Below are positions 1-64,000 of a stretch of DNA of 64,000 nt, in pieces. The position numbers and the translations under genes were made by a program. Position 1 is the first letter of the stretch. Each line of letters starts with the position of its first letter. This DNA comes from Bremia lactucae (taxonomy: Eukaryota > Oomycota > Peronosporomycetes > Peronosporales > Peronosporaceae). Location: contig NW_027152030.1 of assembly GCF_004359215.1 (NCBI RefSeq), forward strand, positions 610,333 to 674,332, read 5' to 3'. Below the pieces are notes generated by a model. It did no database searches and was not told where the DNA came from. It saw only the letters and a list, made by a program, of their open reading frames with translations.

Positions 1-1690
1 CCGTATCTGTGGACTTCGTCTTCGGATTTCCCGAAAACGACCACAAAAATAATGGAATCCTTGTTTTTGTAGACAGATTCAGCAAGATGGTGCACCTTGC
101 TGCGGTACCAGAGTCGATTACGGCTCCGGGTTGTGCCCGTGTCTTTATCGACACGGTATTCAAATTCCACGGTTTACTCCGTGAACTGGTCTCGGATAGA
201 GATCCACCGTTATCGGCGGAGTTTGGCAATCCGTATTCTGATCTCTCGGAACACGGCTGACTATGTCAACATCCGATCACCCAGAAACGGATAATCAAAC
301 AGCGTCCTCGAAGAGATACTTCGAGGTTACGTCCAATCGTATCCGAATTGGAGCGAGTTTTTACCGATGGTCGAATTCGCCATCAATAATTCGGTGCATG
401 CGTCTACAACGCATACACCGTTCTTTGTGAATGGCTTACGCCATCCTCGCATACCGACCCAATTAGAGGGATCCTCTAGTCTAAGGGGGGGGGACTCGCA
501 GGAGCAAAACCAATTCTGGCTCATGCTCAACACGCGTCGAAAATAACAACGACGCGAGTGATGTCAATGTCGAAGAAAACGACATCGAAAATGAGATTGA
601 TCTCATGGCAGTACGCACTAAGCGTACTGAAAAAGACAAAACAAATGAGTTAGCGGAAGAGTTTCTGCTAACTCGAGAATCAATTATCCGTTTCGTTCAG
701 GATTCTATTGCTAACGCAGTGGACCGACAGAAATGGAATGCAGACAAACATGGAAGAGCAAATGTTAATTCATTCAAATTAATGATCTAGTGCTACTCTC
801 TACGGTAAACTTACCTAAACGATTAGTCACTAATGTGGGTAGCATTAAACTACTACCCAAGTTCATTGGGCCTTTCCGTGTACTGCATCGAAGAGGCAAT
901 GCGTACACAATAGAATTGCGACGTAGGATGCGAACGCATCCTACGTTTTACGTTGGTCGGCTCCGGCCGTACCATCAGTACGCGGCTTCTTCCGAGGACG
1001 GATTTGACCACTCTTTACAAGAATACCCAAAAGATTATTGTGATCGCGAACCAGATTTTCATGTTGAACCTGAAGTTTCTCAGGCCGGTTTCGAAGATCC
1101 TCGAAGCTACGATGAGCTGACGACAGCTCATCGCGGACAGCATGATACTTCCGCTCGTACTCCAACAAGGAGTACGCACTCTTCGAACGGTCTTCCAACC
1201 GCTCGATATGGTGAGCCTGCACCGTCTGCTCCAACGAGCGACGCTTACCGCGCTCGTGGTCAAGTCCCTCCTCCAAATCATGGAGGAAGCGATCGAGTTT
1301 GTCGACCATCGACACTAGATCCGACACATGGGTCGGATTTAATTTTCACTCCTCCGCCACAACCATTGGTGAATTTCCAAGGCTGTCAACGTTTCCTTGT
1401 GGAACGTATACTCCGTGATGTGAAGGGGTAGCGAACAAGTTATCTTGTTCGCTGGTGCGGTTTACAACCTTCACATGACAGCAGGGAGCCTCGTTCCCAG
1501 CTGGTTGTTGACGTTGAGAGCCTCGTCCGTCAGTATGACGAGACCCATCCAATGGATCATAAGGTCTATCAGAAAACACGCGCCTCTGGCGCCTGTAAAT
1601 CGATGGCAAAACGTCAATCTCATCGCGCATCTCGATAGAGATGCGAGCCCTTCCCCTGGATCACTGGTGACCCGGCGAGGACGCCGGAGG
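1..1690 (+). mobile_element. Ty3/gypsy remnant, family B: integrase core to chromodomain
   Basis: The 3' part of a gag-pol polyprotein that enters from the left edge. The first 260 bases read as an integrase catalytic core with the first Asp in DFVFGFP and the second in LVSDRDP. The third catalytic region is damaged near 250-310 by a frameshift and stop. Bases 605-1000 encode the integrase C-terminus (KFIGPF and HPTFYVGRLRPYH). A polar linker follows, then a chromodomain-like end (QRFLVERIL, later QYDETHP near 1545) that needs a frame change at about 1431. The copy at 13.2-21.1 kb has the same order and closely similar sequence, so I put both in one family. Several stops and shifts make it inactive. 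No LTR was found at its 3' side. Confidence 0.8.
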
Positions 1691-2480
1691 AGATCGCTGC
1701 CCGCGACGCTCTTCATGAGCATTACCTTACGCCGAAGGTAATGACGCGAAGCCAGTATCTGACGCGTTTACGTGATCAAGCTTGTGGGGCTTCGGTGACC
1801 TGCATGAGAAAGATTCTGATCGTTTTGTTTCCAAACGAAACAAGGAGTGAAAACGAAGTCTCATTTGAGAACTGGGTTCACCGGGCCCGCAAACTCCGTA
1901 ATATCTGGAATATCAGAGAGTCTGCGGATTAAGGTGAAGCTTCGCTTCGACTTCGCTAAGCTTTAGGCCAAAGGCCAGTTACGTTCAGCATTTATGCCAC
2001 AAAACGAAGTAAGGCTAGCCGATATTTCAGTGCTACGGTTGACCGTACAACCAAGGATCGAAGCCGCACTGAGGCTTTAGATCCACCTAATCCCACGTTT
2101 AGTAGTGGGAAGCGACGTTTGACGCGAGTTGACCCTCAGCTTGGAGCTCAAAAATGTCAACGTTGTACGGGCAATCTTGCCGAAGAGGTACCTCGAACTC
2201 CCAAGAGTTTTTGGAAGAGGGTTACCCTAGCCACTTCACCAGATACTAGTATTGACCCTCACGACGACGTCGCTTTAAAAGTTTCTCCACATGAAACTGA
2301 AGGTTTCCCCGCGCATCAAGCGGTGCGGGAGGGGGCCGAAATTTCGGCGGAAGCATTTGATGCTCAACGACACGAGGTGCAACTTCTTCGTGAGGTCCTT
2401 GCTCGGGTTGGGAGCTCTTTTGAGGCGGTTCGGGCGTCTTTCGCCGAAATCGCTTTTACCACGTAAAGAGGGCCAGTTGG
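1691..2480 (+). other. Unassigned open stretch between two retrotransposons
   Basis: One plus-strand frame is open from about 1690 to 1932, has stops near 1930 and 1963, and is open again to 2466. No good ATG is present at its head. The last 40 residues (around AQRHEVQLLREVLARVG) look like an amphipathic or coiled-coil helix. It ends tail-to-tail with the family C pol that finishes at 2571 on the minus strand. It could be a fragment of a gag, or an antisense ORF like those near other 3' LTRs in this window. I do not recognise the protein. Confidence 0.3.
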
Positions 2481-5400
2481 ATATCCTGGTGAGGATGCAA
2501 CAATCTGCGGCACGACCGCCTGTCTCGGCGCAAGCGCCTTCAAGTCCAAGTGGGAAGGGTCCCGATATGGCTAAAGCAAGCCAACGTAAAACACTGGATG
2601 TGTACGCAGCTTGTTGGGAAGGTTTAGCGTATAAGCTAGGCCCTTCTTGGCCACGAACGTAAATGGTCCAATAAAGCGCGGGCGAAATTTGGTCTTGAAG
2701 ACCGCGGATACCAAGTTGGTAGGTAGGTTCTTAGCGTTTAGTAAAACTCGGTCTCCGACCATATACGAATTAATACAGTTTCTGCTTTTGGCATCTGCTT
2801 CTTGTTTTTGTTTGTCTTGGCTATCAGCCATCGTATCTCTTACATGTCTTAAGATACTAAATCGCGTCGCGAGAAACTCGCTTACTTGTTTCCGAACGGT
2901 AACAGGGCTGATATCAGCAAGCCTATCGGCCGATTCTCCCCCACCAAGCCCTTAACCCTGCAGTGGTATCGTTAATGGAACGCGCGGTTGGTAAGACCGT
3001 TTACATAGAACACAGTATAGCCTGTAGAGGCATGAACAGCGTCATTGAACGCAAACTCCACTACTGGGAGCATTGAGCTCCAGCGCTTTGGTGTCTGAGC
3101 ACACACGCTGCGTTAAACGTCTTCAATGACGCGATTGACAAGTTCAGTTCGACCATCGGTCTGTGGATGGTCCGCAGTGGACATCTCCAATCTGGTTATA
3201 AGCACTCGGAAAATTGATTTCCAGATTTACCCGTAAAATCGGGGATCCCGATCAGAGATAATTGCCACTGGCAAACCATGTTTTCGAAACACGCGATCGA
3301 TGAACAGCTTAGCTGTACCGTCTCCATCAATGGAATCTGGCACGGCTGCTTAGTAAGCCATTTTGCTCAAACGGTCAACAAAGACCACTATACCGGAGTT
3401 ACCGGCTGAATCTTTCGGTAGCCCAAAGACGAAATCCATACTAATGGACTCCCACAATCCTATGGGGACGGGAAGACTCGCCAGTGGCGCAGCAGCATGT
3501 GTCGAGGGTTTAATCCGTTGGCACGTTTCGCATGTGCGAATATATGTGCTGACCCATTTTTAAAGTTTGGGCCACCGACTCTGGCCTATGAAGCCGTAGG
3601 TCTTTTCTCAAGCGAGATGACCACCAAGGACAGTATCGTGTGCCTCATATTGGATCCGGTACTTCACCTCCTCATCATGAGGAACAATGACACGCGGAGG
3701 GTCCGCGATGTTTGTGCAACAGGTTGTTATCGATAGAAATCGATGTAACCTTGCACGCAAACGTGCCGCCAATTTAATACCCAATTTGAGTCCTATAACG
3801 CTCGTAGCAGAGCTGCACACTGTTTATCCTTGGCGTAAGCCGAACTGATTAATTCAGGAATAGGTGACGAGATAGTCGTTGAATGAGAATCTCATAATCC
3901 GGCCTGCGTGATAACGCGTCGGCCAAAGCATTTTGCTTGCCGGGCTTATACTTCACCACGAAGTTGGATTCCGCAAAAAAAGATAGTTATCGGGCCATTT
4001 TCTGTGAGAGATGGGGCGACTTAGTCGCCGTGCGCAATGATGTGTGATCTGTAAAAATCACAAACGGCTTAGAGCCGAGTGGATGACCTCTGAATTTGAC
4101 GAGAGCATACTTCATAACAAGGAACTCTTTGTCATGAACTGGGTAGTTCTTTTCCGCAGCTTTAAGCTTTTTAGACTCGAACGCAATAACACGTTGATGC
4201 CCATCAACATCTGTTTGTAACAGAGCACTGCCAATGGCAAAATCTGATGCGTCAAAGACGATACTGAAAGGCCAATTTGGGTTTGGCAGTACCAGAATCG
4301 GGGCATGGATAAGACTACCCTTAACTGCTCGAAAAGCATTATTTTCGGTGCTAGTCCAGCACCATTCTATATCTTTCTTTAGGAGTTTAGATAATGGCCT
4401 AGCCATATCAGCGTAATTTTTGCTATATTTGTGTAAATAATTGGCGAGACCCAACCACTTAAGCAAATCCTTTTGGTTTTTAGGAACCGGCCAATCTACT
4501 ATGGCTTTTACCTTAGCGGAATCGCTCTAAGGCATCGCTTTCCAATGAAGTTTTCTAAAGAAGGAATTTCGTCTGCGCCAAAAATGCATTTAGATGCATT
4601 GGCATACAATTTTTTTGTGCGCATGCATTCGAGCACTGCTCGCAAATGGTCTAAATGGTTTTCCATATCCGACCGACCCTGCTCCGCACGACTATGGACA
4701 AAAATGTCATCGAAATAAGTCTGTGCATAACCTCGATGAGGGCGAAACAGTTGCGTCACTAGACGATTAAATGTTGCCGGGGCGTTGGAAAGCCATTGTG
4801 GAAAACCAGCCACTCCCATTACATGCCGCTTTGGGTGCTAACCGCTGTAAGCGGGATATCACTAGCTCGCATAAGCACTTGGTAGTAACCATTGACTAAG
4901 TCCAATGCACTGTACATTGTACATCCCACCATATTGTTCTAAAGAACATCTTTTCTAGGAATGGGGGTTTGGGCTGGTATAGTGGCAGCCTTAAGCTTAT
5001 TATAAGCATGTACAATGCGCCATTTACCATTTGGCTTTTTGACACAAAAATGTCGGTGTCGAATGAGGAGATTTGTTCTCTCGTAACATTTCAGCCTCGT
5101 GCTTTGCATGGAAGAAATCGTCAATGACGTCACACTGCTCCTTTGGTAAAAGCCATTGTTCTTGTGACACAGTATTTGGTTCCCATTACTAAGTCAATTT
5201 CATGATGAACACTTCTATCCGGAGCTAAAACAGATGGTGGGTTATTACATACCTTATCTTGGAATTCCTTAATTAAGGAATAAAAAGGATCCGTAGGATC
5301 TTCCAGGATCGGTGACCCATTTCGCGCACAAAGTGCACCTTTTGTGTCATCCAGGACAGCTTCGTCTAGAAGTGACGATGAGTTTAACTCAACCATAGGT

Positions 5401-6081
5401 CGAATGACCATCATTTCAGATAAGTCACCAGTTTTTAAGACTCGACCGCACTCATCAATAGACATTTCGTCTAGCTCTAAAAGAGCATGTAACGAGAGGA
5501 TTGCCGCAAGGCTTACTTCCCCCTCAATGTTACCGGTTACGCCATTTACAAGCGTATGTACTTGCTCACTCGTATCACTTTGTGAGGGTATACACGCTTC
5601 GTGTCCATCCTGTCTTGGAGTGAAGATGAAGACAATACGCCTTTTAGAGGCCGGGACATTCACGTCCCCAGGGTTTTCAGCCTGTATTGGTTCTATACAA
5701 GACATGGTGTCTAATTTGACATCCGATAAAGAGTTAAAAAACTCAACTTCCTTATCCAGCGAACGTTTACGTGTCGCCTCACGTGCATTAGGAGGATTTG
5801 ACCCAAAATGCCCTGGCGAACCGCCAATAGTGTCACTATTGACACTTAGGATGGTGCCACCTCGGCCGACCATACTCGGTGGACTTAGACGTGCCACTCC
5901 ACGTATCTCAGGGATATTGCACGCTGCTTTCAGCATTTAGTGAATCGTTAGTATAGCGAGTGTTACTCGACGAAGTACGTGCCGTTTTACTTATTTCTGC
6001 TCAGTCGGGCTCAAAATTAATGTTTTTAACATTAGAGTTTATTAACTCAGACATGCCAATGTCTAAAACAGTGACAGACTC

Positions 6082-6336
6082 ATTCTTGGTATGGCCTGGC
6101 TAGAACATCATGAACCGAATTAGTAATATTTATTGTGAGGAGTAGCTTCTCCAGACAAGCTATTGATAAGCCTTTCTGGCAAAAGCCACGGCTTCTTTTC
6201 AGGGGCGAGATGAGACATTTTACTGTCTTCACTCCCCTGACCGTGGATCAATTGGAAGTCTAAGACCTTAGGCGCCACGCGCAATATTCCTAGCAAAGTT
6301 TTGGAGAGTCATGGACCCACCTTTGCTAGGCAACAA
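6082..6336 (+). other. Inverted segment inside family C protease
   Basis: The minus-strand protease reads well up to RYDLI at 6337, then becomes nonsense. The expected continuation is found on the plus strand of this segment: ILGMAWLEHHEP at 6082-6117, then WINWKSKTLGATR and ESHGPTFARQQ ending at 6336. Minus-strand sense resumes below 6082 with ESVTVLDIGM. This is what a simple local inversion of about 255 bp would leave. Both breakpoints are defined by protein sense to within a few bases. Confidence 0.75.
6118..6243. repeat. 126-bp insertion with 4-bp target duplication
   Basis: It separates HEP from WINW in the inverted protease segment. ACCG is present just before it and again at its right end, which fits a 4-bp target duplication. 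It holds a hairpin (TCAGGGG...CCCCTGA with an inner AGACA/TGTCT stem). A related copy lies at 19966-20090 in the 3' region of the family B element, with a longer inner stem. Confidence 0.6.
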
Positions 6337-6662
6337 ATGAGATCATATCTCGAATCCAAATCAAGGACGAGACAGCGTTCCATACTGTCAAAGTCCAGAA
6401 ACTTTATACCTAAGTTCAATGGAACTTTGGGAACAGTGACCCGAGTCCCTGTCCCTAAGCAAACAGTGTTATTGTATTATCTCCATGCGCTCTAAGTACC
6501 TCCACGTATTGTTGATTTCCCTCAATAGAAAGGCGTCGAGCATAATTGCAAGACACTCCTGAGTCAATTAAAATTGACCACGGCTTACCAAAGCCCTTTA
6601 CAATCGAAATGAGCACCAAGCTAATTGGGGCAAGGTTCTATTTATTCTCACCTCCTTGAGGT

Positions 6663-7721
6663 TTAACCGAGCCTAGGTCTTCCCCAGAAGGGCGCCCCGC
6701 ATCTACTGGGTATCGACGTTTCCCCGCACCGTACCAGATCTCTGGTATAGGTCGGAGTTGGAGCTCTTTCGGGCTTTACGCAAATTTCGAAGTGGGCAGG
6801 CAGGGCGTAAATGTTTCGTGCATTCGCGCACATAACATCTACGGATGGTCTTATGCTGTTCCACAGCTTGAAGAGCCTCTTCTCCTTCCTCAACGAGGCT
6901 TATAAACATAGGTTCCGCTCTATTAGACGGAACCCATGTGCTCGAAGAGCTTGTTCGGTAAACAGGCGTGCTAACGCGGGCAGACTTAAAGTCAAAGTCG
7001 GCGCGTAGCGCTATGGCAACTGCCTCTTCGAACGTAGCCGGATGAGATCGGAACAATTCCGTCCGGGCAATGCCTTCATTGAGACCCCCCATAAAAAAGG
7101 TCACTACAATTGCCTCTTGCACCGGGTCTTGATGCATAGATGCAATGAGAGTTCTCAACTCCTGGACAAAGACCCCCAGGGTTCTTTTACCCTGCCGAGT
7201 CGCTAGGAGTCGTGCTCGCATGCAAAAAGCCTGATCAGGCGGTGCAAACATGCTGGTCACTTGCTGTTTCAGCGAATCCCATGAGGGGAAAGCGTCGTTT
7301 ATGGATGTGCTGCACATTAATGCCCACTCTATGGCTCTACCTCCAAGTTTGGACATGGCCATAGCCACATTTGCCTTTCTGGTAAGAACAAGACGTAATC
7401 AATGGACATTTCCATTTGCTCAATTCAAAAAGGGAGATTTTCTCCCTCTTTTCCCTCATTTTTTTTTACATTTACAGTTAGAGGGCGAGCCCTCGGCTCT
7501 GAGTCAGGTACGGAGATGTACCGGGTAGGCATAGATGCCGCTAAAGGGTCCTGTACCTGACCGATCAGGGAGGCTTTGTACCGCATGAAAGCTTCAAGCC
7601 TTGCATGCAGGACCTCTGGTCCCTGGGAAATAATAAATTCCACGTGCTCAAGCCCGAATAAGATTTTGAGCTTGTCATAAGCGGCGCGTTGCGCTTCTGA
7701 CAATTCTGGAACCTCTTTCAC
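6663..7721 (-). pseudogene. Family C gag
   Basis: The minus strand holds two open pieces. The N-terminal piece (7721-7425) is rich in charged helices. The second (7368-6703) is a retrotransposon gag core with WDSLKQQ, RQGKRTLGVFVQELR and FMGGLNEGIARTELF, which are typical gag positions in oomycete Ty3/gypsy elements. The zinc-knuckle region at the 3' end is degraded: isolated cysteines remain but no clean CCHC box is seen. A break near 7370-7425 separates the two pieces. Gag would form the virus-like particle; this copy cannot be complete. Confidence 0.7.
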
Positions 7722-7767
7722 TGTCGTAAAAAATAAGTCTTGTAAAGACTCAGGCGTAGGTTGACTA

Positions 7768-7779
7768 CGAGTGCTACCA
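7768..7779 (-). promoter_or_regulatory. Primer-binding site, family C
   Basis: On the minus strand TGGTAGCACTCG follows the LTR end after two bases (CC). The same core is found after the LTRs at 13652 and 42708, and a mutated form is next to the LTR at 40361. It would pair with the 3' end of a tRNA ending in AGTGCTACCA. Confidence 0.65.
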
Positions 7780-7781
7780 GG

Positions 7782-8266
7782 TGTAGCGGAGCTATCACGC
7801 TCCTAAAGTCAGAGAAAGACTCTCAGACTCAGAGAGTCACTTAGTTCTATTGAGCTTATGGGTTTAACAACTCTGGGAGTCGTACATGCTATTAAAGCTT
7901 AAGGAATCCTAGTTCAAGGGATTCAGGGGTTCGTAAAGCCAAGTGGCAACTAGTGCCCAAGAGGATATACCTTAGAAAGGCTTCTATCTCTTACAAATCA
8001 ATGCGCAAGCCTTAGGAAGGCACTTAACGCTTTAAGATCAATGAGGAACTGCACTTTATTTAATTATTTAAATCTAAAAACCTTACCCTAGCTAATTTAA
8101 AATAGATTTCGGCCCCAGATTTATATCTGGCGGCGACCACATAATTATTGCCCATATTTAATGGGATTTAAGCAACTAACTATTTTAAAATTAGATAAAG
8201 GGTATTTTACCCATTTAGTAAATGTACCACAACAACGGTTCTCCAACCGATGTGTGCCCCATTACA
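7782..8266 (-). repeat. Family C 5' LTR
   Basis: On the minus strand it runs from TGTAATGGGG at 8266 to CCGCTACA at 7782, about 485 bp, with the usual TG...CA ends. It is AT-rich and followed by the primer-binding site and gag. Family A pol sequence begins directly beyond its right edge, so this element probably inserted into an older family A copy. Confidence 0.7.
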
Positions 8267-8760
8267 CTATCAGCTTAAAGACATGAACTTTCCCTAGTGA
8301 CCCTGCCAGTTTAGCAGTGGTCAATAAAACTACGTCCTATGACCGACCTCTCGGCGGTATCATAGGCGAGTTTGATGCTAAAAGCGTGAGCGAGGCTCAA
8401 CGCTTTTTGATTAAGCGATTAGCCATCACACGAAAAGTCCGTGACGAGATGGCAAGCGCACAGGACAAGCAAAAAGAATATGCTGACCGAAATGGTCTCA
8501 AAATTAACGAACGCTTTAAAGTGGGTGAAAAAGTACTATTAAGTATTGCTACCCTACCTAAAAATGCAATTTTTGTACTACCTGGAGGTACTACGAAGTT
8601 GTTGCACCGTTTCATTGGGCCCTTTAAGGTGGTAATAGAGGTTGGTGACTCAAATTATAGGCTCACCCTTCCCTCGTATATAAAGACGCGCCGTATTTTA
8701 AGTGGGTCGTCTGAAACGGTATGTAGACTCAAATGAGCCTCATACCCCCATTCGTCGAAG
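8267..8760 (+). pseudogene. Family A pol, integrase C-terminal fragment (copy a)
   Basis: The frame from 8317 to 8736 gives YDRPLGG, a helical stretch, VGEKVLLS and HRFIGPFKV, the standard C-terminal integrase region. The final FYVGRLKRY region is frameshifted near 8695. The same sequence is found on the minus strand at 22.6-23.3 kb. The 5' part of the element is missing because the family C LTR begins immediately to the left. Confidence 0.8.
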
Positions 8761-8797
8761 AAGACGATGGTGACGCCGACTGTGAGTCTAGCGGCGA

Positions 8798-9762
8798 TCA
8801 GATGAGGGAGACGGTGAATTTACTTGGTGACTGCCTATGAAAAGGAGCACCAGCTGAGGCCTCTTCGCTAGTCTCAAATGGACTAGCAGAAGTAGCGTAG
8901 TGAGAAGAAACAGGGGGTACAGTACCGCCCATGATTTCTTTCACACGCAAGCGGGCGATATTAATTCGCTGCGACCGCTGTATCATCGCATCGGAATGCG
9001 GATGAATGCGGCGCAAGAATTTCGCCTCGTATTGGTCGGGCGTTTCATTTAAACGCAACACGACCGGGTCTTCCATAATTTAATGACACCATAATAGTTT
9101 TGAGCATTTAGAAAAGCGCGTTTTTTGAGCGACGCTATTGTCCCGTTTACACGAGGCCATTCAGAGAGAGGGAGCATAAGTGATATGCCACCCGTCACAC
9201 AGCCACGTTTAATACGGCTGGCTTGTGACAGCGACTAAGCACATTCACGCGTCGTCGGCGGAGCGTTACGCTCAGAATCCTCTATGTCAGAACCATTATG
9301 GATAATGGTCTGAGCAAAAGACGGTGTGGTTTTACCCAACGGAGAAGCGGCTGCGCCTTTATGGGCAGCGCTCGCAATAACCGTCGCTGCGCTATCCAGC
9401 GCAGACGACGAGACAGCATTCGTAAGTGTTGCTGTCTCCATGTTATGAGCAATGATAGAAGTTTGGATGGGCAATAATGTGCCATCATCCTTCCTCGTGA
9501 GATCCTTGTCCGCATCATTACTTTGAGGTGACGGCAACGGTCTCGACTCATTGTAGTCGACAATGAGCGACGGATCAACATCCTCACTGATTAAGTGGGA
9601 TGAATCCTTAAGCCCCGTTAACGCGACAGCAGCAGTAGCGGTCGGCGTTTCAGCTAAGGCATTGGACGCTGCAGGGCGTGTTAACGCGGCGCGCGCGCTA
9701 AATGCAAGAGTTAGTGGGCGTCTTCGCAGACGACCCTCCAACGTTGCCCATGTAGGTGGCAC
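8798..9762 (-). pseudogene. Antisense ORF next to 3' LTR, family A copy a
   Basis: Two open pieces lie on the strand opposite to pol. Bases 9762-9235 give 175 codons; 9076-8798 continue in another frame. The start codon that is ATG in three other copies is GTG here. Recognisable landmarks are a Ser/Thr/Ala-rich N-terminus (ETPTATAA), DVDPSLIVDYNES, a Ser/Asp-rich segment, and a basic C-terminal block with FLRRIHPHS, RSQRINIARLR and KEIMGGTVP. The C-terminal block matches plus-strand protein at 34.0-34.15 kb, in the same order after the same N-terminus. No known domain was recognised. It ends tail-to-tail with pol, and the LTR is only about 130 bp upstream of its start. Confidence 0.6.
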
Positions 9763-9790
9763 CTTTGGCGCCGTGTATGAAAACAGAGGT

Positions 9791-9808
9791 CGCTAGAGTG
9801 AATCAGAG
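9791..9808 (-). promoter_or_regulatory. Initiator-like site before antisense ORF, copy a
   Basis: The minus strand reads CTGATTCACTCTAGCG about 30 bases before the ORF start. It is a weakened form of the CTCATTCACTTTTGC seen at the same place in copies c and e. Confidence 0.4.
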
Positions 9809-9894
9809 ACTTAGCGGCGCGTCAAGCAGCATAGTTCTTCCTTCCACTTTATCGAAGTTTAAAATGTAACTTCGTTCTTTAAGGGAGTGGATAG

Positions 9895-10425
9895 TGTAAC
9901 TGGCTAAAGTTGCCCTAATGTTACACAGTCCCCGTTAAATACACTTGGTGTACTCAAGGGGATGGTCAATTTCTTAAATAAAGTAATTAGACCCACCACT
10001 TGAGTGTGGTTCACATTTGTGACCAACCCTTGTGTATGTGATGCACATAGGTGCATTCACATTAGGAGGGATGTCGCCTAGCGTCATCCGTTACGCGAGA
10101 TATATAGAGATACGCTCGCAAAACATATTAGTGTAATCAATAGAGATGACAGTTCAATTTGGTAAAAATTGGAATTTATATTTAATGCGATTATATTTAA
10201 ATCGGTCTCAAACTACTTTCTACTTATCAAGTGCGCACGAGGAGTCGAATCACCGCTCCCGTGACGACACGTTTACCAGAGTACCTAGTGCGTTGGATGA
10301 GGTCGCTAAGGCGCCCACCACAATTACCTCACGGCACACGAAATTAGACGGTCAAACAGCTTCTCCGCTGCGCTAGGGTGTGTGCTTAAGTAGAGCGTGC
10401 CCCCATAAAGACTTGCCCACCTACA
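9895..10425 (+). repeat. Family A LTR (copy a, 3' LTR)
   Basis: It starts TGTAACTGGCTAAAGTTGCC and ends CCACCTACA, about 531 bp. The purine-rich tract AAGGGAGTGGATAG directly upstream fits a polypurine tract, which sets the element on the plus strand. The first 31 bases form an inverted repeat (TGTAAC...GTTACA). Related LTRs are at 21524, 33000, 40361 and 45110. Confidence 0.75.
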
Positions 10426-10429
10426 ACTT

Positions 10430-10635
10430 TCAACTTAAGAAGTGCGCACGTGAAGACGGATTACCGCTTCCGTGACGACACTTGTACTAAAGTACTTAGC
10501 TCGTTGGGTGAGGTCGCTTAGGGGCCCACCAACAATCTCACTGCACGTGTGAGAAGACGGTCAAACCGCCTTCTCACTGTGCCTAAAGGTGTGTGCGTAA
10601 GTAGAGCGTGGCTGCTATAGTAGCACCTGTCTACA
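10430..10635 (+). repeat. Second, partial family A LTR in tandem
   Basis: This segment repeats the downstream part of the preceding LTR (from AAGTGCGCACG to CTACA) with many substitutions. The first unit begins near 10220. It is followed by a short U3-like piece to about 10690. It suggests two LTRs fused end to end after unequal recombination. Confidence 0.6.
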
Positions 10636-10689
10636 CCCACCCTTGTGTCTTAATGTGCTTTCGCATTTAAGGGGATCAAGACATCATCT

Positions 10690-12280
10690 GCGATTTAAAA
10701 AAGTAAGCTCGCCATGCAGGAATACACATCTACAGATGGCATCCAATCATTGGATAAAGTTTATATTTAATTACATTTGGTTTAAATATATTTCCCTAGT
10801 CGAACGTGAATAAAACAGTGTCTAGTTTTAATCTAGCCACATCATTTGTCAAAAGGATCCAAAAAGACGAGTGAAGGTATTCTACTTTCATACTTCACTC
10901 CTACTTAGTGGCTTGCACTTCATTTGCTGCATCATTGGGGACAAAATAATACTTTTATTGTTGCCTAAATTGTTTATCGGGCATATAAATCTAAAATTCC
11001 CTTGCGGATCTCCAATATCAATGACGCTATTATAGGATACTTCTTGTCCTCAAAACTGCATCTCATGCTTTACGCGCAAGTAAAAATATCGTTTGCCTTG
11101 CAAAAGGATATATGGAGCTTTGATTTCTCGTGGTGAAGCGTGTGTCGACACAATATTGGTTAAAACGCAACTTTTTAAAATGGCTGTGTCATCACTCCCG
11201 GGGCTAACTATATTTTGGTGTTGTCGCATGGTGTTAAGTCATCTGGTCGCTCAATCGTCGCATGAATACCCAATTTTCTCTTCCAGATGATTTCAATTAT
11301 CGATGAGCGTGATGTATATATTTGAAATTTCGTTTCTGCAGCTGGTGGTAAAAACATGGTCTTAATTAATCTGAACTTTTTTCCAGCTCAATGCTTGCGA
11401 TGCGAAATAACGCATGAATGTCGCATCCATTTCCGAACAGTCCAAGAAAGTTGCTGGAAGTTTTTTTTACGGCATCTCGATTAGTTGTCGGCTTGCTTCC
11501 GATATTGTGACCACAGCAATTGTTGAGCTTGTACAATGGTTCGATATGACATTACTTTATATCTTAATGGCGCAATGAGTCTATTAAATACCTAAGCACG
11601 TGATATTGGCTGCAAAATATTCAATATGTTGTGCTTTGTCTTATTTGTTAAGCAAACGTGTCGTTAATTTTCGTGCAAAAAGAAGCCATCATATTTATAT
11701 GAATCAGATGCCGGCTCTATTTGTCGCAACGAAAAAGTCAAGATTTCCACGTGTCCTACGCTAAAAGGCTTTATCTCCGTCCAGGAACGGGAGGATGTCG
11801 TCCCGCTCACGTCTTGTCCATAAAAGTGGATTCGCGCATGCCAGCGCATCACGTTATCCGCTCGTTCTTTTTTTAAGAAACTTCGGTTGGGGGAGGCACA
11901 AATTGCTAAACAGTGACATTCTTGTATGATAAACAGGACTGTCATGTCTACTCTTTATCTATCATAAGATATTTATTGCCCGATAGCCACTGCAAACTAA
12001 CAAAGCCTATGGTCACCGCACAGTCAGGTCCCCCATTCTATTTCAAGCAAGATAAATGGTATTGGATCTTCCACCTGATCGGAGTTTTTCGAAAGTCTCG
12101 TTATATTAGCTCATACTTGCTATTGTTAGCGTCACTATCCCTTACAACTTGCATAAAAAATCTAATCTTTTTCGCATTAGGTCTACTGCGACAAGGCTAC
12201 CACCACTTCATTGGTGGCAATCGATTGCATGACTCGTCTAATTTTAATTTTTGTTTTCAAGAGACCGCTACAGTTTTAAT
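10690..12280. other. AT-rich spacer upstream of the effector candidate
   Basis: About 1.6 kb with only short frames. A 93-codon minus-strand frame at 11664-11945 has no recognised domain. No LTR, RNA gene or gene relic was identified. Confidence 0.5.
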
Positions 12281-12288
12281 TGGAGCGA

Positions 12289-12304
12289 GTCATTATCATT
12301 TTGC
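12289..12304 (+). promoter_or_regulatory. Oomycete Inr/FPR core promoter of the effector gene
   Basis: GTCATTATCATTTTGC closely fits the known oomycete start element (TCATTYY followed by CAWTTT). It is one base shorter in the spacer and lies about 50 bases before the ATG at 12350, a normal 5' UTR length for this group. Confidence 0.6.
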
Positions 12305-12349
12305 TTCCGTCTCAGTAAGATCTCTTTCTTTCTTATTTCAACGAGCGAC

Positions 12350-12775
12350 ATGGTGCGTATGCTCCTGATTAGCAGTATTTTTGTGTCTGCGATTTCCCTC
12401 GGAGATTCGAGTGCTTTCCTCGTAGCCGCTAATATAGAGCAGGAAATGCGTGACACAATCCCAGTCGCGCCAGTTGCTAGATACCTGAAAGCTGGAGAAC
12501 TGCGCAAATCTGCGAAATCTGAGGAGAGAATGTTTTCCAGCTCCAAACTATTCAAATTCTCCAAAGAAGACGAGAAGTTGTTCCAAGAAGCCGCGAAAGA
12601 GATTACTGATACAGCTTCAACCGCAAAAGGAGCTACAAGCAAATCAGAGACTGTAAAAAGAGAGATAGACCCAGTTGAAAAAACAATGGCAGCAAAAAGA
12701 AGAAAAAGAGCCGATGCAAGAAAGAGAATAGATCTTGAAAATGGCATGGAAAAGCTCAATACAGATGACAACTAA
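12350..12775 (+). CDS. Secreted RXLR-like effector candidate (RYLK...EER)
   Basis: A 141-residue intronless gene. I chose the ATG at 12350 rather than upstream codons because it starts a clean signal peptide (residues 1 to about 27, core LLISSIFVSAISL) and lies about 50 bases after an Inr-like promoter. RYLK at 44-47 is a degenerate RXLR of the RxLx kind known in downy mildews, and EER at 58-60 is intact. Both are at the usual distances from the N-terminus. The C-terminal part is short, lysine- and glutamate-rich and helical, without a recognisable WY fold. KRRKRADARKR at 116-126 could act as a nuclear localisation signal. By family knowledge such proteins are secreted into the host plant to alter its defence; the target is unknown. 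It is alone among retrotransposons, the typical gene-sparse setting. Confidence 0.7.
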   Translation: MVRMLLISSIFVSAISLGDSSAFLVAANIEQEMRDTIPVAPVARYLKAGELRKSAKSEERMFSSSKLFKFSKEDEKLFQEAAKEITDTASTAKGATSKSETVKREIDPVEKTMAAKRRKRADARKRIDLENGMEKLNTDDN

Positions 12776-13214
12776 AAGGATAATACAAACAACAATGATG
12801 CTACGTAATTTAATGTTGATGTATTAATTAAATCTGTAAGCGTCAAATTTTACTTGACATTTAAAAGCTATTGAAGTAGTACACTCCGAATTATTTCTGG
12901 TTGTCAATTTCGTCAATTTGTTAATTGCGCTGGAGCATATGTTAGGTGAATACGGGGTAATTTCTTAAAGGCATTCAGGTCATATTTAAAAAGCCCTGTA
13001 AGTACATTGTAATGGTGTTTCCGTTTCATAAATATTATTTTCGGTAAGAGGAATAATAAATACGATTTCCTTTAAGAGAAAATCAATAGATTTTTTGGTC
13101 TTTTATCAAATTCGACTTAACAGTTCCAATATTACCAATTTTGGTAATATTGACGCGATAAGACAGTGATTCTTTTAATTGGTTGATTTTAGTTTGAATC
13201 AACCGATCTACACG
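12776..13214. other. AT-rich spacer between effector candidate and family B LTR
   Basis: About 440 bp of 3' flanking sequence with no gene or repeat recognised. A small inverted repeat (ATTACCAA/TTGGTAAT) is present near 13130-13150. Confidence 0.4.
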
Positions 13215-13652
13215 TGTAACGGGGTGTATCGTTACAAGAAAATTAACACTTTAAGGTTGTTAATTGTATATTATCTAAAAGGTAGAGAATATTTGGAGAA
13301 TATATCTTTACGTGGTAATTTCCTAAAAGCTTATCTATTGGTAGATATACACCATTATATCTACTTTCTCCGCGGTCCAGTCAGCGCTGGACGCACGCAA
13401 AAGAAAAAGACAGATAAGACTTCATTACATGTTTTGTATTAGTTTAAAATTAATTTAGTACTTAATAGACAGAAGCAGAAGAACTTAATTATATTAAATA
13501 CGGTTTTATCAACCTCTTTTAAGCAAGTGCTATAAAGAGAGTCTTCCTTTGCACGTACTAGGTGCGTGAACTGACGTGAGGCACCACTCGCACCGAGGCA
13601 GTGCGAAGTGGACTTTTATTGAAACAGTACAAGTCAGTAGTGCTCCGTTACA
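13215..13652 (+). repeat. Family B 5' LTR
   Basis: It runs from TGTAACGGGGTGTATCGTTACA to CTCCGTTACA, 438 bp. It matches the LTR at 20694-21146 along its length, with clear substitutions and small indels, so the insertion is old. No matching target-site duplication was found in the flanks. Confidence 0.8.
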
Positions 13653-13654
13653 CC

Positions 13655-13670
13655 TGGTAGCACTTTGTAG
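13655..13670 (+). promoter_or_regulatory. Primer-binding site, family B
   Basis: TGGTAGCACTTTGTAG follows the LTR after CC. It shares its first ten bases with the sites at 7768-7779 and 42711. Confidence 0.6.
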
Positions 13671-13733
13671 TTCGTCCGTTTCGCGTGATAGCTACTCCTT
13701 TCTAAGTGACATAGAAAGGAGTGCGGTCAAACG

Positions 13734-14790
13734 AATGAGTTCGACCGTAGGGAACGATGCCATCTTGGCCATGCTGTCCGATTTTGACAAAGATGCCCTC
13801 TATTTATCATCGCCAAGTTCATACACATGAACATGACGAGGCGAAGGAGAAGGTAGCCTTGCTTAATCCGCAAGGCTCTCAACAGGCAGAATTGTTGAGG
13901 TTACAACAAGTACAGAACCCTGTACCTGGGATGACGCACACGCGTCGTCCGGAAACCTGAAAGATTGACATCTCTAAGTATAGGGGAGTCGAAGAAGACT
14001 CTCTCTTGAGATGGTTTGTCGAGTTGGACGATGCATTAAGGGCACGTCACATCGTCGACGAGCAAATGCAAGTCGCATTCGCTCAATCAGATTAGGCAGG
14101 TCGCTCCAAAACTTGGGCATTGAGCCTTACGTTGCGCGACCCATACGTCTTTGGGTCGCTATAGGCTTTTAAAGCCCGGCTCAAACAGACGTTTGAACCG
14201 CCAAGGGCTGAGTTCAGAGCTCGTTCAGAGCTTCTGAAACTTAAGCAAGGCAAGCGTGATGTTCACGCATATTTTCAGCACATACGACTCTTAGCGAGTT
14301 GTATAACAAATAACATAGTCCAAGAACACACGTTGATTACGGTGTTCATGCAAGGTCTTACGGATGGTCCCGTAAAGACCCACCTGTTCCGCTTGGGACT
14401 GGATACGCTTCAAGAAGCAACATCCGTTGCGGAATAGAAGGATTTTAAGCTTGAGACAGGCTTAAGCTAGTTCGTCATCGTATCGTCCTCCATGACGACA
14501 CGATTTAGGAAGTCCAGAGCACATGGACCTCTCTTACATCGAAAGCGAGAGACCTCGCTTTTCAAACAACAAGCGATTGCAGAAAAATGCAATCGCTGTC
14601 AAAAGTTAGGACACTATGCTAATAATCGTAGTGCTTCACGCCCAGTACCGAGAGGTACTGACCATAAATATGGACCTAATGCAAAAAGGGCAACGGTCAC
14701 GGGTCCGACGTTGTTGCGAAATCACAGCAGCGAGGCGGACCTTAAAAAAACGGTCGGGCTCAATAGGGGCGCAACGCCCTACTGATCCAG
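13734..14790 (+). pseudogene. Family B gag
   Basis: The ATG at 13734 begins MSSTVGNDAILAML and is interrupted at 13830. In other frames a full gag core follows: SLLRWFVELDDALRARH, then LKQGKRDVHAYFQHIR, then FMQGLTDGPVKTHLFR, and a CCHC zinc knuckle CNRCQKLGHYANN near 14600-14640. At least three frame changes or stops break it. Gag would build the particle and bind genomic RNA. Confidence 0.75.
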
Positions 14791-14901
14791 CAACATCAAG
14801 AGAATTTGCAAATCTCTTGACTAAAGTTGCTCCAGACACATAATCATTATGTGTCTCTGCACCTGGCGATGAGGTATCCCTCATCACCTTAAAAGTCAAA
14901 A

Positions 14902-17900
14902 GTGACAAATGATATGTCACTTGGAGCCCTATTGGACTGTGGAGCGTCGAATAACTTCATTCGTCGCCAGTCGCTAGAGGGTCGTGGGCTCAAATATGTT
15001 GAGCGCGACATCCCTCCAACGAGGATGACGGTGCGTCTAGCGACAGGTGCATCGATAACAGTAATGAAACGCGTAGTGAAATTTCACTACACGTTAAGAG
15101 ATTTACAGCATGATGATGATTTCATCGTACTGAATTTGGATGACAAATTTTATGTCATCCTAGGTTTACCTTGGCTCAGATATACGAGTCAAGGATCAGC
15201 TGGCAGCATCGATCCGTGACGATGCCTGCCACTTGTTCATCAGATGGCCATCTGATGAACGTCTTGAAGCGTCCATAAGCGTATGGATGTACTACGAATG
15301 AGTGCGATGGCCTCACTTGTGGTACGGTCGTTAGTACAACAAGATCACAGTGTGATTGCTAATCACACTGTGGAGTCAGCTGCCGGCGGCTGTGCGAATG
15401 CACAGGCAGCGCCGAAGGTCCACCACTCGAAGAAATCGAGTAAATTGAGACATGAATGTACGCCTAGCGGGCGACATTCAAGAAAGATACCGGTTATCCA
15501 AATTGGACAACACGATGATCCTAGGTCGAGTGAAGAGTCGACCGTGGAGGACCCGAGTGTGATAGCGCAATCACACTCGGAAGACGTTAAGGGAAGAGGT
15601 CCCCACGTACGTGAGGAGGAATCTCCTCAAATACTTAATGCGGAAGTGAATAGACTTCAGCATCCCGAGGGATTAATCCCTCGGCAGCCTGGGGATAAAT
15701 TCCAGGAAGAAACCGAGACATTGAATGTCTTGGTTAATGACGGATCAAGAGTAGGCGCTTATACTCTTGATATGTATGCGTCTCCAAAGTTAACTTTGGA
15801 GATGACTCAATTACCAATTCTAGAACCCAAGCGGTCCTTGCGAGATCTGCATGGTGGTAAAATCAAGCAGATCTGCGTACTCGTCACAGAGGACGATTAC
15901 GTAACCGACATTCGGTCAGCGGTAATTTTTGCAGAAAACGAACGGGTCCTCAGCAGCTCATCGATGGACGAAAGTGTCCTCGATGTGAAGACTTGGATTG
16001 AGAGATGTATAACTCAATCCTGGGAGTCACTTAAGACAAATTCTTCATACAAGGATTTGATTGAATTCTGTGATGAATTCCCAGAAACAGTTCCATGCGA
16101 GTTGCCTAAGGATAAAGGCACTCGACATGAGATCAAGCTCAATCCGGGCTCGAAATACTGTGTCATGAAGCAGTGGCCACTGCCTCGTGAACAAGTATTT
16201 GCGATCGATAAATTCTTTATCGATCGATTAAAACCTCCCCACATCGCTCTCCGACCTTCTGTGTGCAAAAGGCCACAGGAGGGTGGCGGATAGTGCATGG
16301 ATTTAAAAGACTGTATGCTGCAACGGTACCGGCTCAAAGGCCGATACCTAGAAAAGACGTAATTATATATGGTATGTCTAAGAGTACCATATTTTCGTCG
16401 ATGGGTCTGATAAATGGATTTTATCAAATCCTTCTGCGTGAACGGGACATCCCGTACACAGCAGTGAGCACACCCAGTGGGATGCTCTGGGAATGGCTAG
16501 TGATGCCTAAGGGGATTAGTAACGCCCCTGCAACATTCAACATATGTGTAACAAATCTGTTGAGACCGGTGCGAGAATTCGCACCGAGTTATTTTGACGA
16601 TGTATTCGCCAATTATCGGGCCCACGGACAGAAAGACGGACGTGCATAAAGCTCAAGTTCGTCAGATTCTTTCACTTATGCAAATGCATAAGTTGAACGC
16701 CAATCTCAAGAATTGTATATTTGCTGCAAGCGAAATACCACTTCTGGGTTGCATCGTCGGTAAACGCGGCGTGCGCACTGATCCCGGCAAGATCGAGGCA
16801 ATTACCGACTGGCCAATTTTAGTCGATGTCAAGGGACTTAAAAATTTCCTTTGGCTAGCGGCATATTTGCACAAGAACTCACGCAATAATGCCAAGATGA
16901 CAGTTCATTTATCTCGTCTCTTGACAAAAGACGAAAAATGACTATGGAACGCTGATTGTCAGCGTTCGGTTGAAGGTATCAAGCAAAGCTTGATGCAATC
17001 GCCCATTTTGGTGATTACAGGTCAAGACAGACCACTCCATGTTGACTATGACGCCAGCGATTTTGCAATCGGCTGTGCGTTAATGCAATACGATACAGAC
17101 GGCGCGGAGCGTGTCGTCTTTACCAATCGCGTCAGCTGCAACCAGCTGAACGCAATTACCCAGTGCTGACAAGGAACTCCTTGCCATGAAATATGTAGAT
17201 AGACCGCTCATCGTATATACAAACCATGCGTCACTACACACGGCCGTAAATAGCCCACACCTCTCACAAAGAATGGCGAGGCGGCTATCCTTCTTCGCGG
17301 AGCATAATTTTTCCGTGGAATATAAACCAGGACAACGTCGTTGCTAATGAATTATCACGCCGACCCGATTTCAAGCCGGCTGCGCATTTCAGCAGTGAAA
17401 ATAATGTTAATGTTGCAACACTCATTTCGAGTGTTCCGTCATTAACCTTGTTTAATGACATAAAGAAAGCCTATGCAGAAGATAAGGCCCTTTCGCGTTT
17501 ATTAAAGATCAACTGATGAATCCATCCGATTAATATTTTAAAATTTTATGGACTTTAAATCGAACGTCAACCGATTGATACATGTCACTTAACGGCTTAT
17601 TGTATTATACAGCCGTTGCCGGCGACACCCCACGTGTTGTTGTCGCAACTCACAATGATTTGCGCTTGCGCATCATGTTTAAGTGTCACGATGCACCAAC
17701 AAGTGGGCATCGTGGACGTGAGAAAACGTTTCTCACAGTAAGCCGCGACTGTTACTGGCCCCGCCAGTATCAGTTCGTGCGCAAGTACATTCGTGCTTGA
17801 GAGGTATGTCAACGGGTGAAGCCTAGTCCTGCATCCCGTGCACCTCTCCAACCTCTACCATTTCCGGCAGAATATTGGCAGTCCGAATCTATGGAATTCA

Positions 17901-19560
17901 TCTTCGAAATTTTCAAGGCCGATCACAAAAACAATGGCATCCTTGTTTTTCTTGACAGATTCACCAAGATGGTACATCTTGCTGCGGTACCAGAGTCGAT
18001 CACGGCTCCGGGCTGTGCCCGTGTCTTTATCATCACGAAATTCAAACTTTGCGGGTTACCTTGTGAACTGGTCTCGGATATATATATAAGATCCACGGTT
18101 TATGGCGGAATTTTATCAATCCGTATTCCAATCTTTCGGAACACGGCTGACTATGTTAACATCCGATCATCCAGAGACAGATGGTCAGACGGAACACGTA
18201 AATCGCGTTCTCAAAGAGATACTTCGAGGTTACGTCCAATCGTATCCGAATTGGAGCGAGTTTTTAGCGATGGTGGAATTCGCCATCAACAATTCGGTGC
18301 ATGCGTCTACAACACATACACCGTTATTCGTGAGTGGCTTACGAAGTCCACGAATACCCACTCAATTAGAGATATCCTCTATTTTAAGGGGCGGGGTGGA
18401 CTCGCACGGGCAAAAAAAATTCTGGCTCATGCTCATCACGCGTCGAAGGTACCAACGACGCGAATGATCACGATGTCGAAGCAATCGACATCGAAGATGA
18501 GAAAGATCTTATGGCAGTGCGCACAAAGCGCACTAGAACAGACAAAACAAATCAGTTAGCAGAGTCATTTCTGCTGGCTCGAGATCAGTAGTCCGTTTCG
18601 TACAGGATTCCATTGCTAACGCAGTGCACCGTCTGAAACGAAACGCAGACCATCATGGAAGAGCAAATATTGTTTCATTCAAAATTAATGACCTAGTACT
18701 ACTCTCTACGGTAAACTTACCTAAGCGTGTAGTCACTAATGCGGGTAGCAGTAAACTACTACCCAAGTTCATTGGGCCATTCCGTGTCCGCATCGCAGAG
18801 GCAATGCGTAGAAAATAGAATTGCCACGTAGGATGCGAATATAATTTAAATAATTTAATAACTTTAGGCCTACGCTTCCAACATTTTACGTTGGTTGGAT
18901 CAGCCCGTACCATCAATACGAGGTTTCTTTCGAGGACGAATCTGACCACCCTTTTCAAAAATCCCGAAAAAAATCTTGTGGTCACGAACCAGATTCTCTT
19001 GCTGAATCTGGAGATTCTCATGTCGGGTTCGAAGATCCTCGAAACTGCGATGAGCTGACGACAGCTCACCACGAAGATCGTGATACTTCCGTTCGTTCTC
19101 CAACATTGAGGACGCACTCTCCGAACGGTTTTCCAACCGTTCGATATAGTGAGCCTGCACCGTCTGCTCCAACGAGTGACTCTTGCCGCGCTCGAATTCA
19201 AGACCCCTTTCCAATACATGAAGGAAGCGATCGAGTTTGTCGATCTTCGACTCTAGGTCCGACACACAAGTCAGATCTATATTTCCAATCTCCGCCACAA
19301 CCATTGGTTAATATTAAGGTATCAACGTTTCCCTGTCAAACGTATCCAAAACCACCGTAATGCGAAGGGGCAGCGAACGAGTTATCTTGCTCGTTGGCAC
19401 GGTTATTCATCTTCACATGACAGCTGGGAGCCTCGTTCCCAGCTGATTGTTGATGTTGAGGGCCTCGTGCATCAGTATGACGAGACCCATCCGATAAATT
19501 AGAAGGTCCATCGGAAAACACGCACCCCTGGCGCCTCTAAATCGATTGCAAAACGTCAAT
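14902..19560 (+). pseudogene. Family B pol (PR-RT-RNase H-integrase-chromodomain)
   Basis: Retropepsin at 14902-15219 (DCGASNNF active site, ILGLPWL). PR-RT linker and RT start at 15283-16293. RT palm and thumb at 16263-16941 (YFDDVF intact). RNase H near 16950-17340 (YDASDFAIG), broken near 17165. Integrase zinc finger at 17582-17830, in which one Cys codon has become a stop. Integrase core at 17870-18467, where the first catalytic Asp is Glu (SMEFIF). Integrase C-terminus at 18590-18820 and a decayed chromodomain region to about 19520. The order defines a chromovirus-like Ty3/gypsy. Many stops exclude activity. Confidence 0.85.
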
Positions 19561-19965
19561 CGCGTCACGCATCTCGATAGAGATGCGAGCCCTTCCCAGG
19601 GCGAAGAAAGGAAAGAGACGTCCCTTTTACTCGCTTTGTGTTGTCAACACAACACGGACAGGGATCACCCCACGTGAGGCATGGAAGCCCAGCCTCACGT
19701 GAGAACCGATGCAATTGATACCTTGCACCGGTCGGATTTCGTTTCTCAAACTTAACGCGAATCGCGTTAAGTCTTTGAAGCCAGGCTTCGCGTCCATGTC
19801 TCTGAATTTGCGAATGAACGCGCTCCAGGCTTGCATAAGCGAGACTTTATCTCGCTTGTTGTTGCCACTATATCATCAATGCTTGAAAAAGACATCGAGA
19901 TAAAAATCGTCCTCAGCGCGAAAGTTCTTTCACGCTGGGATCAAGGCCATGTAGCTTTGTCGCAA

Positions 19966-20090
19966 TAAATAAGTTATATTTATTGTGAGGAGGAGTATCT
20001 CCAGACAAGCTATTAATTAGCTGCTCGAGCTGAAGCCACGGCTTCTTCTCAGGGGCAAGACGAGACACTTTAGTGTCTACGATCCCCTGA
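19966..20090 (-). repeat. Second copy of the 126-bp hairpin-bearing sequence
   Basis: It is similar to the insertion at 6118-6243. The hairpin keeps TCAGGGG/CCCCTGA and has a longer inner stem (AGACACT/AGTGTCT). On the minus strand both copies keep a similar reading frame (LAPEKKPW, LINSLSG, PHNKY). Confidence 0.55.
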
Positions 20091-20154
20091 GTAGTACCAC
20101 TTAAGCAGGGGCCCACAAGAACTTTAATAACGACGGCTTACGCCATCGTCATCA

Positions 20155-20565
20155 TCACGCGCAGAAATGTGCGGGTGACGGCACGGGAGAAGGTGCTGGC
20201 GATGAGTAATCATACTTATCGTCGGAATCGAGGATGCTGTAGCGAATGCTACCAGCACGTCTACTCGAATAAGCCCCCTCATTCGAGGGCTCATAGTCAG
20301 CCGCCTGACGATGATTAGGCGAATGTTCTGTTCTCCCCGAGTCGGACGATATGGCCGACTCGCATTCGTAGTCGACCTCCAAAGAGGGGTCGCATTCACG
20401 TGGTGTATCACCACGTGCACCCGCAACATTTAGAGTTGCGGGAGAAGATGACACTACAGCAGACGGAGCGTCTGCCCCATGATACACTAATGCGTCGCCC
20501 GCGGCTGCATGAACCGCAGTCGAAGGCGCCGCACTATTCGCATACCACATGGACTTGTTAATCAT
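20155..20565 (-). CDS. Antisense ORF next to family B 3' LTR
   Basis: It has 136 codons with an ATG at 20565, on the strand opposite to family B pol and about 130 bp from the 3' LTR. The N-terminal part is Ala/Ser-rich. A central CDPSLEVDYECES resembles the DVDPSLIVDYNES landmark of the family A antisense ORF. A Ser/Tyr/Asp-rich tail ends PSPAHFCA. Further minus-strand open pieces lie at 20116-19913 and 19836-19627 and may belong to the same decayed gene. The plus strand here has many stops in all frames, so it is not simply a shadow of an intact sense frame. Function unknown. Confidence 0.45.
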   Translation of the reverse strand: MINKSMWYANSAAPSTAVHAAAGDALVYHGADAPSAVVSSSPATLNVAGARGDTPRECDPSLEVDYECESAISSDSGRTEHSPNHRQAADYEPSNEGAYSSRRAGSIRYSILDSDDKYDYSSPAPSPVPSPAHFCA

Positions 20566-20680
20566 GCGATAGAATTAAAAATGATGAATCTGACAAATCA
20601 AACATCGTTTTTAATAAGGTGGTCTTGTAGTGACCACTATAACCAATGACAGTCAGATTGATTGTCGCTTAAGAGAGTGG

Positions 20681-20693
20681 TGGTGTAACGGGG
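20681..20693 (+). promoter_or_regulatory. Polypurine tract, family B
   Basis: AAGAGAGTGGTGG lies directly before the 3' LTR start TGTAAC. It fixes the element's orientation as plus. Confidence 0.6.
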
Positions 20694-21146
20694 AGTATCG
20701 TTACATGGTATTAACACTTAAAGGTTGGTAACTAATATGTTATCTAAAAGGTAGATAATATTGGAGAATATTACTTTACATGCTAGTATTTAAAAAAAAT
20801 TTCCATTGGTAGATATAGACCATTAAATCTACTTCCTCCGCGGTCGTCAGCGCTGGACGTGCGCAAAGAGAAAGACAGAAAAGGCTTTTATTGCATGTTT
20901 TGTATTAGTTTATAATTAAGTTAGTATTAAGTAGATAGACAAGAAGAACTTAATTATATTCATACATTTTTCATTTTACCCTCTTTAAAGCATGTGTTTT
21001 AAAGGAAAGACTTCCTCTGCACGTTCTAGCGAACGTGAAGTGACGTGAGGCACCACTCGCACTGAGGCAGTGCGAAGTGGACTTGTACTGAAGTAGTGCG
21101 AAGTGGACTTGTACTGAAGCAGTACAAGTCGGCAGTGCCCGATACA
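20694..21146 (+). repeat. Family B 3' LTR
   Basis: It runs from TGTAACGGGGAGTATCGTTACA to CCGATACA, 453 bp. It is slightly longer than the 5' LTR because of a local duplication of a unit containing GTGCGAAGTGGACTTGTACTGAAG near 21065-21125. Confidence 0.75.
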
Positions 21147-21523
21147 GTTTAGGTGCTGTTAACCCAAAATATTATCGAGTATAGCAGCATTGCGGACAAT
21201 GGCAAAAAGCAGAAATGCACCTGCGATAAGGCATGTTGCGTTGTAAAAGGCGTACACAGTGCGGCTTTGGCATGCTTTCGCCAGCAAGTCCCTCGATTAC
21301 TAGCTTGGCGCCGATGTATTATAAGTTCAATAAATTGGCCCGGAGTCTCTGGCTATTCAAGGTTTAAGTCGTCAGTGCGGATACTATACATCGCGCGAAG
21401 TGCTAAACGCAGTGCGGGATGGTCGCGCAAAAGTAAAATATTAGTCAAGTAAAGGGTGAGTAGAAACCCATTGAAGGGGACTTGCGAGAATAGTTGCCTT
21501 AGCACTCCGTTCCAGAGCTACAT
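21147..21523. other. Spacer between family B and family A elements
   Basis: A frame open from 21153 to 21452 shows no recognised domain. No repeat boundary or gene was identified. Confidence 0.35.
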
Positions 21524-22035
21524 TGTAGGCGGGCATGTCTTAATTCGACCACGCTCTACTTAAGCACCCCTTCGAGCACAGCGAGGAAGTGGTTTGACCG
21601 TCTATTTGCGCGTGCAGTGAGCTAGTTAATGTGGGCGCGTTAGCGACCTCACCCAACGCACTAAATACTCTATTATACGTGTCACTACTTGAGCGGTAAT
21701 CCGGCTCCTCGTACGCGCTTTCCAATTAGAAAGTTTTCAGACTGTTTTGTATTAAATCGATCAAATATAACTACCTATTTTTAATTATCATAAAACGTCA
21801 TCTCTGAAGATAACACTAATATGTATTGCGAGCGTATCTTCTGGATACCTCGCGTAACGGATGATGCTAGGCGTCATCCATCCAAATGTGAATGCACCTA
21901 TGTGCATCACATGGGTCACAATGTGAACCACACTCAAGTAGTGGGTCTTATTACTTTCCTTAAGCAATTGACCACCCCGTTAAGTACACAAAGTGTACTT
22001 AAAGGGGACTGTGTAACATTAGGGCAACTTTATAG
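21524..22035 (-). repeat. Family A LTR, copy b (3' LTR)
   Basis: On the minus strand it runs from a decayed TGTAAC-type start near 22035 to CCTACA at 21524. It matches the LTRs at 9895 and 45110 along most of its length. Confidence 0.65.
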
Positions 22036-22070
22036 AGGAACATCGAGCTGTTTTACGCGCCGCTTAGTTC

Positions 22071-22088
22071 TATCACTCACATTTGCTA
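22071..22088 (+). promoter_or_regulatory. Initiator-like site before antisense ORF, copy b
   Basis: TATCACTCACATTTGCTA fits TCANTYY followed by CAWTTTNC, the oomycete Inr/FPR pair. It lies about 25-40 bases before the former start codon at 22111. Confidence 0.45.
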
Positions 22089-22110
22089 CCTGTCTTACAC
22101 GGAGCCTAAT

Positions 22111-22360
22111 AGGCCACCTGAAAGAGGCAACATTTTTGGGTCGTCTGCGAAGACACCCACTCAACCACGCGCGAAGCGCACGCGCCGCGTTAACACGCCG
22201 GCAGCGTCTTATGCCTCAGTCGAAACACCGATAGCTACTGCTGCTGCCGGGTTAGCTGGGCTTAAGGATCTATCCCGCTATAACAGTTAGGACGTCGACC
22301 CGTCACCCTTTGTCGACTACAATGAGTCGACACCGTTGCCGTCACCTCGTAGTTGTGATG
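22111..22360 (+). pseudogene. Antisense ORF, family A copy b (N-terminal part)
   Basis: The start codon has become AGG. The frame then gives a basic segment (SAKTPTQPRAKRTRRV), VETPIATAAA, one stop, and DVDPSPFVDYNESTPLPSP. It is cut at about 22365 by another LTR fragment. It lies opposite to the minus-strand pol that ends at 22636. Confidence 0.55.
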
Positions 22361-22364
22361 CGAG

Positions 22365-22560
22365 CGTATCTTTCTAGATACCTCGCGTAACGGATGACGC
22401 TAGCCGTCATCACGGATGACGCTGGGCGTCATCCCTCCTAATGTGAATGCACCCATGTGCATCACATACACAAGGGTTGGTCACAAATGTGCACCACACC
22501 CGAGTGCTGGGTCTAATTACTATTATTTAATAATTGACCATCCCCTGAAGTATTAGTGTG
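22365..22560 (-). repeat. Family A LTR fragment
   Basis: This segment matches the U3-like part of the LTR at 9895-10130, reversed, including TGTGCATCACATACACAAGG. It sits between the antisense ORF fragment and the end of pol. Confidence 0.6.
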
Positions 22561-22635
22561 AGCGGCGCGCGATAGGAGTGGCGATTTCGCCCACCTAATC
22601 GTAGCTGCCAATCGTCGTCCGTTCAGTCGCAGAAA

Positions 22636-25600
22636 TTAAGCGCTGCTGAACGACGTATTGTGGATGAATCGAGGGTCACGTCTTGTGACTGACCTCGGAT
22701 CTTGCTGATGATCGAGCGAAGGCTCGTCAGGGTTATGAACTTCTGAAGTATCGCTTGGACCTTCTGGAAAAGGTAATGCTGAGGGATCCGCGTTACTCGC
22801 GTGATGTCCCACGCTCCCCGAGTCCTTTTCGTGGTGGGAGGAGTCGATCGGCTGAATATTTTTCTCCTTCTCCATCCCTCTCACCCGAACGACGCTCGAC
22901 TCACAGTCGGCGTCACCATTGGTCTTCTTAGACGGATGGGAATATTTGACCTCATTTAAGTCTACATACGACCCACGGAAAATACGGGGTGCGTTTTCAT
23001 ATACGGAAAACTGTGAGCCTAAATTTTGCTCTCCGACATTTTCTGCTACCGTAAAGGGCCCAATGAAACGCGGCAACAATTTCGTAGTACCTCCAGGCTC
23101 TTGCTTGTCATATGCGCTTGCCATTGCGTCACGGACTTTTCGCGTGATGGCTATTCGCTCATCCACAAAGCGTTGAGCCTCGCCTTTAGCATCGCATCAA
23201 ACTCGCCTATGACACCGCCGAGAGGTCGGTCATAGGACGTAATTTGATTGATCACTGCTAAACTGACAGGGTCACTCGGGCAACTTTTTGTGATTGAGAT
23301 GATATCCTCGCGGGTCATCGTCATATTGAAGAAACTATATCCCTCTTTCGCACCGAACATAGTAATGGGCCCTCCCCCACTAAGACTCGGGCTGCACACA
23401 AACGAGACTGGCGTCCGAGGATGGCGCAGTCCGTAAATATAAAACGGTGTCTCACCCCTACTGGCGTGGACCTGGTATTTTATAGGGAACTCCACCAAGG
23501 TCAATTGTTTGCTCCATTCTTTGGGAGTTGCTTTCGCGCGTAAGACATCCACCACGATTCGATTAATACGCTCTGTTTGGCTATCGGTCTGGGAATGATC
23601 TGCGGTCAACATATGGTGCTTGCTACTTAGTAGCTCAAGCCCCGTCTGACCCTTTTGGTCGGGCGGCATGCCAAAGATGAAGTCCAGACTTACTTACTTC
23701 CAACAGGACTTAAAATCGGTAGCGGCTCCAGTGGCACACTGCTGGACGATGTAGGCTTAATGTGCTGACACTGTTCGCAAAAGCGAATTTAGTTGGCCAC
23801 CCATCTACATAGTTATTGCCACTAATATTCCTCTGACACTCGCAAGAATGTCTTCTCACGGCCCAGAGGCCTACTAGATGGCACATCATGGAGATAGATA
23901 AGAATTTCAGCTTGAGATCTCTGCCATGAAACACATAGATTATCAAGGGATCACAAGGTGACAGCTGATACCATAACAGGCCATCGCTGTAGCTAAAGCG
24001 GTTTAGCTTAGCTATTAGATGCGAGGGAAGGGAAACCTTTAGTCCACCGAAGTGATCCAACAGCAGGCAACAATGTTCGTCCTGACTCTAGCTCTCTTGT
24101 ATATCAGAGGCTAACGAGCTCGTCACGTGGTATGCCTTCATGGTTGCCAACGTTGACGGCTGTAATTGTGCTTTCGTACTAGACACACTTTCCTGGTGTC
24201 TAACCTCGAAGTCTGGTCTGCGCGATAAAGCGTCAGCCAAGACATTCGACTTACCCGGCTTGTATTCAACTTTGAAATTAAATTCAGAGAAGAATGTGAG
24301 CCATCTTGCCATTCTAGGCGAGTGGTGCGGTGAGTTTATTGCGGTCCGCAGTGATGCGTGATCCGTATAAACCACAAATGGTTCGATGCCCAGTAGGTGC
24401 ACACGAAACTTGACAAGAGCATACTTTATTGAAAGTAGCTCTTTGTCATACACAGGGTAATTCAGTTCCACGGCTTTTAATAGCCGGGACTGATAAGAGA
24501 TGACATGGTTAACGCCGTCGTCATTCTTCTGCATGAGCGCGCTGCCGATTGCAAAAAAAAAAAAAAATTACTTGCACCGTAAACGACGCTAAAGGGCTTA
24601 TCCGCGTCTGGCAATGCCAAGACCGTTGCCTCTATCAGAGATGCTTCACTGATGTGAAAACATCTTCTTTATTTTTCAATGAATCCCATTCTGCGCCCTT
24701 TTAACAAAATCAGATAATGGCTTAGCTTTCTCAGCATAATTCTTGCTATATTTATGCAAGTAATTAGTTAGCCCAAGGAATTGGCGCAAATCCTTCACAT
24801 GCCGTGGGATTGGCCTATCCCTTACATATTTTACCTTGTCTGGGTCTGCTCGTACACCATGTGTACCTACGATGAAGTCCAGTGCAGGTATCTTAGGGAC
24901 CCCCATGACGCATTTTTGCAAGTTGACGTACAATTGGGCGTCCTTCAAAGTCTGCAACACAGCGTCTAAATGACGCTTGTGCGACTCTATTGCGCTCAGC
25001 CCGTCCTCGGCCCTACTATGCACGAATTCATCGTCAAAGTAAAGGGGCGCGTTGGCACGGTGCTGAGGCATCACGTGAGCTTCCACTCGGTTGAATGCCG
25101 CTAGTGAGTTTCAACCCTTGAGGCATCACAAGCCACTTTCAAAGCATACCGCTTGGAGTGCTTTTACAGCTGGTTTGGCTACATTGGACTCTCTCACGAG
25201 TACCTGATAGTATTCATCTTTTACATCCGACGCGGAAAATAGAGTTAACTTTCCTATGGAATTCAACAAAGCAACTTACCGCGGAATTGGCATTTGCGCC
25301 AGTATAGTCGCCGTGTTCAGCTTATTGTAAGCATGAACCACGCGCCATCCTCCTGTGGCTTTACGCACACAAAAGGTCGGGCTGCAGTGAGGCGATTTGC
25401 TCTCACGCACATGTCTCGCCTAAACTCGCTTGTCAATGAACTCATCGATATAATCGACTTGTTCTTTTGGTAACGGCCATTGCCTGGTCACACAATGCTT
25501 TGTACCAAGTTCGAGGTCTATTTCGTGCCCGATGCCCCTATCTGCTGGAAGGTAACCAAGGCACTTCTTCTGGGAACACATCGCGATGTTTTCACAGAAC

Positions 25601-26402
25601 CTCAAAGTACGGACTGTCTCTCATAGCGTCCCAGCCTTTAGCAGCATACAATTTCTTTTTTGTACATTTCTAGGACGCTCTAGTGAATTGTGGGCGACGA
25701 GCAACAGTTTACCAAGTTCTCTTTTAAAACTGGTGTGACTATTCCGTTGATCTTCCCTTCCGCAAGGAACAGATTCCACGACATCTTAAGGAGGTAAGCA
25801 ATCTCCTCGGCAGATTTTGAAGACTTCCGGAGCACCTCAACTGAGGACGCCTCCGCAATTTCGTCTTTGACGACCTCGACACCTCACTTGAAGGCCTGTC
25901 CTCTAGAATAGAAGCCGATTCAAAGGTCACTCATTTAGACGCGCCTTTGATCATCCTTATCTGTCGTGTACTCTTCTTCGGGTCACCGCGACCTTTGAAT
26001 GGGAAGCGGGTGCCGTTGCTCTCCCGACTAACGCATCCCTTCCAACCACACCAGGCCATAAACACTGTACCGGTTCATGCGACGCTTGACTCCCTGTCAG
26101 CTCACCGTCTACTGCCGCAGACTCTCGATTCTGTGCAGGACTATGGGACACATGACTACTTGTCATTGCTCTTTTCACTACCCAGTCTCCACGAGCTGGG
26201 TAGGAATTGGTGACGTTTGACATCCCGTCAACGCACCCTCAACTGTGTTCGACACGACATCAGTTGCATGCGCCTCTCGCAGGAGCACATCCTTTCCGGT
26301 GTCCTGCGTAGAGTTCGCAACTGTGCGTGTACGCCAGTCTATCCATGGTTGGTACTTTGCCAACCATGGCATGCCTAGGATGAGGTCATACGGACTCTCC
26401 AT
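22636..26402 (-). mobile_element. Family A gypsy pol, array copy 1
   Basis: Right to left: PR end and PR-RT linker (26402-25739), RT in pieces (25605-24676, YFDDEF), RNase H (24534-24088; KELLSIKYAL, TDHASL), integrase zinc finger region (24060-23710), and integrase core with C-terminus (23669-22636). The integrase core lacks the part between its first Asp region (MPPDQKGQ) and the second (LTADHSQTD), which is an internal deletion. A 15-A run interrupts RNase H at 24553-24567. The copy is defective. Confidence 0.8.
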
Positions 26403-26403
26403 N
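26403..26403. other. Single undetermined base at an element junction
   Basis: To the left the sequence reads as protease (minus strand). To the right it continues as the end of RNase H of another copy. The N marks the exact join, so it is probably an assembly or gap-closing point rather than biology. Confidence 0.6.
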
Positions 26404-29008
26404 TGTGCTTTCGCACTAGACACACTTTCCTGGTGTCTAACCTCGAAGTCTGGTCTGCGCGATAAAGCGTCAGCCAAGACATTCGACTTACCCGGCTTAT
26501 ATTCAACTTTGAAATTAAATTCAGAGAAGAATGTGAGCCATCTTGCCATTCTAGGCGAGAGGTGCGGTGAGTTTATTGCGGTCCGCAGTGATGCGTGATC
26601 CGTATAAACCACAAATGGTTCGGTGCCCAATAGGTGCACACGAAACTTGACAAGAGCATACTTTATTGAAAGTAGCTCTTTGTCATGCACAGGGTAATTC
26701 AGTTCCGCGGCTTTTAATAGCCGGGACTGATAAGAGATGACACGGTCAACGCCGTCGTCATCCTTCTGCATGAGCGCGCTGCCGATTGCAAAATTACTTG
26801 CATCGCAGACGACGCTAAAGGGCTTATCCGCGTCTGGCAATGCCAAGACCGGTGCCTCTACAAGAGACTGCTTCACTAATGCGAACGCATCTTCTTGTTC
26901 TTATAACCAAACCATTCTGCGTCCTTTTTAAGAAGATCAAACAATGGTTTAGTTCGCTCCGCATAATTCTTACCATACTTATGCAAGTAATTATCACATG
27001 CCGTGACATTGGCCATTCCGTCACCGACTTTACCTTGTCTGCGTCTGCTCGCACACCATGTGTACCAACGATGCAGCCCAGCACAGGTATCTCAGGGACC
27101 CCTATGACGCACTTTTGCAAGTTGACGTACAATTGGGCGTCCTTTAAAGTCTGCAACACAGCGTCTAAATGACGCTTGTGCGACTCTATTGCGCTCAGCC
27201 CGTCCTCGGCCCTACTATGCACGAATACATCGTCAAAGTAATGAGGCGCGTAGGCACGGTGCTGACGCATCACGTGAGCCACCACTCGGTTGAATGTCGC
27301 TGGTGCGTTTTTCAACCCTTGAGGCATCACAAGCCACTCCCAAAGCATACCGCTTGGGGTGCTTACTGCCGTTTTGGCTACATCGGACTCTCTCATGAGT
27401 ACCTGATAGTAGCCATCCTTCAAATCCAACGCGGAAAAGATAGTTGACTTTCCCATGGAGTTCAACAAAACATATTTCCGCGGGATTGGCGTTTGCGCCA
27501 GTATGGTCGCCGTGTTCAGCTTATTATAAGCATGAACCACGCGCCATCTACCTGTGGCTTTACGCACACAAAAGGTCGGGCTGCAGTGAGGCGATTTGCT
27601 CTCACGCACATGTCCCGCCTTGGCTCGCTTGTCGAAGAACTCATCGATATAATCGACTTGTTCTTTCGGCAACGGCCATTGCCTGGTCACACAATACTTG
27701 GTGCCAGGTTCGAGGTCTATTTCGTGCCCGATGCCCCTATCTGCTGGTAGGCGGCTCGCACTTCTTCTGGGAACACATCGCGATGTTTCCAAAGAACCTC
27801 AAAGAACGGACTGTCTCTCTAAGGCATCCCAGCCTTGAGCAGCGTACCGTTTCTTTTTGTCCGTTTCTAGGACGCTCTCGTCCATTGTGGACGACGAGCA
27901 ACAGTCCACCAAGTTCTCTTCTGGAACTGGTGCGACTACCGTGGATCTTTCCTTCTTTAATTCGGCAAGGAAAAGATCCCACGACATCTCCGGGAGATTT
28001 ACTATCTCCTCGGCAGATTAAAGACTTGCCGGAGCACCTCAACTGAGGATGCCTCCGTAATTTCGTCTTTGACGGCCTCGAACACCTCGTTCGAAGGCCC
28101 GTCCTCTTTATTAGAAACTGATCCAAAGGTCACTCGTTTAGACGTGCATTTGATCGTCCTAATCTGTCGGGTACTCGTTCTTCGAGTCACCACGACCTTT
28201 TATCTGGGAAGCGGGTGCCGTTGCACTCCTGGCTAACGCACCCCTTCCAACCGCACCAGGCTCTAAGTACTGTGCCGGTTCATGCGACGCTTGACTTCCT
28301 GTCAGCTCGCCGTCTACTGCCACAGGCTCTCGGCTCTGTGCAAGACTTGGACCATGACTACTTGTCATTGCCCTTTTCACTACCTCAGTCTCCACGAGCT
28401 GGGTAGGAATTGGTGACGTTTGACATCCCGTCAACGCACCCTCAACTGTGTTCGACACGACATCAGTTGCATACGCCTCTCGCAGAAGCACATCCTTTCC
28501 GGTGTCCTGCGTAGAGCTCGCAACTATGCGTGTACGCCAGTCTATCCATAATTGGTGTTTTAACCAACCCTAGCATGCTCATACGACTCTCCATACCTAG
28601 CACTGAGAACTTCTCTTTACAAGAGAAGTCACTAAAGCTGAAGGCGAGTTCTACCTAAACTCCCTCAGACTTAACGAGCGCGCCGTTCGCTAAACGAACA
28701 GTCGCCCCTTCTCGCTTGCCATCCTGGCAAAGCGACTCAAACATCGCTGATCNNNNNNNNNNNNNNNNNNNNNNNNNNNNNNNNNNNNNNNNNNNNNNNN
28801 NNNNNNNNNNNNNNNNNNNNNNNNNNNNNNNNNNNNNNNNNNNNNNNNNNNNAGTAACCTCCCAATAGGCAGTCGCGCGCCTACTGGGAGACTTCGTTTT
28901 TCAACTCTACAACACTCACTGCGTTCAGAGTTTGCTTCGTCGAAGCAGGCTTGCCATGAATTTTCTTCCATGGGTTCTTGGGGCAGTTTCTGCGATAATG
29001 CCCAAGCA
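26404..29008 (-). mobile_element. Family A gypsy, array copy 2
   Basis: Right to left: gag zinc-knuckle region (29008 to about 28690, containing the assembly gap), PR (about 28600-28400), PR-RT linker (28193-27737), RT (27792-26824) and RNase H (26876-26404). The RT frame is the best preserved in the window: HEIDLEPGTKYCVTRQWPLP, then YFDDVFVHSR. A deletion after the thumb region (around 26990) breaks the link to RNase H, whose Asp/Glu/Asp positions are intact (CDASNFAIG, KELLSIK, TDHASL). No integrase is present because the copy is truncated at the N join. Confidence 0.8.
28753..28852. other. Assembly gap of 100 N
   Basis: A run of exactly 100 undetermined bases inside a gag zinc-knuckle region. 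The round length suggests a gap of unknown size. Confidence 0.95.
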
Positions 29009-32000
29009 CATTACACCTCCCCCATTAAGACTCGGGCTGCGCACAAAGGAACTAGCGCCCAAGGATGGCGCAGCCCGCTTATATAAAACAGTGTGTCACC
29101 CGTACTGGCGTGGACACTTGTATTTAAGCGAACTCCACGAAGGGTAATTGTTTGCTCCATTCTCCGGGAGTCGCTACCGTGCGCAAAACATCAGCCATAA
29201 CCTGATTGGCACGTTTCGTTTGGCCATCAGTCTGGGGGTGATCGGCTGTAAACATGTAGAGCTTGCTACCCAGCAGCTCAAACACATGACGCAAAAAACC
29301 GACGTAAAATGTGGATCCAGGCCCGATACTATGGACTGGGCATCCCGTGTAGTCGATGCGCATGAACCAGGAACAAGTGAGCAGCTTCCTTGCCTGTGAT
29401 CGTGGTGCTACAGGAGCTAAATGCACCATTTTGCTCAGTCTGTCTACAAAGACGACGATCCCCGTTCCGACTGTTATGGTTAGGCGGCATGCCAAACATG
29501 AAGTCCAGACTGACCGACTTCCAGTCAGCTGATGACATAACAGGCAATCGCTGTAGCCAAAACGACTTAGCTTAGCCTTCAGGTTCGACGAAAGGGAGAC
29601 CTTTCGTCCACCGAGTGATCCAACAGCAGGCGACAATCGTCGTCCTGATTGTAGCTCTCCTTATTTCGGAGGCCAACGAGCTCGTCATGTCGTAGACCTT
29701 CATGTTTGCCAACGTTGACGACTAAACCTGTGCTTTAGCACGAAACACACTTTCCTCGTATCTTGCCTCGAAGTCTGGTCTGCGCTATATGCGTCAGCCA
29801 AGACTTTTAATTTACCCGGCTTGTATTCAACTTTGAAATTGAAATTAGAGAAGAATGTGAGCCATCTTGCCATTCTAGGCGAGAGGTGCGGTGAATTTAT
29901 TGCGGTCCGCAGTGATGCGTGATCCGTATAAACCACAAATGGTTCGGTGCCCAATAGGTGCACACGAAACTTGACAAGAGCATACTTTATTGAAAGTAGC
30001 TCTTTGTCATACACAGGGTAATTCAGTTCCACGGCTTTTAATAGCCGGGACTGATAAGAGATGACATGGTTAACGCCGTCGTCATTCTTCTGCATGAGCG
30101 CGCTGCCGATTGCAAAAAAAAAAAAAAAATTACTTGCACCGTAAACGACGCTAAAGGGCTTATCCGCGTCTGGCAATGCCAAGACCGTTGCCTCTATCAG
30201 AGATGCTTCACTGATGTGAAAACATCTTCTTTATTTTTCAATGAATCCCATTCTGCGCCCTTTTAACAAAATCAGATAATGGCTTAGCTTTCTCAGCATA
30301 ATTCTTGCTATATTTATGCAAGTAATTAGTTAGCCCAAGGAATTGGCGCAAATCCTTCACATGCCGTGGGATTGGCCTATCCCTTACATATTTTACCTTG
30401 TCTGGGTCTGCTCGTACACCATGTGTACCTACGATGAAGTCCAGTGCAGGTATCTTAGGGACCCCCATGACGCATTTTTGCAAGTTGACGTACAATTGGG
30501 CGTCCTTCAAAGTCTGCAACACAGCGTCTAAATGACGCTTGTGCGACTCTATTGCGCTCAGCCCGTCCTCGGCCCTACTATGCACGAATTCATCGTCAAA
30601 GTAAAGGGGCGCGTTGGCACGGTGCTGAGGCATCACGTGAGCTTCCACTCGGTTGAATGCCGCTAGTGAGTTTCAACCCTTGAGGCATCACAAGCCACTT
30701 TCAAAGCATACCGCTTGGAGTGCTTTTACAGCTGGTTTGGCTACATTGGACTCTCTCACGAGTACCTGATAGTATTCATCTTTTACATCCGACGCGGAAA
30801 ATAGAGTTAACTTTCCTATGGAATTCAACAAAGCAACTTACCGCGGAATTGGCATTTGCGCCAGTATAGTCGCCGTGTTCAGCTTATTGTAAGCATGAAC
30901 CACGCGCCATCCTCCTGTGGCTTTACGCACACAAAAGGTCGGGCTGCAGTGAGGCGATTTGCTCTCACGCACATGTCTCGCCTAAACTCGCTTGTCAATG
31001 AACTCATCGATATAATCGACTTGTTCTTTTGGTAACGGCCATTGCCTGGTCACACAATGCTTTGTACCAAGTTCGAGGTCTATTTCGTGCCCGATGCCCC
31101 TATCTGCTGGAAGGTAACCAAGGCACTTCTTCTGGGAACACATCGCGATGTTTTCACAGAACCTCAAAGTACGGACTGTCTCTCATAGCGTCCCAGCCTT
31201 TAGCAGCATACAATTTCTTTTTTGTACATTTCTAGGACGCTCTAGTGAATTGTGGGCGACGAGCAACAGTTTACCAAGTTCTCTTTTAAAACTGGTGTGA
31301 CTATTCCGTTGATCTTCCCTTCCGCAAGGAACAGATTCCACGACATCTTAAGGAGGTAAGCAATCTCCTCGGCAGATTTTGAAGACTTCCGGAGCACCTC
31401 AACTGAGGACGCCTCCGCAATTTCGTCTTTGACGACCTCGACACCTCACTTGAAGGCCTGTCCTCTAGAATAGAAGCCGATTCAAAGGTCACTCATTTAG
31501 ACGCGCCTTTGATCATCCTTATCTGTCGTGTACTCTTCTTCGGGTCACCGCGACCTTTGAATGGGAAGCGGGTGCCGTTGCTCTCCCGACTAACGCATCC
31601 CTTCCAACCACACCAGGCCATAAACACTGTACCGGTTCATGCGACGCTTGACTCCCTGTCAGCTCACCGTCTACTGCCGCAGACTCTCGATTCTGTGCAG
31701 GACTATGGGACACATGACTACTTGTCATTGCTCTTTTCACTACCCCAGTCTCCACGAGCTGGGTAGGAATTGGTGACGTTTGACATCCCGTCAACGCACC
31801 CTCAACTGTGTTCGACACGACATCAGTTGCATGCGCCTCTCGCAGGAGCATATCCTTTTCCGGTGTCCTGCGTTGAGTTCGCAACTGGGCGTGTTCGCCA
31901 GTCTATCCATGGTTGGTACTTTGCCAACCATGGCATGCCTAGGATGAGTTCATACGAACTCTCCATTCCTAGCACTGTGAACTTCTCTTTTACAAGAGAA

Positions 32001-32998
32001 GTCACTAAAGCTGAAGGCGAGTTCTACCTGAACTCCCTCATACTTAACGAGCGCGCCGTTCGCTAAACGAACGGTCTCCTCTTCACGCTTGCTAGCCTGG
32101 CAAAGCGACTCAAAATCGCCGGTCTCTTTCTTAGAGCCGCGAGTATTACAAAATTTTGTGATTCACCCGAATCCACTAGGTAGGCCATTTCCTTGTCTAG
32201 CCTCGGGACTTAAGTGCTTTAGACCAGCAGGGTTGGGGTCCGAAATTTCGAGACCTCAGGGACTATACTACCCATTTGTTCGAGAACTCTGAACTTAGAA
32301 GTAGCTTCAGAGTCCGCGTCAGTAGGGCATCCCGCCCCTACTGCGCTCCTGCGTTTCTCGACCCCGCATTGGTCGATGCAGAACTAATGCGTCTCGCATG
32401 CCGGTTCTTACCATCGCCCTTTGGGAAAGGAGTCCTCTTGCTGGGCGCTTCGCCCCAGTTGGGACTTAGCATAGCAGAGAGCCGTCATATGGCCGCGCTT
32501 GCCAATTTAAAGTAGACTACGTCTGCATTGCCCAACTCCATGGGAGTGGCATCTGTCCTTTCGGCCGACGGCTTATAGCAAGCTGTCGCCGAGGCACTGT
32601 TGTAGGATTACTTTCCAACTAAGGCAATTTAAATTACATCTTCCATCGTCGACGGCACCTTAATGAAAAGGGCCTGTCGCGATGAGCCATGCCGTAGTCC
32701 GCTCATAAACGTAGCACCTCGGACATACGGTAATGGACGCCGACAGCGAGCGCGTCTCTTACACATACTCTTGCAGAGATCACTTTACCTGTCGCGCACC
32801 AAGAAGCGCGTCTAAAGTAACACTTCGTTGTTCGGAGGCTGGTACATGGCGCGAATTTTTGTCATAAAGATCTTCCATGTAGAAACGCATTAAGGTCCTC
32901 CATAAGCACCGAGTAAACCCACTCTGAGGCCTTACCGTGCAAGTGCGACATGGCGTATGACACCTTCCGACTGTTTTTCTCGATGAGCTGCGCAACAC
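29009..32998 (-). mobile_element. Family A gypsy, array copy 3
   Basis: Right to left: gag (32998 to about 32080), PR (about 32005-31823; LILGMPWLAKYQP), linker (31884-31301), RT (31167-30238), RNase H (30182-29700) and integrase (29636-29009; TADHPQTDGQTKRAN). From about 24.4-26.2 kb and 30.0-31.8 kb this copy and copy 1 are almost identical, at a constant offset of 5561-5562 bases. A 16-A run interrupts RNase H where copy 1 has 15. The integrase joins directly onto the gag fragment of copy 2 at about 29008. Confidence 0.8.
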
Positions 32999-32999
32999 C

Positions 33000-33240
33000 G
33001 CGTTGCTCCACAGCTAACAGCCAGTGGAGAATCGTGTGCGCTGCATTTTTATCGAACTTGTGCGAGTATATTAAGGAAGCGCTTTAATCGTTTTCTCATA
33101 CGCGCAGCGAGGTAGTTATTCGGCGCCTCAGACAAGTGACGTCACGGAAGCGGTTGTACGTCTTCTCGTGCGCACCGCGTTCTAGGATGTATAAATTGAT
33201 ATATATTTACGACGTGCTGCTACAAATCTCTCATTCACTT
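33000..33240 (-). repeat. Family A LTR remnant shared by two array copies
   Basis: The segment with GTGACGTCACGGAAGCGGTTG and GCAGCGAGGTAGTT matches part of the LTR at 40361-40856. Gag of copy 3 lies on its left and the 3' region of copy 4 on its right. It therefore serves as 5' LTR of one and 3' LTR of the other. Outer ends are decayed. Confidence 0.5.
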
Positions 33241-33243
33241 CTT
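33228..33243 (+). promoter_or_regulatory. Initiator-like site before antisense ORF, copy e
   Basis: TCTCTCATTCACTTCT is a clear match to the oomycete initiator core TCATTYY. It is about 50-65 bases before the ATG at 33293. Confidence 0.5.
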
Positions 33244-33292
33244 AAGGGACCACTGTGTGCACTAACTAGAGTGATATCAAACGGTGCTCCTC

Positions 33293-34151
33293 ATGCCAAC
33301 CAAAAGAGGCAAAGCTGATGGGTTGTCTGCAAAGACCCAACACAAAGTGTACCCGCCACGACAATATGCTGCCGTTACCTAGTGTCACAATAGCAACGTT
33401 AACAACTTATGCTTCTCACGCTGTCAACTCGACGCAATGATCTTTCATACTTACTACGTGAGAATGTAAATTCGTCGTTCATTGTCGACCACAATGAGTC
33501 GATACCGCTGCCACCATTGCAAAGTGGTGATGAAGCCAGCGAACTAATGGGAAGGGTTATGGCGCTATAACGCTCATCGACAATTTGCCCATTGCTCTCA
33601 ACATGGAGACGCCTAACGTTGCGATGGCATATTTGCTTAACATCAACAAGGCAATTGCCGGTCGTCTGCGTTAACGAGCGCAGCGATTATTCATGAGACC
33701 ACGGCCATTGAGGGTGCAATTGCAATTTAGTTGGGTGAAACCCCACCATCTGTCACTCAAACCATCTACAATGGAAAGTCTGATGCAGAAGAGCCTGAGC
33801 ACAATGCCCAACCGACTGTATAGGATCGTGACCAGTCGGTGTCACATATTTGCTTTATGGATCTAGTGCGCCGCTCCTTCAGCGACCTTAAAAACGCTCA
33901 TAATTTTTATTACGTTAGCAACTCGCAGAGACTTAATAATAATTACTTGGCCGTATTTTCCCGATTTCGGTTGTGTTGAAATAGCGGACCAGTAAGAAGC
34001 AGACTTCCTGCGCCGCTATCAGCCACATTTCGTTCTGGTGAAAGAACGGTCGCAACAAATCAATTTATATGTTTCGCGTGTGAGAGAACTGATGGGCAGT
34101 ACTGTACCCTCTGCTACTTTTCATCACGCTGCTCTTGCCATTCCATTATGA
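33293..34151 (+). pseudogene. Antisense ORF, family A copy e
   Basis: It keeps the ATG (MPTKRGKADGLSAKT) and then decays. DHNESIPLPP at about 33490 matches the central landmark. The C-terminal block at 33960-34151 is open and reads EADFLRRYQPH, RSQQINLYVSRVRELMG and TVPS before a TGA. This is collinear with copy a at 9762-8798 and similar in protein although the DNA is divergent. It lies opposite to the pol that ends near 34610, tail-to-tail with it. Confidence 0.6.
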
Positions 34152-35858
34152 GTAGCGGAAAAGCTCCAACTGTTGCATTTTCAAAGGCAAACACCAGTCC
34201 CGGCACAGGGCGTCGAACAGTTTCCAAGAGCGATAACCCTTCGTGTATCCTCTCCTGCCGAAGTCGTTTTTCGTGTATGCGATGAGTGGTGCAAAAAAGG
34301 ACCTTCACTGTGCTGTCGCCAATCACGCTTCGAGACCGGGGTCCCAAGCCTAAAACGACCCCATTTAAAAAAATCAAACCTTAGCTATCGTTGCTGTCCA
34401 CAATTTATCTTGTTATTCGTATTCTTATTTTCTTTAAAAGAATTTGTTCGTAATATTTGTATAATTATCTAGTTTAATTAAGGTTTTCTCGAGTTACAGA
34501 GAATCTGAAGTTAATGCTTCACGGAGTGGTGGTCTAGCACATTCCAGCAAGTAGACCTTAGTCCTCAGCCCGATCAATAAAAGTCGATTACGCTAACCTA
34601 CTCGTGTCAGCCTATCCACTACCGTTCAGGTGCAGAGCGCTGCCGCACGACGGATCGGGATTCGAGAAAGTTAACTTTCGCGACTGACTTTGGATCTCCA
34701 CAATAATTACCTGAAGGATGCTACGATAGAAGCTGATGTTGAGACTCGCGTCATGCGCGCAGTCCTCCTCGCTCTTTGAATTCCTCTTAACAATGTGGGA
34801 GGAGTTTATTGGCTGGAAGCTATTCCAATTCTCCGTAAACACCATCTGAGCGACGCTCGATTCCCGGTCGACGTCATCATCGGTATCAGGGGATATGGGA
34901 TTTCTTGTGTATCATGATATCGTTTCAGACGACCCACGTATAAGAGGGAAGGCGTCTTCATACACGGCGGGAGTTGCCCATGACTTTGGCCTCCAACCTC
35001 CTCCACTACCGTAATTGTCCAATGAAACGTGGCAGTATTATGTCAGTACTACCAGGTAATACAGAACTGCCTTTTAAGGTAGAGTAGCAGTTCTTAATGT
35101 AACTCACCAAAAGGGCTCATTAAATCTGCGACCATGTTTGTCCGCGTTCAGATTTTGCTTATTTTGTGCGCTTGTCATTGCGTCACGATTTTTTCATGGG
35201 ATCGCTAATTCACAAAGCGTTGAGCCTCGCTAACATTCTAGCATTAAACTCCGCAATGACGCCACCGAGAGGTCAGTCTTAGGATGTAGTTACCAATAAT
35301 GAAACGTCTTATTATCGTCTACGGGCAGAGGTATTTCTTGCCGCATTCCGCACTGACTATAGGTGTCGTGACCGCTGCTACACTGGCAGGGCCACCAGAG
35401 CAAAATTTCTGCCGTAGTCTCTTGCCCCTTGTGGGTCATCGTCATTTTGGCGAAATTGTGTCCTTTATTCTTTAACTTACTAAGCTTAGTGAGGTGCCCC
35501 CAATTAGACTCGGGCTGCGTACAAACGTGACTGGCGTCCGAGGATAGCGCCGTTCGTTAATATAGAACGGTATCTCATGCGTACTGGCGCGGACACTGTT
35601 ATTAGTAGTGAACCTCACGAACGGTAGCTGTTTTCTCCATTTCTTAGTAGTCGCTACTGTGCGCAACACATTTGCCACGACGTTCTGTTTGGCTATCGGT
35701 CTAGGATGTTCGGCTGTTGACAGTTGGAGCTTGCTACCTAGCAGCTCAATAACAAGACGTCAAAATCCCAAAGTAAAACGCGGATCTTGGTCTGAAACAA
35801 GGACGCGAGCATCTCGTTTAGTCGATTCACGTTAAACAGGAACAAGAAAGCTGCGTCC

Positions 35859-35876
35859 TTGCCCTGCTATATGGTG
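35859..35876. repeat. SINE target-site duplication, left copy
   Basis: TTGCCCTGCTATATGGTG, identical over 18 bases to 36066-36083. Confidence 0.85.
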
Positions 35877-36065
35877 TGTTACACCGGATTTGCCCTTCAA
35901 TTGATGATTGGTTAGTTTTTGTATTTCTAATCATATACACCTTTTTGGGTGCACAGGACAAGACCACCTCCCATTATACTTTGGAGGATTTGTCGGCCCC
36001 GGGTATCGAACCCGGGACCTCCCGGTCCTGAAGTGAGTGGCGGACCACTACACCACCAGGATCGG
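35877..36065 (-). mobile_element. tRNA-derived SINE
   Basis: A 189-bp insertion in the integrase of array copy 4, bounded by a perfect 18-bp duplication. On the minus strand, from the 36065 end, it has an A box (TGGTGTAGTGG) and a B box (GGTTCGATACC), both perfect fits to the RNA polymerase III consensus at tRNA-like spacing, within the first 80 bases. The 5' and 3' parts of the tRNA-like head cannot pair into an acceptor stem, so it is not a working tRNA gene. About 115 bases of unrelated body follow, without a poly-A tail. It would be copied by the machinery of a partner LINE, which is not in the window. Confidence 0.8.
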
Positions 36066-36083
36066 TTGCCCTGCTATATGGTG
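36066..36083. repeat. SINE target-site duplication, right copy
   Basis: The same 18 bases as 35859-35876. Integrase similarity resumes immediately outside. Confidence 0.85.
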
Positions 36084-39000
36084 CTAAACGAACCATATAG
36101 TTCAGTCTGTATACAAAGACAACGAGCCCCGGCCGACCCTTATGGTCAGGCGGCATGCCAAATATGAAGTCCAGACTGACCGACGTCCGATAATCAGTAT
36201 AAATCGGTAGTGGCTTCAATGGCGCAGTGCTGGAAGGTGCCGGCTTCATGCGCTGAATTGTTCGCAGGACCGAATATAGTTGGCCATCGACCGATGTAGG
36301 TGGGGCAACCTAAATTCCTCTGACACTCGTTCCTTTACCCAGATGGCCACTCGATGGTGAATCGTGAGGCTCGTGAAGGGTCATCAGCTTGGATTTTGCG
36401 TCATGATGGACAAGAATTCTAAAGGGTTACAGGAAAAGAGCTGATGCCATAACAAGTCACTGCTGTAGCCAAAGTGACTAAGTTTTGCCTTCAGGTGCAA
36501 CAAAAGGGAGACCTTTCGTCCAGCGAAGTGATTCATCAGCAGGCGACAATGTTCGTCCTGGCTGTAGCTCTCGCTTCTTTTGGAGGCCAAAGACTCGCTC
36601 ATCACGTGGTAGACCTTCATGGCTGTCAACGTGGACGACTCAACTTGTGCCTTAACACGAGACACACATTCCTGGTGTCTTGCCTACGCGATAACGCGTC
36701 AGCCAAGACATTTAATGTGTATGGCTTGCATTCAACTTCGAAATTTAGTCAAACATATATAAGCCACTTGCCATCCTAGGCGAGAGGTGCGGTGAGTTTA
36801 TTGGGTTACGAAGTGATGCGTGATCCGCATATATCACAAATTGTTTGGGGCACTCGAAAGTTAACTAAAGAATATTTTATTGGAAGGAGCTCTTTGTCAT
36901 GCACCGGGTGGTTCAGTTCCGCAGCTTTCAAAAGACGGGACTGGTAAGAGATGACACGCTTAACGCCGTCGTAATCATTCTGCAATTGCGCGCTACCGAT
37001 AGCAAAATTGCTTGCATCGCAAACGATGCTAGAAGGCCATGTCTGGCAATATCATTACCGTGCCTCTACAAGAATTGCTTCACTAATTTTTGAACAAACC
37101 ATTCTGCATCGTTTTAAGGAGGTAAGACAAGGGTTAAGTCCCCTCTGCATAAATGTTGCGTAACTTATACAAGTAATTAGCAAGTCCTAGGAATTGGCAC
37201 AGATCCTTTACGTGACGTAGGATTTGTCATTCCTTTACAGACTTTACTATTCCTGGGTCTGCTCGTACACCATTTGTATTTACGATGCAGCCAGCACATG
37301 GCTGCAGGTTGGGATTCCTATGACGCACTTTTGCAAGTTAACGTACAATTGGGCGTCACTCAGACTCTACAACACAATGTTCCCATGACGCTTGTGCGAC
37401 TCAATTCGCTGTGCTCGTCCTCGGCCCTACTATGCACGAATACATCGTCAAAGTAATGGGGCGCGTAGGCACGGTGCTGACGCCTAAAGCGAGCCACCAC
37501 TCGGTTGAATGTCGCCGGTGCGTCTTTTAAACCTTAAGGTATCACAAGCCACTGCGAATCAATACTGCTTGAGATGCTTACTGCCGTTTTGGCTACATTG
37601 GACTCTCTAATAAGTACCTGATAGTAGACGTCTTTAAAATTCAACGCGAAAACGATGGTTGGCTTTCCCATGGAGCTCAACAAGGCATCTTTCTTCGAAA
37701 GTTGCGCCGGTATAATGGCCGTCTCCAGCTTTTTGTAAGCGTAAACTACGCGCCATCCACTTGTCGCTTTACGCACAGAGAAGTTCAGGCTGCAGGAAGG
37801 CGACTTGCTCTCACGTACATGTCCCGCTTTGGCTCGCTTGTCGAAGTACTCATCGACATATTCGACTTGTTTCTTCGGCAACAGCAATTGCTCGGTCACA
37901 CTATTCTTGGTGTCGGCTTCCAGATCAATCTCGTGCGTGATGCCACTATCGGCCGTTAGGCAGAACAATACTTGCTCGGTGAACACATCACCGAGTTTCT
38001 GCAGATCTTTTAAAAGGCTGTCCTTCAAAGCATATCAGCCTTGAGCATCAAGACATTTCTTCTTGTCGGTCTCCAAGACGCTTACGTCCAGTGTTGATGA
38101 CGAGCAACAGTCAACCATTTTTTTCTGGAACTGGTACGACTGCCTCATGTATATTTCTTTCTTTGAGCTTGGACAGGAACCGATCCTACGACATCTCCGA
38201 TTTATCAACTATCTCCTCGGCAAATCCCAAGACGGGCTAGAGCACCTTAACTGAGGATGCCTCCGCCATCGTGCTTTCGACGGACTCCTTTGAAGGTCCG
38301 TGCAATTTGACCGGGACTGATCTAAAGGTCACTCGTTTTGATGTGCTTTTGATCGTCCTTATTTGACAGAAACTCGTTTCCGAGTCACTAAGACCTATAA
38401 CCTGGAAGTGGGCGTCGTTGCTCTCTCAGCTAACGCGCCACATTCAAATGCACCAGGCTCTAGGCTCTTTGCCGATTCTTGCGACGCTTGACTTCTTTAC
38501 AGCTCGCTATCAACTGCCACAGGCTTTCGCATCTGTGTAGGTCCATTGAACGCATGACTTCTTTTCATCGTCTCATTTATTACCTAGACCTGCCTCTCCG
38601 AGCTGGGAAGGACTTTGTGTCACCCGACTTCCTGTCAGGACACTTTCAACTACACCAGGCTCTAAACTCTGAATAGGACATGTAGGACCTGGTGATATTT
38701 GACATCTCGTCAACGCACTCTTTACTGTGTCGAAAATTTTATTAGTTGCATAGACCTACATCCTATCCGGTGTTCTACGTAGAGATCGCAACTGTGCGAG
38801 TACGCCAGTCTATCCATAGTTCATTCCTTGCCAAATATGACATGCCTAGGATCAGGTCATACGGACTTTCCATACCTACCGCCATTGTTGACACCGTGCA
38901 TTTCCCTCTACAGGAGACGTCACTATGCTGAAAGCGAGTTCAACTTGAGCTCCCTCTGACTTAACGAACGCGCCGTTTGCTAAACGAGCGACCGCCTCTT

Positions 39001-40340
39001 CTCGCTTACATCCTGGCAAAGCAACTCATACATCGCCGGTCTCTGTTTTAGAGCCGCGAGTTTTCAAAATTCTGTGATGCACCCGTATCCACGAGAAAGG
39101 TCATCAAATGGTCATCGCTCTTACTCAAGCGCTGTAGACCAGCAGGGTTGAGGTCCGAAATTTCGAAAACTTAGGGACTATGGTAACCATTTGCCGATCT
39201 TATGGCTAGCTTCAGATCCCGTGTCAGTAAGGCATCCCGCCCCTACTGCGCTCCTGCGTTTCTCAAACCTTCAGTCTCGTTGCAGAACTCTTACGTTGTG
39301 CAGACTGGTTCTTGACATCGCCTTTCGGTTGGGGGGCCTTTTTGCTGGGAGTCAAAGCACCAGCCGCTACTCTGACATATCCGCGAGCTATCGTATGGCC
39401 GCCCATGCCACACTTGTAGCAGCAACGCCTGCGTTGCCTAACTCCATAGAAGTAGAGCCACACTTTTCGACCGACGGCTTATACCAAGCTGTTGACGAGG
39501 CACTGTTAAGGATTGCTTCTGAACTGATGCAATTTGGATTGCCTCTTCCATCGCCGACGGCCCATTTCTAAAAACGGGCCGTCTCGAGGGGCCGTGCCAC
39601 AGTCGGTACATGAAGTGGGGCTTCTTTATGTGTTTCGCTATTGGAGCCACGGTAATGGATGCCGACAGTGAGCGCACCTTATGCACATAATCTTGCAGGG
39701 ATCTTTTTATTTGAAGAGGCTTGCCTGAAGCTCCACTTCGTTGTTCGGCGGCTGGTACATAACCCGAAACTGTGTCTTAAATATTTATCATGAAGAGAAC
39801 GCCTTACTGTCCGCCATAAGCGCCGAACAAGCCCACTCTGAGGCCTCATCGCGCAAATGAGACGTGGTCTAACGACACCATCAGGGTTTCGTTCTCGATG
39901 AGCTGCACCACATCGCATTGCTCCACGGCTAACATCGAGTGAGCAATCGTGTGCGCTGCTGTCCCATCAAACTTCGGCAAGTCCATACGAATGGGCTCTG
40001 GCTAGTACGGCTTGGCGTAGAGCGTTTCAAAGTCCTGTTGAGAGCCTCGTTCTAAGCCTGATCACGCCTCAGCTCATCCTAAGTCTGAGTGACGGAGTCC
40101 GCCGCCGTATGGCTGTGTGTGTCGGACGCGGCGGTTGCTGTCCGAGCACAAACGCCTCAAACTGCTCCAACTGAGCAACGTGTTGCTCAGGAGGATCCAA
40201 TGAGCCTAGTTGGGGCTTGTTCACGCTTTCGCCAAGTGCTCAGCCTTCTCCCGATTTGATGGTAGGAGAGGTGGGGAAATGAGCCCTTTCGTGTTGATAC
40301 TCATCTTCGGTGACACGCTCAGAGAGACGGGTCGCGGGGA

Positions 40341-40360
40341 GGACTACAAGTGCTATTAAG
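40341..40360 (-). promoter_or_regulatory. Mutated primer-binding site, array copy 4
   Basis: The minus strand reads TAATAGCACTTGTAG two bases after the LTR end. It differs from the TGGTAGCACT of other elements mainly in its first three bases. Confidence 0.45.
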
Positions 40361-40856
40361 TGTCGGTGAGCGCTTCTAAAGCAACCTCGCACTACAAAGC
40401 ACACACCTTCGGGCACAGCAAGAAAGCGGTGTGACCGTCTTCTCTCACTTGCAGCGAGGTAGTTGGTGGGCGCCTACTTGTACACTTATACAAGTGACGT
40501 CACGGAAGCGGTTGCCCGTCTTCTCTTGCGCACACCGTGTACTTATTCGTACACTGTGCGCAAGATTATATTTTATAAATTAAAACCAAAACCTTTTATC
40601 CGATGATTAGATGCCAATTCTGTTTATGTGCATCTCTCCATGGCGACGTATTTTTTTCTAAATACGTCAGCCCGCAGATGACTTCAGACGTCACCTCCTT
40701 TGCTGTGAATGCCTCTGTGTGCATCACATACACAAGGTCGGGTCACTTTGTTAACCTCGTTCGAGTGATAGGTCTACTAAACTTCACACGAATTAATTGA
40801 CCTGTCTGTTAAGTGTACCTATTGGACGTGTAATAAAAGGCACTTAGCCCGTTATA
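40361..40856 (-). repeat. Family A 5' LTR of array copy 4
   Basis: On the minus strand it runs from TATAACGGGCTAAGTGCC at 40856 to CACCGACA at 40361, 496 bp. It contains GTGCATCACATACACAAGG and GTGACGTCACGG, shared with the other family A LTRs. Confidence 0.65.
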
Positions 40857-42422
40857 ATCGCAACTCAATCCGGATCGGGAGGGGGGGGGGTTATCTCATG
40901 TCTGGCACAGAAATTATGTCATTCGCTTGCTTTTAAAACTAAGTATGAGCTGGCCTGGTGCGAAAACATAACAACCAATCCCAACACCTCAAACTTGCGC
41001 TTTAAAACGACTAATAATAACAAATATTGCAAATACGGTAAAATTCCTGCCGCGGCGATTACTACTCAAATTTGGATGGCTCGCAAGGATGATAGATCCA
41101 AAAACAGTCTAACTATCTACCGTTAGCGCATCGAGTGGCACGGTTTGGAGTAGCTGATTATCCTACAAATATTATTAAATGCCTGGTTGACCTGTGATCA
41201 CGTAAGAACAAACATCTTATATGACAGTTTCTTACATAGCGAGGCCAAAGCTGGCTGTCAAGCACTGAAAAAGTGCACAAGTGCAAAACATTTCTGAGCC
41301 GGAATTTACGATCAGTGTCATTGTTAAGCAGAGTATATCTCAAATTAGGTACCTTTCTTTAAAGATCGCGATGTCTGATCATACCAGGCAGAGATTGAAT
41401 TCATTGTGGAATGAACAGTGCCACAGAAATATAATGACCTACGTAAGCAGTAAAGGTAATTTGCCAGCTTGTAAAAGCATAGCAAAATCGATGCTGTGGT
41501 AGCGATCGCATGCGCAATATCTGTACCTTCAAATAATGCAAATTGGATTGAATTTAAAAATAATCAGTCGATAAATAAAGACAGTGTTTTTAGAGCATTA
41601 ATACTGGCGCTCCCGAACGATAAAATTGATAATCGTGGTGTGAGAAGCATTCAATCTGCAATCAAATGTGCACTTTTGTGGACCATTAATGACGTCATTA
41701 GTTGACTGGACTCAAACCTGTAACGTCCACTTGAAGAACGCGTTATTACGTTTAGATCCAGTCAACTAAATGCTAATATTAATACAGTTTTGTGCTTACA
41801 AAGGAGCTACTCGTATTAAGTACGCTTTTATGAAACTTGATTCTGCTTGCTGGGTGGTTATGTCGTAGTTTATATAGACCCTAATATTTATTAAAGGGCA
41901 GCGACCCAGTCGCTATAGTTCTCGCATTGAATGGCGAGATGGGAGTCGCTCTTAGGTAATCATAATTCCGGCGTCGAATGTAAGCTGGGCAAGCAAAATA
42001 CTTCATCGACGCGTCTATCTTAAAGACCCGAATATGGGTTATCTCATGCTAGTTTAGGCACAATAAAGTCAAGTTCTTGCGTATGTCGACGATGCTTTGG
42101 GTATGTCCCTCTTCCAGCAACGTCATTCTTCAAAAATGTCACCTTCTAGAAATAACACTATTCCAAAAAAGGCAGAGCACGACGATAAGGTGCACTGAGA
42201 GGTCAAGGCACCATCGACAGATGCAGCTCTAATGAATTCCCTTTTCCAGCTGACTGCTGGAAGTCCACCAGTTCAGGCTCTGCATTTTGGCTACCAGCGG
42301 TAGCCACACTTAGATAGGAATTTATATTCGTGGATCGTCTGAGCGAGATGCTGCATTACAGCTGCCGATTTATACCTAAGCAATAATTTTAGAGCTCATT
42401 GAGTACCAGATTACATTGCTCG
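40857..42422. other. Spacer with weak frames
   Basis: About 1.6 kb. Two short plus-strand frames at 41281-41502 and 41496-41705 lie next to each other in different phases and may be a decayed gene, but no family was recognised. A foldback at 41698-41769 is listed separately. No LTR was seen before 42423. Confidence 0.4.
41698..41769. repeat. 72-bp imperfect foldback
   Basis: TTAGTTGACTGGA at the left end is the exact inverse of TCCAGTCAACTAA at the right end. The pairing continues imperfectly inward (AAAC/GTTT), so the whole could form one hairpin. Confidence 0.6.
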
Positions 42423-42708
42423 TGTAACGGTGTCACGGGCAACCGGTGTACTGACACACTAAGGATATTGTGACAATGTCATACAGTCAGTCTGTGTGTC
42501 AGTACATCAGAAAATATAGCTGGTCACCGTTGTGACTCAGCTTGGTACGAATTACACGTGTCGGCACCTCAAGTACGGAGTATTGATATTCAGTAGTACC
42601 TACTTAGTAAAATTAAGTAGCCGGATTTACTACTGTGCTTAGACTGCTAAAGAACTTAATAGCTCACAGTTTAGAACTTCCTCTGTGAGTTGCTGTGTCA
42701 CTCTGTCA
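42423..42708 (+). repeat. LTR of another gypsy family (family D)
   Basis: It starts TGTAACGGTGTCACGGGC, ends CTCTGTCA, and is followed by CC and TGGTAGCACTCGTAG, the same primer-binding site as in families B and C. It contains an inverted pair GTACTGACACAC/GTGTGTCAGTAC. It does not match the family A LTR at the other end of this element. Confidence 0.6.
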
Positions 42709-42779
42709 CCTGGTAGCACTCGTAGTGCCGACCAACATAAGGCTCGAGTTGAGCGCTTCGAGCGCTACGAGTCCTCTCT

Positions 42780-44240
42780 TATTGCTCACGTGGTAGTACG
42801 GCGGCGCAAGATGCCGCACGTATGGCAGTGAGAGCTGAGGCACAGAGTCCAGATATGTCGAATCCTGGGAAAGTCCGCGTTCCCACGTTCGAAGGGGAAG
42901 GAAGGGAGCGGATAGCTTGGTTTTCTGATCCGGCAGATCGAGATTGCGCTAAGCGCAGGCCAGATTCGCGACGTGAGGTCTCAAGTGGCCTTAGACCTTT
43001 CATACCTGGGAGGTCGGGAAAGGGCGTTGGCTATGGCCAAGGAGACGTCTACTCCAGAATTCTTGACTCGTGGGAGTTCACGGCTCAGGAGATGCAAAAG
43101 GCGTTTCTGATCGCCAACGAGGCCTACCGTCATTGGTCGATGTTCATGCGGAGCAAGTGAGGAAACTGGTCCTAACACGACTATGTCATGGAACTTCAAA
43201 ATTTGGAGGCTGCCATGGCCGGGGCTCCTTTTAAAGAAGTAAAGGTCACGGTGTCCATGGACGGTGCCCGAGTCGATCCTGTTCGCACTGAACTCTTCTG
43301 CCGCCAAGCGACTACGTTAAACAAAGCTGTGCATATGGCTTTGCTGATAAAACACTGCACGAGATTGGCCCAGGGCCACGTCGGGTCGTCGAATTTCGCC
43401 GAAGGCCCAACCTCATTAAGATATAATCTGCCGAACGGCCGCGTCCCTGCTAGGGAATGTTGAGGGCCGGTGGCCGCTGTTTCGGGTGTAATGCGCTTGG
43501 GCATAATCGCAGTAACTGCTCCAAGAACCCATGGAAGGTGGTCCGTGGCAAGCCTGCTTTGACGAAGCAAACTCTGAACGCAGTGAGCGTTGTAGAGTCC
43601 GGAAACGAAGTCTGCTGGTAGGCGCGGGACGTCCTACTGGGAGTTCACTCGTACTCAAAAAGGAAGTAAAATGCCTTCTCATCTTCCTAGAGAGCAAGCC
43701 CCAGGGACAATACTGTTGTGTTTGTATGTGGCTGCAGTGCGGTCAAACTTGGTGTTGGTTACCGCTAAGGTGAAGGGGCACAAAGACCCTATGACGATCT
43801 TAATTGACTCGGGTGCGTCATACAACTTCGCGACTAAAGCCACTGTGGAGAAGTATCAAGCGTTGTACGCCAAAGCTATTGAAGGTTCGAAGAGCATTAG
43901 CAAGGTCCCCGTTCGCCTAGCGACATGATCGATCGTATCGTATCGACTCGTAAGGTTTTGTTATCTTTAATAATCAAATTTGATGAGTTTGACTCTGAAG
44001 AGCCGTTAATTGTCTTGGATATGGACGATCAATATGTTCCATCTTTGGGATGCCATGGCTTATACAGCATGAACCATGGATCGACTGACGTAGTCGCACC
44101 GTTGGTACTAGTCACAAACGATTTGTGGATCAAGCCTTGGTGGGTAATGTCCCCTCCTCGTCACGCGATGGATTTGTGCACGAACATCGCATTCCACGCT
44201 CGGAACGCCTCTTTGCCAGTCGACGGAGGTGGTGCATGAA
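42780..44240 (+). pseudogene. gag and protease of the mosaic element
   Basis: Gag pieces lie at 42822-43460, with pairs of frames such as SAGQIRDVRSQVAL and a zinc knuckle CFGCNALGHNRSNC near 43475-43520. The knuckle is followed by NPWK and KPALTKQTLNAVSVVE, very close to the gag of array copies 2 and 3. Retropepsin lies at 43740-43930 (LIDSGASYNF). A retropepsin C-terminal part is at 43925-44060 (LDMDDQY and a frameshifted GMPWL). RT, RNase H and integrase are absent: the sequence passes from the PR-RT linker directly to the 3' region. Confidence 0.65.
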
Positions 44241-44320
44241 GAAGGCCGTCGAATATCGACTGGGGCCTTAGTGAGCGTTGAGCTGGGTCAGCCTCCACAA
44301 CGGAAATCGCGATCACGGGT

Positions 44321-44640
44321 GGTTGCGCAAGCGGAAGTGCTGCGGCCAATACTGCCCAGGAAGTCGCTGTGCGACGCGCAAGGAGTTGTGTTTCTCTTTT
44401 ATCGGAAGTCGAGACCGTAGGCAGTTGCGCACAGGATATTGCTGTGGTCAGTATTGCTCAAGAAAGTAATGTCGCTCGACGACACGTTAGTGAAGGAGAT
44501 GGGTTTCCCCCTTCACCGGAAAACGTAAGCTTGGGGGGGGGGTTGCGCAAGCAGTAATGCTGTGGCCACTGCTGTTCAGGAAGACGCTGTCCTCGAGCGA
44601 TTCGCACATGAAGAAGATGGATTCACTATATCACAGTAAG
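44321..44640 (+). repeat. Three degenerate tandem units in the PR-RT linker
   Basis: Units begin at about 44321, 44422 and 44546, each with GTTGCGCA followed by GCTG(T/C)GG and CAGGAAG or CAAGAAAG. In one frame they give similar pieces (TAQEVAV, IAQESNV, AVQEDAV), the last two followed by E(G/D)GF. Confidence 0.5.
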
Positions 44641-44720
44641 TCGCAGTCGTTGGACGACGCGTAGAGTTTGACGAGGCTAGGTCGGTCTCCACCTTGGAAG
44701 ACGCAGTTGCTGGGCCCTCA

Positions 44721-44978
44721 TTAGATCGCTGTCCTCATCACTACTATGAGGTGATGACAGCGGTGTCGACTCATTGTAGTCAACAATGAGCGACGGATCA
44801 ACATCCTCACTGCGCAGGTGGGTTGGATCTTAAGTCCCGTTAACGCAGCAGCAGTAGCTGTCGGCGTTTCGACTGAGGCATTGGACACTGCCGGCGTATC
44901 AACGCAGTGTGTGCGCTTGGCGCGAAGTTTAATGTCATCGCAGACGAACCACCAACTTTTCCTTTTTGTAGGTGGCAT
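44721..44978 (-). pseudogene. Antisense ORF, family A copy c (N-terminal part)
   Basis: The ATG at 44978 is intact (MPPTKRKSW). The frame then gives VSNASVETPTATAAALTGLK. A shift removes the DPSLIVDYNES landmark, which is still visible in another frame around 44790. It lies opposite to the gag on the plus strand and about 130 bp from the LTR. Confidence 0.55.
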
Positions 44979-45002
44979 TTCGGCTGCGTGTAAGACACAG
45001 GT

Positions 45003-45018
45003 AGCAAAAGTGAATGAG
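45003..45018 (-). promoter_or_regulatory. Initiator-like site before antisense ORF, copy c
   Basis: The minus strand reads CTCATTCACTTTTGCT, close to the oomycete Inr/FPR consensus, about 25-40 bases before the ATG at 44978. Confidence 0.5.
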
Positions 45019-45095
45019 AGAACTAAGCGGCGCGTAAAGCGGCTCGTTGTTCCTCTGTCCTCTTTGACGAATTTTCAAAATAAAAATTTGTTCTT

Positions 45096-45109
45096 AAAAG
45101 GGGGGATGG
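45096..45109 (+). promoter_or_regulatory. Polypurine tract, family A
   Basis: AAAAGGGGGGATGG directly precedes the LTR start TGTAAC. The reversed form is found at 63489-63505. It sets the sense strand of the element as opposite to the adjacent antisense ORF. Confidence 0.65.
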
Positions 45110-45632
45110 TGTAACAGGCTAAAGTTGCCCTCATGTTACACAGTCCCCGTTAAGTACACTTTTAAACTTTGGGGAAGGTCGATTACTAAAAAAAATTGTA
45201 ATTGTATCTTACTATTTGGGTGTGGTTCACATTGTGACCCACCCTTGTAAATGTGATGTTCCTGAGGGCATTCTTATTAGCGGGGATGACGGCTAATGTC
45301 ATCCGTTACGCGAAGTATCTCGAATGATATGCTCGCAATAGATATTCGCGTCTATCTGCAGGGATGGCATTTTAGGTTGGTTAAAAATAGGTATTTATAT
45401 AATACGAATAAATATAAATTAGTCTGAAAACTACTTCCTGCTTGATACGTGCGCACGAGGAGCCAGATTACCGCTCCCGTGACGACACGTATATCGAAGT
45501 ACTAATTGTGTTGGGTGAGTCGCTAAGGCGCCCACCACAACAAAATCACTGCACGTGAGAGAAGTCAGTCAAACCCCTACTTCGCTGCGCTAGGCAGAGC
45601 GTGACCGCAATAAGACGTGCCCGTTTCCAGTC
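45110..45632 (+). repeat. Family A LTR, copy c (3' LTR)
   Basis: It starts TGTAACAGGCTAAAGTTGCC and matches 9895-10425 along its length. The 3' end near 45632 is decayed and was placed by alignment to copy a. Confidence 0.65.
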
Positions 45633-47017
45633 TAAGTACCGGTATTAATCAGGACTCGCCTTAAGCATATTGGGCGAAATTCGCTTCCTTTATTTGTATG
45701 TGAGCGGTGGCCTCGCCTCGAGCCACCACATCCGTAGGAGTTGCAAGTGCGATGTAGACAGAGAAACGATAACGCAAACAGTCGCCCATTAGTTTTTATT
45801 ACAGTTACTTGTATTAATTGATGTTCTTCACAAAATAGCTGTAAATACTGTACTTTCCCAAGCCCAGCGCTGTGTGACCCCGTCAAACATAACGCCGACG
45901 AATGTATCGATGCAAGTTAATTGCTCCGTGGGTATTTAGCGAAGGAAGTGACGAAAATCAGCAGCAATGCATTTAGTACAATGAAAAGTTTAATGCTTAC
46001 TTGAATAAGGGAATTTCGCCGTTATCAAACCCATCGTAAGAAATTTTCTTAGTTACGTTTTATAAAAGCGAAAATTATAAATCGATGCCGTTACGTTATC
46101 AGTGTGAATTGAGTGGTTAAAGTTCAGCCCGGATAAGTATCAACTTGGCATTCAGACTTTTATAGAAGAGGCGGGCAAAACCGAAAAAAACTTGAGCGAC
46201 AAAAAGTGTCTCAAAGCTATGGATTCGCCTACGACATAACCTGAAACTGCGACAGATAGTCGCACCTCGCGCGGAGAAAACCGCTTTCAGCCCGTCGCTA
46301 CTTCAAATTTCTTGCTTCAAATGTGCAAAATTAAAAAAAAAAATTGGATTGAATATCTGAGTGGTAAAAGTTTGGTGCTGCTTAACCATTAAAGATGGTG
46401 AGCGCATACCATTCTCCTAAAGCAAAGATGATAACGACGATAAAGTGACGATTAGCTATTTTGTGAGCTGCGAAGCTTTTACGTAGAATTTCGGGAGCTT
46501 CAACATTAATCGTTATCTAAATAAAACGTACTATTTTCTATCGTTATTTTTCTGCATGAAATTTATAATCACAACGCATCGCTAGGGAGCGCTAACATCT
46601 GCTGTAGCCTTCACTGCGCGACTCCATATGAAGGGTCGGATGTAGCAGCACCCGTGCCTTAATTCAGCTTGGCATGGACGCCAGAGTTCAGCACGCCATC
46701 CCTAAACATTTGGCAATATTCATTCGAGTCTGCCATGGATTCCACACTGGTCTCTTCTTTGTGAGTCCCAAAAATGGGTACTTTAGCATCCGCCTATAGT
46801 GGACGAAGTGGACTGAACATCCATCGGTATAGAAACGTGATGGTGCAAAATACTAATTTTTGCCTCGTAACGACCTCGCTGGAGTTTCGTCTAGCTCGAA
46901 TCTGTCGAGTGTCAGTTGCGCTTCTTCGAGAGAGTCCAGAGCTCCCTCACACACTCACTCACGAAGCCGCTCCATCTTGTTGGACTCATCGGAGCTGTGT
47001 AGTATCTTGTGGCCACC
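45633..47017. other. Spacer and upstream region of the first CesA gene
   Basis: It marks the change from retrotransposons to host genes. No gene or repeat was recognised. CT-rich sequence with CTCACACACTCACTC lies about 70 bases before the CesA start and may hold the transcription start. Confidence 0.4.
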
Positions 47018-50000
47018 ATGTATGGCAACGACAAGCAGAAGCACGAGGACTATGAATTACATGACACGCCCGCCACGGCAATCACTGACGGCGGTGCCGG
47101 GTTTATCCCGCAAGAAGGGCGGCCGACTCCTCAGCAGGGGTACGTGGATCCGCGTGGACCGGCGCTGCCACCTATGAGCGTCTCGGATGCCGTCGGCATT
47201 GGCAACCAGCGCGACAATATCATTTCAGTGCACGGCTACATGCACAAGCAGGGCAAACGCACAATCAAGGGACCAATCCACAAGAGTTGGAAGCGCCGCT
47301 ACTTTGCGCTCGAAAAGGCCAAGATTTACTACTTTCACTCGCACTTGGAGTGTCGTCAGTATTTCACCACGCGAAATGCGGATTTAGTCGTGGGAGCCAT
47401 TGAGCTGAAGGATGCGCTGCAGTTGCGTCCGTGTGCGCGCTTGGATTTGCCCCACAAAGGGTTCGAGATCCACACGAAGCGTCGTGTATGGGTGTTGTGT
47501 CCCGAGTCGGACGAGGAGTACCGCATGTGGTTCCAAGGCGTCGAGCACGCCATTGTGGCCAATGGCGCCGGCAACATCATTGAGCGAAAGCTGCCAAACG
47601 TTCGCAAGTATCTCATGAAAGGAAACCAGACGTACCGACTGTTTTACTTTCTGTTTATCATTACGGGTATTGTCGAGCTGCTTGCACTCGTTTTCTGGTT
47701 TGTAATCGGTTTGGAGCCTTGCGATGCCGCGCGTTTAGAAGTAGACTGTGCTACGATTTTCAACACTTCACTTGAGACGCTTCGTTGCTCGAGTCAGCCT
47801 TTCAGCGGCTATTTCACTCCTCCTGATTGGTATCGTGAGATCGCGGACGTGTCGAACGTCATCTGCTTTCGCGATCCTCCTATTCCCCAGTGGGCCTCCT
47901 ACTTTGCCATGCTCTTTGCTGAGTTACTGACGTTCGCTCTCGGTGTTCTTTACTACCTTGGTATGTGGAAACCAGTGCGTCGTGGCGCTCACTACTTTGA
48001 TGAGTTTGAGCCGCCTGTTCCAGATGAGCTCTGGCCTAAGGTAGACGTTCTCTTGTGTCACTACTCTGAGCCAGCCGAAGAGGCAATTGACACGTTGATG
48101 GCATGCATGAACCTGCAATATCCGCCGCACTTGCTGCAAATATGGGTGTGTGATGATGGGTACTGCAAAACCAAGTGGACCAAGGGCAACCCGGTTCCGA
48201 CCGTCGAGCTGAACAAAGGCGTCTTGGAAACTGCGGGGGACCTTCGTCAAGAAGTGGCCCAGTTCATGTACGACCGTGTCTGCGACCCCAGCGAAGAGAT
48301 GGAGGTATATGCTTGGCGGAAGCTGCACTCTTCTGCTAATTTACCGTCTCCGTCTCGTGTCAAAGTGGTGAATCGTGCGGATTGTGCCGTGGGCTCGTTC
48401 AGAGACGACTACCGATACCCTGGCTTGCCGCACGTGACCTTCATTGGACGAGTCAAGCCAGAGACGCACTACTCCAAAGCTGGCAACATCAATAACTGCT
48501 TGTATAACGAGGGTGCCAATGGCCGCTATCTGATTATATTGGATACCGATATGCAACCTCATCCAAAGTTCATTCTGGCGACGCTTCCTTTCTTTTTTGA
48601 CGACGAAGACCGTCAAGATAAAGCAAAGTATATTTGTTGTGGTATTGGGTGTAACTCTGTCGCAAAGCTCTGCTGCGCCTCGTGCCAGATTGCTGGCGTC
48701 CCAGAGGAACAAATTAGCTACTGTTCAAAAGACTGCTTTGAAAACGCCATGCATGTGCAGAGTGCGGTTCACCGTCGTCAAGTGAACGGCACCATGAGCA
48801 ATACTCAAGCAAGCAAGATTGACATGCGATGCATGAATTGTGACACGAAGCTGCCTAAAAGTGGCGTGTGTCGGAAATGTGGCAACAAGGGTAATGGAGA
48901 TGGCGAAGATGTGTCCTCTCTTAACGCTTACTCTGACGACGTGCGGGACAACGCGGTAGCGTTCGTGCAGACACCTCAGTATTTTCGCGACTGTATTCAG
49001 CTTCAAATTGGCGACCCAATGGGCCATCGTAACGCTACGTTCTACGATGCCATCCAGACTGGTCAGGATGGCTATGATTGCGCTTCTTTTGCGGGTACGA
49101 ATGCGATATTTCGTCGTGAAGCACTGGACTCTATCGGCGGTATCCAGTACGGAAGTCTTACAGAAGATTGCTACACTGGCCAAGTGCTGTGCACAATGGG
49201 GTGGAAAGCGCAGTATTTCCGTAAGGATTTTGAGGGCGAGCCATCAGAGCGTATCCGTCTAGCCGAGGGCCTAATACCCGACTCAGTAGCTGGCTCACTG
49301 GCGCAACGGAAGCGTTGGGCCAAAGGGAATTTTCAGATTGCATTGATGAACAAGAAAACGCAGTACTTTGACCCTGAGTGGAAACTTCCTGAGGTGCAAA
49401 CGCCAACGTGCCACAAGCCCAACGGCCTCATGCGTCGTGTGTTCTACTTTAATTCGACACTTTATCCACTCGGGTCGATCACTGCTATTCTATTCTACTA
49501 TATCACCATCTACTTTTTGTTCTCGGGCTACGCTCCCATCTACATGGCTGGCGTGCGCCTTGTGTACGCGTTGGTGCCAAAGTTGCTCGTACAAGGCGTG
49601 CTATCAGCGCTGAGCAATCGTACAGTGGAAAATAGCGATGTGATTCGATCGCAAGAAGTGTGGTTCGCGTATGCTTTTACCAATTGCTCGGCTGTGCTGG
49701 AGGCCTTCTGGTGGAAGATCACGGGCAAGGAGCCAAAGTGGTTCAACACGGGCGGTGCTAGCCGCGGTTCCATTGCAGAGCTTCCGAACGTCATCATATT
49801 TTTCGGTACTGTAGTGGGTGTTCTTTGGTCTGTAGTACGATTTCTGGCTGGCTTCAATAGCATCCAGACGTCGCATGGCGCGTCGCTGCTGTTTGCTAGT
49901 TTGATGATGGGGCTTTTCCTTGCGGTTAAGCTAGCGCCAAGCGTTCGTATGAGCATTCAAGAGTACTTTGGCTGGAGTTATGAAAGTCTCACGGACCAGG

Positions 50001-50092
50001 GCAACGTCTTGGGCTCCATTTCGATTGCATTCGGACTTGTTTTCATCACGCTGTGGGTCTGGATCGAACAGCCAACGTCCAACCCGTTTTAA
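47018..50092 (+). CDS. CesA: Cellulose synthase with N-terminal PH domain, first tandem copy
   Basis: Intronless, 1024 residues. The ATG at 47018 has a strong context (GCCACCATGT); the frame is open three codons further up but without an ATG. A PH domain is at about 68-185. Two membrane helices at about 205-230 and 295-315 precede the GT2 catalytic domain. Active-site positions are DDG (379-380), DTD (509-511), TED (715-717) and QRKRW (763-767), all intact. C-terminal membrane helices run from about 810. Between DTD and TED lies a cysteine-rich insert (about 540-625) with a MYND-like pattern and a second CxxC...CxxC pair. It would polymerise UDP-glucose to beta-1,4-glucan at the plasma membrane for the oomycete wall. 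PH-bearing CesA proteins are known from Phytophthora (CesA1, CesA2 and CesA4 types); which one this is was not resolved. Confidence 0.95.
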   Translation: MYGNDKQKHEDYELHDTPATAITDGGAGFIPQEGRPTPQQGYVDPRGPALPPMSVSDAVGIGNQRDNIISVHGYMHKQGKRTIKGPIHKSWKRRYFALEKAKIYYFHSHLECRQYFTTRNADLVVGAIELKDALQLRPCARLDLPHKGFEIHTKRRVWVLCPESDEEYRMWFQGVEHAIVANGAGNIIERKLPNVRKYLMKGNQTYRLFYFLFIITGIVELLALVFWFVIGLEPCDAARLEVDCATIFNTSLETLRCSSQPFSGYFTPPDWYREIADVSNVICFRDPPIPQWASYFAMLFAELLTFALGVLYYLGMWKPVRRGAHYFDEFEPPVPDELWPKVDVLLCHYSEPAEEAIDTLMACMNLQYPPHLLQIWVCDDGYCKTKWTKGNPVPTVELNKGVLETAGDLRQEVAQFMYDRVCDPSEEMEVYAWRKLHSSANLPSPSRVKVVNRADCAVGSFRDDYRYPGLPHVTFIGRVKPETHYSKAGNINNCLYNEGANGRYLIILDTDMQPHPKFILATLPFFFDDEDRQDKAKYICCGIGCNSVAKLCCASCQIAGVPEEQISYCSKDCFENAMHVQSAVHRRQVNGTMSNTQASKIDMRCMNCDTKLPKSGVCRKCGNKGNGDGEDVSSLNAYSDDVRDNAVAFVQTPQYFRDCIQLQIGDPMGHRNATFYDAIQTGQDGYDCASFAGTNAIFRREALDSIGGIQYGSLTEDCYTGQVLCTMGWKAQYFRKDFEGEPSERIRLAEGLIPDSVAGSLAQRKRWAKGNFQIALMNKKTQYFDPEWKLPEVQTPTCHKPNGLMRRVFYFNSTLYPLGSITAILFYYITIYFLFSGYAPIYMAGVRLVYALVPKLLVQGVLSALSNRTVENSDVIRSQEVWFAYAFTNCSAVLEAFWWKITGKEPKWFNTGGASRGSIAELPNVIIFFGTVVGVLWSVVRFLAGFNSIQTSHGASLLFASLMMGLFLAVKLAPSVRMSIQEYFGWSYESLTDQGNVLGSISIAFGLVFITLWVWIEQPTSNPF

Positions 50093-51072
50093 GAAGCAGT
50101 ACCTATTGTAGACATAGGATGCCGCTCTGTATGCTCACTAACTTTTTAATACATTTTCGCTTTTGCCTTAATTACGAAATTACATTGTGATACAAAGCTG
50201 TCCCTCTGATAACTTATCTTCCAAAACCGTATAACCTCCGCTAAATTTTAGGATTCGTCTTCCACCGTTACTGTTACAGCAACGCTACTACAATACTCGG
50301 ATAAGAAAAGTGTGTCCACCAGTCCTGGTTGCGCGGCCAGGGCTATAAGTTAATAGAGGGAAAACTGCATATATCACGATAATGCAAATCCTGATTGCGC
50401 GGCCGAAATGCTGCGCAAACAATTTTCTGAGCGCACGCAATGACATGAAACCACTGTGAAAGAAAATTTGGATCTTCACAGACATTTCGCACACGTTTCG
50501 GGCAGAGTTGGTTTGTGAGGACAGGCTAAATATGAGCTGACTTTAGTCGAAAGAACTGTTAATATGCCCAAGCGGCGGAAGTCTCTGATGACTCGCACGC
50601 GTCAAGAATCCAAGATGATGCTGACCATAATCCAACCAATTTTTCAGCACCGAATCTTATATCGTACTTAGATGGACACAAGGGTGGACGGTAGGAAAGC
50701 TCCAATCATGCAGCAGTGTCCTTTTTATATAAACAGATGTGCCTTTTTGAATTGCCAAAGTTACCCATTTTCAGGAAAAAGAGAGGCCAAGTGCCTATCC
50801 CGTCCGCTCTTCGTCCGCTAGCCCTACACTCCATGGCGTGATTTTTATCTCTATTTTGCAATTTCCGTTTCGTAGGCGCTGGAGTTTCGGGCACGAGAAG
50901 TTTCTCGAGCGTGAGCGACAGCAGTCACACGGCCATTTGACAGAAGCACGAGTGAGTGAGAAACGCAGCGGGTGGTCAATCGAGCCTCACAAGTACGTCG
51001 AGTTGCCGTGCTCCGTTCTCGTCTGTGGCACCATTCTTACCTTCTATTTACGTATTCTAGATCGAGTGCATC
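50093..51072. other. Intergenic region between the CesA genes
   Basis: A 980-bp spacer. No gene was recognised. CACCATTCTTACCTTC about 45 bases before the second start resembles an oomycete initiator, so the second gene probably has its own promoter. Confidence 0.45.
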
Positions 51073-54000
51073 ATGTCCAAAGACCAACCAGTCACGGCTT
51101 TCATTCCGACAGATGACTACGCAATGTACGCAACGCCTTCGGCCACGGACATTCGTCAGCCTGGCGACGCCGAGATAGTGCGACCGAGTGGATCATATAA
51201 TCCTCCAGGGCCTTCGGACGAAGGTGGAGCGTTTCAAGAAAATGTCATCACTGTCCACGGCTACATGCACAAGCAAGGCAAGCGCACAATCAAGGGCCCA
51301 ATGCACAAGAGTTGGAAGCGGCGCTACTTTGCGCTGGAAAAGGCTAAGATTTATTACTTTCACTCCCACTTGGAATGCCGGCAGTACTTTACTTCGCGCA
51401 ATACGGACCTGGTGGTAGGAGCTATCGAATTGAAGGACGCACTGCAACTGCGTCCGTGCGCTCGATTGGATTTGCCACATCGAGGTTTTGAGGTCATGAC
51501 CAAACGTCGAGTCTGGGTCTTGTGTCCCGAGACGGACGAGGAGTACCGTCTTTGGTTTGAAGGCGTCGAGGAGGCAATTGTCGCGTGTGGGTCAGGGAAC
51601 ATCATTGAGCGGAAGCTTCCGAATGTTCGCAAGTATTACATGAAAGGCATCACGACGTACCGTGTTCTGTACACGCTCTTTCTCATCTTCAGCGTGATTG
51701 AAATCTTTGGACTGGTCTTCTGGTTCGTTGTGGGTCTTCAGCCGTGCGATGCGAGCATTCGCACACTGGCTTGTGCCGACGTGTACGACAGTACTCCGGA
51801 TGTGCTCAATTGTCTAGCTGACCCCATGAGTGGTTGGTTCACGCCGCCTGATTGGTATATGCAATTGGCTGGTGTCGACGATGTCGCGTGCTTTCATCAT
51901 CCACCCATTGCCCAGTGGGTGGCATGGTGTGCCCTTGTTGTAGCTGAGATCGTTTCTATTGTTCTCGGAGCTCTGTACTACCTCGGTATGTGGAAGCCCG
52001 TGCGTCGTGGCGCTCACTACTTTGATGAATTTGATCCTAAGGTCCCGGATGATTTATGGCCGAAGATTGATGTTCTTTTGTGCCACTACTCGGAGTCGGC
52101 GGAAGAAACGATTGACTCGTTGTTGGCATGCATGAATTTGCAGTACCCTCCGCATCTGTTGCAAATTTACGTGCTGGACGATGGTTACTGCATCACAAAG
52201 TGGACCAAGGGCAGCCCCATTCCTTCTATTGAACTTAATAAGGAAATTCTTGAAAAATGTGGCGACCTTCGTCAGGAAGTCGCACAATTCATGTACGACC
52301 GAGTGTGCGACCCGAACGAAGATATCGAAGTGTACGCGTGGCGTAAATTGCACTCATCCGCCAATCTTCCGTCGGCATCTCGGCCACGAGTTGTCAAACG
52401 AGCTGATTGTGCCGTCGGCTCGTTCCGTGACGATTATCGCTACCCTGGTCTGCCGCACGTGACTTTCATCGGTCGTGTGAAGCCACAATCGCACTGCTCG
52501 AAAGCCGGCAACATCAATAATTGCTTGTACAATGAAGGGGCTGATGGGCGCTATATGCTACTGCTGGACTCGGATATGCAGCCCCACCCAAAATTTGTTC
52601 TGGCGACGCTTCCTTTCTTTTTTGATGATGAAGACCGACAATTCAAAAACAAGTATTCGTGCTCGTGCATGGGATGCCAAAATGTGGCTAAAATGTGCTG
52701 TGCTTCATGCAAGATTGCAGGTGTTCCGGAAGAGCGTATTAGCTATTGTTCGAAAGAATGTTTCGAGAACGCAATGCACGTTCAAAGCGACTTGCACCGT
52801 CGCCAAGTAAACGGTACGCTAAGCGACGTGCGTGCCACGAAGAAGGAGCTTCGGTGCATGAACTGTAATTCGAAACTCGGCAAGTCTGCAGTGTGCCGGA
52901 AGTGCAACACGAAAAATAACAATGGTGACGCAGACATGACGATTCTTCACACGTACTCGGATGATGTCCGTGACAACGCGGTTGGCTTTGTGCAAACGCC
53001 ACAGTACTTTCGTGATTGCGTGCAGTTGCAGATTGGCGACCCACTTGGTCACCGCAACTCTACTTTCTACGATGCTGTTCAGACTGGCCAGGACGGTTAT
53101 GATTGTGCTTCATTCACTGGAACTAACGCTCTGGTTCGACGTGAAGCACTGGATTCGATTGGCGGCATCCAGTACGGCACCCTTACAGAAGACTGCTACA
53201 CTGGCGAGCGCCTGGTATCGATGGGTTGGAAGGCGCTGTACTTCCGCAAGGATTTTGAGGGGGAAGCTCAAGAGCGTGTTCGGTTAGCGGAAGGTACGAT
53301 TCCTGACTCAGTCGCTGGAGCCATGGCTCAGCGCAAACGCCATGCCAAGGGTAACTTCCAGACGTTGCTTATGAAGAAAAACAAGAATGTGGCCGATCCC
53401 GAGTGGAAACGTCCACATGTCGATATTCCCAAGTATCGCAAGCCTAACACCTTCATGCGCCTTGTATTCTACCTGAATTCTACTTTGTACCCGATCGATT
53501 CAATTGCTGTGATCCTTGTGTACTACATCACGCTATACTTCCTGTACACGGGGTATGCACCAATCTATGTCAATGGTCTTCGTATACTTATAGCGCTAGT
53601 ACCGAAGCTGATTATTCAGGGTCTGCTTTCCGCTATGAGTACACGAGGGGTCGAAAACAACGATGTCGTGCGTTCCCAAGAGACGAGATTTGTATACGCA
53701 TTCACAAATTTCACAGCCATGCTTGGAGCCATTGTGTGGAAATTTACTGGTCGCAAGTCCAAATGGGTGAACAAACAAGATGCTTCACGTGGCTCGCTTG
53801 CTGAATTGCCGAATGTGCTGCTTTTCTCTGGGGCGGTGTTTGGCGTCATTTGGGCCACAGTGCGGTACATAGTTTCGTACTACAATCGCGTGTTCTCTCA
53901 CGGGGATTCGATGTTGTGTGCTGCAATTCTCATGGGCCTTCATATTGCTTACAACTTGGGACCAAGCGTGCGTATGAGCATTCAGGAATACTTTGGTTGG

Positions 54001-54111
54001 AGTTACCAGAGCTTGATGGATCAAGGGAATTTTATGGGCTCCATCTCCATTGCCGTTGGCCTCATGTTCATTGCGCTGTGGGTGCAGGTTGAAAAGCCCG
54101 CCTCCGGCTAG
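51073..54111 (+). CDS. CesA: Cellulose synthase with N-terminal PH domain, second tandem copy
   Basis: Intronless, 1012 residues, in tandem with the previous gene and similar along the whole length except the first 55 residues and the extracellular loop at about 225-280. PH domain at about 58-173, DDG at 369-371, DSD at 499-501, TED at 705-707. The QxxRW motif reads QRKRH (753-757), so the tryptophan that normally stacks on the growing glucan is histidine. The cysteine-rich insert (about 528-611) is kept with all its Cys and His positions. C-terminal membrane helices are present. The gene is otherwise intact, so it is likely expressed. Whether the His form is active, or works only with a partner CesA, cannot be read from the sequence. 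Confidence 0.93.
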   Translation: MSKDQPVTAFIPTDDYAMYATPSATDIRQPGDAEIVRPSGSYNPPGPSDEGGAFQENVITVHGYMHKQGKRTIKGPMHKSWKRRYFALEKAKIYYFHSHLECRQYFTSRNTDLVVGAIELKDALQLRPCARLDLPHRGFEVMTKRRVWVLCPETDEEYRLWFEGVEEAIVACGSGNIIERKLPNVRKYYMKGITTYRVLYTLFLIFSVIEIFGLVFWFVVGLQPCDASIRTLACADVYDSTPDVLNCLADPMSGWFTPPDWYMQLAGVDDVACFHHPPIAQWVAWCALVVAEIVSIVLGALYYLGMWKPVRRGAHYFDEFDPKVPDDLWPKIDVLLCHYSESAEETIDSLLACMNLQYPPHLLQIYVLDDGYCITKWTKGSPIPSIELNKEILEKCGDLRQEVAQFMYDRVCDPNEDIEVYAWRKLHSSANLPSASRPRVVKRADCAVGSFRDDYRYPGLPHVTFIGRVKPQSHCSKAGNINNCLYNEGADGRYMLLLDSDMQPHPKFVLATLPFFFDDEDRQFKNKYSCSCMGCQNVAKMCCASCKIAGVPEERISYCSKECFENAMHVQSDLHRRQVNGTLSDVRATKKELRCMNCNSKLGKSAVCRKCNTKNNNGDADMTILHTYSDDVRDNAVGFVQTPQYFRDCVQLQIGDPLGHRNSTFYDAVQTGQDGYDCASFTGTNALVRREALDSIGGIQYGTLTEDCYTGERLVSMGWKALYFRKDFEGEAQERVRLAEGTIPDSVAGAMAQRKRHAKGNFQTLLMKKNKNVADPEWKRPHVDIPKYRKPNTFMRLVFYLNSTLYPIDSIAVILVYYITLYFLYTGYAPIYVNGLRILIALVPKLIIQGLLSAMSTRGVENNDVVRSQETRFVYAFTNFTAMLGAIVWKFTGRKSKWVNKQDASRGSLAELPNVLLFSGAVFGVIWATVRYIVSYYNRVFSHGDSMLCAAILMGLHIAYNLGPSVRMSIQEYFGWSYQSLMDQGNFMGSISIAVGLMFIALWVQVEKPASG

Positions 54112-54270
54112 AGGAACTACGATTGGTGTATCTAGCTAGGGTCAGCCAGAATAGTACTAGGTAGCACCGATGCCACTACTCTTATCTTTTATAAGTTTGC
54201 TTCTAGAGCCTATACTCGCACTGAATTTGGTCAATTACTTTATATCGTCAAAAGAAAATTGCGCAAAAAC

Positions 54271-54525
54271 ATGGCATCGCTGTTTAATCAATTTAAATCT
54301 CTAATTGGTCAACCCGCGCAGATAAGACTTCGGGACGGCACCTTCACGTGCGGCGTGCTGTATTGCATTGATCCATACACCAACCATGTGGCATTGCTGT
54401 GTCCGTCCGGACGAGAAGAATCGAAATACAGTGCGAAGGTGTTGCTCGCTCACACTGTTCATGACATTAAATTACTTGAGCAAGAGAGCACTGATCTCCC
54501 CACTTTAGCGACACTCCAGCAGTAA
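54271..54525 (+). CDS. Small Sm-fold protein, Gemin6-like
   Basis: 84 residues. I chose the ATG at 54271 because the four codons upstream begin with TTG only. The fold signature is a five-strand Sm-like pattern: IGQPAQIRLRDG (strand 1-2), GVLYCIDPYTNHVALL (strands 2-3 with Asp in place of the usual Asn) and VLLAHTVHDIKLL (strands 4-5). The RG of canonical Sm2 motifs is missing, as in Gemin6-type proteins of the SMN complex. A role in snRNP assembly is an inference from this resemblance. LSm12-like or other Sm-fold proteins remain possible. It lies 159 bases after the second CesA gene, on the same strand. Confidence 0.5.
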   Translation: MASLFNQFKSLIGQPAQIRLRDGTFTCGVLYCIDPYTNHVALLCPSGREESKYSAKVLLAHTVHDIKLLEQESTDLPTLATLQQ

Positions 54526-55090
54526 AATGAACAAAAATAACACGAAATATAACATTGTGAGCTAAATAAACGCCGTGCGTAACTCATACCCGCGATGCGA
54601 GATTCCTCAAATGTTGTTCCTTTAGTACTGCGTATCAGAAGTCTCTCGACTTCATCGAGGCAGCGTGCTTCTTCGGCTTCATTAGCAGTCATATGGACGT
54701 CCACAGTTACTTAAGCTTTCAAAAGGACGCCACAGGCCAGTCAAATGCAAACATCAATCTGCCTTGTGAATCGCTTTCGCGTGGGTCATTGATAGACACC
54801 CTTAGGCCCCGGTCGGGTCACTTTCACGTGCGAAGCAACTGCTACATAAAATTTTGTGACTTGATTTGTTTCTACCATTAATCAAGCAAAAGACATACTC
54901 TTGACGAGCATTGGGTGAGCTTTGTTATTCCTCTGCCCCTTTAAACAGTTCTTCGTGTAGACAAAACCAACTGCGAAAGCTCAAGGTGTTACCGAATTTT
55001 GCACAGCTGCAACTGCGTTGCAGCTGTGCTTTAAATGATACGTACAAGTGACCACAGATCTACATTTCATCCTGGATTCTTTTTGTTCAG
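54526..55090. other. Spacer downstream of the Sm-fold gene
   Basis: No gene was accepted. A minus-strand frame at 54704-54459 has a plausible N-terminal half (ATG at 54692, NEAEEARCLDEVERLL) but runs into the Sm-fold gene. GCACAGCTGCAACTGCGTTGCAGCTGTGC at 55000-55028 is a strong perfect-arm hairpin of unknown role. Confidence 0.4.
55000..55028. repeat. Hairpin with 12-bp arms
   Basis: The arms GCACAGCTGCAA and TTGCAGCTGTGC pair perfectly around a five-base loop. No poly-T tail follows, so a terminator is unlikely. Confidence 0.6.
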
Positions 55091-55382
55091 CTTTCAAGCA
55101 CACCAAGCACGGCCTTCAAAGTGATCATTTTAGAAGGGTCGCTCATCCACGTGTTAAAAATGCGGTAACTCTACTTGAGACGAAACTCTCTTTGGCATAA
55201 TAGCCACCCGTCTGCATCTTTTTACTACATGTGACAAGGGTTCTCAAGCTGCCTCCCCCAGTCTGCACTTCATCGACAATAAACGCCAGATTATATTTGG
55301 CTGCAAGGTCGCGCAATTGGCTGAAGAACGATGGACTCGCGTGATTGTCGCCCCCTTTAGCTTGGATGGGCTCGACAACCCA
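55091..55382 (-). pseudogene. 4-aminobutyrate aminotransferase relic
   Basis: The minus strand reads [18 protein letters not shown], then [12 protein letters not shown], then [13 protein letters not shown], and after a frameshift [15 protein letters not shown]. These are consecutive conserved segments of eukaryotic GABA aminotransferase (a PLP enzyme of the GABA shunt), including the Asp that holds the cofactor ring (DEVQ) and the Schiff-base lysine region ([10 protein letters not shown]). Bases coding for the segment between TGGG and SKKM are mostly missing, the frame is shifted, and the rest of the gene is not present on either side. It is a decayed fragment, not a working gene. No intact copy lies in the window. 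Confidence 0.75.
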
Positions 55383-56292
55383 TTAAGTCTCGATTAAGGT
55401 GCAATTAATTCAATGGTTGTTAATTACGTCTCGATCGATCGATAATTTGAGCTCTGCTGGGCAGAATTCCGTAACTTTGAAGTGCCACGTGATGAAACGT
55501 TTGGAGGCACCGCGACGGTGCATGCACTATTTTGTTAAGTAAAGTGTGTAGACGAAAAGCTTTTGCGGCAACTGCAGCAGTTTATAGCAGAGCAGTAGAG
55601 CGCGTCAAATTTGATGTTAACAGACTATACGAGAGTTCTTACTTCATTGTCAGCATACGTATTGTCCGATAGCCTGCCGACGTTTATGTGTGCCAATCCT
55701 TAGCCAGCCTCACAGATGGTGTTGCATCGTCAGTCGAGACGTGTCCGATATATCTCGACGTGCAGAGGCCTCCCACTGCAGCCAAAATAGGCTGTCGAGT
55801 TGATTCGAACTCATGATGCAAGTGATTTATCATTCGCGATGGTATAGATGTAGACATGCTTTACTTTGCGATACCAGTAGTAAGCCTAAGGTACAACTGC
55901 GCGCTCATCACATTGAAGGTTGCTAAGCCTACATTTCTCAAAGTCGTTTATGCTTTTACGGAAAAAAGTGTTCGTAGTATGCAATTAACGCTGATCACAT
56001 GTAGTTTGACAGCCGTTTCCTAGCACCGCAGTACTGTAGGAGCGTTTCAAGTTTGAGCAAATTTTGCGCACTTTTGGTGCTGGACCGAGTGATCGAGAAA
56101 TCCATCGCAAAACGCGATGTTACTAACGCCCTTTGCGCCGCGGATACACACGCGCATTTCTTTTGTCATCTAAATTCAGTGCTTCAGCGGCCTGACTCGA
56201 TTTCAACCATCTCAGTACAAATCCCGCCGGGTCAACACCTGCCCTAGTCTTCATTGTGCTAAGGTCTTGCAAATTGAAAAGTCTACCAATCG
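55383..56292. other. Spacer upstream of the RasGAP-START gene
   Basis: About 0.9 kb with no recognised gene; it may include the promoter of the next gene and unrecognisable parts of the aminotransferase relic. Confidence 0.4.
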
Positions 56293-58863
56293 ATGCGCAT
56301 GCTGCGCGCCGTGCGGGCCCTGGCCAATGGCCTTCGCAGCCGCGACCGCGAAAGCAATGACCGCCACTCACGGGTTCCGCGTTCAACGCATCGCAAGACG
56401 AATCCGAACGTCCGCGCCACGTCCTCGGCTTCTGGTATGCCGGATGAGACTGTGCGCAATGCGGTGGCGTTTCTGACGCAAGAAGATGCGGAGAAAGCCC
56501 TTATCTATGCGCTGGTGCACGACCCCGAGTTTCGTTTGGCCGCGGCGCTTGTGACGGTAAGGCAGCTACAAGTGGTCGTGACAATGCTTGCGCGACTGAT
56601 CCTCACCACCTCTGTCTATTGCATCCGCAGATGCCCACGGGTGCCGATGTGAACGTGATCCGCGCGCTTCTATTTGTGTTTGAAACTCATGAAGACCAGC
56701 TACGTAAGCTGTTTGGGCTGCTCATGTTCCGCGAGATGGTCCACACGCAGAATTGGAACGAATTGTTTCGGGCTAATTCGGCCACAACAGCTGTACGAAA
56801 ACCCGTCATCACACATGGTACCACGCATACTAACGACTTGACCGTTTCTGATTTTTTAGTTACTGCGCGAGTACACGTGCGAGTTGGGTGGCGACTTTAT
56901 AACGCATGCGCTCGCAGACGTTATCAACGAATTATGGGAAAATCCAAACGGTTACGAAGTAAACCCACGCCACCTGCAACCGCAGGACGATCTCCACACC
57001 AACCAGCAGCGGCTTGAGGCACTGGCCGAGCGCACGCTGGACCGCATCTTCAGTGCTGCGTCACTCTTTCCCTATCAGGTCGCCAAAATCTATCGCGTAC
57101 TTGAGTTAGAGATGATGCGGCTCATTGAACGGGATCGCCGCAGCAATGTATCGCTACCTCGACTTAGCGCTGTGGGAATGGAAAGCACGTCTGTGGAAAG
57201 CACTGGACTCGGAGGGCTGCCCCGCCTCAGTTCTATCGAAGAGCACCTGCTCGAGGAGATGCTTTCGCAGTCTAACAGCTTCAGCACGACGACTTCTCCG
57301 ATTTCAGCTGCAAAGGAGGAGTTTTACATGCACTTGGGAGGACTAGTGTTTCTACGGTTCCTATGTCCTGCCCTCGTGGTCCCGCACAAGATGAACTTGA
57401 CTCCAGCGGGCTCTGCTCCGAACAAACAAATGCAGCGTACGCTTGTGCTGCTCGCAAAGCTGCTGCAGTCATTGGCGAACAACGTCGAGTACACTTCGTC
57501 AACAGAATCGTTCATGGTGCCGTTTAATTCGTTTCTCGCTCGAAATCGACCCAAGCTCACACGCTTTTACGATCAAGTGTGCCAACAAGCTCTTAACGAT
57601 TCTCGCCGAGATAGTCTGGTCGCGAGCAGCAACGCAGCCCCGCGCTTGTCATGTCTTTGGGCTGGCAGGAGTAGCTTCAGCATGGACAAAGAACAATTGA
57701 TTGTTAATATCACGGGAGCGCGCATATTGGAGTCACCTGATGCATCGTGTGCCGTGTTGCGCGCTTGGATGATTTCGCATTTGGATTATTTAGCAATCGA
57801 GGTCGCAGATAATAGCAAGTATCGGCGACAACAACACATCGTGGTGAATAATGGAAGCAGCAGTAGCAGCGGAGGTTGTACAGCTTCGACAACTGCAAAT
57901 TCCACCATAGCATTTTCGCCGGCAAAGCCTCGACCTAAGAGAAAGCTCAAAACTTCCAACAGCTATTTGGTGGAATTCCAAGAAGAACGTAATGAAGGAA
58001 AGAAACATCAAGCTGCAAAAGGATTTTGGACCTCGCAGCGACAGGATCTTGCGGTGCCTGTATCGCTGGATGAGCTGGACAAGATCATGGGCCACACAAG
58101 CCACCGCGATAGTCAGCTAATGAAAGTCTATTACGCTACGCTCTCGCAGAATGGGCTGCAGCGCTTAATAAATGCCAACGACGCAAATGGAGCCGGGTGG
58201 ACAGCCTACAAGAGCAATCAAGGTGTTAAAGTGCTTCGAAAGACGTCGTCGCATTTTGTGTGCCCCTCAGGAAGCTTAGTCTCCGAAAATGATCGTCTGG
58301 TGGAAATGAAGGGCCACGTCATTATCCAAGCAACTCCTAAAGAGGTCTTTGACTACCTTCGCTCGCTTGAAATCTCTGACCTTACAGCATTAAGACGCAA
58401 GTCTGTTGATGACAAGACGACAATTCGAAGAGTCGAGCCGCTTGATGATTCGAATGCGGTGCTGTATCGTGAGCATTCAAAGTTATCATTGTGGCCAGCA
58501 TGGCTGGTAAAGCCACGCGATTCTTGCGATCTTCACAGTTTTGTCGAGAAAACGGGGCGACCTGAGACGTACGCTGTGCTGCAAGAATCGATTCCACGCT
58601 CAGATGTGCCTGAACGCAAGGGTATGGTGCGAATGGCCTTTGCCACGGGTGGCTTGCTCATTGAGCCGCATAGAGGAGACATAGATCCTAAGGTGCATAG
58701 CGCGGCATGCACGAGACTTACTTGCGTTGTAAGGGCCGATTTTAAAGGACTTATGCCAAGATACCTTGCAGAAAGTATTGTCTACCGTCAAGTTTTGGAA
58801 ATTGAAACTATTCGCTTGCGCGTAGAAGCCAAGCGAAATGACGTGCCATCTGAGTGGGTATAA
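56293..58863 (+). CDS. RasGAP-START domain protein, two introns
   Basis: Spliced from exons 56293-56556, 56631-56792 and 56860-58863 to 809 residues. Introns of 74 and 67 bp have GT...AG ends; the second holds a TACTAAC branch site at 56828-56834. Without splicing the frame is broken, and with it LFRANSATTA joins LLREYTCELGG as in RasGAP proteins. The RasGAP domain covers about residues 90-380, with the arginine finger at 135 (LFRANS), the FLR structural arginine at 308 (FLRFLCPA) and a Ser-rich insert at about 240-290. A basic stretch lies near 500. A START-type lipid-binding domain covers about 565-795 (RVEPLDDSNAVLY, KGMVRMAF, DFKGLMP). It should speed GTP hydrolysis by a Ras-type GTPase and may be placed by its lipid ligand. 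The first 88 residues have no recognised domain. Confidence 0.85.
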
Positions 58864-60151
58864 CCTGTCAATGACAGAGTACTACTGACCCCGACGATTT
58901 AATGGCGTGTGCATTTGGATGTGAGTCTTTTCGATCGGGCAACATAAGTTATGCAATGACGACTTTAAATAATTATTTTGAAGTACATTGGTAAAAGTGA
59001 AGGTAAGCATCAGCTACGGCAACCAAATTGGTTTCTAATTTCGTTTTGTGTTCACTCACTAATTGTAAAAGTGACTGTACCCAGGAGCCAAAATTTTAGC
59101 GAAAAAATATTATTGTGCATAAGCGGTACCATCTACTTCAATACCTTTCACACGCTACATCGACGATCGACACCTGGCTTATCTACTTTCGATAATGAAC
59201 GAAGTCGAGTCAATTGCAACAGTGCCATAGCATATAAGCAGAATGCAGTATCCATAGCATATAAACAAAATAACATACAAACATAATAGATGTAAGCCAC
59301 TGCAGCGATTGCAAGCCTCCAACACTCGACTGATCTCTCGTAAGTAAGCATGTCCATGGCTGTTCTAACACCGGCAATGCTTCAATAAAGTTTATCACTC
59401 TTATAATATGGCATAATTTCGAAGTGGACAGTTTCTTCTGTTGGTTTCACTATCAAGTTATGCTATTCTACAGCAGCAGCAGTAAGTATTCCGCATGCAG
59501 AGATCAGCATAAACATAAAGCAATGACCTTAGCAAGTAGCAAGACAGTCGAGCTTGAGACTGAAGAAGATGCTCTTCTGCTCAGTGAGCTGGAGCTAGCA
59601 GCGCAGATTGCACTAAAATAAGTTGCACTTGCCACTCAAACACAAGAACACATTTAGCTTTTATATCAAAAAAAATCGTTGGGCCATAATAACTCATCAT
59701 ATCAGCATCGAGATGAAGCGGAACCTTTCAAAAGTGCCGAATGCTGTCGCACTAAAAAAACGATCAAGAGCATCGGTTTGCGAGCTCGTATCGTAATAAG
59801 AAGCCCATATCGGGGACAGAGTTCCATTATCAAAAGTGAGCAGCTGAGAGCGCCTAAATCGATAAACTCGCACGGCCACTTTTCGAGGAGATTAAACTTG
59901 CTGGCAAAATGAGCTCCACGGAAGGAGATCGATGTTGTCGATTTAGCAGCGCACATATCGCGGGCATCTTGATCTTAATGCTACTGTAGACTGATGCGTG
60001 GAGCTTGCTAGTTTTCACAATCAGGTCCGCAGAGCGCTCAGGCCACAAGTTGCACTTTGTTCAATAATTAGGCTTCACGCAGTAGAGAAAATTGAGCTTC
60101 GCAACAAAGCAATGAGATTTGAATCTAATATTTTTTTACCCGATGACGTCC
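58864..60151. other. Convergent spacer between RasGAP-START and PRP6
   Basis: About 1.3 kb between two converging genes. A frame at 59424-59621 ends in an acidic helix (ELETEEDALLLSELELA) but has no recognised family. Nothing else was identified. Confidence 0.4.
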
Positions 60152-63028
60152 TTATGGCTGCTCGGCAAATGGAAGGGTAAGACTCACAAGCTTTACCAGC
60201 TCTTCTGTTTTTTTTCGACGGTTTTGTGTTTGCTTGGACACACGCGTCCATTTCTCGCCGTGATGTGGGTCTTTGCTTACTGCTCGCTTTAAAATTTTCT
60301 CCGTTGCGTCTTTTGTGCCGTGTTTGAGCTCAAAAAGGTAATAGTACGCCCAAGCATCGCCAAAGTCAGAATCCAGCTGAATCGTACGTTCCAGCCACTT
60401 GCGCGCTTTGGAGTACTTACGTTCTTGCCAAAAGAGCTTTGCAACTGACAAACATACTGACGGATCATTATTTTTCTTTTTAAGAGCTGTGAATGATGCA
60501 CGCTTTTGCTGTGCCCTCGGAGCAATGTCAATAGACTCTGCCAAAAGAATACCCGATTCTGGACACTCCTGCAATGCCTTAGCCATAAGCATTTCCTGAC
60601 CCTTCGGGTTATTCCATCGAGCCTCCAGGCGAGCAGCCTCTAGCCATAAAATTTCGTTTTTTTGGTTCTTGAGGCGAGCCATTTCCAGCACCGAGCGTGC
60701 TTTCGTTACGCCATTTACCGTTTCCTCTAATCGACTGGAAAGAGTCCACAAAGGAATGGACTTTGGACAATTCTGAATACCTTGCCGATACATTTTCTTC
60801 GCCTTGTCGTAGTCAGGTGAATTCAAGGCTTCGTAAAATTGACCGGCCATCATATACAGCTTTGGAAAGTCTGGATACATCTTGATACCTTCCAATACAA
60901 GGTCTTCTTCGTCCTTTCGGTTTTCAGCATACTCTCGTTCAAGTACAACAGATTTCATCCAAACATGGGGCGACGGAGCTTGAGCACGCGCCTTCGCCAG
61001 CAATGCTCGAGCTAAATCAATCTCTTCATTCTCCCATTCAAGCTTTACTGCAGCCAGCCATATCGCCTCGCTATTGGGATTTGCACTAAATGCTTGACGT
61101 AGAATTAGACGAGCATCTTCGACAGAACCATTTGACCAGACCTCCTTCGCAGCCATAAGCCACAAAATTTCTGCGTGAGGGCAACACATGACGGCCTTTT
61201 GCAGAAGTTGTTCAACGGATTCGGGGCTCTTGCCTTCCTGAACTTGCTTCTCCAGTGCGACAGCCCGTAACCAAAGAGACTTTTTACCAGGAAATACCTT
61301 TAACGCAGCCGCATAAATCGCCTTCGCAGTCAAAAGGGCGCCGCGATTGATGCTGTTCTCCGCGTCGTCCATCCAGGTCCGCTTCCTGTCTTCAGGATCG
61401 ACTCCTACATCCAAGCTGGCCCGAACAATTGCCGCACACGTCAATGGTGCATCGGCTTGCTCGCATGCTTCAGCTTCCTTAAGCCACATTTCGCGATTCA
61501 TCACAACTTGATGCTTCTGCAGCGACTTGATTGCCAACTGAATTATGCGATCGATCATGTCCAAATTTTTCCTCTGTGCCTCTTCCAATTTAGCTGCCGT
61601 AATCCAGATCGAAGGCTCGGTGGGAATCGCGGCACGAGCCTTGTTCAACGTCTTTTTGGCGTTCTCGTACGTCTCGAGTCGAGCCAGTGCCAGCCACAGA
61701 TCCACTGCTTGTGGAACACACTCAACCGCACGACCCAACAGAATTCGTGCCCCGTCGACGTCTTCTAATTCAATCAGAGCTTTCCACAATTTCACCGAAT
61801 TCGGAATAAATTCAAGCGCCCGACGCATCACAAGTTTCTTTAACTCGTCGTCAGTCTCCAATTGCGCTGCTTGAAGCCACACTTTGACAGACTTTGGCAC
61901 GTGTCGTACAGCTTTTGCCAGAATCGTCTTGGCGTTCTCAGGATTTTGCAACCGAGCGGCTTCAAGCCAAACATCCTCCTGAGTTGGGCAAGACTCACAC
62001 CCTTGAGCAATAATCTTCCTCGCCTGTACGATTTTACCCGCTACTTCTTCTAATCTTGCTGCTGCAATCCATCCAGGTCCGTGTTTCGGATTCGTCATTG
62101 TCACCGACCTCAGCAACAGCCTTGCTTTCTTAATATCGCCAATTTCTGCATCGCTGGTGAGTTTAAGGCTATTTAAGTCGGTAAGGTACCCTTTCGGATC
62201 GACGACAGTCTGGCCCGAGATCGAATCGGACATCTTGTCAAGCTTGTGCGATAGTTGGGCGCCTCGGGCTCCAGCTAGACCCGTGACGGAGCTTGTGATG
62301 CCACTTGGTGTTTCTGATCCATTGCCTGCAGGTGTGATCGTTCCACTCAGCGACTGACCCGCGTTGGCCCCTAAGATACTGTCGGGCACAGGCGCAAACA
62401 TTTCATGACGCTTTTGCAACGGCGTGTTCGTTTTGTACTTGAGCGAGTAGTCTCCAATGTCGGGGATCCTTTCCCAATCTGCGTCGGACATGTGCTGCAA
62501 CGAGCTCTTAAGATCGGCGAATTGGTCACTAATTTTCGGCATCTCTTTGCGAGCCTTCTTCAATTCTTCCAACTGCTTCAGCTCTCTGCGTCTCTTTCGC
62601 CTTGTATCCATGCGCTCGTCTACCTGGTCATATATATCGTCCGCCTCCTTGTCGTCCGCATCGTAAGGCGTGTCTTGGAACAATCCGCGTGACGAATACC
62701 CACTGAACTCGTCGTAATTGGTCTCACTGTAGTCGCCAAAGTCCTCGTTCTCATCTTTTTCGCGCCCGAAACCTCCCATGCCGGCAGTACCAGAGCCACG
62801 TCCCGCGCTCGGACCAAAACCAGATCCAGGTATTTCTACGCCACGTCCGCGACCAGCAGGTGGCAGGAATGGAGCGTCCTGCGTCCCATCCTGTGTCATC
62901 GGCGCTCGCGCAGGCCCAATGTCGGACCGTGTTGTAAAGCCCACGGCGCCACGGCCAAGACCAGGCACATAGTTGGCCGGCGCGCCCGATGCATAAGTGT
63001 TACGCGCTTGCTGTCCCAGCTCGCTCAT
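60152..63028 (-). CDS. PRP6: Pre-mRNA-processing factor 6 (U5 snRNP)
   Basis: Intronless, 958 residues, close to the usual length of about 940. The ATG at 63028 is followed within 20 residues by the conserved start of the family (YVPGLGRGA, GFTTRSDIGPAR). Residues 1 to about 150 form the PRP1/PRP6 N-terminal domain, with Gly/Arg-rich and Asp/Glu-rich stretches. From about 270 to the end it is built of HAT/TPR-like helical repeats with W..AA.LE signatures (WIAAARLE, WLEAARLQ, WLQAAQLE, WLEAARLE). PRP6 is the scaffold that joins U5 with U4/U6 in the tri-snRNP and is essential in the nucleus. It converges with the RasGAP-START gene. Confidence 0.95.
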   Translation of the reverse strand: MSELGQQARNTYASGAPANYVPGLGRGAVGFTTRSDIGPARAPMTQDGTQDAPFLPPAGRGRGVEIPGSGFGPSAGRGSGTAGMGGFGREKDENEDFGDYSETNYDEFSGYSSRGLFQDTPYDADDKEADDIYDQVDERMDTRRKRRRELKQLEELKKARKEMPKISDQFADLKSSLQHMSDADWERIPDIGDYSLKYKTNTPLQKRHEMFAPVPDSILGANAGQSLSGTITPAGNGSETPSGITSSVTGLAGARGAQLSHKLDKMSDSISGQTVVDPKGYLTDLNSLKLTSDAEIGDIKKARLLLRSVTMTNPKHGPGWIAAARLEEVAGKIVQARKIIAQGCESCPTQEDVWLEAARLQNPENAKTILAKAVRHVPKSVKVWLQAAQLETDDELKKLVMRRALEFIPNSVKLWKALIELEDVDGARILLGRAVECVPQAVDLWLALARLETYENAKKTLNKARAAIPTEPSIWITAAKLEEAQRKNLDMIDRIIQLAIKSLQKHQVVMNREMWLKEAEACEQADAPLTCAAIVRASLDVGVDPEDRKRTWMDDAENSINRGALLTAKAIYAAALKVFPGKKSLWLRAVALEKQVQEGKSPESVEQLLQKAVMCCPHAEILWLMAAKEVWSNGSVEDARLILRQAFSANPNSEAIWLAAVKLEWENEEIDLARALLAKARAQAPSPHVWMKSVVLEREYAENRKDEEDLVLEGIKMYPDFPKLYMMAGQFYEALNSPDYDKAKKMYRQGIQNCPKSIPLWTLSSRLEETVNGVTKARSVLEMARLKNQKNEILWLEAARLEARWNNPKGQEMLMAKALQECPESGILLAESIDIAPRAQQKRASFTALKKKNNDPSVCLSVAKLFWQERKYSKARKWLERTIQLDSDFGDAWAYYYLFELKHGTKDATEKILKRAVSKDPHHGEKWTRVSKQTQNRRKKTEELVKLVSLTLPFAEQP

Positions 63029-63300
63029 TTTTTCTAAAGGTGAGTCGAAATACTTTTGCTGCTTTTGTAGCCTTATAACATTTTATGTACCACCCAAATT
63101 TATCATCTAGCTTTATTTGAACTCAGCACAAGTGCAATATAAACACATCTGCTTTTTAAAAATACCATGCTGTTGCACAATAAAAGCGATATGTTTTGCC
63201 TCCGTTGGTTGGCTGCAAATGTATTGATACGGATCGCTAGCAGACTAAGCAGCTGTCGTTTAAAGGCTGCTATGAGCATATAGGCGAGAAAGTGGGTGTT
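63029..63300. other. Upstream region of PRP6
   Basis: A 272-bp flank between PRP6 and a retrotransposon fragment. The minus strand has ACTCACCTTTAG about 10-20 bases before the ATG, a possible initiator. Confidence 0.35.
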
Positions 63301-63488
63301 TGTAACGGGCTAAGGTTGCCTTAATGCTACACAAATGTGCATCACATACACAAGGGCTCGTCACAAATGTTAACCACATCCGAGTGCTGGGTCTAATTAC
63401 TTTAATTTAGTAATGGACCATCCCCTTAAGTACAACAAGTGTACTTAACGTGGACTGTGTAACGTTAGGGAAACTTTAGCCCGTTACA
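63301..63488 (-). repeat. Family A LTR fragment with inverted ends
   Basis: The 31 bases at 63301-63331 (TGTAACGGGCTAAGG...) and at 63458-63488 are inverted copies of each other. The part between matches the U3-like region of the family A LTR in minus orientation. A reversed polypurine tract (CCATCCCCCCCTTAAAG) follows at 63489-63505, so the element extends to the right on the minus strand. Confidence 0.6.
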
Positions 63489-63575
63489 CCATCCCCCCCT
63501 TAAAGAACAAATTTACATGTTTAAATTCGTCAAAGAGGAGCGAGGAACTGCGAGCAGCTTTACGCGCCGCTAGTT

Positions 63576-63592
63576 CTCTGAATCACTTTAGC
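63576..63592 (+). promoter_or_regulatory. Initiator-like site before antisense ORF, copy d
   Basis: TCTCTGAATCACTTTAG is a weakened form of the initiator seen in copies c and e, about 30-45 bases before the ATG at 63622. Confidence 0.35.
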
Positions 63593-63621
63593 GACCTGTG
63601 ATCCCAAACACGGCACCAAAG

Positions 63622-64000
63622 ATGCCACCTAAAGGGGCCACGTTGGTGGGTTGTCTGCGAAGACGCCCACTCAACGTCGCACTAAGCGCACAAGCCGCGT
63701 TAGCTCCCCGGCCGCGTCCAATGCCTTAGTCGAAACGCCGACAGCTACTGCTGCTGTCGCGTTAACAGGGCTAAAGGACCCATCCCACTTTAACAGTGAG
63801 GATGCTGATCCGTCGCTCATTGTCGACTACAATGAGTCGACACCGTTGCCGTCACCTCATAGTAGTGATGCGGACAACGAGCTCATGAGGAAGGATGATG
63901 GCGCATTATTGCCCATCCAAACTTCTCTCATGGCTCACAACATGGAGACAGCAACATTTACGAATGCTGTCTCGTCGTCTGCGCTGGATAGCGCAGCGAC
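63622..64000 (+). pseudogene. Antisense ORF, family A copy d (partial, runs off the end)
   Basis: The ATG is intact (MPPKGATLV). After a frameshift the landmarks follow in order: TPTATAAVALTGLKD, DADPSLIVDYNESTPLPSP, LMRKDDGALLPIQTS and NAVSSSALDSA. From about 63700 on it is open and matches copy a (9700-9400) closely. The element's own gag-pol must lie to the right on the minus strand, outside the window. Confidence 0.55.

What the first reader, a model, noticed from the sequence alone, without database searches (positions are those of the whole stretch)
8798..10425. Antisense gene between pol and the 3' LTR in a Ty3/gypsy family, seen in five copies
In family A copies at 9, 22, 33, 45 and 63.6 kb an ORF lies on the strand opposite to gag-pol, starting about 100-130 bp from the 3' LTR and running tail-to-tail toward pol where pol is present. 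Copies a and e are divergent in DNA but still align as protein at both ends (DPSL-VDYNES; FLRR..PH...RSQ.IN...TVP), in the same order. ATG is kept in three of five copies. The element's own direction is fixed by the polypurine tracts, by LTR ends and by pol. Antisense ORFs next to the 3' LTR are known in some plant Ty3/gypsy groups (Ogre, Grande); I know of none described for oomycetes. It could counteract host silencing or control copy number, which is speculation.
Basis: partly seen in the sequence, partly recalled or inferred. Interest (0 to 1): 0.8.

Follow-up and report, generated by a model that had tools for sequence, protein, structure and literature searches.

The report
Antisense gene in oomycete retrotransposons
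Two families of jumping genes in a water-mould genome carry an extra protein gene written backwards between their enzyme gene and their end repeat, partly overlapping the enzyme gene; in one family evolution clearly preserves its protein, but its job is unknown.

Summary
All five family-A copies in the window carry collinear remnants of one antisense (AS) gene. The copy at 8.8-10.4 kb is itself broken. Elsewhere in the genome the frame is intact (493 codons, ATG to TAA), starting about 120 nt inside the 3' LTR. Related proteins of about 480 aa occur in Peronospora effusa and P. farinosa. Two things go beyond the finding. (1) The gene does not just face pol: it overlaps pol's end by ~550 nt, its coiled coil lying opposite the linker before pol's chromodomain (chromodomain opposite in 43 of 43 loci that reach it). 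In the linker stretch shared variants fit the AS frame, not pol's. (2) A second gypsy family in the window has a gene in the same place, orientation and reading phase, open over 231 codons opposite an open pol tail (0 of 2000 synonymous shuffles do so). Sequence homology of the two AS proteins is not shown. Most likely it is a nuclear coiled-coil accessory protein, comparable in layout to Grande, Retand and Boty antisense genes. No expression data.

The parts
8764..9762 (-). AS gene, family A copy a (broken: GTG at start, frame breaks, codons ~320-473 missing)
8287..8736 (+). pol 3' part of copy a with SH3_Tf2-1 domain (PF24626, 6.4e-9)
8824..8868 (+). chromodomain remnant of pol opposite the AS gene, copy a (15 codons, E 1e-4)
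9880..10426 (+). 3' LTR of copy a (approximate limits; partial duplication to 10610)
22114..22925 (+). AS gene, copy b (codons ~85-366 missing, interrupted by LTR-like DNA)
21523..22032 (-). 3' LTR of copy b
33293..34883 (+). AS gene, copy c (scattered segments 39-83% identical, ATG kept)
33073..33175 (-). 3' LTR remnant of copy c
40372..40776 (-). 5' LTR remnant of copy c: an LTR piece on either side of AS and pol
44716..44978 (-). AS gene 5' part, copy d (ATG kept)
45104..45594 (+). 3' LTR of copy d
63622..64000 (+). AS gene 5' part, copy e (ATG kept; continues beyond the window)
63335..63502 (-). 3' LTR part of copy e
769..1635 (+). family B copy 1: pol tail with SH3 and chromodomain (one in-frame break)
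944..1660 (-). family B copy 1: AS coiled-coil part, opposite pol linker and chromodomain (one in-frame stop)
6126..6239 (-). family B copy 1: displaced AS fragment (92% identical to codons 24-61 of L110's AS frame)
18537..19577 (+). family B copy 2: pol tail with chromodomain (frame breaks)
18885..20098 (-). family B copy 2: AS gene middle and coiled-coil part (frame breaks)
20158..20565 (-). family B copy 2: AS N-terminal open frame with DPSLEVDY motif, ATG 119 nt from the LTR
20684..21092 (+). family B LTR (starts TGTAACGGGG after a purine-rich tract; end not determined)

Best explanation
It is a protein-coding accessory gene of chromodomain-bearing Ty3/gypsy elements, written antisense to gag-pol. 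It begins ~120 nt inside the 3' LTR, runs toward pol and ends inside pol's C-terminal coding region. SHOWN by computation: a conserved frame with a conserved ATG; constraint at the protein level (family A); a physical overlap in which pol linker and AS coiled coil are read from opposite strands; the same layout in a second family. INFERRED: it is transcribed from an antisense promoter in or next to the 3' LTR. Its product (basic, NLS-like N-terminus; long disordered stretch; small helical region; long coiled coil; R/S-rich or basic tail; no membrane helix) self-associates in the nucleus and binds nucleic acid or the element's own complex, and tunes expression, nuclear entry or integration of the element. 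Because the elements themselves keep it, I expect it to help them on balance, not only to restrain them.
For: Intact 493-codon ORF, ATG to TAA, with no sense frame above 77 codons opposite its non-overlapping part. ATG in 19 of 20 aligned loci (read by eye) and in 32 of the 34 of 48 copies whose match includes codon 1 (such matches favour ATG). Variants shared by >=4 copies: N=82, S=55, dN/dS 0.49, Fisher p=1e-4 against singletons (1.03); four other frames 1.05-1.23; frame S2, which shares its third positions with the AS frame, 0.65 (p=0.014). It holds after thinning to 31 of 47 copies (0.56, p=0.01). 36 relatives in the protein database, one of them the genome's own and 8 with a species name (7 P. 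effusa, 1 P. farinosa); neutral drift keeps the frame open in 14 of 10,000 simulations over five divergences, 13 of them at 79% identity. Two unnamed relatives begin with a translated LTR edge, and the P. farinosa one ends in the reverse frame of pol: same layout elsewhere. Chromodomain on the opposite strand in 43 of 43 reaching loci. Synonymous shuffles of pol never leave the AS frame open: 0 of 2000 in each family. Long helix with pLDDT mostly >90 in both families' models. Basic start, R/S/P tail, no membrane helix in six proteins.
Against: No transcript, promoter or protein evidence. Nuclear location, self-association and nucleic-acid binding are read from composition and low-confidence models (mean pLDDT 57 and 51). 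No Pfam, PDB or viral-structure match gives a function. Most fetched copies are broken. The 46 loci were picked by AS matches, so how many elements lack the gene is unknown. Opposite the chromodomain the AS frame shows no excess of synonymous change (0.91, p=0.65), and a first test on fewer copies saw no constraint in the overlap (1.03). In family B, pairwise differences show no codon-position bias, so selection there rests on openness alone. Profile comparison does not join the two families' AS proteins (probability 1.3%).
Confidence: 0.6

Rival explanations
1. The AS protein is a self-limiting factor (copy-number control): made when many copies are present, it interferes with Gag, pol or sense transcription, much as p22 of Ty1 does, though from the antisense strand.
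For: A coiled coil could trap element proteins; convergent transcription through pol would also damp the sense RNA. Ty1 copy-number control is described in PMC8458377 and PMC7055915 (seen only in the search listing).
Against: A pure restraint should be lost by elements that escape it; here it is found in two abundant families and, for family A, in relatives from other species. No Gag domain was found in it.
Confidence: 0.2
2. The antisense RNA, not a protein, is what matters (dsRNA or transcriptional interference); the open frame is incidental.
For: Antisense transcripts of retroelements with no coding role are known (micropia, TART, IAP: PMC7264820, read).
Against: Third-position excess and dN/dS 0.49 in the AS frame, conserved ATG, full-length relatives at 45-74% identity to P0002, and the double-open overlap are all protein-level signals.
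Confidence: 0.07
3. An accidental mirror ORF created by codon usage of pol on the other strand.
For: Part of the frame lies opposite pol, and some pol codes leave long antisense frames by chance.
Against: About 308 of 493 codons lie beyond pol's stop with no sense gene opposite (longest sense frame 77 codons); the overlap frame has 0 stops against a mean of 6.2 (A) and 8.1 (B) in synonymous shuffles, 0 of 2000 each without a stop.
Confidence: 0.02
4. A captured host or foreign gene carried as a passenger.
For: Gene capture by LTR elements is known in plants (PMC7264820).
Against: At least 150 scored places in this genome, and the same place in the element in other species; none of the 8 named database relatives is annotated as a host gene of known function. 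Capture may still be the ultimate origin.
Confidence: 0.08

Closest known systems
Plant Ty3/gypsy antisense aORF-3R genes (Grande gene23, RIRE2, Retand)
   Same: Antisense to gag-pol, between pol and 3' LTR, kept in most copies, function unknown, nuclear location for Grande (PMC7264820, two of three parts read; PMC11963269, passages).
   Different: Nearly all Retand clusters encode TRP28 (PF04195), absent here. The pol-3'LTR region in Retand is 2.9-6.6 kb; here the gene also overlaps pol's own end. The host elements here end pol in a chromodomain, whereas Retand is a non-chromovirus lineage.
brtn, antisense gene of Boty/BcGypsy1 in Botrytis
   Same: Antisense additional gene in a non-plant LTR retrotransposon (cited in PMC7264820 and PMC8365987; the original Zhao 2011 paper was not read).
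   Different: Fungal host; sequence not compared here.
Chronos Ty3/gypsy elements of oomycetes
   Same: Oomycete Ty3/gypsy with a chromodomain at the end of pol (PMC5348765, two of five parts read).
   Different: Chronos has a second, archaeal-type RNase H; only the ordinary gypsy RNase H was found in the pieces scanned here. The main text of that paper does not contain the word antisense.
HBZ and other retroviral antisense genes
   Same: Antisense gene of an LTR element; nuclear regulator (HBZ as told in PMC11963269 passages; antisense promoter inside the HTLV 3' LTR as told in PMC7264820; its leucine zipper is recalled).
   Different: No bZIP match here; different hosts and no sequence relation found.

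Membership tests
Plant-type aORF-3R antisense genes | ORF antisense to gag-pol between pol and 3' LTR | tested here: met
   it also runs into pol
Plant-type aORF-3R antisense genes | Conserved as a protein | tested here: met
   dN/dS 0.49 in shared variants; relatives in other species
Plant-type aORF-3R antisense genes | Present in most copies of the family | tested here: inconclusive
   Five of five family-A copies in the window, but the genome loci were chosen by AS matches, so copies without the gene were not sampled
Retand antisense genes | TRP28 domain (PF04195) | tested here: not met
   Pfam scan of three long AS frames at E<=10: 0 families; not among the four weak matches of family B at E<=1
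Tat/Retand lineage | Dual RNase H and non-chromovirus RT clade | tested here: inconclusive
   Only RT_RNaseH seen in the pieces scanned; no RT tree built; the elements carry a chromodomain
Chronos | Chromodomain at the C-terminus of pol | tested here: met
   PF00385 1.1e-9, 1.5e-9, 3.7e-14 in family B
Chronos | Additional archaeal-type RNase H | tested here: inconclusive
   Not found in the RNase H pieces scanned, but copies are broken and partly withheld
HBZ-like antisense genes | bZIP domain | tested here: not met
   no PDB relative
HBZ-like antisense genes | Antisense transcription from the 3' LTR | not testable with these tools
   no RNA data available
brtn of Boty | Sequence similarity to brtn | not tested
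   brtn sequence not at hand; original paper not read

The most novel reading that the evidence does not exclude
Antisense accessory genes arose, or were kept from an old ancestor, as a standing feature of chromodomain-bearing oomycete Ty3/gypsy elements, in parallel with plant Tat elements. In the overlap the antisense gene has become the dominant coding frame: pol's SH3-chromodomain linker is free to change while its antisense coiled coil is held, so the linker is in effect the shadow of another gene.
Probability: 0.35. Interest if true: 0.8.

Novelty: new variant of a known kind. Interest (0 to 1): 0.62.

Why it matters
Antisense genes at the 3' end of LTR elements have been described in plants, one fungus and some retroviruses, with unsettled functions in the first two. 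Finding one under selection in an oomycete, with a like-placed gene in a second family and relatives of the first in other species, makes it look like a recurrent solution rather than a plant curiosity. The convergent overlap with pol gives a clear test of which strand's protein matters. Such elements are very abundant in this genome, so an element-encoded regulator bears on how they expand. Gene annotation may mis-file such ORFs as host genes, as the 'unnamed protein product' entries of P. effusa suggest.

Tried and rejected
Chance ORF: rejected. Mis-assigned orientation (AS as the real gag): not supported; a CCHC zinc-knuckle stretch lies ~5 kb upstream of the integrase on the sense strand of one locus, with withheld letters between (L082), and three AS frames have no zinc-knuckle match. 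Membrane or env-like protein: no segment reaches a mean hydropathy of 1.6 in six proteins (max 1.34). Function by domain, PDB, structure and viral-structure libraries: nothing. Viral contigs: no relative. Direct sequence homology of the two families' AS proteins: not shown; the shared DPSLxVDY motif near residue 60 and the ~120 nt spacing were noticed after the fact (naive chance 9e-7 for the motif), and part of any similarity in the overlap could come from the homologous pol on the other strand. A first selection test with threshold >=3 and 44 copies gave 0.67 in codons 1-295 (S2 frame 0.73) and no constraint in the overlap, codons 303-425 (AS 1.03, pol frame 0.94). The S2 frame also drops in the later test (0.65; 0.34 at >=6; 0.37 opposite the linker), as expected because it shares third positions with the AS frame, but it is neither pol's frame nor open in the AS-only part. 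A pol dN/dS yardstick was not made: too few pol copies could be fetched. The genome's species is not identified; the nearest PRP6 protein is Phytophthora infestans at 93%.

Full report
SETTING. The window is C118:610333-674332 of an unnamed 116 Mb, 220-contig genome. A PRP6 splicing protein in the window is closest to Phytophthora infestans (93%) and other Peronosporaceae, so the host is an oomycete of that family; the species was not identified. The window is packed with Ty3/gypsy remains.

OBSERVATION. The finding's family A has five copies in the window. With an intact antisense (AS) protein from elsewhere in the genome as query, tblastn finds collinear AS segments in all five, on the strand opposite to pol or the LTR. 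ATG stands at codon 1 in copies c, d and e; copy a has GTG and copy b AGG. The start lies about 120 nt inside the LTR edge, which is marked by a purine tract followed by TG. Copy c has LTR remnants on both sides of its AS and pol remains (33.1 and 40.4-40.8 kb). The copy at the given coordinates is a wreck: more than one frame, and codons ~320-473 are gone. It also sits inside a long stretch repeated at 100% identity across the genome; of those exact copies only the window's own entered the selection test.

INTACT COPIES. One search scored 150 of 3658 candidate AS places in the genome. From such tables I fetched 46 loci (L061-L080, L084-L109), chosen for score, few stops or coverage. One (L104) has an unbroken frame of 493 codons from ATG to TAA; others are open for part or most of the length. 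ATG stands at codon 1 in 19 of 20 loci in the alignment (counted by eye). Of 48 copies mapped (46 loci and window copies a and e), 34 have a match that includes codon 1, and 32 of those have ATG; a local match tends to stop short when the first residue differs, so this second figure flatters the ATG.

SELECTION. I sorted variants among 47 copies (one near-duplicate dropped) into singletons, which mostly arose after insertion, and variants shared by at least four copies, which should mostly have arisen in active elements. In the part of the AS frame that does not overlap pol (codons 1-305), singletons look neutral (N=623, S=198, dN/dS 1.03), while shared ones do not (N=82, S=55, 0.49; Fisher p=1e-4). 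Four other frames give 1.05-1.23; the sense frame S2, which shares its third positions with the AS frame, gives 0.65 (p=0.014), but no sense frame is open beyond 77 codons there. AS results at thresholds 2 to 6 are 0.73, 0.60, 0.49, 0.54 and 0.34; with 31 of 47 copies after thinning, 0.56 (p=0.01). An earlier run on 44 copies gave 0.67 at threshold 3. No pol yardstick was made.

RELATIVES. A first protein search gave 11 relatives and a profile search 36, one of the latter without an outside source. Eight carry species names: seven Peronospora effusa and one P. farinosa, all 'unnamed protein product'. Full-length ones are about 480 aa and 45-74% identical to P0002. In neutral simulations the frame stayed open in 13, 0, 1, 0 and 0 of 2000 runs at mean protein identities of 79, 70, 61, 53 and 46%, so intact relatives at 45-74% point to selection. 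P0001 and P0011 (unnamed sources) begin with a stretch that is the translated LTR edge. The tail of the P. farinosa protein matches the reverse frame of pol's end in this genome (63% over 60 aa, E 3e-18). The layout therefore exists in another species.

OVERLAP WITH POL. The sense strand opposite the C-terminal ~180 codons of the AS gene encodes pol's tail: linker and chromodomain (PF00385, 1.1e-9 and 1.5e-9). In L107 both frames are open over ~550 nt. Chromodomain sequence stands on the opposite strand in 43 of 43 loci whose AS match reaches that place (3 of 46 do not reach it), and on the same strand in none. Sense second positions face AS third positions, so silent changes in one frame alter the other (phase worked out from the coordinates). 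In the whole overlap shared variants give 0.62 for the AS frame (p=0.018), 0.58 for S2 and 0.91 for pol's frame. Opposite the linker they fit the AS frame (N=18, S=16, 0.42, p=0.002; S2 0.37) and not pol's (1.27); opposite the chromodomain neither is clearly favoured (AS 0.91, pol 0.68). The earlier, smaller run saw no constraint in the overlap (AS 1.03), so this part is the weaker one. Shuffling synonymous codons of pol leaves on average 6.2 stops in the AS frame, and 0 of 2000 shuffles have none, as the real sequence has.

A SECOND FAMILY. The window holds a different gypsy family B (1-1655 and 17883-19597, 82% identical), also ending pol with SH3 and chromodomain. A fetched copy (L110) has an AS frame open for 427 codons opposite an unbroken pol tail (Chromo 3.7e-14, SH3 9.5e-13), with 231 codons open on both strands and the same reading phase as in family A. 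No synonymous shuffle reaches this (0 of 2000; mean 8.1 stops in that frame). In window copy 2 an N-terminal piece starts with ATG 119 nt from the LTR and carries DPSLEVDY, where family A has DPSLIVDY at about the same residue. Genome searches scored 150 places for each piece; in the N-terminal table about 83 of 150 rows have no stop by my count. I looked up five N-terminal and coiled-coil pairs, one of them the window's own; they lie 1.25-1.46 kb apart in the same order and strand. Direct homology of the A and B proteins is not shown (hhalign probability 1.3%, BLASTP E 0.67). Pairwise differences in B show no codon-position bias. Relatives of B in other species were not sought.

WHAT THE PROTEIN LOOKS LIKE. 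AlphaFold models are weak overall (mean pLDDT 57 for A, 51 for B, the latter from three sequences), but each has a confident long helix near the C-terminus (residues 366-435 in P0007; 297-405 in L110), read opposite pol's linker, followed by an R/S/P-rich tail (A) or a PRKKPR tail (B). The first 30 residues of six family-A proteins have 7-9 K/R. No Pfam, PDB or structural match was found; the family B model was not searched.

HOW IT MOST LIKELY WORKS. A promoter in or beside the 3' LTR drives an antisense mRNA; the protein enters the nucleus by its basic start, dimerises through the coiled coil, and acts on the element's RNA, DNA or integration complex. Only coding status, layout and constraint are shown; the rest is inference from composition and from the plant and retroviral parallels. 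Coding gene in family A: about 0.95. The nuclear accessory mechanism as a whole: about 0.6. A restraint on copy number is the main rival (0.2).

LITERATURE. [quoted passage not shown] Retand elements nearly always carry an antisense TRP28 ORF (PMC11963269, passages). Oomycete Chronos elements have a chromodomain and a second RNase H; the paper's main text does not use the word antisense (PMC5348765, parts 1 and 2 of 5 and a word search). Boty's antisense gene brtn is cited in PMC8365987 (passages). Going by titles and starts of abstracts, the lists of seven paper searches (five of them cut at 12-20 papers) hold no report of an antisense gene in oomycete LTR elements; subscription papers and preprints are not held, so this is weak evidence of novelty.

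Noticed in passing
window ~968 to beyond 13000: A stretch is 100% identical in DNA at dozens of places on many contigs (40 of 40 rows shown in each of four 1.2 kb probes between 5000 and 13000; 59 AS hits including the window's at 99%), although it contains dead transposon remains. Family-B protein hits of identical score suggest that it reaches down to ~968 (spacing checked at one locus). From 13.0 kb on the 39 other copies shown drop to 95-99%. Either a very recent burst of a large element or an assembly artefact.
   Followed up: partly
window 1-21100: Family B copy 1 seems split by insertions: its pol tail lies at 1-1655, an AS fragment at 6126-6239 and an LTR-like piece at 13214-13623, with family A copy a between the last two.
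   Followed up: partly
window 47009-50092 + and 51073-54111 +: Tandem pair of ~1000-aa proteins with a PH domain and a glycosyltransferase 2/cellulose-synthase-like domain, 71% identical in DNA; perhaps an oomycete cellulose-synthase pair (the identification is recalled).
   Followed up: no
window 56884-58863 +: Open frame with RasGAP and START domains.
   Followed up: no
window 15283-16293 +: 336-aa open frame with no Pfam match, not far beyond the identical stretch.
   Followed up: no
window 23962-32119: Three pol segments 87-97% alike in a row, suggesting repeated insertion or duplication of one gypsy family.
   Followed up: no
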